Assembly: GCA_902786855.1 (NCBI GenBank)
Contig: CADAEH010000022.1
Span: 1-34,902 of the forward strand
Length of the DNA: 34,902 nucleotides
DNA from: an uncultured Eubacteriales bacterium
GTDB lineage: Bacteria > Bacillota > Clostridia > Peptostreptococcales > Anaerovoracaceae
Direction: 5' to 3'
The notes below the pieces were generated by a model. That model saw only the letters and a program-made list of their open reading frames with translations, made no database searches and was not told the DNA's origin. This document shows, in pieces, positions 1 to 34,902 of the stretch. The translations under genes and the position numbers were made by a program. Position 1 is the stretch's first letter. Every line of letters starts with the position of its first letter.

Positions 1-87
1 AATCAAACTTAGTCAATAGAAAAAACGCAAAAAAACACGAAATATTGCATCGGAAGGTCTTACTTAACAGAAATTAAGGTCAAAACA

Positions 88-116
88 TTGAAATACAATA
101 CCAAATAGTGTACTAT
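88..116 (+). promoter_or_regulatory. Sigma-A type promoter with overlapping palindrome
   Basis: TTGAAA (88-93) and TACTAT (111-116) are separated by 17 bases, which is ideal spacing. A 7-base-arm palindrome, AAATAGTGTACTATTT (103-118), covers the -10. A second inverted repeat, CATTGAAATA (86-95) with TATTTCAATG (114-123), brackets the whole promoter and shares its right arm with the first. This is the layout of a repressor-controlled promoter for the zinc-ribbon gene. No regulator can be named. Bases 1-85 show nothing recognisable. Confidence 0.55.
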
Positions 117-181
117 TTCAATGAATAATTATAAAAACAGGCGTTTATTCGTGTGCACTTTTATCAACACGGGAATATATA

Positions 182-238
182 CATGCGCAGGCAAAAAACA
201 GCCTGCATGGGAGCGCTGTAATTAACGCCCTTAAGGGC
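182..238 (+). promoter_or_regulatory. Structured 5' leader hairpins before the zinc-ribbon gene
   Basis: Two inverted repeats lie in the roughly 140-base leader. CATGC-gc-AGGC (182-192) pairs with GCCTGCATG (201-209) around an A-rich loop. GCCCTTAAGGGC (227-238) is a perfect 12-base palindrome 12 bases before the ribosome binding site GGAGGT (251-256). Neither is followed by a U tract, so they are not terminators. A role in mRNA stability or translation control is inference only. Confidence 0.35.
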
Positions 239-262
239 AAAAGGAAAAGCGGAGGTAAGATA

Positions 263-3200
263 GTGTTCTGTAGTAAATGCGGTAACAAGCTTTCCGAGGG
301 AGCGAGATTTTGCAGCTTTTGCGGAGCTAAAGTAACGGAGATGTTCGAAGTACCGGCAGCTCTGGAGAAACCTGCTGAATCTGTTCAGACAACCGGTGAA
401 CCGAAAGCGGCAGCAGAAAAGCCATACGAGGCAGCCCTTAAGAGGAGAGTAACATTCGATTGGAGCAATGTGATCGATGAGCCACAGAAGAAAGTAGTAC
501 CTGACATCAAGTCACCATGGGCTACAACGGGCGGCATAGATGAAAAAGAGTTGTACGCTGAAATGGATACTCCATCCGGACGTAACCGTACAATGAGTTT
601 CATTGATGTACTCAAGGCTGAAAAAGAAGAACAGGCAAAAAAAGTACCAACACCGGAAACTGATGTCAGGCCAATACAGTACACGGAGGTTCTTGACCCT
701 GGATATCTCAGTGGAGAGACAGCCCCTGCTGAGCCTGAAGAAGTTGCTCCTGTTCTGCATTTTGCTCCGCTGTATGAGGACATTGATGAACCGGTAGTAA
801 CACCGTTCGACATTCCTGAAGAGGAGGAACCGACTCCTTCAGCAGAAGTCCAGATCGAAGCGCCTGAGGCAGAGACAGTAGTTTCCGAGGCAGAGCCGCA
901 GGCGATGCCGGAGGAGCCTGCAGAGTCTTTTGATTCAAGCAGTGAGGCAGCAATAGAGCCGGAGCCTGAAGTTCCCGCAGAAGAGCCTGCAGTGATCGAT
1001 GAGCCTGCAGCTCCTGCACCTGAAGAGATCCCTGAACCAGCCAGACAAGGTTTTGGCGGATGGTTTGAGCTCCCGGATTTCCTCAAACCAAGAGAAGAAA
1101 AAACTGAGGACGCTGCAGAAGTTCCTGCAGAGGAGCCTGTAGTTGCCGAAGAACCTGAAATCCCTTCAGCAGAAGTCCAGATCGTTGAGGAACCGGTATT
1201 TGAAGAGGCTGTATTTGAAGAAACAGAGGAACCTGTAGCATATGAGGACCTTGTAAAGGCTTCTGAAGAGCCGGGTGCTTATGATGATCTTGTAATGCCT
1301 CATGAAGAGCATACAGCTTATGAAGATCTCGTAATGCCTCATGAAGAGCAAAAGCCTTTTGAAGCTCTTGTAATGACACCTGAAGAGCCTGCTTACTACG
1401 ATGAACTCATTATGATTCCTGAGGAGCCGGCTGAGATCGAAGTAATCGAACCGGTCGCCCTGGAACCTGAACCAGTTATCGAGGAACCTGAACCGGTCGC
1501 TCCGGAATTGGAACCGGTTGTTGAGGTATCTGAACCGGTTGCTGAGGAACCTGAAGAGGCTCAGGAAGAAGTTATATATGAAGCTGAAGTGTATTCCAAC
1601 ACTGAAGATGAATATCTCAACCTCAACACGCAGAGAAGCGCTGAATCTGCAAGAAGCGCATCTCCGGAGGATGAGTATGATTATGAGGATGAAGATGAAG
1701 AACCTGTAGACGAAGATGAGCTCTTTACAGAGATGGAAGAGGTTGCTCCTAAGCATACAGGTATGACAATAGCAGCGCCTGCTGATAAAGAATCTGAGAT
1801 CGAGGCGCTTAAGAAGAGACTTGCAGAACTCATGGGTACTTCATGGGAAGAACCTGAAGCACCTGCTCAGGAAGCTCCTGCGGAAGAGCCTGTCGAGGTT
1901 GCAGAAGAAGTAACTGAAGAGGTAGCTGAAGAAGTTTCTTTGGAACCTGAGGTTGTAGCTGAGGAAGTTTCTTTAGAGCCTGAAGCAGTGATCGCAGAAG
2001 AGCCTGCTGAAGAGGTTGCTGAGGTTGCAGAAGAGATCGTTGAGATCGCAGAAGAGCCTGCTGAAGAACCTGCAGTGGCGATCGAGGATGAGTATCTCGC
2101 AGATTCATTCGAGGCAGGGGCAGCTGCTCCTGCAGAAGAACCAGCTGAGTACATAGGTGAGGCTGAGACAGAGCCAGAGGTAGACCTTTCCGGTCTGATC
2201 TTTGACGAAGAGCCTGCTGTAAATGTTTCTGAGTTCGTAAAAGAGTACCCTGAGATCGCAGAAGAACCTGCAGAAGAACCTGTAGAAGAACCTGAAGCTG
2301 TAACATTCGAGCCTGCGCTTATCCTTGAAGAAGAGGAAGCAGAGATCGAAGAGCCTGTACTGGTATTTGAAGAGCCTGAAGCAGTCGCATCAGAGCCTGA
2401 ACAGGAAGAGACATCAGCTCCTGAATTAAATATCGAGGATGCATATCTCGATATTCCGGAGACATCGATCATTTCTAAAACAAAAGAAGAAGTCACAGAA
2501 GAGCCAGAGGTAGACCTTTCCGGTCTGATCATTGAAGAAGAGCCTGCTGAAGAGGTTCCTGAAATTGCAGAAGAGGTCGTTGAGATCGCAGAAGAGCCTG
2601 CTGAAGAACCGGTAGAAGAACCTGAAGCTATAACATTCGAGCCTGCACTTGTCCTCGAAGAAGAGGAAGCAGAGATCGAAGAACCTGTACTGGTATTTGA
2701 AGAGCCTGAAGCAGTCGCTCCGGAGCCTGAACAGGAAGAGGTCGTGGTCGAAGAGCCTGTAGCTGCAGTTGAAGAGCCTGAGGCAGTTCCTGAAGAAGCG
2801 GAACCTGAGACAGTAGCTGAAGAGCCGGAAAAACCAAAAACTATAGATGACTTCCTTGCAGCGATCCTCAGAGAGGGAGCAGACGAGGCACCTGCAGCTG
2901 CAGCAGCGGAACCTGTTATCGAGTCGATGTTCGCAGAACCTGAAGCTCCTGCAGATGACGATTTCGGAGTAGTCCTTACTGCGGAAGATCTTGTGATGGC
3001 AGAGCCTGAAGCAGTGATCCCGGAGCCTGAGGTCGTTGTTGAAGCACCTGTGGTCATTCAGGAGACAGCAGAGCCTGCAGCAGAAGCATCCGGCCTCGAG
3101 CTTGGATTAGCTGATCTGATCGTAGAAGATGAACCGGTAGAAGAGATTGCACCTGTAGCAGAGCCGGTTGAGAAGGTCATCGAGATCGCAGAGGAACCTG

Positions 3201-3919
3201 CAGAGGAAATCTTTGATATCTCGTTAGAGCCTGAAACTCCGGCAGCAGAGCCTGCAGGGAAGGAGACTGATGCACTTTCTCTTGAAGATCTCGAAAAGGA
3301 TCTGTTCGGTTCAGCCGTTCCGGAAGGAGAAGTCGAAGCTACTAAGAAAATAGATAAGTTCTACACACTCTATCGCAAAAATGAGGAGTTCCAGAGACTT
3401 CTCGATGAAGAATATAATAAGCTTAAAGCGGCAGGCGGTCCTGCACCGGAGCCGGCTATTCCTGATGAGGAACCAGTTTCCAATAAGAAAATAGAAGACG
3501 CAACTATATATCAGGATTTCGATCTTGAGAAGGAAGCTGCAAAACTCAGAGAAGAGCAGGCCAAGGCTGAAGCAGCAGCGGAAGCAGCTGTAGATGCTGC
3601 AAAAGCGGCAAAGGATGAGTCAGCAGCAAGCGCAGTTGCACCGGTTGCGGGAGCAGCCGCAGCTGCAGCCGGAGCTGTCATCGCTGCAAAAAAGGATGAA
3701 AAGGAAGACCTTGAATATGAAGAATATGAAAAGGGCGGCGGATTCCTTACGATCCTTGCAGTGATCATAGCAATACTCCTGATTGTCCTGCTTGGTATCA
3801 TACTCGTTCTCAACTTCATGCCGGAAAGCGCTATTGCTTTCAAGATCGATTCAATCATTGAGAATATCACAAGCCACTTTACAGCAGTGGATGTGATGGG
3901 AAAACAATTACTGCTCTGA
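263..3919 (+). CDS. Zinc-ribbon membrane protein with very long Glu/Pro-rich region
   Basis: This is a 1218-residue protein with a GTG start placed by GGAGGT at 251-256. Residues 1-24 form a zinc ribbon with two CxxC pairs (CSKC and CSFC). Residues about 60-1090 are low-complexity and extremely rich in Glu, Pro, Val and Ala. They contain five 13-residue repeats (327-391) and an 80-residue near-duplication (637-716 and 747-826). Residues about 1090-1150 are Ala/Lys/Glu-rich and probably helical. One membrane segment at about 1161-1184 precedes a tail of roughly 34 residues. The predicted topology puts the zinc ribbon and acidic arm in the cytoplasm and the tail outside. The zinc ribbon is a common family, but I do not recognise the full architecture. 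A membrane-tethered scaffold or binding arm is possible. It shares its strand and neighbourhood with the UPF0182 gene, with a terminator between them. Confidence 0.85.
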   Translation: MFCSKCGNKLSEGARFCSFCGAKVTEMFEVPAALEKPAESVQTTGEPKAAAEKPYEAALKRRVTFDWSNVIDEPQKKVVPDIKSPWATTGGIDEKELYAEMDTPSGRNRTMSFIDVLKAEKEEQAKKVPTPETDVRPIQYTEVLDPGYLSGETAPAEPEEVAPVLHFAPLYEDIDEPVVTPFDIPEEEEPTPSAEVQIEAPEAETVVSEAEPQAMPEEPAESFDSSSEAAIEPEPEVPAEEPAVIDEPAAPAPEEIPEPARQGFGGWFELPDFLKPREEKTEDAAEVPAEEPVVAEEPEIPSAEVQIVEEPVFEEAVFEETEEPVAYEDLVKASEEPGAYDDLVMPHEEHTAYEDLVMPHEEQKPFEALVMTPEEPAYYDELIMIPEEPAEIEVIEPVALEPEPVIEEPEPVAPELEPVVEVSEPVAEEPEEAQEEVIYEAEVYSNTEDEYLNLNTQRSAESARSASPEDEYDYEDEDEEPVDEDELFTEMEEVAPKHTGMTIAAPADKESEIEALKKRLAELMGTSWEEPEAPAQEAPAEEPVEVAEEVTEEVAEEVSLEPEVVAEEVSLEPEAVIAEEPAEEVAEVAEEIVEIAEEPAEEPAVAIEDEYLADSFEAGAAAPAEEPAEYIGEAETEPEVDLSGLIFDEEPAVNVSEFVKEYPEIAEEPAEEPVEEPEAVTFEPALILEEEEAEIEEPVLVFEEPEAVASEPEQEETSAPELNIEDAYLDIPETSIISKTKEEVTEEPEVDLSGLIIEEEPAEEVPEIAEEVVEIAEEPAEEPVEEPEAITFEPALVLEEEEAEIEEPVLVFEEPEAVAPEPEQEEVVVEEPVAAVEEPEAVPEEAEPETVAEEPEKPKTIDDFLAAILREGADEAPAAAAAEPVIESMFAEPEAPADDDFGVVLTAEDLVMAEPEAVIPEPEVVVEAPVVIQETAEPAAEASGLELGLADLIVEDEPVEEIAPVAEPVEKVIEIAEEPAEEIFDISLEPETPAAEPAGKETDALSLEDLEKDLFGSAVPEGEVEATKKIDKFYTLYRKNEEFQRLLDEEYNKLKAAGGPAPEPAIPDEEPVSNKKIEDATIYQDFDLEKEAAKLREEQAKAEAAAEAAVDAAKAAKDESAASAVAPVAGAAAAAAGAVIAAKKDEKEDLEYEEYEKGGGFLTILAVIIAILLIVLLGIILVLNFMPESAIAFKIDSIIENITSHFTAVDVMGKQLLL
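1241..1435 (+). repeat. Five tandem 39-base (13-residue) coding repeats
   Basis: The unit is of the form Y-E/D-D-L-V-M-x-x-E-E-x-x-A. The successive units begin YEDLVKASEE, YDDLVMPHEE, YEDLVMPHEE, FEALVMTPEE and YDELIMIPEE (residues 327-391 of the zinc-ribbon protein). An aromatic residue plus a Leu/Val core recurs in an acidic background, like a short linear binding motif presented in series. Confidence 0.8.
2171..2740 (+). repeat. 240-base direct duplication inside the zinc-ribbon gene
   Basis: Bases 2171-2410 and 2501-2740 encode two 80-residue blocks, each starting EPEVDLSGLI and ending EPEQEE. I count 67 of 80 identical residues without gaps. The nucleotide sequences are also close, so the duplication is fairly recent or kept alike by recombination. 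Confidence 0.8.
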
Positions 3920-3944
3920 TGCAGCAAGTACAACCGGTGAACAC

Positions 3945-3982
3945 TTGCAGCGGCAGCAAGACGCTGTCGCTGCAATTCTTTT
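3945..3982 (+). terminator. Rho-independent terminator, possibly attenuating
   Basis: TTGCAGCGGCAGC (3945-3957) pairs with GCTGTCGCTGCAA (3963-3975) with one G-U pair, a five-base loop and a TTCTTTT tail. It lies between the zinc-ribbon gene and the UPF0182 gene. GCAAGT (3924-3929) can pair with ACTTGC (3943-3948), which overlaps the 5' arm and could act as an alternative hairpin. Confidence 0.75.
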
Positions 3983-4013
3983 AGATCAATAATAGTTAAA
4001 GGAGGGTACCAAA

Positions 4014-7000
4014 TTGGCACTCGGAAGAAAAAACGTAAACAGCGAAGATCCTGAATTCAAGGGAAAACGCAAGAGAGCACGCAAGGGCGCATCTGTGCTG
4101 ATAATGCTGGTAGCATTGTTCCTGTGCTTTATCATCCTGATGATCGGGTTTATCACAGACTGGCTGTGGTTCAAAGATCTGGGATATACAAGCGTATTCT
4201 GGAAAAAGCTTCTGACAGAGCTTGAAATCGGAATACCAGTGTTCATTGTGGCCGGTCTTCTCTCCAGATTCTATCTCAGCGCACTTAAAAAAGGATATTT
4301 CCGCAAGATAGAGTCTCATGAGATACCTAATACCAAGCGCATGAACTCCGTTGCGTGGATATTGTCATTTGTATATGGCCTGGGTGTAGCGCTATTTGCA
4401 TCATGGGGCACATGGCTTATTTTCCTCAAGTCCATGAATTCGACCAAGTTCGGTCTGAAAGATCCGCTGTTCAATCTTGACATTGGATTCTACATATTCC
4501 AGCTCGACTGGCTCGATACCCTGAATGTTATCATTCTCGGCGCTATCATCGGGCTTGTAGTCGTTACACTCATCTACTATGGCTATCTGCTTTCGGTAAG
4601 AACGCCGGATATATTCCTGCATGATGCTCCACCGGACGAGCCGGAACCTGAACCGGAACCGGATGAGGATGATGAAGAGCCTAAGGTCATTTACCGCACA
4701 CCTATCGATTACTCTGTTATCGGCAGAATGGCCAGAGCAAGCAAAAAGGCAGTAGAGACTTCTTTTGATAAGAATCACAAGCGTAAAAAGGGTCGCAGAG
4801 TAGATGTAAATGACAGCAATCTGGAACATCTCATGGATATCGCGAGCGGAAAGCTCATAATCCTCGGTGTACTGTTCTATCTGATGCTCGGTGTAGACTT
4901 CTTCCTGAAGCAGTTCGACCTGCTTCACACCCATACCGGAGCTGTATACGGAGCCGGATTCGTTGATGTGAATATCACTCTCTGGGTGTACAGGCTCATC
5001 ATGGTGCTGTCTTTGGTAGGAGCAGTAACTCTCGCTATACATATCAAGAAGGGCGAGATCACAAAACTCCTCAAAGTGCCTGTGATCATGATCCTGATCT
5101 ATATACTCGGTGTCGGTGCCGGCAGAGCTGTCCAGTCACTCATTGTCAGCCCGGACGAGATCAACAAAGAGTCTAAGTATCTCGAGAACAATATCGAATT
5201 TACCAGACATGCTTATGACATTGATGATGTAAGAGTGGCACCTTACAGCGCGGATGATACTATCACAGCTGAAACCATCGCGAACAATGAAGATACCATC
5301 GGCAACATCAGGATCAACGATTACGGTCCGGTCAAGGACTTCTATAACCAGACCCAGTCGATCCGTCAGTACTACAGATTCAACGATACAGATATCGACA
5401 GATATAACATTAATGGCGGCATTACTCAGACATATCTTTCTGCGAGAGAGATAGACGAGGACAAGATCAGTGATACATGGATCAACAGACATCTGAAGTA
5501 TACACATGGCTATGGTGCTGCAGTATCTCAGGTGGATACTGTAACAGCTTCCGGTCAGCCTGATGTGATCGAAGGAAACATCCCGCCGGAAACTAATGTC
5601 GATGTTCTTAAGATCGACAGACCGGAGATCTACTTCGGTGAGCTTTCCAAGGATTACATCATAGTAAACACCAAGGAAACAGAATTCGACTATCCTGACG
5701 GCAGTGAGAACAAGTACACTGAGTATGAAGGAACTTCGGGCATCAAGCTCAACCTGTTCAACAGAATTCTCTATGCCATCAGAGAGGGTAATATCAAGAT
5801 CCTCGTGTCGTCCAACATCACTTCGAAGTCAAGGATCCTGTATTACCGCGATGTAGTGCACAGAGTTGAAAAGATCATGCCGTATCTTTCCTATGAGGAA
5901 GATCCGTACATGACCATTGTCGACGGTAAGCTCTACTGGATACTCGATGCTTATACTACGAGCAGCAAATATCCTTATTCCGAGCCATATACCAATGAGA
6001 TCAACTCGACCAACTATATAAGGAATTCGGTCAAGGTCGTAGTAGATGCATACAACGGTACTGTTGACTTCTACATTGTAGATGATGAGGATCCGATCGC
6101 TCAGACTTTCCAGAAGATCTATCCGAAACTGTTTAAATCAAAGGATCAGATCCCGGAAAACATGAGATCTCACCTGAGATATCCTAATGCACTGTTCAAG
6201 ATCCAGGCACAGGTATACTGCAAGTACCACATGGACGAGGTCAAGGTCTTCTATCAGAGAGAGGACCTGTGGGATATTGCTCATCAGATCTACGGCACGG
6301 AAGAGGTGCAGATGGATCCGAGCTACTACATCTTTAATCTGCCTGATACCAAGGAAGGTGCGGAATTCATCAACATGGTACCGTTCACACCTAAGTCAAA
6401 GCAGAACATGACCGCTATCATGATGGCGCGTAATGACGGAGAAAACTACGGACAGCTGATCGTTTACACGATGCCTAAGAACAAGACTGTATACGGTCCG
6501 ATGCAGATAGAAGCTCAGATCGATCAGAACACAGAGATCTCCAAAGAGTTCTCGCTGTGGGCATCATCGGGATCCACATATAAGAGAGGAGACCTCTTCG
6601 TAATACCTATCGGAACATCCCTGATGTATGTCGAGCCGGTATATCTCGAGGCTTCCAATCAGGCTATCCCTGAAGTCAAGCGAGTCATAGTTGCTTATCA
6701 GGACAAGATCGCTTACGAGCCTACTCTTGCAGAGGCTCTCATGAGCATGTTCGGAGGCACGGCAGGCGGCAAAAACGGTGACGGCAACAACGATAACGGA
6801 AATGATGCCGGCGCAGGCAACGATGTTGAGTCCCTCATTAAAATGGCTCAGAATGCATACGACAAAGCCATTGAAGCTCAGAAGAACGGCGACTGGGCTG
6901 AATACGGCAAGTACATCGGTCAGCTTGAGAAATATCTGAAGAGACTCGGTAATGCAAGCGGCCAGAGCGCTGCAGCACCTGCAGAAAACGCAGCACCCGC

Positions 7001-7073
7001 TGAGACAACGGCTCCGGAAGCAGCTGAAGAACCTGAGCCTGCTCCTGCAGAGGCAGAGACTCAGACCGAATAG
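4014..7073 (+). CDS. UPF0182 (COG1615) family membrane protein
   Basis: This is a 1019-residue protein with a TTG start set by GGAGGG at 4001-4006. The N-terminal third has about seven membrane segments (near 27-47, 70-90, 112-132, 168-190, 280-300, 325-345 and 352-372). A large extracytoplasmic domain follows, with UPF0182-like stretches such as WINRHLKYTHGYG. A cytoplasmic loop near 205-220 is an acidic EPEPEPEPDEDDEEP insertion. The C-terminus keeps the family's usual GDWAEYG helix, followed by an Ala/Pro/Glu tail like that of the upstream protein. The length fits the family, whose biochemical function is unknown. A terminator lies just upstream and no separate promoter is obvious, so it may depend on read-through. 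Confidence 0.88.
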   Translation: MALGRKNVNSEDPEFKGKRKRARKGASVLIMLVALFLCFIILMIGFITDWLWFKDLGYTSVFWKKLLTELEIGIPVFIVAGLLSRFYLSALKKGYFRKIESHEIPNTKRMNSVAWILSFVYGLGVALFASWGTWLIFLKSMNSTKFGLKDPLFNLDIGFYIFQLDWLDTLNVIILGAIIGLVVVTLIYYGYLLSVRTPDIFLHDAPPDEPEPEPEPDEDDEEPKVIYRTPIDYSVIGRMARASKKAVETSFDKNHKRKKGRRVDVNDSNLEHLMDIASGKLIILGVLFYLMLGVDFFLKQFDLLHTHTGAVYGAGFVDVNITLWVYRLIMVLSLVGAVTLAIHIKKGEITKLLKVPVIMILIYILGVGAGRAVQSLIVSPDEINKESKYLENNIEFTRHAYDIDDVRVAPYSADDTITAETIANNEDTIGNIRINDYGPVKDFYNQTQSIRQYYRFNDTDIDRYNINGGITQTYLSAREIDEDKISDTWINRHLKYTHGYGAAVSQVDTVTASGQPDVIEGNIPPETNVDVLKIDRPEIYFGELSKDYIIVNTKETEFDYPDGSENKYTEYEGTSGIKLNLFNRILYAIREGNIKILVSSNITSKSRILYYRDVVHRVEKIMPYLSYEEDPYMTIVDGKLYWILDAYTTSSKYPYSEPYTNEINSTNYIRNSVKVVVDAYNGTVDFYIVDDEDPIAQTFQKIYPKLFKSKDQIPENMRSHLRYPNALFKIQAQVYCKYHMDEVKVFYQREDLWDIAHQIYGTEEVQMDPSYYIFNLPDTKEGAEFINMVPFTPKSKQNMTAIMMARNDGENYGQLIVYTMPKNKTVYGPMQIEAQIDQNTEISKEFSLWASSGSTYKRGDLFVIPIGTSLMYVEPVYLEASNQAIPEVKRVIVAYQDKIAYEPTLAEALMSMFGGTAGGKNGDGNNDNGNDAGAGNDVESLIKMAQNAYDKAIEAQKNGDWAEYGKYIGQLEKYLKRLGNASGQSAAAPAENAAPAETTAPEAAEEPEPAPAEAETQTE

Positions 7074-7103
7074 ATCTATTATATTATCTGAATGATACAG
7101 ATC

Positions 7104-7137
7104 AGCAGCGGAGCGGGAACCGATCCCGCTCTCTGCT
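7104..7137 (+). promoter_or_regulatory. Strong leader hairpin before the glutamine synthetase gene
   Basis: AGCAG-cg-GAGCGGGA pairs with TCCCGCTC-t-CTGCT around the loop ACCGA. It has no U tract, so it is not a standard terminator. It ends nine bases before the ribosome binding site GGGGG (7146-7150), so it could be an mRNA processing, stability or translation element. Confidence 0.4.
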
Positions 7138-7155
7138 TGAGTATTGGGGGAAAAA

Positions 7156-10373
<3,218 letters not shown>

Positions 10374-10392
10374 GTGATAAAAACAGCATAAT

Positions 10393-10424
10393 AAAGGGGC
10401 TTCTTTCATCAGAAGCCCTTTTAA
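10393..10424. terminator. Terminator between convergent serS and decarboxylase genes
   Basis: AAAGGGGCTTCT (10393-10404) pairs with AGAAGCCCTTTT (10411-10422) around TTCATC, with one G-U pair. The A-rich and T-rich flanks mean it can work in both directions, which suits the two converging genes. Confidence 0.85.
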
Positions 10425-10432
10425 AGTGCTTT

Positions 10433-12007
10433 TCAGTGTGTGAGCTCTACGCGTATCATGCCTTCCTCATCGACGCCGGTGACTTTTTCACCGCGCCCGA
10501 TCGCTTCAGAGATAAAGCTGATAACATCGAGCGTCAGGATCTCACCCGGGCAGGCGATCGGCGTGCCGGGTGGATAAATGATCACCGGGTCATACAGGAT
10601 CATCCCGTCAGCCTCATACAGAGGCACGGACATCGCTTCAAACGGCACGCCGGCTGTTTCGAGGACAAAGTCAACAGCCGGGCGCGGTCTCCGTCTTTCC
10701 GGCCTTGAGATGCCGTAACTGTCCGAGATGGCCTGCAGTGCTGCCAGCAGACAGTCGTAGTCTGAGCTCCGGCTTCCTGCGCCGGTCATAAGCATCACAT
10801 ATTCGCCATGCACCATCTCAGAAATGATACCTCTGAGTCTGAGTTCCTTATCGAGCTGTTCTCCGCTGATGCCGAGCTCGGTCATACTGATGTTGATCTT
10901 GGTCATATCAAGACCGGCGCGATTATGATACATAGGGAAGAGAGAAGCTGCGGTGATCTCAGCAATTTTCGGGTCATCTGTATCTGCCGCTGCCTGTTTT
11001 ACAGTTTCAGCGCCTTTCTTCAAAGTCTCGGCGATCATCCTGCCTCCCGCGATCCTGACTCCGTTTATCCTCAGAGCCTTTCTGTAAAATCTGAACAGAT
11101 CCTCGCGCCAGTTTCTTATGACTGCCCGGCCATGTTCCCGCATGATCCTTTCGTTGATATCCAGGCTTGCCAGGAGCAGATAGGACGGACTCGTTGTCTG
11201 AAGCATCCTGAGAGCATCTGAAACAGCAGAGATATCTACTCTGTCTGAGCAGATGTTCATGATGCCGCTGCCCGTAAAGCTCAGAAGTGTTTTATGAGTG
11301 CTGTTTATAACTATATCAGCTCCGAGTGCTTCTGCAGCATGTCGCGGGAACGGGATATATCCGCCTTTATCAAGCAGAGTCTCGGCATCATCATCAAAGA
11401 ATTTCAGATGAGCCCCGTGAGCCTGATCAACTATCAGGATCATTCCGTAATTGTGGGCAACAGTGGCCAGCGAGGAAATGTCCGAAAGCATTCCGTAATA
11501 ATTAGGACTCGTGATCAGCACTGCGTCCGCATCAGGATGCGCTTTACATACCTGCTTCAGTGCTTCCGGCGATATTTCACCCGAAAGACCCGAATAAGGA
11601 TCGACCCCGGGTCTCACATATACAGGATTGATACCTCCCAGCCTGAGTGCACTGAACGCAGAGTGGTGAGAATTGCGTCCAAGTATAAGCTTGCCGCCCA
11701 CGGGCACACACCCGATGATCGCAGACATGACTCCGGCACTCGACCCGTTGATCAGAAGCTCGGTGTGTTTTGCGCCATAAAGCTCAGCGTAATTATCCAT
11801 TACACTGCGCAATGTGGTCTCAGGACAGAACAGCGCATCGGCGCCCGGTATCTCCGTAATGTCACATGTCGCAATGTTGCGAAGAAAATCGCCGTATCCC
11901 GTCTTCTCGAAAATATCGCTCCGACCCTTATGCCCCGGCATGTGAAAAGAAACTGCGGGGTCCTTCATGTATTCTTTAAGGAATTCGATTATAGTCTTGT
12001 TGCTCAT
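10433..12007 (-). CDS. Orn/Lys/Arg decarboxylase family protein (PLP fold type I)
   Basis: The ATG at 12007 gives 524 residues beginning MSNKTIIEFLKEYM. The reading frame extends 15 codons further to a TTG, but family proteins start at this point. Motifs include the N-terminal FHMPGHKG, the PLP-binding aspartate in VDQAHGAH (D194) and the Schiff-base lysine in NSTHKT (K239). It belongs to the short class related to Bacillus SpeA/YaaO. The substrate (arginine, lysine or ornithine) cannot be read from sequence. The product would be a polyamine precursor such as agmatine, cadaverine or putrescine. The ribosome binding site is weak. It is a single-gene unit facing away from rnf, with promoter-like sites and a possible attenuator upstream. 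Confidence 0.88.
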   Translation of the reverse strand: MSNKTIIEFLKEYMKDPAVSFHMPGHKGRSDIFEKTGYGDFLRNIATCDITEIPGADALFCPETTLRSVMDNYAELYGAKHTELLINGSSAGVMSAIIGCVPVGGKLILGRNSHHSAFSALRLGGINPVYVRPGVDPYSGLSGEISPEALKQVCKAHPDADAVLITSPNYYGMLSDISSLATVAHNYGMILIVDQAHGAHLKFFDDDAETLLDKGGYIPFPRHAAEALGADIVINSTHKTLLSFTGSGIMNICSDRVDISAVSDALRMLQTTSPSYLLLASLDINERIMREHGRAVIRNWREDLFRFYRKALRINGVRIAGGRMIAETLKKGAETVKQAAADTDDPKIAEITAASLFPMYHNRAGLDMTKINISMTELGISGEQLDKELRLRGIISEMVHGEYVMLMTGAGSRSSDYDCLLAALQAISDSYGISRPERRRPRPAVDFVLETAGVPFEAMSVPLYEADGMILYDPVIIYPPGTPIACPGEILTLDVISFISEAIGRGEKVTGVDEEGMIRVELTH

Positions 12008-12081
12008 ATCTTTACTGATACAGAAAACCATAGTCCGGGAGGACCACTGCAAACTGCAATTCTTACTTAATTAAGCTAACG

Positions 12082-12125
12082 ATAATACTTATCAGTATTA
12101 TAAGAAGAAAAAAACACATACGCAA
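12082..12125 (-). promoter_or_regulatory. Decarboxylase proximal promoter with operator-like palindrome
   Basis: On the minus strand TTGCGT (12120-12125) and a perfect TATAAT (12097-12102) are 17 bases apart. The palindrome ATAATACT-tatc-AGTATTAT (12082-12101) covers the -10 and the expected start point near 12090, a classic repressor position. The -35 overlaps the 3' arm of the candidate terminated RNA upstream. Confidence 0.5.
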
Positions 12126-12173
12126 CCTCTCATGGCTGTCAGCCTGCCGGATGCGTTTCACTAAGTATGTCCT
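12108..12173 (-). ncRNA. Candidate short terminated RNA or attenuated leader
   Basis: A minus-strand transcript beginning near 12173 would be about 65 bases. ACATAC (12165-12170, read on minus) pairs with GTATGT (12116-12121), which is followed by GTGTTTTTTT. Inside lies GGCTGACAGCC, a small hairpin. CGCAAC just upstream of the start (12174-12179) is complementary to GTTGCG (12121-12126). It matches no riboswitch class I can recall. It could be an attenuator for the decarboxylase gene or an independent small RNA. Confidence 0.35.
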
Positions 12174-12179
12174 GTTGCG

Positions 12180-12207
12180 ATCATACTGAATTGCGCCTGT
12201 TTGTTAA
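12180..12207 (-). promoter_or_regulatory. Distal minus-strand promoter for the candidate RNA
   Basis: TTAACA (12202-12207) and TATGAT (12180-12185) are 16 bases apart on the minus strand, each five of six to consensus. The predicted start falls near 12173, just before the structured, U-tract-ending segment. Confidence 0.45.
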
Positions 12208-12219
12208 CTGCGTGAATTG

Positions 12220-12260
12220 TTTTTTTGTTTGCTGGGAAGTTACTTCCGCAGTCAAAAAAA
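12220..12260. repeat. Imperfect long inverted repeat in the decarboxylase-rnf gap
   Basis: TTTTTTTG (12220-12227) pairs with CAAAAAAA (12253-12260). Inside, CTGGGAAGT pairs with ACTTCCGCAG around a single T. It is followed by neither a U tract on plus nor one on minus outside the stem, so it is not a clear terminator. The rest of the gap (12261-12338 and 12345-12446) shows no gene. Confidence 0.4.
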
Positions 12261-12338
12261 TAACACGATTGCACTCAAAAATAGACACTTCAAGATTGTT
12301 CCTTTTTTGACAATTATGTATTTTTGCAAAAAATAAGA

Positions 12339-12344
12339 TATAAT
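12339..12344 (+). promoter_or_regulatory. Probable -10 of the rnf operon promoter
   Basis: A perfect TATAAT lies about 122 bases before rnfC. No good -35 is present at 16-18 bases. The nearest perfect TTGACA (12307-12312) is 26 bases away, too far for a standard promoter, so an activator may be needed. The leader to rnfC has no structure that I recognise. Confidence 0.4.
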
Positions 12345-12465
12345 AACGTGGTTAAAAGAGCTGTCCGGCTCGTTACTTTGGTGCGCTTTTTTGTGCGATG
12401 AGTAGTCTGGCCGTATAGCAAAATTATAAGATATTGTTGAATGATGAAAGGAGTTTCTAAAAGGG

Positions 12466-13776
12466 ATGAGCCAAAGGAAACATTTGCCAAGCATCCACGT
12501 ACCTCATCATAAGAACACGGCTGCAAGCGAGACCGTGATCATGCCGGTACCGGATGAAGTTAGCATCAGCATGTCCCAGAATATTGGCGCTCCATGTAAG
12601 CCTCTTGTTGCAAAAGGGGATTACGTAAAGGTAGGACAGAGGATTGGCGATGTCGAGGCCTTTGTAAGCGCACCTATCTTTTCAAGCGTCAGCGGGACTG
12701 TTAAGGCTATCGAACAGGTCCGTGGCTCGATGGGTGGATTTGAAACACACATCGTGATCGAGACGGACAAAAAACAGGAGGTAAGCGAAGAGGTCAAAGT
12801 ACCTGAAATCAGCAGCTTTGAGGAATTCGTCAAAGCTGCAAGAGACAGTGGTATGGTAGGTCTCGGCGGAGCGTCCTTCCCGACACACGTCAAGCTGAAT
12901 CCTAAAAACCTGGATGAGTGTAAGTACCTCGTAGTAAATGCTGCAGAGTGCGAGCCATTCATTACAACTGACAACAGAATGATGGTAGAGAACGGTCAGG
13001 ATGTCGTTGACGGCATGAAGATGATCATGCACTGGCTTGGACTCGAAAAGGGCTTTATCGGTATCGAGACCAATAAGCCTGATGCCATTGCCAACATGAA
13101 GAGACTGTTCGAGCAGAACGAGATCAAGGACATGGAAGTAGTTCCTCTTCCATCCAGCTATCCTAAGGGAGCTGAGCGTGTTCTGGTCTATGAGGTCACC
13201 GGTCAGACAATGAACGCCGGAGTCCTTCCTGCACAGCTCGGAGTAATTCTCGACAACGTATCGACAATAGCTGTTCTTGCTGAATACATCAAGACAGGAA
13301 TGCCGATCGTAAGAAGAAGAGTCACAGTCGACGGAGACGCAGTAGCTGAGCCTAAGAACGTCTACGTTCCGATCGGAACAAGGATCGCTGATGTAGTTGC
13401 TTTCTGCGGCGGTTACAAAAAAGAGCCTCGCAAGATCATCATGGGCGGACCAATGATGGGAAGAGCTACCAAGGGCGACGACTCCCCGACAATGAAGAAC
13501 ACTTCAGCTATCCTCTGCTTCAGCCAGGATATGGCCGGCGTAAAGGAAGAGACAGCCTGCCTCAACTGCCAGCGCTGTCATACAGCGTGCCCGTTCGGAC
13601 TCATGCCTAGCATTTTCGCAGAGGCTTATGAGAACAAGGACGTCGACACACTCAACAGATTCAATGTCATGCAGTGCATGGAGTGCGGCAGCTGCTCATA
13701 CACATGTCCGGCAAGGCGTCCGCTGAGCATGACCAACAAGCTCGCTAAATTTATGGTAAAGGAGGCATCGAAGTAA
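12466..13776 (+). CDS. rnfC: Rnf complex subunit RnfC
   Basis: This 436-residue peripheral subunit begins the six-gene Rnf operon. It provides the NADH/FMN-binding site and passes electrons between NAD+ and the iron-sulfur chain. The glycine-rich GMVGLGGASFPTHVKL is the nucleotide-binding segment. Two [4Fe-4S] clusters are set by C365/C368/C371/C375 and C404/C407/C410/C414, each ending in CP. It lacks the long Ala/Lys repeat tail of proteobacterial RnfC, as is usual in Clostridia. AAAGGAG lies 12 bases before the ATG, slightly long, with AAGGG closer. Confidence 0.95.
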   Translation: MSQRKHLPSIHVPHHKNTAASETVIMPVPDEVSISMSQNIGAPCKPLVAKGDYVKVGQRIGDVEAFVSAPIFSSVSGTVKAIEQVRGSMGGFETHIVIETDKKQEVSEEVKVPEISSFEEFVKAARDSGMVGLGGASFPTHVKLNPKNLDECKYLVVNAAECEPFITTDNRMMVENGQDVVDGMKMIMHWLGLEKGFIGIETNKPDAIANMKRLFEQNEIKDMEVVPLPSSYPKGAERVLVYEVTGQTMNAGVLPAQLGVILDNVSTIAVLAEYIKTGMPIVRRRVTVDGDAVAEPKNVYVPIGTRIADVVAFCGGYKKEPRKIIMGGPMMGRATKGDDSPTMKNTSAILCFSQDMAGVKEETACLNCQRCHTACPFGLMPSIFAEAYENKDVDTLNRFNVMQCMECGSCSYTCPARRPLSMTNKLAKFMVKEASK

Positions 13777-13777
13777 T

Positions 13778-14749
13778 ATGGATAATAAGTTTCATACCAA
13801 TTTGATAGTATCCTCCGCACCTCATATCGTAACGGAATCGGATACTACCAGGCTGATGGGAACAGTCATACTCGCACTCGTTCCTGCCTGGGTTGCAAGT
13901 ATCTATATTTTCGGATTCAGAGCTCTGCTTCTGTCTGTAGTATGCGTTGCTGCAAGCGTACTCTTCGAGTATCTGTACAACGTGATCATGCACAGAAAGC
14001 AGACTGTCGGTGATCTTTCAGCAGCGCTGACAGGACTTCTGATCGCATTCAACGTTCCTTCGAACTTCCCGATCTGGCAGGCAATCATCGGATGCCTCTT
14101 CGCTATCGTGGTGGTCAAGCAGCTCTTCGGGGGCATTGGAAGGAACTTCAGTAACCCTGCTATTACAGCGAGAATATTCCTGTTCATCTCTTTCTCAGCT
14201 AACATGTCCACATGGCCGCTGACAAGACTCGAGAGAACAGCTGACGCTGTAACAGGAGCTACACCTCTTGCGATCCTCGCTGAGGGCAGCATAGATCAGC
14301 TCCCGGGTCTCGGCACACTCTTCCTCGGATTCCACGGAGGATCCACCGGAGAGGTCTGCGCACTCGCATTGATCATCGGCGGACTGTTCCTGATCATCCG
14401 CAAGGTAATCAGCCCGGTCATCCCATGTGCTTTCATCGGTACGGTATTCGTATACGCACTGATCGCAACCGGAAGCCTTTACATGGCACTGTTCCATGTA
14501 CTTGCAGGCGGCGTGCTCCTCGGAGCATTCTTCATGGCAACTGACTATGTCACATCGCCTAAGCTGCCTCTCGGACAGCTGATCTTCGGTATCGGCTGCG
14601 GTATCATCACAATGAGCATCAGGCTCTTCGGATCATATCCTGAAGGCGTATCCTTCTCGATCCTTCTGATGAATATCTGCACACCGCTGATCAACAACCT
14701 GTCCTACAAGTTCTACCTGAAGGAGGGAGGTGCTAAGAATGGAAAATAA
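13778..14749 (+). CDS. rnfD: Rnf complex subunit RnfD
   Basis: This is a 323-residue integral membrane protein with about nine or ten hydrophobic segments. It starts with the family's SSAPHIVTESDTTRLM stretch. The flavinylation-type motif DAVTGATPLA is intact, with the threonine that normally carries FMN by a phosphoester bond. It forms the membrane ion- and electron-conducting core with RnfA and RnfE. The ATG is one base after the rnfC stop, with AAAGGAGG inside rnfC. Its 3' end overlaps rnfG by 11 bases, which suggests coupled translation. Confidence 0.95.
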   Translation: MDNKFHTNLIVSSAPHIVTESDTTRLMGTVILALVPAWVASIYIFGFRALLLSVVCVAASVLFEYLYNVIMHRKQTVGDLSAALTGLLIAFNVPSNFPIWQAIIGCLFAIVVVKQLFGGIGRNFSNPAITARIFLFISFSANMSTWPLTRLERTADAVTGATPLAILAEGSIDQLPGLGTLFLGFHGGSTGEVCALALIIGGLFLIIRKVISPVIPCAFIGTVFVYALIATGSLYMALFHVLAGGVLLGAFFMATDYVTSPKLPLGQLIFGIGCGIITMSIRLFGSYPEGVSFSILLMNICTPLINNLSYKFYLKEGGAKNGK

Positions 14750-15317
14750 AAACAGCGCATTCAAGGAATTCATCTCGCCTATTCTGGTACTCGTACTTAT
14801 ATGTTTTGTAGTAACATTCCTGCTGGCGTTCACATATGGTGTTACCAAGCCGATCATCGATGAGAACACAGCAAAGGCAGCAAGCGAGGCAAGAATGGAA
14901 CTTCTTTCCGACGCTGACAACTTCACTGACAGCGGAGCAGAGCTTTTCGAACTCGAGCCTGGCAAAGTATATGTTGTAGACGCATACACAGCTGACAACG
15001 GCGCAGGTATGGTAGTTACTGTCAAGTCCAACTCCTACGGCGGTCTCCTGACTGCTATGGTCGGAATAGACAAGGACGGAGCTATCACAGGTGTCAAGAT
15101 CACTGAGCATGCCGATACTCCGGGTGTAGGAACCAAAGCACAGGATCCGGGACACCTCAGCCAGTATGTCGGACTCAATCAGCTCAGCAGCGAGGTTATC
15201 AAGGACCACGCAGACAGCGTAGTTGAAGTAACCGGTGCATCTGTTTCCTCCGGCGCGATCCATAAAGCTGTATACTGCGCCCTGGAGCAGTACAGAGCGA
15301 TGGGAGGTGTTAAGTAA
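14739..15317 (+). CDS. rnfG: Rnf complex subunit RnfG (FMN-binding)
   Basis: The ATG at 14739 (192 residues) follows AGGAGGG at 14721-14727. A GTG at 14730 is too close to that site. One N-terminal membrane anchor (residues about 14-36) is followed by an extracytoplasmic FMN-binding domain with ITEHADTPGVGTK. The flavin attachment motif reads VTGASVSSGA, so Ser stands where the family has Thr (S/T-G-A-T). In the Rnf family this residue is covalently flavinylated by ApbE. Serine may still accept FMN, but this is not certain. It overlaps rnfD by 11 bases and rnfE by one. Confidence 0.94.
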   Translation: MENKNSAFKEFISPILVLVLICFVVTFLLAFTYGVTKPIIDENTAKAASEARMELLSDADNFTDSGAELFELEPGKVYVVDAYTADNGAGMVVTVKSNSYGGLLTAMVGIDKDGAITGVKITEHADTPGVGTKAQDPGHLSQYVGLNQLSSEVIKDHADSVVEVTGASVSSGAIHKAVYCALEQYRAMGGVK

Positions 15318-16018
15318 TGGAAAAGAAAAGCAAACTTTCGATACTGACCAACGGTATCATCAAGGAGAACCCGGTACTGGTACTCCTGCTCGGAACATGT
15401 CCGTTCCTTGCTACATCTTCGTCGCTGATCAATGCGCTTGGAATGGGACTCTCGGCAACCGCCGTACTCATCTGTTCCAACATCGTAATCTCGATGCTGC
15501 GTAAGGTTATTCCTGATAAGGTCAGGATCCCTTGCTACATCGTAGTCATCGCCGGATTCGTAACACTGGTACAGTTCGTACTCCAGGCTTACGCTCCGGA
15601 GATCAACAAGGCGCTGGGTGTATTCATCCCGCTGATAGTAGTTAACTGCATCATCCTCGGCCGTGCTGAGGCATTTGCGAACAAGAACACTGTGATCGAT
15701 TCCCTCTTCGACGGTATCGGCATGGGACTCGGATTCACACTTGCTCTCGCATGCATGGGAGCGATCAGAGAATTCTTCGGAACGGGCTGCCTGCTCGGCA
15801 TCACCATCATCCCGAATTTCTCGATCGGTTTCTTCAACCTGCCTCCTGGCGGATTCTTCGTGTTCGGTGTACTGATCGCGATAATCCAGGCAGCTACCAA
15901 GGGCAAGGCTCTGAAGGCAAAAGGATTCAGCTGCGGACTCTGCCCGATGTACAATTCGTGCAATACAGCTGAAGCCAACGAAGAAGTTGCAGCAGAAAAA
16001 GCAGCTAAGGCAGTATAG
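15317..16018 (+). CDS. rnfE: Rnf complex subunit RnfE
   Basis: This is a 233-residue integral membrane protein of the RnfE/NqrD family with about six hydrophobic segments, including the GTCPFLATSSSLINALGMG start of the membrane core. It pairs with RnfA to hold the intramembrane iron centre. The C-terminal tail carries the cysteine cluster CGLCPMYNSC followed by a Glu/Ala/Lys end. Similar Cys-rich tails occur in clostridial RnfE proteins as I recall, and the cluster may bind metal. The ATG overlaps the rnfG stop by one base. Confidence 0.94.
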   Translation: MEKKSKLSILTNGIIKENPVLVLLLGTCPFLATSSSLINALGMGLSATAVLICSNIVISMLRKVIPDKVRIPCYIVVIAGFVTLVQFVLQAYAPEINKALGVFIPLIVVNCIILGRAEAFANKNTVIDSLFDGIGMGLGFTLALACMGAIREFFGTGCLLGITIIPNFSIGFFNLPPGGFFVFGVLIAIIQAATKGKALKAKGFSCGLCPMYNSCNTAEANEEVAAEKAAKAV

Positions 16019-16035
16019 GAAGGGGGACAGACATA

Positions 16036-16617
16036 ATGGTAAACCTTATAGTAATCTTTATGGCGATAGTCCTCGTTAACAACTTCGTACTGTCGCAGTT
16101 CCTGGGAATCTGTTCGTTCCTCGGAGTATCCAATAAGATGAGCTCATCAGTAGGTATGGGCGGCGCGGTAGTATTCGTAATGGTTATCGCTGAGCTCGTT
16201 ACATGGCCTGTAATGCAGATCCTCAATAAATTCGAGATCGGATATCTGCAGACTGTAGTGTTCATCCTCGTTATCGCTTCGCTCGTACAGTTCGTAGAGA
16301 TGTTCATGAAGAAGTATCTGCCGGCTCTTCAGAAAGCCCTCGGTATCTTCCTCCCGCTGATCACTACCAACTGTGCTATTCTCGGCGCAACGATCAACGC
16401 AATCAGTTATGGCTATACATACATTCAGTCCATCGTATATGCTTTCGGAGCAGGCGTCGGCTACATGGTAGCTATGGTCCTGTTCGCAGGCATCCGTGAG
16501 GAAAAGCTGTACAATATGGATGGCATCCCGACACCTTTCAAGGGCGTTGGCATCATCCTTGTAGCAGCTTCCATCATGGCGCTTTCATTCATGGGCTTCA
16601 CTGGAATGTTCCAGTAA
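16036..16617 (+). CDS. rnfA: Rnf complex subunit RnfA
   Basis: This is a 193-residue membrane protein with six hydrophobic segments and the usual family length. NNFVLSQFLGICSFLGVS near the N-terminus and PLITTNCAILGA near the middle carry the cysteines expected to bind the RnfA/E intramembrane Fe-S centre. AGGGGG lies about nine bases before the ATG. It is spaced 17 bases after rnfE and 12 before rnfB. Confidence 0.96.
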   Translation: MVNLIVIFMAIVLVNNFVLSQFLGICSFLGVSNKMSSSVGMGGAVVFVMVIAELVTWPVMQILNKFEIGYLQTVVFILVIASLVQFVEMFMKKYLPALQKALGIFLPLITTNCAILGATINAISYGYTYIQSIVYAFGAGVGYMVAMVLFAGIREEKLYNMDGIPTPFKGVGIILVAASIMALSFMGFTGMFQ

Positions 16618-16629
16618 GGAGGGGGAGAT

Positions 16630-17508
16630 ATGAGTAATGTTATGACACCTGTACTGTTAGTAGCAGTAATCGGTTTTGTCTGCTCAGGACTCCTGGTCTT
16701 CGCTTCCAGAGTGTTCCATGTAGCAGTTGATGAGAGAGTTACCCAGGTCAGAGAGGTCCTGCCGGGAGCTAACTGCGGCGGATGCGGATTCGCAGGATGC
16801 GATGACTATGCGGCCAATCTGGTAGCTGACGAAAGCCTTCCATGCACAAAGTGCTCACCTGGCGGAGCAGGCGTTGCAGCTCAGATCGCTGATATCCTCG
16901 GCAGAGCAGCAGGCGCTGCCGAGCCTGAGGTCGCACAGGTCATGTGCAACGGTACATGCGGTGCAAGGCGTACAGTGCTCGAGTGGCAGGGACTTCAGTC
17001 CTGCAAGGGTGCTAAGGGATGGTTCTCATCTCCTAACTCATGCATGTTCGGATGTATCGGTCTCGGTGACTGCGTCAATGCATGCCAGTTCGATGCGATC
17101 GGTATCGTAGACGGTATCGCTAAGGTCAACAGAGAAAACTGCGTGGCCTGCGGCGCCTGCGCAAGCGCCTGCCCGCAGAAGATCATCAACCTTGTACCTA
17201 AGAAGAATCTGGTACACGTTCTGTGCTCATCCACAGACAAGGGTGCTGTTGCAAGAAAGAACTGTGACAATGCATGCATCGGCTGCATGAAGTGCACGAC
17301 AGTCTGCAACTTCGATGCTATCCACGTTGATAACTTCCTTGCTAAAATCGACCCTGCAAAGTGCAAGTCCTGCGGACTCTGCGCTGCTATCTGCCCGGTC
17401 GGAGCTATCAACAGCTTCAAGAAGCTTCCTTCAAAAGAGCAGGCAGAAAAGGTCGCTGCAGCTAAGAAGGCAAAAGCAGCAGCTGCAAAGGCAGCAGCCA
17501 AGGCATAG
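16630..17508 (+). CDS. rnfB: Rnf complex subunit RnfB (ferredoxin-type)
   Basis: This 292-residue subunit takes electrons from reduced ferredoxin. An N-terminal membrane anchor (about 7-27) precedes the four-Cys domain GANCGGCGFAGC...CTKC. Further ferredoxin-like cysteine sets follow: CMFGCIGLGDCVNAC, CVACGACASACP, CIGCMKCTTVC and CKSCGLCAAICP. This is the multi-cluster form typical of Clostridia. The last 20 residues are an Ala/Lys repeat. It is the last gene of the operon, followed by a strong terminator. Confidence 0.96.
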   Translation: MSNVMTPVLLVAVIGFVCSGLLVFASRVFHVAVDERVTQVREVLPGANCGGCGFAGCDDYAANLVADESLPCTKCSPGGAGVAAQIADILGRAAGAAEPEVAQVMCNGTCGARRTVLEWQGLQSCKGAKGWFSSPNSCMFGCIGLGDCVNACQFDAIGIVDGIAKVNRENCVACGACASACPQKIINLVPKKNLVHVLCSSTDKGAVARKNCDNACIGCMKCTTVCNFDAIHVDNFLAKIDPAKCKSCGLCAAICPVGAINSFKKLPSKEQAEKVAAAKKAKAAAAKAAAKA

Positions 17509-17536
17509 TATACAATACTGTACACATATGATATGC

Positions 17537-17571
17537 AAGAGAGCCGTACGCTTTATGTGCGGCTCTCTTTT
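17537..17571 (+). terminator. rnf operon terminator
   Basis: GAGAGCCGTAC pairs with GTGCGGCTCTC (one G-U pair) around a GCTTTAT loop, with TTTTC following. It closes the rnfCDGEAB transcript 30 bases after rnfB. Confidence 0.88.
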
Positions 17572-17588
17572 CATCATGAATATTGACT

Positions 17589-17616
17589 TTGACCGGTGAC
17601 TCGATTACTATACAAT
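17589..17616 (+). promoter_or_regulatory. Promoter of the BMP-domain gene unit
   Basis: TTGACC (17589-17594) and TACAAT (17611-17616) are 16 bases apart, directly after the rnf terminator. The predicted leader is only about 24 bases and holds the ribosome binding site AGGAGG (17631-17636). Confidence 0.6.
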
Positions 17617-17645
17617 CGACACAAAACACAAGGAGGTGTTCTCTG

Positions 17646-19727
17646 GTGACAGATGAATATCTGAAGGCCCGCAAGGCCGGTGAAAAAGAATATAAAGCAA
17701 GACTGGCTAAGGGAGAGTATCCTTTCCTGCCAGCTCTTGATGATATGATAACAGGCGTTGATACCATGTCTCAGCAGAATCTCGGACTCATGGAGATACC
17801 TGTGGAGCTGATCGAAGGGACCAGAACACAGGCGAGGCAGAATTCCTTTGCTCACAATTTCATGCCGTTGCTCGAACCCGGTGCTGAATTCTCGGCAAAG
17901 TGGTGCAACCTGTATCAGGCTCAGATGGAAGAAGGATTCAACAGCCCTATCAAGGCATACGAGTATCTGCACAGATTTTATGTGCTTGAGGGTAACAAAA
18001 GAGTATCTGTCAGCAGGTATCTTGAAATGCCGGTCATAATGGCCGAAGTCATAAGGATCATTCCGAGAAAAGAGGTCCTGGATCAAAATCCTGTATATAC
18101 AGAATTCCTGGAATTCTACAAGTATGCTCCGATCTACGACATAGTCTGCACGCAGCCGGGCGCGTATGAGGAAATCGCTGAGCTTGTCGGAAGACCTATG
18201 GGAAAGACGGCATCAGATAAACCGGAAAGATGGCCGGATGAACTAGTATCCTCGTTGAAATCTGCATACTGGAGATTTTCAGAGGCTTTCCGCGCTCTGC
18301 AGGATACAGTTCCGGAGATGCCTCTGGGTGATGCCTTTGTTATATATCTAAGGATATATGTGCGTGATGCACTCAGCATACATTCCGCCAGGGAAATGGA
18401 TAAGAGGCTCCGTAAAATAAAGAAAGAGCTCATGACTGCAAGTAACAGCGACAGTGTTTCGCTTGTTGAATCATCTGATGATGCAGTGAAGGCCGGCGGT
18501 ATCATAACAAAAACCAGCGGCCTGATCACAAGACCGGGTTCACTGATCGGTAAGGTAATACCGCAGATCTCATATTCCGAAAAGCATCCGCTCAAAGCAG
18601 CTTTCATATATGACTGGATGCCTGAGGATTCAGACTGGGTGTATAACCATGAAGCTGGGAGACTAAGACTCGAGAAGATTTACGGCGGACTTGTCATGAC
18701 GAGAGCCTTCGCAGGCTGCAGCGGAAGAAAACCCGGAGTTGCAGCAGCTGACGCAGCGGGATTATCTTCGTGTGCTGCTTTCGGCAGTATAGAGACAGCG
18801 ATCGACGCGGCAGCGGACTGGGGCGCGGACGTTGTTTTCACAACATCTCCGAGACAGATGGATGAAGCTCTTAGAGCAGCGATCAGATACGAGGACATAC
18901 ACTTTCTCAACTGTTCGGTCAACCTTGCTCATCAGGCAGTCAGGACATATTATGCAAAGCTTTACGAGGCAAAATTCCTCGCAGGCGTGATAGCCGGAGT
19001 TTACTCGGCAGGTGACGGCAGCCACATGATAGGCTACTGTTCAGATTACCCGATATACGGCACGATAGCCGGGATCAATGCTTTTGCCATAGGTGCCGCT
19101 ATGACCGACCCTCAGGCTAAGATATACCTCGAATGGTCGACCCGCCAGAATGCCAACTGGTGGTGGGAGATGCAGGACAAGGGCATCCATGTTGTCTCTG
19201 CGATCGATTCAAAACATAACCGTGACGGCAGTAATGCTTACGGTCTGTGCTATGTTGATAAGGTCCCTAAAGGAGAAGGTACCGATCTTTCCGGTATGTG
19301 CCGCATACAGAATCTCGCGGCGCCTATCTGGAAGTGGGGAAAGATATACGAGATCATCATCAAAACGATACTTGAAGGCAATTACAAAGCGAGCATGGTC
19401 GACCGCAAGAATCAGGCTACCAATTACTGGTGGGGCATGGTCTCAGGCGCTGTTGATATAGAGCTTAGCGATGTTCTGCCGCAGGGCACTCGTCAGATGG
19501 TTGAAGTGCTTCGGGCGAGCATCATGTCAGGCGGGTTCAATCCTTTTGACGGTGAACTGAAAAGCCAGAGCGGTGTGATAAGACGCGCCGACGATATGCC
19601 GCTTACAAGCAAGGATGTTATAAGGATGAACTGGCTGAATGAGAACATCATCGGGGAGATCCCTTCGGCAGATGTTCTCAACGATGAAGCTCGCGAAACA
19701 GTCAGCGTCAGCGGTGTAAAACAGTAA
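17646..19727 (+). CDS. Cytoplasmic ParB-N-like / BMP (PnrA-like) binding-domain protein
   Basis: The GTG at 17646 lies nine bases after AGGAGG, giving 693 residues. The open frame upstream covers the promoter and is not coding. Residues 1-290 resemble the ParB N-terminal fold, with IPVELIEGTRTQARQ and YVLEGNKRVSVSRYL (Y112-L126) as the matching core. Residues about 317-640 resemble the BMP/PnrA family of nucleoside-type substrate-binding proteins (KAAFIYDWMPEDSDW start, GADVVFTTS, AKFLAGVIAGVYS). There is no signal peptide or lipobox, so the binding domain should be inside the cell, unlike transporter partners. No permease or ATPase gene is nearby. A ligand-sensing regulatory role is inference. 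The metallophosphoesterase gene follows after nine bases. Confidence 0.78.
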   Translation: MTDEYLKARKAGEKEYKARLAKGEYPFLPALDDMITGVDTMSQQNLGLMEIPVELIEGTRTQARQNSFAHNFMPLLEPGAEFSAKWCNLYQAQMEEGFNSPIKAYEYLHRFYVLEGNKRVSVSRYLEMPVIMAEVIRIIPRKEVLDQNPVYTEFLEFYKYAPIYDIVCTQPGAYEEIAELVGRPMGKTASDKPERWPDELVSSLKSAYWRFSEAFRALQDTVPEMPLGDAFVIYLRIYVRDALSIHSAREMDKRLRKIKKELMTASNSDSVSLVESSDDAVKAGGIITKTSGLITRPGSLIGKVIPQISYSEKHPLKAAFIYDWMPEDSDWVYNHEAGRLRLEKIYGGLVMTRAFAGCSGRKPGVAAADAAGLSSCAAFGSIETAIDAAADWGADVVFTTSPRQMDEALRAAIRYEDIHFLNCSVNLAHQAVRTYYAKLYEAKFLAGVIAGVYSAGDGSHMIGYCSDYPIYGTIAGINAFAIGAAMTDPQAKIYLEWSTRQNANWWWEMQDKGIHVVSAIDSKHNRDGSNAYGLCYVDKVPKGEGTDLSGMCRIQNLAAPIWKWGKIYEIIIKTILEGNYKASMVDRKNQATNYWWGMVSGAVDIELSDVLPQGTRQMVEVLRASIMSGGFNPFDGELKSQSGVIRRADDMPLTSKDVIRMNWLNENIIGEIPSADVLNDEARETVSVSGVKQ

Positions 19728-19736
19728 GGCAGGTCC

Positions 19737-20507
19737 ATGAAGATCCTATGTATTGCAGACAGCGAAGATGAAAGGCTGATCAGCAGCTGGAGCACTGTCG
19801 GAAAGGCCAGGCTCGAGGGAGTAGAGCTCATACTCTCAGCCGGTGACCTGAAACCGTATTATCTGGAATTTCTGGTCACCATGCTGAATGTGCCATGTCT
19901 CTATGTGAGAGGGAATCATGATATGATGTACCATGATGACCCTCCGCTTGGCTGTGTGTGCATAGAAGATGAAGTTGCGGTTTTATATGAAGATCCGCAG
20001 ACCGGATATGTGATCCTTCCGGAAAAAGACTTTACTGCAAGATTAAGGCGGATATTAAAGAACCGAAGAGAGAACTCAGATATCAGAAACGATTATACTG
20101 AAGGCAGGATGATCCGTGTTGCAGGGCTCGGAGGCTCGATGCGCTATCACGAGGGCCGCGACATGTACACGGAAAAGGAGATGGAGCAGCGCGTACAGAA
20201 ACTCATACGCTGTAAAGATATGGGCCTCGCAGGCAGAAGCAGCCTTTTCAGAAATCACAGGGCAGAAACTCCGCAGGACACAGTGGATATCCTGCTTACC
20301 CATGCGCCTTGTCTGGGATACGGCGATCTTGATGACTTGCCGCACAGAGGTTTTGCATGTTTCAATGAGCTGCTTGACAGGTGGCATCCCGCATATCACC
20401 TGTACGGTCATGTACACATGGAGTACGGGATGATAGAGCGGGAAGCTGAGCACCGGTCCGGTACACGCCTGATCAATGTCAGCGGTATGTATATTCTGGA
20501 TATATAG
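19737..20507 (+). CDS. Calcineurin-like metallophosphoesterase, variant motif I
   Basis: This is a 256-residue protein. Metal-binding blocks seen are ADSED (D8), AGDL (D37), GNHD (N60-D62), LTHAP and YGHVHMEYG. In motif I the usual D-x-H is D-S-E, so the first metal-site His is missing, while the other blocks are intact. Hydrolysis of a phosphoester (nucleotide, phosphoprotein or lipid) is likely, but the substrate is unknown. There is no signal peptide. The ATG is nine bases after the BMP-domain gene, so the two are co-transcribed and may work together. Confidence 0.82.
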   Translation: MKILCIADSEDERLISSWSTVGKARLEGVELILSAGDLKPYYLEFLVTMLNVPCLYVRGNHDMMYHDDPPLGCVCIEDEVAVLYEDPQTGYVILPEKDFTARLRRILKNRRENSDIRNDYTEGRMIRVAGLGGSMRYHEGRDMYTEKEMEQRVQKLIRCKDMGLAGRSSLFRNHRAETPQDTVDILLTHAPCLGYGDLDDLPHRGFACFNELLDRWHPAYHLYGHVHMEYGMIEREAEHRSGTRLINVSGMYILDI

Positions 20508-20520
20508 GCAGGTAAATAAA

Positions 20521-21315
20521 ATGCAGACATTTCTGATCCTTATGGCCGCCGCGTTGCTTGTCAGCTCGATCGGCTTCAAAAAATACGTATGGTTCATTTC
20601 GATCGGATACGGTTTTGCCGTGTGCGCTATCGGAATAGTTCTGATCGCAATGTACCACGGGAGTATGGACACAGGTCTCCTGATACAGTGCCTGCTGTTT
20701 ATCATTTACGGAGTGAGGCTCGGAGGATATCTGACTTACAGAGAACTGAAGAGCGGATCGTATAACAAGAAGATGCAGAATGAGATCAAAGACGGCAAGG
20801 GCATGAGCATCATAGCAAAATGCAGTATCTGGATCGCAGCGGCTCTGCTCTATGTGTGCGAGACTTCACCTGTCATGTTCAGGCTGATCAACGGCAAGGG
20901 CACTGACGGCTGCGTGACAGCGGGTATAATCATCATGATCTGCGGGCTTGTTATTGAAACAGCGGCCGATCTCCAGAAGAACGCAGCAAAGAAGTCCAAA
21001 CCGGGCAGATTCGTGGATACCGGTCTGTACAGGATAGTCAGATGCCCTAATTATTTCGGTGAGATGACGTTCTGGACGGGAGTCTTTATCTCAGGGATCG
21101 GCTCCAATGCGGGCGTATGGCAGTGGATCGCTGTTCTCACAGGATATCTCGGCATCATATATGTAATGTTCGGCGGAGCAAGGCGGCTCGAGATCAGACA
21201 GAACAAGTCATACGGAGATGACCCGGAATATCAGGCTTATGTGAAAAAGACTCCGATCATGATACCGCTCATCCCGCTGTACAGCGTCGAGAAATACAAG
21301 TGGCTGGTCGCATAA
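20521..21315 (+). CDS. DUF1295 / steroid-reductase-like membrane protein
   Basis: The ATG at 20521 gives 264 residues. About seven hydrophobic segments are present, and the C-terminal part has the NADPH/SAM-fold signature of the family: GRFVDTGLYRIVRCPNYFGEMTFW, then YGDDPEYQAYVKKTPIMIPLIP. Members are related to isoprenylcysteine methyltransferases and 5-alpha reductases. The bacterial substrate is unknown, possibly a lipid. It lies 13 bases after the phosphoesterase gene and ends a three-gene unit closed by a terminator. Confidence 0.8.
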   Translation: MQTFLILMAAALLVSSIGFKKYVWFISIGYGFAVCAIGIVLIAMYHGSMDTGLLIQCLLFIIYGVRLGGYLTYRELKSGSYNKKMQNEIKDGKGMSIIAKCSIWIAAALLYVCETSPVMFRLINGKGTDGCVTAGIIIMICGLVIETAADLQKNAAKKSKPGRFVDTGLYRIVRCPNYFGEMTFWTGVFISGIGSNAGVWQWIAVLTGYLGIIYVMFGGARRLEIRQNKSYGDDPEYQAYVKKTPIMIPLIPLYSVEKYKWLVA

Positions 21316-21335
21316 GACATAAAACAGCTGTTGAA

Positions 21336-21375
21336 AACGTAATGCACTCATGCAAAAGGTGCATTGCGTTTTTTT
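21336..21375 (+). terminator. Rho-independent terminator after the DUF1295 gene
   Basis: AACGTAATGCAC (21336-21347) pairs with GTGCATTGCGTT (21359-21370) with one G-U pair, followed by a run of T. Confidence 0.9.
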
Positions 21376-21420
21376 AATTGCTATGATGCTCGTGGTTTTA
21401 AAGTTCATTTAAAAAAAGAG

Positions 21421-21440
21421 GTGTTATATTGTGTTATATT
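21421..21440 (+). repeat. Perfect tandem 10-base repeat in the regulator's promoter region
   Basis: GTGTTATATT occurs twice head to tail with one helical turn between copies, about 100 bases before the response-regulator gene. The TATATT within it can serve as a -10, although no -35 is well placed. OmpR-type regulators bind direct repeats spaced by one turn, so this may be an autoregulatory site. Confidence 0.5.
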
Positions 21441-21488
21441 ATATATGTCAAATAGAACAGGAATATCATACATTTATCATGCTGAAAC

Positions 21489-21517
21489 CGGCAGGAGACA
21501 GGTGCTGCCGCCGGCAG
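21489..21517 (+). promoter_or_regulatory. Alternative hairpins in the two-component leader
   Basis: CTGCCG (21505-21510) can pair with CGGCAG upstream (21489-21494) or with CGGCAG downstream (21512-21517). The two pairings exclude each other and lie 25 bases before the regulator start. Confidence 0.35.
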
Positions 21518-21542
21518 GTGCAGAAACGGGGAAAACATAGAG

Positions 21543-22217
21543 ATGAGGATACTGCTGGCAGAAGATGAAAAGGCTCTCTCGAGGGTAATCGTGAAGATTT
21601 TTGAGAGAAATAATTATTCGATAGATGCAGTGTATGACGGCGAAGAGGCTTTGGATTATCTGGAAGCGGGCAATTATGACTGCGCAGTTCTGGATATTAT
21701 GATGCCTAAGATGGACGGCATCACGGTGCTGAAGAAGCTGCGCGCGGGCGGGAGCAATCTGCCTGTGCTGATGCTCACCGCCAAGGCCGAGATAGATGAC
21801 AAGGTGCTCGGCCTTGACAGCGGCGCGAATTACTATCTGACCAAGCCGTTCGATGCCAAGGAATTGCTTGCCGCTGTCCGCGCGATCACACGCAAGACAT
21901 CCGAGGTCGATACCAAGCTGACTTTCGGAAATATCACTCTGGACCGTTCGACGTTCGAGCTGTCCTCACCATCCGGAAGCGTGAGACTTGCCAATAAGGA
22001 ATTCCAGATGCTCGAGATGCTCATGTCAGGTCCTAAGAATGTGATCTCTGTAGATCAGTTTATGGATCACATCTGGGGATATGACACCGATACTGAGAGC
22101 AATGTAGTATGGGTCTACATCTCATACCTCAGAAAGAAACTTGCAGCACTGGATGCAGACGTCAGGATAAAAGCGTCCCGCAATGCAGGATACTCACTTG
22201 AGATAATCACTGAATAA
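21543..22217 (+). CDS. OmpR/PhoB-family response regulator
   Basis: This is a 224-residue protein. The receiver domain (1-118) has the acidic pocket AEDE (E7, D8), phospho-acceptor D51 in VLDIMMP and the lysine in TKPFDAKE. The winged-helix DNA-binding domain (about 125-222) ends YISYLRKKL...RNAGYSLEI. It is paired with the histidine kinase 54 bases downstream. A tandem repeat upstream may be its own site. Targets are not known, but the VTC/DUF4956 operon begins just after the kinase. Confidence 0.95.
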   Translation: MRILLAEDEKALSRVIVKIFERNNYSIDAVYDGEEALDYLEAGNYDCAVLDIMMPKMDGITVLKKLRAGGSNLPVLMLTAKAEIDDKVLGLDSGANYYLTKPFDAKELLAAVRAITRKTSEVDTKLTFGNITLDRSTFELSSPSGSVRLANKEFQMLEMLMSGPKNVISVDQFMDHIWGYDTDTESNVVWVYISYLRKKLAALDADVRIKASRNAGYSLEIITE

Positions 22218-22271
22218 CAGATAATGCCCTCTATCCGGACGGAATTGTTTTTCAACAGAAACTGATTGACT

Positions 22272-23717
22272 ATGATCAAAAAACTGAAACGCAGATTCAT
22301 AACACTGGCAACAGTCTCCCTGATCGTCCTGATCTCAGGGATAGTAGCCGGAATGAATATCATGAACTATAACTCTGTCGTCAGCAATGCCGACAGCACG
22401 ATTGAGATGATCTCAGAAAATCAGGGACGTCTGCCGATGTATTACGGTTACGATGTCGACGATATTTTTGATGATATCGATGATCTGCTGTTCAATTACT
22501 ATGAAGGTGAAGGCGACAGAGACTACGATGATATAGATTCAGATACGAATGACTATTCTGAACGCAGATTCGCCCACGGAGGAAGGGCACCAAGGGGCTT
22601 TTCCAGAGATGAAGCTGAGGAGACCAGATACTTTACTGTGCTGGTCAACAGCTATGGCACTGCAGTCGGCATCAACACAGACAGGATATATGCCGTGGAC
22701 GAGGATCAGGCGGCCACGCTGGCGGAAGCGATAGTTGCAAGCGGCAGGACCAAGGGCTTTGTAGGAGATTACAGATATGCAGCTATCGATGAGAGCGGAT
22801 ATACCAGGGTCACATTCCTTGACTGCGGCCGTTCCCTTGATAATTTCAGAGAATTCCTGAAAGCGAGCATACTTATGTCCTTAATAGGACTTCTCGTGGT
22901 GTTCGCTGTTATCTGTTACTTTGCCGGCCGTATAGTCAGACCTGTCGCCGAGAGCTATGAAAAGCAGAAACGGTTCATCACCGATGCCGGCCACGAGATC
23001 AAAACACCACTCGCTATTATAAAAGCTAATATCGATGTAATGAGGATGGATCTTGAGGATATAGGTGAAGCAGTGATCAATGATGAAATAGATCCGGCTG
23101 ATGACACTGCAGCTGAGCCGCTTGAAAATGTCAGAGAACTGACAGGAAGCCTGAACGAGAGCCTGTCGGATATCGATGGGCAGGTCGACAGACTTACCAC
23201 GCTGACAAGTGATCTTGTCTATCTCTCCAGGATGGAAGAAGGCGACAATAAGCCGACAATGACTGAGATACCTGTTTCGGATATCGTGTCTGAGACAGCT
23301 GAACCGTTCAGCGCTCTTGCTCAGGAGAGAAGCAAAGAGCTGGATCTGGACATTACTCCTATGCTGTCGATGCAGGGGAGCACCAAAGAAATCGAGAAGC
23401 TGGTATCGATCCTCCTCGAGAATGCCATCAAGTATTCGCCGGGCGGTGATACGATCCATCTGAGCCTGGATAAAGAGGGCAAAAATATCGTCCTGGAAGT
23501 CAGGAACAAAACACTTGACCCGATAAACGATGAGGATCTCGCTCATGTATTTGAGAGGTTCTATCGTACAGATAAATCGCGCAATTCTGAAGCCGGCGGG
23601 CACGGCATCGGCCTGTCGATGGCGAGCGCGATAGTAAGTCTGCACGGCGGAAAGATCCGCGCACGCAGCGGTGACGGCACTGAGTTCATTGTCACCGCCA
23701 CCATGCCTGCACTGTAA
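22272..23717 (+). CDS. Sensor histidine kinase with acidic extracytoplasmic loop
   Basis: The ATG at 22272 gives 481 residues. A TTG two codons earlier is possible. The first membrane segment is at about 9-30 and the second at about 202-222. The loop between them has a very acidic stretch at 61-97 with 17 Asp/Glu in 37 residues. The dimerisation box is DAGHEIKTPLAII with phospho-acceptor H241. The ATPase domain shows LLENAIKYSPGG (N box), VFERFYRTDKSR (F box) and GHGIGLSMA (G box). An unusual acidic stretch around 268-285 is inserted in the dimerisation helices. The loop resembles the cation/peptide-sensing patches of PhoQ-type sensors, which suggests divalent cations or cationic peptides as signals (inference). 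Confidence 0.93.
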   Translation: MIKKLKRRFITLATVSLIVLISGIVAGMNIMNYNSVVSNADSTIEMISENQGRLPMYYGYDVDDIFDDIDDLLFNYYEGEGDRDYDDIDSDTNDYSERRFAHGGRAPRGFSRDEAEETRYFTVLVNSYGTAVGINTDRIYAVDEDQAATLAEAIVASGRTKGFVGDYRYAAIDESGYTRVTFLDCGRSLDNFREFLKASILMSLIGLLVVFAVICYFAGRIVRPVAESYEKQKRFITDAGHEIKTPLAIIKANIDVMRMDLEDIGEAVINDEIDPADDTAAEPLENVRELTGSLNESLSDIDGQVDRLTTLTSDLVYLSRMEEGDNKPTMTEIPVSDIVSETAEPFSALAQERSKELDLDITPMLSMQGSTKEIEKLVSILLENAIKYSPGGDTIHLSLDKEGKNIVLEVRNKTLDPINDEDLAHVFERFYRTDKSRNSEAGGHGIGLSMASAIVSLHGGKIRARSGDGTEFIVTATMPAL

Positions 23718-23763
23718 CAGCCATTGAAGCTCGTCACTGTGCAGAAACATTTCCGAAAAAACG

Positions 23764-23790
23764 AAGAGAGCTGCAATGAGCTCTCTTTTT
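23764..23790 (+). terminator. Terminator after the kinase gene (first of two)
   Basis: AAGAGAGCT (23764-23772) pairs perfectly with AGCTCTCTT (23779-23787) around GCAATG, then TTT. Confidence 0.88.
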
Positions 23791-23806
23791 GTTTGCGTCC
23801 CTATAT

Positions 23807-23866
23807 CAACAAAAGATTTCCCAAAGCAAAGTGCTTTCGGAAAATCTTTTGTTGCTTTTGTTTTAT
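23807..23866 (+). terminator. Second, long-stem terminator-like inverted repeat
   Basis: The arms 23807-23828 and 23832-23854 both read CAACAAAAGATTT at the outer end and close on a three-base AAG loop. The stem is about 21 pairs with one bulge and one mismatch. CTTTTGTTTTATTT follows. The long stem and tiny loop are more like a repeat element than an ordinary terminator. Confidence 0.65.
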
Positions 23867-23887
23867 TTAAGTTTCGTCTCCTATTTT
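23858..23887 (+). promoter_or_regulatory. Possible promoter of the VTC/DUF4956 operon
   Basis: TTGTTT (23858-23863) and TATTTT (23882-23887) are 18 bases apart between the second hairpin and the VTC gene. Matches are moderate. A promoter is expected here because two terminators precede it. Confidence 0.35.
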
Positions 23888-23916
23888 AGAGATACAGAAC
23901 ACACAGGAGGCGCATT

Positions 23917-24783
23917 ATGGCTTACCAGAAAGTATTCAAAAGGCATGAATTGAAATTCATAGTGACGAAAGAGCAGAAGGCTAAGATCCTGAAAGCAATG
24001 GAGCCGCACATGGTACCGGACAGATACGGAAGGTCAACCATCAGAAATATCTACTTTGATACAGATGATTACGTCCTCGCCCGGCATTCAATCGCGAAAC
24101 CTGATTTCAAGGAGAAGCTTCGTATCAGGAGTTACGCCAGAGCGGACCGTGAAAGTACTGTGTTCGTCGAGCTCAAGCGCAAGTTCGATCATGTGGTCTA
24201 TAAAAGAAGGGTAGCTATGGCTGAGGCAGAAGCTATGAAATGGATGCAAGGTACCAATGCCGGAGCTTCCGGACCTTCCGGAATAGACCTGGGAACTGAT
24301 CCGGGCGCAAGTGAGCAGATGCGAAAAGAGATCGATTACTTTCAGTCATATTACTCTGATCTCAGACCGATGGCCTTCCTTTCGTATAACAGGGAAGCTT
24401 ACAGGATGAAAGATCCTGAAGACAGCACTGCCATTTTCGGCAGCGATTTCCGGGTAACTTTTGACGAAAACATCCTGTGCCGTGACCACGACATATCACT
24501 TACATCAGAGATATACGGTGATCCGGTCCTGGATGAAGACAAAGTGCTCATGGAGCTAAAATGCTCAGGCGGGATCCCGCTCTGGATGACGAAAGTGCTT
24601 TCAGAAGAGCATATCTATAAAACTTCATTTTCAAAATACGGCACTGCATATAAGCAATACATTTTGCCGGAACTTCCAAAAGCACTAAACGGAGCCGCAG
24701 CGAAGGCGGGCGCAGGCTCGCAGGCTGCTGCAAAACAGCGGGGACCTGCCGTGCGCGGTCTTGCCGCATCTTATATAGGATAA
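23917..24783 (+). CDS. VTC-domain polyphosphate polymerase-like protein
   Basis: This is a 288-residue protein with AGGAGG six bases before the ATG. Family motifs in order are RHELKFIVT, RNIYFDTDDY, EKLRIRSYA, VFVELKRKF-VVYKRR, RPMAFLSYNREAY, RVTFDENI and VLMELKCSGGIP. These are the basic and acidic residues that line the polyphosphate tunnel in VTC4. A Gly/Ala/Ser-rich insertion lies at about 112-130, and a disordered Ala-rich tail ends the protein. No SPX domain or membrane segment is present. ATP-driven polyphosphate synthesis is the known activity of the yeast relative, while for bacterial members it is mostly inferred. It heads an operon with DUF4956, a common neighbour of this family as I recall. 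Confidence 0.88.
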   Translation: MAYQKVFKRHELKFIVTKEQKAKILKAMEPHMVPDRYGRSTIRNIYFDTDDYVLARHSIAKPDFKEKLRIRSYARADRESTVFVELKRKFDHVVYKRRVAMAEAEAMKWMQGTNAGASGPSGIDLGTDPGASEQMRKEIDYFQSYYSDLRPMAFLSYNREAYRMKDPEDSTAIFGSDFRVTFDENILCRDHDISLTSEIYGDPVLDEDKVLMELKCSGGIPLWMTKVLSEEHIYKTSFSKYGTAYKQYILPELPKALNGAAAKAGAGSQAAAKQRGPAVRGLAASYIG

Positions 24784-24814
24784 ATAAAGAACAGATAACA
24801 AGGGGGAAAACATA

Positions 24815-25507
24815 ATGGAAGCATTGCTGACAAGCATTTACGATACACAGCAGGCAACTGCGATAAACATTGCAGACTTCGGTATGGCGACGGGGGTGTC
24901 ACTCGCATTGGGCATGGTCATCGCAGTCACATACATGTACAAAACGAGATTCACGAAGAGCTTTGTGGTCACACTGGCGCTGCTGCCGGCGATCATCTGT
25001 GTGATCATCATGATGGTCAATGGGAGCATCGGAACCGGGATCGCTGTTGCAGGCGCATTCAGCCTGGTCAGATTCAGGTCAGTGCCGGGAACTGCGAAAG
25101 AGATCTGCACACTGTTTTTCGCGATGGCAACAGGTCTCATTGCCGGCACGGGTTACCTCGGTATCGCAGCCATATTCACTGCAGTCATGTGTCTGGCTTT
25201 TGTGATCTGCAGCAGCCTTGATTTCGGCAGCAGCCGGAACGCAGACAGATACAAGACGATAAGAGTCATGATACCTGAAGATCTCGACTACACCGGTGTA
25301 TTCGAAGATATCTTCAGCGAATACACATCATCATGCGAACTCATGCAGGTCAGGACAACCAATATGGGCAGCATGTTCCGGCTCACCTACGATGTAGTGC
25401 TCAAGGACCCTGCCTGTGAAAAAGAACTCATAGACAGAATGCGCTGCAGAAACGGAAACCTCGAGATCAACGTTTCAAGGCAGGCTACCATAGCAACAGA
25501 ATTGTAA
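24815..25507 (+). CDS. DUF4956 family membrane protein
   Basis: This is a 230-residue protein. About four membrane segments occupy residues 22-135, including the Gly-rich GTGIAVAGAFSLVRFRSVPGTAKEI and ATGLIAGTGYLGIAA, followed by a soluble C-terminal domain (about 140-230). The fold layout recalls MgtC-like proteins with an ACT-like tail, but homology is not certain. GGGGG lies eight bases before the ATG. It follows the VTC gene by 31 bases. The arrangement suggests a membrane partner of the polymerase, perhaps for polymer export or anchoring (inference). Confidence 0.85.
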   Translation: MEALLTSIYDTQQATAINIADFGMATGVSLALGMVIAVTYMYKTRFTKSFVVTLALLPAIICVIIMMVNGSIGTGIAVAGAFSLVRFRSVPGTAKEICTLFFAMATGLIAGTGYLGIAAIFTAVMCLAFVICSSLDFGSSRNADRYKTIRVMIPEDLDYTGVFEDIFSEYTSSCELMQVRTTNMGSMFRLTYDVVLKDPACEKELIDRMRCRNGNLEINVSRQATIATEL

Positions 25508-25515
25508 ACAGACAT

Positions 25516-25557
25516 GCTGCCACAGACCGGATAACGAAAAGCCGGTACCGGTGCAGC
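25516..25557 (+). promoter_or_regulatory. Intercistronic hairpin before the beta-helix lipoprotein gene
   Basis: GCTGC (25516-25520) pairs with GCAGC (25553-25557). Within it ACCGG (25526-25530) pairs with CCGGT (25542-25546). A second palindrome, CCGGTACCGG (25542-25551), competes with it. There is no U tract. It may adjust relative expression within the operon. Confidence 0.3.
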
Positions 25558-25577
25558 GTGAAAAAGGAGAACGATAC

Positions 25578-27332
25578 ATGAAATATAAATATCACGATAA
25601 TACAGCGCCTATAGCAGACAATACACAATCTTCATCGGTCTGCAGAAAGACAGGCAAAACAGCGCGCAGACTGCTCGCTCTGGCCGTTGCAATAATGCTG
25701 ATCTTTTCAGGCTGTGCCGGATCTCAGACGTCCGCTGGCAGCAGTACTTCATCAGTTACAGGCACATCTGCAGAGACCGGATCTGCAACCGCATATGATG
25801 CAGCAAGCAAAAGCGACATGTTCACGGAACGTGACCTTTCCGGAGAATACGATGAAGCTGCCGCACTCAGGATATCTCTTGACGGTACTTCAGCCTCGAT
25901 CACATCTGAAGGCACGGACACCACTTCAGCGGGCGTCAGCATAGACGGCAGCACTATCACGATCTCACAGGAGGGCACCTATATCCTCAGCGGTACTCTG
26001 ACCGATGGGATGATCATAGTAGATGCAGATGACAGCGCAAAGGTCCAGATAGTTCTGAACGGTGCAGATATCACGAGCAAAACATCGGCAGCTCTGTACG
26101 TTAAGTCCGCAGATAAAGTATTCGTAACTGCTGCTGCCGGCACGGAGAACGCGCTTGCAAACGGTGGTACATTTACTGCCATCGATGACAGCAACATAGA
26201 CGGGGCGGTTTTTGCAAAGGATGACATTACATTCAACGGAAGAGGAAACCTTACGGTCACATCTCCTGCAGGCCACGGCATCGTCGGAAAAGATGATGTG
26301 AAGATCGCGGGCGGTATACTGACGATCACTGCGGCGAAACACGGGATCCAGGCCAATGACAGCGCAAGATTTACTGAGGCTGATGTAATGATAACTGCAG
26401 GGACGGATGGTGTACATGTTTCAGACAACTCTGATGCAGAGGAAGGCACTGCCTCAGACAGCTATTTCTACATAGCTGTCGCATCGATGACGATAGAGGC
26501 AGGAGATGACGGTATACATGCAGATGCACAGGCTCTGATCGAAGGCGGAAGCATCAAGGTGACAAAATCATACGAGGGCATCGAAGCTCTGGATATCGAG
26601 ATAATCGGCGGAGACATTGATGTGAACGCAACAGATGACGGACTCAATGCAGCCGGTGGGAACTCTGCAGGAACAGAAGATAAAACTTTTGGAGAGGATG
26701 ACTGGTACGGGAACGGTCATGGCGGTTTCAGCGATGGCGGTACTGACGGTAGCATAAAGATCAGCGGCGGAAACACACATGTCACTGCCGGCGGTGACGG
26801 GATCGATTCAAACGGATCACTGGAGATCAGCGGCGGAACGACAGTAGTGGAAGGTCCGTCACAGGGAGACACTTCCGTACTCGACTTCAACTCAACAGGG
26901 ACGATCTCCGGCGGAGTCTTCATCGGTACAGGCGGAGCGGGTATGGCGCAGAACTTCAGCAGTGCTGAAGGACAGGGGCTGGTCGCGGTCAGTGTCGGCA
27001 GTCAGTCCGCAGGGACCACAGTCACGCTTAAGGACTCAGACGGCAATGTGGTCGCAGAACAGACACCGGAGCTTGAATATTCCGTAGTGTATATCAGCAC
27101 ACCTGATGTAAAACAGGGCGGCACGTACACTCTCACTGCCGGTACATACACTGAAAGCATAGAAATGACAGATGCGATCTACAGCAATATATCCGGAGGC
27201 ACCGGAAGAATGGGCGGACACGGACCGCATGGAGGCATGAAACGTTTAAACGGAAACGCTGATGCTGATGCCGGAGCGACAGAGATGCAGCCTCAGGAGA
27301 GAATGCAGCAGTCTGAAGGAAATGCGGTATAG
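25578..27332 (+). CDS. Cthe_2159-like beta-helix carbohydrate-binding lipoprotein
   Basis: The ATG at 25578, eight bases after AAAGGAG, gives 584 residues. The N-terminus has an unusually long polar region, then a hydrophobic stretch and a lipobox-like IFSGC with C46. A Ser/Thr/Ala linker follows. Residues about 95-490 form a right-handed beta-helix pattern with repeated G-I/L/V turns: GHGIVGKDD, KHGIQANDS, TDGVHVSDN, DDGIHADAQ, DDGLNAAGG and GDGIDSNGS. The Asp-rich turns are likely calcium sites, as in the Cthe_2159 (PF14262) family that binds cellulose and acidic sugars. The C-terminus is rich in Gly, His, Met and Asn. It is a surface protein, probably binding a glycan or polyanion. It follows DUF4956 by 70 bases. 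Confidence 0.85.
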   Translation: MKYKYHDNTAPIADNTQSSSVCRKTGKTARRLLALAVAIMLIFSGCAGSQTSAGSSTSSVTGTSAETGSATAYDAASKSDMFTERDLSGEYDEAAALRISLDGTSASITSEGTDTTSAGVSIDGSTITISQEGTYILSGTLTDGMIIVDADDSAKVQIVLNGADITSKTSAALYVKSADKVFVTAAAGTENALANGGTFTAIDDSNIDGAVFAKDDITFNGRGNLTVTSPAGHGIVGKDDVKIAGGILTITAAKHGIQANDSARFTEADVMITAGTDGVHVSDNSDAEEGTASDSYFYIAVASMTIEAGDDGIHADAQALIEGGSIKVTKSYEGIEALDIEIIGGDIDVNATDDGLNAAGGNSAGTEDKTFGEDDWYGNGHGGFSDGGTDGSIKISGGNTHVTAGGDGIDSNGSLEISGGTTVVEGPSQGDTSVLDFNSTGTISGGVFIGTGGAGMAQNFSSAEGQGLVAVSVGSQSAGTTVTLKDSDGNVVAEQTPELEYSVVYISTPDVKQGGTYTLTAGTYTESIEMTDAIYSNISGGTGRMGGHGPHGGMKRLNGNADADAGATEMQPQERMQQSEGNAV

Positions 27333-27379
27333 CAGACCTTAAATGCAGAACTCAGACAAACGATAAGGGAGGAACAGAA

Positions 27380-28603
27380 ATGGCTTCACGTTATATAGCA
27401 CTTATCCCGGCATATGAACCGGACAGAAAGATGCTTGAGGTCATCGCAGACCTCGGGAAAGCAGGTATGGATGTCGTCGTAGTCGATGACGGCAGCAGGC
27501 TGGAATACTCAGAGCTGTTTGAGCAGGCATGCGAGAGGCTCCCCGGCCAATCCGGAAAAAGTGTCACACTCCTCATACATGACACAAACAAGGGCAAAGG
27601 GGCAGCCCTCAGGACCGGACTGGATCATATCAATAATTTCATGGTCCTGAATGAAGCGAAAGCGACCGGGGAGGCCAATGGTAATGCAACTGAGAATATT
27701 GTCATAGTAACTCTCGATGCAGATGGGCAGCACCTTGCAAAAGACGCTGTAAAAGCTGCTCATGCTGCTGCAGGCAGCCCGGGCACGCTGGTGCTCGGAA
27801 GCCGCAGTCTGGATACGGGTGTTCCGCTCAGAAGCAGATTCGGCAACACAGTTACCAGAGGTGTTTTCAGGATTGCATCCGGCGTATCTGTACATGATAC
27901 ACAGACTGGTCTCAGGGCTTTTACAGCTGACATGATACCAATGCTCCTTGATATAAAGGGTGACCGATATGAATATGAGATCAATATGCTTCTCGAACTT
28001 GCCGGGAATGGTACCCGGATAAAGGAGATCCCGGCAGAGACCGTTTATATTGACGGGAACAGCTCATCACATTTTGATACAGTAAAAGACTCATACCGGA
28101 TCTATAAAGCGATCGGAAGATATATGCTCAGACACACTCCGGGACAGCTGCTGAAGTTCTCTGCGTCCTCATTTGCATCATTTCTCATAGACTACAGCAT
28201 GTATGCTTTGCTGATCCTGGCAGGTGCAGGCTTGATCACGGCTAATATCTGTGCAAGGATGGTCAGCGCGACCGCCAATTATGCGATCAACCGCAGCCTG
28301 GTATTTCGCAGCAGAAACAGCATAACAAGATCTGCATTGCAGTATTTTGGCCTCGCGGCGATGATACTTGCCGGCAACACGATAGTGCTGAGCTCACTGG
28401 TCGGTGCCGGTATCGGAAAGATGGCGGCCAAGGTCATAACAGAGCTGCTTTTCTTCACGATAAGCTGGATCGTGCAGAGATATGTGATCTTCTACAAGGA
28501 AGCAGAGACTGAGCCGGCAGGCAAAAGCTTTGCGCTTGAATACAAAGCGATACGTCCGAAGCGGCTCAGAGATGCATACACCAGAAGGAGGGAAAATGCT
28601 TAA
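27380..28603 (+). CDS. Glycosyltransferase family 2 / GtrA fusion
   Basis: This is a 407-residue protein with GGGAGG before the ATG. Residues 1-235 form a DPM1-like GT2 domain with VVVVDDGS (D36, D37), NKGKGAALRTGL and TLDADGQH (the D113-D115 motif). A small insertion at about 87-105 is rich in Asn, Ala and Glu. Residues about 252-380 form a GtrA domain with four membrane segments (LKFSASSFASFLIDYSMY start, NYAINRSLVF). It should transfer a sugar to a polyprenyl phosphate at the inner membrane face and help to flip it. Its 3' end overlaps the next gene by eight bases, so the genes are coupled. Confidence 0.92.
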   Translation: MASRYIALIPAYEPDRKMLEVIADLGKAGMDVVVVDDGSRLEYSELFEQACERLPGQSGKSVTLLIHDTNKGKGAALRTGLDHINNFMVLNEAKATGEANGNATENIVIVTLDADGQHLAKDAVKAAHAAAGSPGTLVLGSRSLDTGVPLRSRFGNTVTRGVFRIASGVSVHDTQTGLRAFTADMIPMLLDIKGDRYEYEINMLLELAGNGTRIKEIPAETVYIDGNSSSHFDTVKDSYRIYKAIGRYMLRHTPGQLLKFSASSFASFLIDYSMYALLILAGAGLITANICARMVSATANYAINRSLVFRSRNSITRSALQYFGLAAMILAGNTIVLSSLVGAGIGKMAAKVITELLFFTISWIVQRYVIFYKEAETEPAGKSFALEYKAIRPKRLRDAYTRRRENA

Positions 28604-29657
28604 GAAACACAGAACATTAACTGTATGTCTGATGATACTCCTTATCTTCACATCGTATGTGATAATGGATACTTTCTTCATAAAGAGAGTTTACGGGGAA
28701 GAACAGACAGATAGCAGCGAGAGTGTAACATCTGAACAGGAAGATCAGAGCTCACAGGCGGATCAGTTCAATTCAGAAGATACAGAAGGTTCCGGGAATA
28801 TGCATGACGGCTCTACCGGCGGAGGACATCGCGGACCCGGAAAGGGACATAAGCCGGGGACCCGGGGACAGTCAGAAGATGATGCGGACAGTTCACAGGG
28901 AGGAACAGAAAACACCGCCCAGAGCCAGGAAGCTTCAAGTGATTCCTATTCAGACGATAATATAAGCATCACGCTTAAAAGTTACAGGGAAAATGACACG
29001 ACGATATATGTTGCCGATGTAAAGGTTTCATCACCGGAATACCTTAAGACAGCATTTGCACAGGATTCTTATGGCAGGAACGTTACACAGAAGACCTCGG
29101 AGATCGCAGAAAATGCAGGTGCCATACTTGCTGTCAATGGTGATTACTACGGCGCTCAGGAAAAGGGCTACGTCATAAGGAACGGTAAACTTTACAGGGA
29201 TACGGCGATCAGCGGACAGGAAGACCTGGTCATATACAGCGACGGATCATTCGGGATAATAAATGAGGGAGAGGTCAGTGCCCAGAAACTTATTGATGCC
29301 GGAGCGGTCCAGACTCTCTCTTTCGGACCGGCGCTTGTTATAAATGGGAATATTTCCGTTACAGAAAATGAGGAGGTAGGAAAGGCGACTGCAAGCAATC
29401 CGAGGACAGCTGTCGGGATGATAAGCAAGACACATTATGTCTTCGTAGTATCTGACGGCAGAACGGATGAAAGCGCCGGACTTTCTCTGCACGAACTGGC
29501 TGAGTTCATGGATTCGCTTGGAGTGAAAACTGCATATAACCTCGACGGCGGAGGCTCATCAACAATGTATTTCAACGGGAGCGTAGTCAACAACCCGACC
29601 GGAGGAATGGGCAGCAAAGAAAGGAGTGTGAGTGACATTGTATACATCGGAAAGTGA
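28596..29657 (+). CDS. Membrane-anchored phosphodiester glycosidase-domain protein
   Basis: The ATG at 28596 follows AAGGAGGG and gives 353 residues. The frame extends upstream inside the glycosyltransferase gene but has no such site there. An N-terminal membrane segment (about 8-26) is followed by a long Ser/Glu/Asp/Gly linker to about residue 120. The C-terminal NAGPA-like domain (PF09992) shows ILAVNGDYYGA, NGKLYRDTA, RTAVGM, YVFVVSDGRTD, YNLDGGGSSTMYFNG and ERSVSDIVYIG. Family members cleave sugar-1-phosphodiester bonds outside the cell. A target in a phosphate-linked glycan fits the operon. A signal peptidase cut after the membrane segment is possible. Confidence 0.88.
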   Translation: MLKKHRTLTVCLMILLIFTSYVIMDTFFIKRVYGEEQTDSSESVTSEQEDQSSQADQFNSEDTEGSGNMHDGSTGGGHRGPGKGHKPGTRGQSEDDADSSQGGTENTAQSQEASSDSYSDDNISITLKSYRENDTTIYVADVKVSSPEYLKTAFAQDSYGRNVTQKTSEIAENAGAILAVNGDYYGAQEKGYVIRNGKLYRDTAISGQEDLVIYSDGSFGIINEGEVSAQKLIDAGAVQTLSFGPALVINGNISVTENEEVGKATASNPRTAVGMISKTHYVFVVSDGRTDESAGLSLHELAEFMDSLGVKTAYNLDGGGSSTMYFNGSVVNNPTGGMGSKERSVSDIVYIGK

Positions 29658-30096
29658 AAATATAAAAGACATCCGTACGGCACTGATCTACCTGATCATA
29701 TCGATGTTTCTCGCTGCTGCCGGAGCAGTATATGAACATTTCAGCTTCGGTGTTTATTCATACTACATGATCTACGCCTTCGCAGTACCGTTGGTCGGTG
29801 GTACGCTGCCGTTCATGCTGAGATATATGCGTGGAGTAAAGCAAAGTGGGTACCACTGCGAAAAGCATATCAGCACAGCAAAACAATATCTGTCTGCAGA
29901 GCTGTATCATGCTGCGATAGTGAGCCTGACTGTCGGAAGTATAATACAAGGGATCCTGGCTATCTGCGGTAGACCCAACAGTCTGACGTTAGGCTATCTT
30001 ATTGCGGCAGCGGTGCTGCTGGCTGCATCTGCGGCGTTGAAGATCATAAGCCGAGCTGAGATTTCAAAGCATCCTGCAGCACCTGAGAGAAGTTGA
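29632..30096 (+). CDS. Small four-helix membrane protein, unknown family
   Basis: The GTG at 29632 is five bases after AAGGAG and overlaps the preceding gene by 26 bases, giving 154 residues. Hydrophobic segments lie near 15-33, 38-58, 92-112 and 118-137. A short charged loop, RYMRGVKQSGYHCEKHISTAK, sits between the second and third. I do not recognise the family. Translational coupling ties it to the glycosidase-domain gene, so an accessory membrane role in the same pathway is likely. Its last 17 codons run antisense into hicB, so the C-terminus may be altered by the hicAB insertion. Confidence 0.65.
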   Translation: MTLYTSESENIKDIRTALIYLIISMFLAAAGAVYEHFSFGVYSYYMIYAFAVPLVGGTLPFMLRYMRGVKQSGYHCEKHISTAKQYLSAELYHAAIVSLTVGSIIQGILAICGRPNSLTLGYLIAAAVLLAASAALKIISRAEISKHPAAPERS

Positions 30097-30433
30097 TACC
30101 GCGAGCTGTTGCTATTTCGTTAAGCCACTCCGGAATGGACAGGGTTTTCTTGACTGCTTTATTGTTGTGGCGGCGCTGGTATTCGATGGTATCACATGCT
30201 ATATAATTGACAAATTGATTTTCTAAAGTCTTTATAGAGCTTAATTCACCGGGAGCGGGAACACTGCGCCCGGCTTTTTCATAATCAAAAAGGGTGAAGG
30301 CGAGAACATCTTCAGCCATATAAATTGCATCTTTAAGATCATCCCCACATGTATAACATCCTTCAAGATCCGGAAAAATAACGGAGTATCCATTCTTCTC
30401 CTGCGTAAAAATTGCGGGATATACATATCTCAT
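30044..30433 (-). CDS. hicB: HicB-family antitoxin
   Basis: This is a 129-residue protein. The N-terminal partial RNase-H-like fold is typical: YPAIFTQEKNGYSVIFPDLEGCYTCGDDLKDA. The C-terminal part (about 95-129) has SIPEWLNEIATARGINFSQVLQDAL, a ribbon-helix-helix or similar DNA-binding motif. It neutralises HicA and should repress its own promoter. Its ATG overlaps the hicA stop in ATGA. The 3' end overlaps the converging membrane-protein gene by 53 bases. Confidence 0.93.
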   Translation of the reverse strand: MRYVYPAIFTQEKNGYSVIFPDLEGCYTCGDDLKDAIYMAEDVLAFTLFDYEKAGRSVPAPGELSSIKTLENQFVNYIACDTIEYQRRHNNKAVKKTLSIPEWLNEIATARGINFSQVLQDALKSQLGL

Positions 30434-30636
30434 TTTGTCTGCCTCCTGCTGTCTATACCTGCATCTTTTAGAATTGCACTGAGTGTTCCACCGGGGATCT
30501 CTTTGCTCTTATGACGTGGGATCCTGAAATCCTTCCCGGTAATATTGCTGTGCCATTTGTCATGTTCCTTACCATGTTCAATGAAATAACAATCACCGCT
30601 TTTCTTGAGCAATTGTATGAGTTCTGAGACTTTCAT
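30430..30636 (-). CDS. hicA: HicA-family mRNA interferase toxin
   Basis: The ATG at 30636 gives 68 residues. A GTG two codons upstream is less likely. The dsRBD-like fold is recognisable: MKVSELIQLLKKSG, then GKEHDKWHS with the candidate catalytic H25, and FRIPRHKSKEIPGGTLSAILKDAGI. HicA cleaves mRNA independently of the ribosome when free of HicB. It is the first gene of the pair. Confidence 0.92.
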   Translation of the reverse strand: MKVSELIQLLKKSGDCYFIEHGKEHDKWHSNITGKDFRIPRHKSKEIPGGTLSAILKDAGIDSRRQTK

Positions 30637-30652
30637 ATGCACTGACCACTTT

Positions 30653-30682
30653 ATTGTAACACGTAATATTACGTATAATCAA
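30653..30682 (-). promoter_or_regulatory. hicAB promoter with palindromic operator in the spacer
   Basis: On the minus strand TTGATT (30677-30682) and TACAAT (30653-30658) are 18 bases apart. The perfect 14-base palindrome ACGTAATATTACGT (30661-30674) lies wholly between them, an ideal position for HicB autorepression. Confidence 0.7.
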
Positions 30683-30714
30683 AACAGAAAAATAAAAATC
30701 CAGCTCCAGGCTGG
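30683..30714 (-). terminator. Weak terminator for the Gx transporter unit
   Basis: Read on minus, CCAGC-ctgga-GCTGG is followed by ATTTTTATTTTTC. The stem is only five pairs, but the T tract is good. It lies just upstream of hicAB on the same strand. Confidence 0.45.
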
Positions 30715-30770
30715 CTTGATCTAAATAATAATTCTGCTTAGAGAACACTGTCAAATGAAGATCTGGTGGC

Positions 30771-30814
30771 GCTATTCTGAAAATGACCGTAATCGTTCTG
30801 TTTCAGAATCTAGC
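30771..30814. repeat. Inverted repeat in the hicAB-Gx transporter gap
   Basis: GCT-ATTCTGAAA (30771-30782) pairs with TTTCAGAAT-ct-AGC (30801-30814) around an 18-base loop. Within the loop TTCTG can instead pair with the CAGAA of the right arm. There is no T tract. The remainder of 30683-30879 shows no gene that I trust. Confidence 0.4.
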
Positions 30815-30879
30815 TGGAAAAGCACACAAAATAATACACCCCATGGACGGAAAATTTCCTTCAAAATCATTTCCGCATA

Positions 30880-31383
30880 CTACTTCAATATTCTAAGGAT
30901 CATAGCAGACGCGATACCGACAAGGATGCCGGCTGCGATTCCGCTGAAAAGAAGCACCGGGAAGTAGAAGAAGATCCGCAGATCTTCAATGAGAGCGGCA
31001 GCTACGAATAGTTGACCGAGATTGTGTAATACACCGGCAGCCATGCTGACACCGACAACGGAGAAAAGGCCGGTCTTCTTCAGGCATATCATCCCTGCCA
31101 GGCTCACTATAGCTCCGGCAAGCGAATAGAGCATGCCGAATAGACCGTTAAAAAGGAGACCGGCGATAACGATCCTTATCACACTGACGCCTGCGGCTTC
31201 CTTCCAGCCGAACTTATACAGCGCTATGACTGTTACGATGTTGGCGATACCAAGTTTGATCCCCGGGATGCCCGGGTTGTATGGTATAATAGCTTCAATA
31301 TATGAGAATATAAGCGCCAGGGATGCCATGAGGGCGACTCTGGCGACGAACTGAGCAGAAGTATTACGAGGTGACTGAGTCAT
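30880..31383 (-). CDS. Gx transporter family protein (Hpre_diP_synt_I type)
   Basis: This is a 167-residue membrane protein with five or six hydrophobic segments and the family core IPGIKLGIANIVTVIALYKFG, GLFGMLYSLAGAIVSL and GVLHNLGQLFVAA. It is related to ECF transporter substrate subunits and often annotated as heptaprenyl diphosphate synthase component I. The real cargo is unknown, and a flavin or quinone-like compound would fit the neighbours. A strong AGGAGG lies before the ATG. It overlaps the NusG-II gene by 20 bases, so the two are coupled. Confidence 0.88.
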   Translation of the reverse strand: MTQSPRNTSAQFVARVALMASLALIFSYIEAIIPYNPGIPGIKLGIANIVTVIALYKFGWKEAAGVSVIRIVIAGLLFNGLFGMLYSLAGAIVSLAGMICLKKTGLFSVVGVSMAAGVLHNLGQLFVAAALIEDLRIFFYFPVLLFSGIAAGILVGIASAMILRILK

Positions 31384-31816
31384 AGCCGCCTCCTTCCTCT
31401 GATCCTCCGGAAACTATCCGCACTACCATGCGGTTGGGCAGACAGACGATGCTTTCACCCGGATGAGAGATCTCACCATGCTTGACGCACACCTGATTTT
31501 TGCATGAAGCTTCAGTAACTGATACCTTACCGCCGCTGATCGTGACCACGTTATAGTAGTCATACTGAGCAGAAGCAGGCTCATTGCTGTCTGCAGCAGG
31601 GGTATCAGCACGATTCTGCTTAGGTGCAGGCACGACAATAACACGGTCCTCGGCAAGCGGGTATCTGGCATAAAGATCCCCGCCGGACTCGATAACGACC
31701 TTAGCATCAGCTCCGGCATCAGTGCGAGACAGCGTCAGCGCAGCAGAAGCCGCCAGTCCGATCACGACCAGCGCGATGAATAGTATTATGTCTGCTTTTC
31801 GAATGTACTGTTTCAT
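31364..31816 (-). CDS. NusG domain II-containing membrane-anchored protein
   Basis: I chose the ATG at 31816 (150 residues, MKQYIRKADII). Another ATG lies two codons upstream. One N-terminal membrane segment (about 9-27) is followed by an extracytoplasmic NusG-II fold: VVTISGGKVSVTEASCKNQVCVKHG, then ESIVCLPNRMVVRI. The C-x4-C-x-x-H-G and PGESIVCLPN features are standard for the family. Function is unknown. It commonly accompanies Gx transporter and ApbE genes, so a part in extracytoplasmic flavin or redox biology is inferred. It starts 43 bases from the divergent apbE. Confidence 0.86.
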   Translation of the reverse strand: MKQYIRKADIILFIALVVIGLAASAALTLSRTDAGADAKVVIESGGDLYARYPLAEDRVIVVPAPKQNRADTPAADSNEPASAQYDYYNVVTISGGKVSVTEASCKNQVCVKHGEISHPGESIVCLPNRMVVRIVSGGSEEGGGYDSVTS

Positions 31817-31823
31817 CGTCATT

Positions 31824-31853
31824 AGTATACCACGTACTCAGGCTAAAGGTTAA
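31824..31853 (-). promoter_or_regulatory. Promoter of the NusG-II/Gx unit, possibly leaderless
   Basis: On the minus strand TTAACC (31848-31853) and TATACT (31824-31829) are 18 bases apart. The predicted start falls at about 31817, next to the ATG at 31816, and no clear ribosome binding site is present. This suggests a leaderless mRNA, unless another promoter exists. Confidence 0.4.
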
Positions 31854-31859
31854 TCAGCT

Positions 31860-32945
31860 ATGAATAGCAATTGCCGTAAAACAAAGCATAGAAAACTGAA
31901 TAAAATGACTGTAATCTGTGTACTGATCCTGATCATATCGATGCTATGCGGGTGCAGTCCGGGTGGTTCAGCAGCAGAGCCTGTCATGAAAGATGGCTAT
32001 TACCTCGATACTGTCTGCAGCGTATCTGTTTACCGCATGGCTGACGAACAGGGGAACGTGAAGGACGCGGCAGATATGGGCGAGGCTGCCGAAACTGCCA
32101 TAGATGAAGCTTTTGACCTGTGCAAAGATCTGGAATCCAAGACCAGCAGGACAAGGAAGGGCTCAGATATAAGCAGGATCAATTCCGCCGGCGGAGAATG
32201 GGTCGAAGTCAGTGACTATACTCTTGAACTCATACAAAAGGGCATGGAGTACTCCCATATATCCGATGGCGCTTTTGACATTACAGTTGGCGGACTCACA
32301 GAGCAATGGGACTTCCATGCACCGGAAGGTGAAGCTAAGCTGCCTGATGAAGAATCTCTTGCCGAAGCAGCCAAGCACGTCAATTACAGGAATATAGCAA
32401 TAGAGGGAAACAAAGTGCGCCTGACTGATCCTGAGACCAGACTTGATCTCGGAGGCATCGCGAAGGGTTATATAGGAGACAAAATGACAGAAGTCCTCGA
32501 GAGCAAAGGCGTCGTATCTGCAGTCATCAATCTGGGGGGCAACGTCATATGCATTGGCGGAAAAACAGATGAGGACGACTTTGTGATAGGGGTCGAGACG
32601 CCGTTCAGTGACCGGAAAGAAATAACCGGAAAGATCGATGCGCGGGACAAGACACTGGTAACATCAGGTGTATATGAACGCAGGATAGAGGTCGATGGAA
32701 AGACCTATCATCATATACTGGATACGAAGACCGGCTGGCCTGCAGAGACTGACCTCGATGCAGTGACTCTCACGGCAGACAAAGGACACTCGGGAGATAT
32801 CGATGCACTGAGCACCATTTGCCTTATAAAAGGCTATGAAGCTGCAAGCAAACTGATAGAAGATACAGATGGGGTCGAGGCTGTTTTCATACTGAAAGAT
32901 GGCACAACAGAACAGACCTCAGGGATGGAATTCGAAAAAGTGTAA
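31860..32945 (+). CDS. apbE: FAD:protein FMN transferase ApbE (lipoprotein)
   Basis: This is a 361-residue protein. The signal region ends in the lipobox MLCGC with C32 as the lipid-attached cysteine. Family motifs are YYLDTVCSVSVY, SDISRINSAGG, FDITVGGLTEQW, LDLGGIAKGYIGD, AVINLGGNV, HHILDTKTGWPA and GDIDALSTI. ApbE moves FMN from FAD to a Thr/Ser of target proteins outside the membrane. In this window the natural targets are RnfD and RnfG. AAAGGT lies nine bases before the ATG. It is divergent from the NusG-II gene and 13 bases before the SurE fusion. Confidence 0.95.
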   Translation: MNSNCRKTKHRKLNKMTVICVLILIISMLCGCSPGGSAAEPVMKDGYYLDTVCSVSVYRMADEQGNVKDAADMGEAAETAIDEAFDLCKDLESKTSRTRKGSDISRINSAGGEWVEVSDYTLELIQKGMEYSHISDGAFDITVGGLTEQWDFHAPEGEAKLPDEESLAEAAKHVNYRNIAIEGNKVRLTDPETRLDLGGIAKGYIGDKMTEVLESKGVVSAVINLGGNVICIGGKTDEDDFVIGVETPFSDRKEITGKIDARDKTLVTSGVYERRIEVDGKTYHHILDTKTGWPAETDLDAVTLTADKGHSGDIDALSTICLIKGYEAASKLIEDTDGVEAVFILKDGTTEQTSGMEFEKV

Positions 32946-32958
32946 AACAGGAGCAGCT

Positions 32959-34347
32959 ATGAAAAAGGTTTTAGTAACGAATGATGACGGGATCGACGTG
33001 AGGGGACTTACGGCTCTTGTCGAGGCTCTTGACGAAAAGTTCGAGGTATATGCTGTCGCTCCTATGGAGCAGCAGAGCGCCAAGAGCATGGCGGTCACTT
33101 TCCTCAGAGAGATAAGTGTAGAGAAAAAGGAAGTTCCCGGAGCGGCGGAAGCTTACGCCCTGGACGGTACACCTGTCGATTGTGTCCGTTGGGCGATAGA
33201 CTGGTTCAGTGAGAGGGGCATCACTTTTGACTATCTTTTCAGCGGCATCAATCTCGGCGCGAATGTCGGTATCGCGGCATATTACTCCGGGACGATCGGA
33301 GCCGCCCGTGAAGGAGCCATCTCGGGGATCAGGTCGATCGCTTTGTCAGTAGGTACCCACAAGTCCACCCATTTTGAATACATCTGCAGCCTTATTCCTA
33401 AACTGATAGAAATGTCAGAGAGCCTGAGTCCGCAGACGATACTCAGCGTCAATGCACCCGACCTGCCGCCTTGGGAAGTACGCGGGCTTCGCATAGCAGA
33501 AGTCGCTCCGAGCGGATATGCTGAAAAATACTCATTCAGTCTGGCGGGCGAGAATGAAGGAAGAGCAGCAAATGAGATCACATGGGAGCAGGCTGTGAAT
33601 TATCAGCTGGCCCAGCGTTCGCTCGATGGTAAGCCTTCTCCGGGTCATTCATCTGAGATAGGACCGGGCATGCTGAGCAGGACAGGTGATGTAATAACGG
33701 ATGCAGACCTCAGGTACGACCTTGATTGCGTCAGATATGGCTTTGCTGCCATTACTCCTCTTTCCAGCACAGTCTCTGATGAAATAGCACTTCGCAGGCT
33801 GCAGGGGAGATTTTCTTCTGATGACGTGATAGCGGTGTTCGTTGATGTGCAGGAAAACATCATGTCAGGCATCCGCATGAGAAACAGTCTTGCAGGCAGC
33901 CTCGGCAGATTTGCCGGATGTATCAGCAGACTTGATATACCTGCAGCAGTGACAGAGCTCCACGGATACGGCCGGGTGATACCGGAAATAGCTAAGGCGT
34001 TCAAAAGCGGCAGGGATGAAGATATCCTGAGGCGCGAATTGTCTGCGTGGGGATCGGCAGATTTTGCACGGGTGATAAAATCTTCATCGGCAAGAAAGGT
34101 AATGATCGCAGGCCTTGAGACACACTCAGCTGTGCTGCAGACGGCACTCGATTTCCTTCGCAGGGGATATGATGTCACTGTAATTGAAGACTGTTGTGCT
34201 TCGAGAGAAGGGCATGACCACAAGATCGCGGTCGAGAGGCTTAGAGACGCAGGATGCACTGTGACTACAAGCAGAGCTGCCGTAATGGAGCTCATCAGCA
34301 GCGTCAGCCATCCGGCAGCAGCGAGCGTTATGCGTATTCTTGGATAA
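32959..34347 (+). CDS. SurE nucleotidase fused to a degenerate isochorismatase-like domain
   Basis: The ATG at 32959 follows AGGAG and gives 462 residues. Residues 1-260 form SurE (5'/3'-nucleotidase): VTNDDGID with D9 and D10, QQSAKSMAVT with S40, YALDGTPVDCVRWA and SGINLGANVG. Residues about 288-462 resemble isochorismatase-like hydrolases, with FVDVQENIM (D296) and MIAGLETHSAV. The family's catalytic cysteine (THVCV) is alanine here (A391), and the usual lysine region reads RRELSAWGS. The second domain is therefore probably not a hydrolase and may bind a ligand or stabilise the dimer. The fusion is unusual, since SurE alone is about 250 residues. It is probably co-transcribed with apbE and ends at a terminator-like hairpin. 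Confidence 0.88.
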   Translation: MKKVLVTNDDGIDVRGLTALVEALDEKFEVYAVAPMEQQSAKSMAVTFLREISVEKKEVPGAAEAYALDGTPVDCVRWAIDWFSERGITFDYLFSGINLGANVGIAAYYSGTIGAAREGAISGIRSIALSVGTHKSTHFEYICSLIPKLIEMSESLSPQTILSVNAPDLPPWEVRGLRIAEVAPSGYAEKYSFSLAGENEGRAANEITWEQAVNYQLAQRSLDGKPSPGHSSEIGPGMLSRTGDVITDADLRYDLDCVRYGFAAITPLSSTVSDEIALRRLQGRFSSDDVIAVFVDVQENIMSGIRMRNSLAGSLGRFAGCISRLDIPAAVTELHGYGRVIPEIAKAFKSGRDEDILRRELSAWGSADFARVIKSSSARKVMIAGLETHSAVLQTALDFLRRGYDVTVIEDCCASREGHDHKIAVERLRDAGCTVTTSRAAVMELISSVSHPAAASVMRILG

Positions 34348-34374
34348 GGAACATACAGACTATGGGATCTGATA

Positions 34375-34425
34375 AAGAGACTCTTTTTACCGTATTTTGA
34401 TGCGGGGCGAAGAGTCTCTTCTTAA
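34375..34425 (+). terminator. Terminator-like hairpin after the SurE fusion
   Basis: AAGAGACTCTT (34375-34385) pairs perfectly with AAGAGTCTCTT (34410-34420). The 24-base loop has its own weak CCG/CGG stem. The tail is CTTAATT, with fewer T than usual. Confidence 0.6.
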
Positions 34426-34527
34426 TTGCTAATAGGATTGACAGGAAGAATTCTTTACACTGCGGACAATGCCGGCAGGACAGGCAATTTTAAGAGGTTG
34501 AATTATATGAGAAACATAACTGAAATC

Positions 34528-34556
34528 TTGACACAGAGACCCGGTTGATGTATATT
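34528..34556 (+). promoter_or_regulatory. Strong promoter of the tRNA-Thr/tuf region
   Basis: A perfect TTGACA (34528-34533) and TATATT (34551-34556) are 17 bases apart. The expected start is near 34563, about 60 bases before the tRNA. Confidence 0.75.
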
Positions 34557-34622
34557 CTTAATGCTATGCCCGACACAAGGAGGGGCCCGCGTGCGGGAAG
34601 ATTCCTTATGTCATTACATCAC

Positions 34623-34699
<77 letters not shown>

Positions 34700-34710
34700 G
34701 CGATATACGC

Positions 34711-34744
34711 ATAGGGACAGGGACGCTTGTCCCTATCATTTTTT
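34711..34744 (+). terminator. Terminator between tRNA-Thr and tuf
   Basis: ATAGGGACA (34711-34719) pairs perfectly with TGTCCCTAT (34728-34736), followed by CATTTTTT. It ends 45 bases before tuf and may separate or attenuate tuf expression from the tRNA promoter. Confidence 0.82.
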
Positions 34745-34788
34745 AAAAACATTCAAAGAATAACGTTATTAGTTGAAGGAGGAAATCA

Positions 34789-34902
34789 ATGGCAAAGCAG
34801 AAGTACGAGAGAACCAAACCGCACATCAACATTGGTACAATCGGCCACGTTGACCACGGCAAGACAACTCTTACAGCAGCTATCACAAGCGTACTTAACA
34901 GA
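34789..34902 (+). CDS. tuf: Elongation factor Tu, 5' part (runs off the window)
   Basis: The first 38 codons are visible, beginning [20 protein letters not shown]. The P-loop GHVDHGKT of the GTPase domain is intact. EF-Tu brings aminoacyl-tRNA to the ribosome. AAGGAGG lies about seven bases before the ATG. The rest lies beyond the window edge. No separate promoter is clear between the tRNA terminator and the gene. A 12-base palindrome, AATAACGTTATT (34759-34770), lies just before the ribosome binding site. Confidence 0.95.

Follow-up and report, generated by a model that had tools for sequence, protein, structure and literature searches.

What function unites the six closely packed genes of an uncultured Mogibacterium-related anaerobe in which a polyphosphate-polymerase fold stands next to enzymes of lipid-linked sugars, and do they serve one pathway? 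We address this in a window that comprises the whole analysed stretch of 34,902 nucleotides. The reading that we prefer, tentatively and with a probability of about 0.38, is a two-module envelope system, in which polyphosphate synthesis and export together with a binder would be combined with polyprenyl-phosphate-sugar turnover.

Gene content and conservation of the cluster

The relevant features of the window are as follows:

21543..22217, + strand: OmpR/PhoB-type response regulator (Response_reg 1.2e-33, Trans_reg_C 6e-21)
22266..23717, + strand: membrane sensor histidine kinase (HATPase_c 5.7e-21, HisKA 2.5e-10)
23763..23788, + strand: terminator-like hairpin between the kinase and VTC genes (10-pair stem and T-run)
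23917..24783, + strand: soluble VTC-type polyphosphate polymerase domain protein (PF09359 1.8e-38)
24815..25507, + strand: DUF4956 protein, with an MgtC-like membrane domain and a putative ferredoxin/ACT-like C-terminal domain (PF16316 5.3e-17)
25578..27332, + strand: Cthe_2159-type beta-helix protein, probably exported (PF14262 2.3e-69)
27380..28603, + strand: GT2 polyprenyl-phosphate-type glycosyltransferase fused to a GtrA membrane domain (PF00535 1.5e-8, PF04138 7.9e-12)
28596..29657, + strand: NAGPA-type phosphodiester glycosidase domain with an N-terminal anchor or signal (PF09992 2.9e-39)
29632..30096, + strand: four-helix membrane protein of an unnamed family (no Pfam family above cut-off)

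The first-pass annotation described 23917-30096 as six genes on one strand, separated by small gaps or overlaps and ending in a small membrane protein; the ORF calls bear this out and Pfam agrees for the five named families. The NAGPA gene, read from ATG 28596, overlaps the end of the GT2-GtrA gene at 28603 by 8 bases and the four-helix ORF by 26 bases (29632-29657). The longest ORFs begin earlier for Cthe_2159 (25551) and NAGPA (28530), the starts at ATG 25578 and ATG 28596 being our choice. The sole + strand terminator candidate inside the cluster is a weak one at 24755, in a scan that found 16 sites as against 6.4 in shuffled sequence. By their arrangement, the six genes look like one operon. 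The response regulator and histidine kinase genes occupy the same position in most mapped relatives and are found near (within ~2.5 kb) 12 of 30 other VTC copies; this two-component system probably belongs with the operon.

The possibility raised earlier that relatives might never keep the VTC pair beside the GT2 and NAGPA genes is contradicted by the genus itself: 20 of 37 same-genus genomes, our own included, carry VTC, DUF4956, Cthe_2159, GT2-GtrA and NAGPA matches on one contig. The VTC pair also keeps its place beside the GT2 and NAGPA genes in a few other Bacillota and Actinobacteria. The five families are collinear in 19 of these 20 genomes, the exception (G015) having an inverted VTC gene ~6 kb off. 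Hence, the arrangement is not due to chance. Two further genomes (G002, G010) have VTC-DUF4956-Cthe_2159 but lack the remaining genes; the rest comprise six broken by contig ends, four with another VTC arrangement and five with neither VTC nor DUF4956. One genome (G022) retains VTC alone. At three loci (L035, L036, L043), automatic ORF picking hid DUF4956, and its presence rests on a separate family search. The conserved set is probably a co-transcribed unit, some parts of which, to judge by their predicted features, face the cell surface. Its fixation in this anaerobe and many close relatives points to an uncharacterised means by which the surface may be made or decorated.

The VTC-DUF4956 pair and its exported partner

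The VTC protein (288 aa) matches PF09359 at 132.8 bits against a cut-off of 23, and its profile finds the Vtc4 structure 3g3q with an E-value of 2.8e-21. Across 27 aligned sequences 25 residues are invariant, among them R69, R71, K87, R159, R179, E213, K215, S239 and K240; we take K87, R159, R179, K215, S239 and K240 to be active-site residues. R69 and R71 align with Vtc4 R264 and R266 in the main, significant piece of the profile alignment, whereas E213 is paired with E426 solely by a second piece that lacks significance. These three Vtc4 residues are the ones altered to impair the yeast enzyme (PMC9911596). By catalytic domain and conserved residues the protein appears to belong to the VTC polyphosphate polymerases, and its product would be polyphosphate. 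With the yeast complex (Vtc1/3/4), which in the available part of the same paper couples synthesis to translocation, it shares the catalytic domain, key active-site residues and a membrane partner. Unlike that complex, it has no SPX domain and no membrane domain of its own, VTC being the only family above cut-off in the Pfam scan, and no TM segment is predicted; filing it as a eukaryotic VTC complex was accordingly rejected. Its partner is instead MgtC-like by profile comparison.

The comparison of DUF4956 with an MgtC profile, built from usable ORFs of 8 or 7 (in two runs) of 20 fetched MgtC loci, gave an hhalign probability of 94.8-95.0% over 194-195 columns, as against at most 1.2% for eight non-MgtC control profiles, of which three drew on just one to three sequences each. 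As PF02308 (MgtC) is unmatched in the Pfam scan of DUF4956, the kinship must be remote. The structure model (pLDDT 74) yields fold matches for the C-terminal part, which looks ferredoxin/ACT-like. DUF4956 is predicted to be an MgtC-like membrane protein with an ACT-like C-terminal domain, and may act in export or gating.

The third protein was earlier called a calcium-type beta-helix glycan-binding lipoprotein. The beta-helix stands (PF14262 at 234 bits against a cut-off of 25.8; 4peu, E 7.5e-30), and the N-terminus has a hydrophobic stretch ending in LIFSGC, but a lipobox pattern search of this N-terminus gave no match. Cthe_2159 carbohydrate-binding proteins bind calcium and acidic polysaccharide, a property that this protein may or may not share.

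Across an even sample of 199 genomes of the phylum, VTC and DUF4956 occur in identical sets, with 31 copies each in 25 genomes. The third gene beside them is CotH in 19 copies and Cthe_2159 in seven, with neither adjoining the other five. At the fetched phylum loci, an N-terminal hydrophobic stretch is seen in 20/20 CotH ORFs (from 19 loci, L211 having two) and 13/15 Cthe_2159 ORFs. On a tree of 66 VTCs, influenced by twelve rows from one genus, the split between Cthe and CotH partners needs 2 changes if these two alone are counted. When each is set against every other row, the number rises to 4 for Cthe and 8 for CotH, compared with means of 20.5 and 21.5 after shuffling, and three CotH rows (L069, L210, L222) fall outside the main CotH branch. 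Individual loci vary: CotH sits between VTC and DUF4956 in L221, the two genes are found at separate contig ends in G122, and in G035 the pair is cut by a contig end, which hides any third gene. One to three flanking proteins were scanned at each of ten CotH-type loci, revealing a DUF3492/GT protein in L211 and other glycosyltransferases in L228 and L229.

A VTC-DUF4956-CotH set beside the Pel genes of Gram-positive bacteria has already been published (PMC7112168, PMC12345266). Going by the available portions of these papers, this accessory module shares with ours a VTC-type polymerase next to DUF4956, one exported protein and a membrane partner likewise read as MgtC plus ACT domain (PMC12345266). 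It is tied to a surface polysaccharide, and its third gene is CotH rather than Cthe_2159; in our operon, unlike there, GT2-GtrA, NAGPA and four-helix genes follow. No pel genes were detected among 23 window proteins scanned with Pfam, including those flanking the operon on both sides. The accessible text of PMC12345266 states that the CotH-polymerase-DUF4956 synteny was not found outside Pel in its analyses; we see this synteny, with response regulator and kinase genes nearby, at five loci (L205, L207, L209, L213, L214) with no Pel genes among the two flanking proteins scanned per locus.

Deletions in Streptococcus intermedius described in that text bear on the role of the pair: loss of the polymerase gene SIR_1593 has no reported aggregation effect and leaves Pel present, loss of SIR_1592 (the MgtC/ACT protein) raises Pel and lowers aggregation, and loss of the CotH-like SIR_1594 lowers both. 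From the gene order in PMC7112168 we infer that SIR_1592 is the DUF4956 protein, a name that PMC12345266 does not use. The SIR_1592 phenotype fits regulation better than export, and the SIR_1593 result weakens an envelope or export model. A credible, if still doubtful, alternative is that VTC and DUF4956 form a cytoplasmic phosphate- or ATP-sensing pair, in which polyphosphate would stay internal and the MgtC-like regulator would tune surface-polymer output, the exported protein and the downstream genes being co-controlled and never touching polyphosphate. The whole deletion pattern, the MgtC-like and putative ACT-like domains of DUF4956, as described for SIR_1592, and the regulator genes near other VTC copies all favour such a sensor; nevertheless, CotH or Cthe_2159 adjoins VTC in 26/31 copies, which is unexpected if its role were purely internal.

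The glycosyltransferase-glycosidase trio and its linkage to the pair

The six genes resolve into two modules that mostly live apart outside the genus: module A, the VTC-DUF4956 pair with usually one exported protein, and module B, comprising GT2-GtrA, NAGPA and the unnamed four-helix membrane protein. The GT2-GtrA protein scores above cut-off for both PF00535 and PF04138, and its motifs DDGS, DADGQH and DTQTGLRAF are invariant in 21 sequences. NAGPA (PF09992, 135.4 bits against a cut-off of 25) has a hydrophobic segment at residues 11-29, and its motifs PR, DGR and NLDGG are near-invariant in 62 sequences. It shares domain and motifs with mannose-6-phosphate uncovering enzymes and DUF2233/NAGPA proteins (profile matches 6pki, 3e-11; 3ohg, 2.1e-12), its own natural substrate being only predicted. 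The four-helix family (AF2 pLDDT 84.9), with no consistent Pfam or NCBIfam match, is defined by a 31-member alignment with the motifs YExFSHGVYSxxM and GVLxIYGTTN.

In the GtrAB and CsbB type of transmembrane glycosylation, as far as the available parts of PMC11898649 and PMC7117936 describe it, a GT2 enzyme makes a polyprenyl-phosphate sugar that a GtrA-type protein is proposed to flip, as would be the case here. The differences are that GT2 and GtrA are fused, that NAGPA follows, and that no GT-C transferase was recognised in a Pfam scan of the operon. UshA (YqjL), a proposed undecaprenyl-phosphate-sugar hydrolase (PMC11898649, available part), offers the same proposed reaction with release of the carrier lipid; however, it resembles alpha-beta hydrolases, whereas NAGPA is of another family and predicted to lie outside.

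Among named GT2-GtrA loci, a set biased through ranking by similarity, 61 of 79 have a same-strand NAGPA gene no more than 200 bases away (L136, which has no separate GT2-GtrA label, being left out of the 80), while only 11/79 have a same-strand VTC gene within 8 kb. Because NAGPA accompanies the GT2-GtrA fusion, it most likely acts on a polyprenyl-phosphate sugar or its product, and less likely on polyphosphate. The first-pass annotation had favoured one phosphate-containing surface polymer, for instance a sugar-phosphate chain, which the VTC pair would make and NAGPA would trim. Conservation of the six genes in the genus and recurrence of the set in Actinobacteria speak for such a polymer, but we regard it as quite unlikely: 51/80 loci have GT2-GtrA and NAGPA with no module A family within the fetched flanks, and Pfam recognised no polymerase, ligase or polymer exporter in the operon besides VTC-DUF4956.

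In the even sample, NAGPA adjoins 6/18 GT2-GtrA copies, our own included, the NAGPA table having no match in G169 and G205, whose loci are outside the fetched set; GT2-GtrA is near VTC in our genome only. All five other genomes with adjacent GT2-GtrA and NAGPA nonetheless possess Cthe_2159 (p 5e-7) and VTC (p 2e-5), against backgrounds of 13 and 24 in the 198 other genomes, an association for which shared ancestry and genome size are confounders. Counted by family, it is 4/4 (p about 1e-5 to 2e-5, if the sample comprises 99 to 111 families). Ten genomes with GT2-GtrA but no adjoining NAGPA have Cthe in one case and VTC in two.

Physical linkage recurs at L097 and L121, where the modules are joined, and in Actinobacteria, where all five families occur in differing gene orders at L142, L156, L160 and L164. 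This is a count of four out of nine loci that are actinobacterial by title (L103, L106, L141, L142, L143, L156, L160, L163, L164) rather than a phylum sample, with two of the loci on contigs <6 kb, and Microbacterium accounts for two of the four. L143 itself has Pfam-confirmed DUF4956, Cthe_2159, NAGPA and GT2-GtrA, but its VTC match of 24.5 bits was not accepted. That unrelated modules merely came to share a promoter by chance in the genus, with no common product, agrees with their separability in G002 and G010 and their usual lack of linkage elsewhere; it is made distinctly improbable by the joined loci and the 5/5 co-occurrence. As for the earlier suggestion of an undescribed pathway, the CotH-containing set beside Pel genes is in print, whereas the literature searched yielded no Cthe-type VTC-DUF4956 branch linked to module B.

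A proposed envelope system and its implications

In the two-module envelope system, VTC would use ATP to make polyphosphate on the inner side of the membrane, and DUF4956, as an MgtC/ACT-type protein, would anchor or gate it and pass the chain outwards, where the exported beta-helix may hold or organise it. In parallel, the GT2 half would load a sugar on polyprenyl phosphate and the GtrA half flip the product; NAGPA, possibly partnered by the four-helix protein, would then hydrolyse or transfer the sugar from the sugar-phosphate-lipid diester at the outer face. Together, the modules would construct a surface matrix or alter an existing one, probably under the control of the system's own two-component regulator. 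Beyond the SIR_1593 deletion, several points count against this model: the modules are usually unlinked outside the genus, G002 and G010 lack module B, G022 keeps VTC alone, five of the VTC copies have neither exported partner, and a channel function of DUF4956 is only hypothetical.

A more sweeping and rather unlikely extension is that in many bacteria the soluble VTC and the MgtC/ACT membrane protein constitute a polyphosphate export machine. This would feed either CotH, which is kinase-like and, outside the cell, would have to draw phosphate from some donor that is not ATP, or a calcium-binding beta-helix in a calcium-polyphosphate matrix. The beta-helix branch would work with GT2-GtrA and NAGPA, the latter being the missing outer-face enzyme that takes sugar from polyprenyl phosphate.

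PPK1 is treated as the main bacterial polyphosphate enzyme, with VTC charted across eukaryotes only, in the available part of PMC10657179. The matching occurrence of VTC and its MgtC-type partner, usually beside an exported protein, leads to the testable proposal of a second bacterial route to polyphosphate, one that may face outwards, and the VTC-DUF4956 set extends beyond Pel loci. The recurrent trio of GT2-GtrA, NAGPA and four-helix protein, in turn, defines a small membrane protein family and suggests what one family of secreted phosphodiester glycosidases may do.

Operon layout and component proteins

Contig 22 of a 62-contig genome of 2.9 Mb makes up the window; judged by the GT2-GtrA protein, the closest named relatives are goat-ileum MAGs of Mogibacterium, along with MAGs titled uncultured Clostridiales. 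Six plus-strand ORFs occupy the operon, and the first-pass description of same-strand genes with short gaps and two overlaps (8 and 26 bases) is borne out. The features are:

12466..14749, RnfC and RnfD genes
23763..23788, terminator-like hairpin 5' of the operon, preceded by response regulator and sensor kinase genes
23917..30096, +, the operon: VTC, DUF4956, Cthe_2159, a GT2-GtrA fusion, NAGPA and a membrane protein that matches no family (Pfam)
30044..30642, -, HicB-like antitoxin and HicA toxin genes (Pfam), facing the operon tail to tail, with 53 bases shared between the 3' end of hicB and the last gene of the operon
30880..32945, heptaprenyl diphosphate synthase component I and NusG domain II proteins (-), then ApbE flavin transferase (+)
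32899..34347, +, single ORF, an apparent SurE-isochorismatase domain fusion

The genes at 30880..32945, together with RnfC and RnfD, resemble gene sets for flavin-based electron transfer.

Hydropathy marks VTC as a soluble protein and DUF4956, GT2-GtrA and the last protein as membrane proteins; Cthe_2159 and NAGPA each have an N-terminal hydrophobic stretch. VTC residues align with R264 and R266 of Vtc4, the E426 counterpart falls in a weak second alignment piece, and further basic residues are invariant; PMC9911596 reports that mutating these three Vtc4 residues together impairs the yeast enzyme. The DUF4956 model has a mean pLDDT of 74, and its last 85 residues are predicted to adopt a ferredoxin-like fold, which MgtC C-domains match no better than other such folds do. 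The full chain aligns with MgtC at a probability of 95%, against at most 1.2% for eight controls, three of them thin. This agrees with PMC12345266, which describes the Streptococcus intermedius protein SIR_1592 as combining MgtC transmembrane and ACT domains; we infer from PMC7112168 that SIR_1592 is the DUF4956 protein. The Cthe_2159 protein matches the solved structure 4peu, and NAGPA matches uncovering enzymes, with PR, DGR and NLDGG near-invariant across 62 sequences; DDGS, DADGQH and DTQTGLRAF are invariant in 21 GT2-GtrA sequences. For the last protein four helices are predicted (pLDDT 84.9); its family, aligned from 31 sequences, has no consistent match in Pfam or NCBIfam.

Conservation of the VTC-DUF4956 pair

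Five family searches covered 61 genomes, 37 of the genus (the source genome included) and 24 of the order. All five families lie on one contig in 20 of the 37 genus genomes, collinearly in 19; in G015 VTC is inverted and about 6 kb off, with the remaining families on the same contig. Contig ends split the set in G001, G007, G012, G017, G020 and G026, and cut the VTC-DUF4956 pair in G035. VTC-DUF4956-Cthe_2159 is present without adjoining GT2-GtrA in G002 and G010, where the family search found NAGPA nowhere in the genome; G022 has VTC without DUF4956, in G028 and G032 the VTC-DUF4956 pair is of another kind and CotH comes next, and VTC and DUF4956 are both absent from G005, G011, G013, G019 and G021. 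At the order level, VTC and DUF4956 occur in the same 11 of 24 genomes, always close together, with neither GT2-GtrA nor NAGPA adjoining them. The next gene past DUF4956 encodes CotH in nine of ten scanned loci, which come from G028, G032 and relatives in the order; in the tenth it encodes a phospholipase-D-like protein.

The VTC-DUF4956 gap reaches 200-1900 bases in some relatives (L032, L041, L045), against 31 in the window. The Cthe_2159 gene of G007 (L062) is split into two adjoining ORFs, perhaps a broken copy, and more partial matches lie on contig C28.

In an even phylum sample of 199 genomes (own included), the 25 genomes with VTC are also the 25 with DUF4956, and each family has 31 copies. 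Mapping of the 30 VTC copies other than our own placed DUF4956 within about 100 bases in 28; CotH intervenes in L221, and the two genes lie at two contig ends in G122. Regulator and kinase genes are near 12 of these 30. The third gene, over all 31 copies, is CotH in 19, Cthe_2159 in seven and neither in five. Since all 20 CotH ORFs counted start with a hydrophobic stretch, this partner is probably exported. Two Cthe_2159 genes flank one VTC-DUF4956 pair in G249 (L206:4203-9253).

On a tree of 66 VTC proteins, built by a quick method, the Cthe_2159 and CotH states need two changes, counting these two states alone. Bacillota Cthe-type VTCs fall together on a starred branch, where they make up 21 of 25 rows, 25 of 28 CotH rows share another branch (support 86), and four actinobacterial Cthe-type VTCs form a long branch of their own.

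A separate GT2-GtrA/NAGPA module

GT2-GtrA, NAGPA and the four-helix protein form a module separate from VTC-DUF4956 and its partner. A same-strand NAGPA gene lies no more than 200 bases away in 61 of 79 named GT2-GtrA loci, which were ranked by similarity to the genus, and the four-helix protein within 1.5 kb in 39; S. sanguinis, S. gordonii and S. parasanguinis are among the named loci of this module. In the even phylum sample NAGPA adjoins 6 of 18 GT2-GtrA copies (own included).

With our own genome left out, GT2-GtrA with adjacent NAGPA occurs in 5 of 198 genomes, and all five also hold Cthe_2159, VTC and DUF4956 somewhere, against backgrounds of 13/198 for Cthe_2159 (p = 5e-7) and 24/198 for VTC (p = 2e-5); counted by family this is 4/4 (p about 1e-5 to 2e-5), the numbers being small and relatedness only crudely removed. 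Among the 10 genomes with GT2-GtrA lacking adjacent NAGPA, Cthe_2159 occurs in one and VTC in two; over all 15 GT2-GtrA genomes VTC occurs in seven, versus 1.8 expected (p = 5e-4). GT2-GtrA and VTC lie on different contigs or more than 100 kb apart in the five genomes, so the link there is at the genome level. G241 has a NAGPA and four-helix pair 1.5 kb before Cthe_2159.

Outside the genus the modules are physically joined in L090 and L097 (Bacillota), in L121 (Anaerosacchariphilus; GT2-GtrA, NAGPA, regulator, kinase, VTC, DUF4956, Cthe_2159) and in the actinobacterial L142, L156, L160 and L164, ordered DUF4956-VTC-Cthe_2159-NAGPA-GT2-GtrA or NAGPA-GT2-GtrA-DUF4956-VTC-Cthe_2159; in these four, VTC and DUF4956 are confirmed by Pfam.

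Known relatives and proposed roles

A set of CotH, poly-phosphate polymerase and DUF4956 is already published as a neighbour of pel genes (PMC7112168), and PMC2879425 describes a Clostridium perfringens locus in which VTC and CotH occur with so-called tubulin-like proteins. At L203:1001-7138, CotH, DUF4956 and VTC have HEAT-repeat and 713-aa proteins as neighbours, which recalls the C. perfringens NELoc-2 gene order of that source. PMC12345266 states that the three-gene synteny could not be found outside Pel in its analyses. We found VTC, DUF4956 and CotH, with regulator and kinase nearby, among unrelated flanking genes in L205, L207, L209, L213 and L214 (two flanking proteins scanned per locus), and the set is therefore not tied to Pel. 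As far as the literature was searched, the branch of the Cthe_2159 type and its connection to GT2-GtrA/NAGPA, together with the four-helix family, are new.

Building on the observed architecture, conservation, pairing and hydrophobic N-termini, we propose that VTC would make polyphosphate at the membrane, DUF4956 would hold, regulate or pass it on, and Cthe_2159 may meet it outside. At the outer face, GT2-GtrA would present a polyprenyl-phosphate sugar; as this is a sugar-phosphate diester, the bond type that NAGPA proteins cut, release or transfer of the sugar would fall most naturally to NAGPA, and Pfam recognised no GT-C transferase within the operon. UshA, an unrelated enzyme, is proposed in PMC11898649 to liberate carrier lipid from polyprenyl-phosphate sugars.

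The S. intermedius knockouts (PMC12345266) speak against this proposal. Pel and aggregation persisted there in all four accessory mutants: for the polymerase mutant no change is reported, the SIR_1592 mutant had more Pel and less aggregation, and the CotH-like mutant had less of both. On that account passage of polyphosphate outwards is less likely, and a regulatory role of the membrane partner is favoured, at least in the CotH branch.
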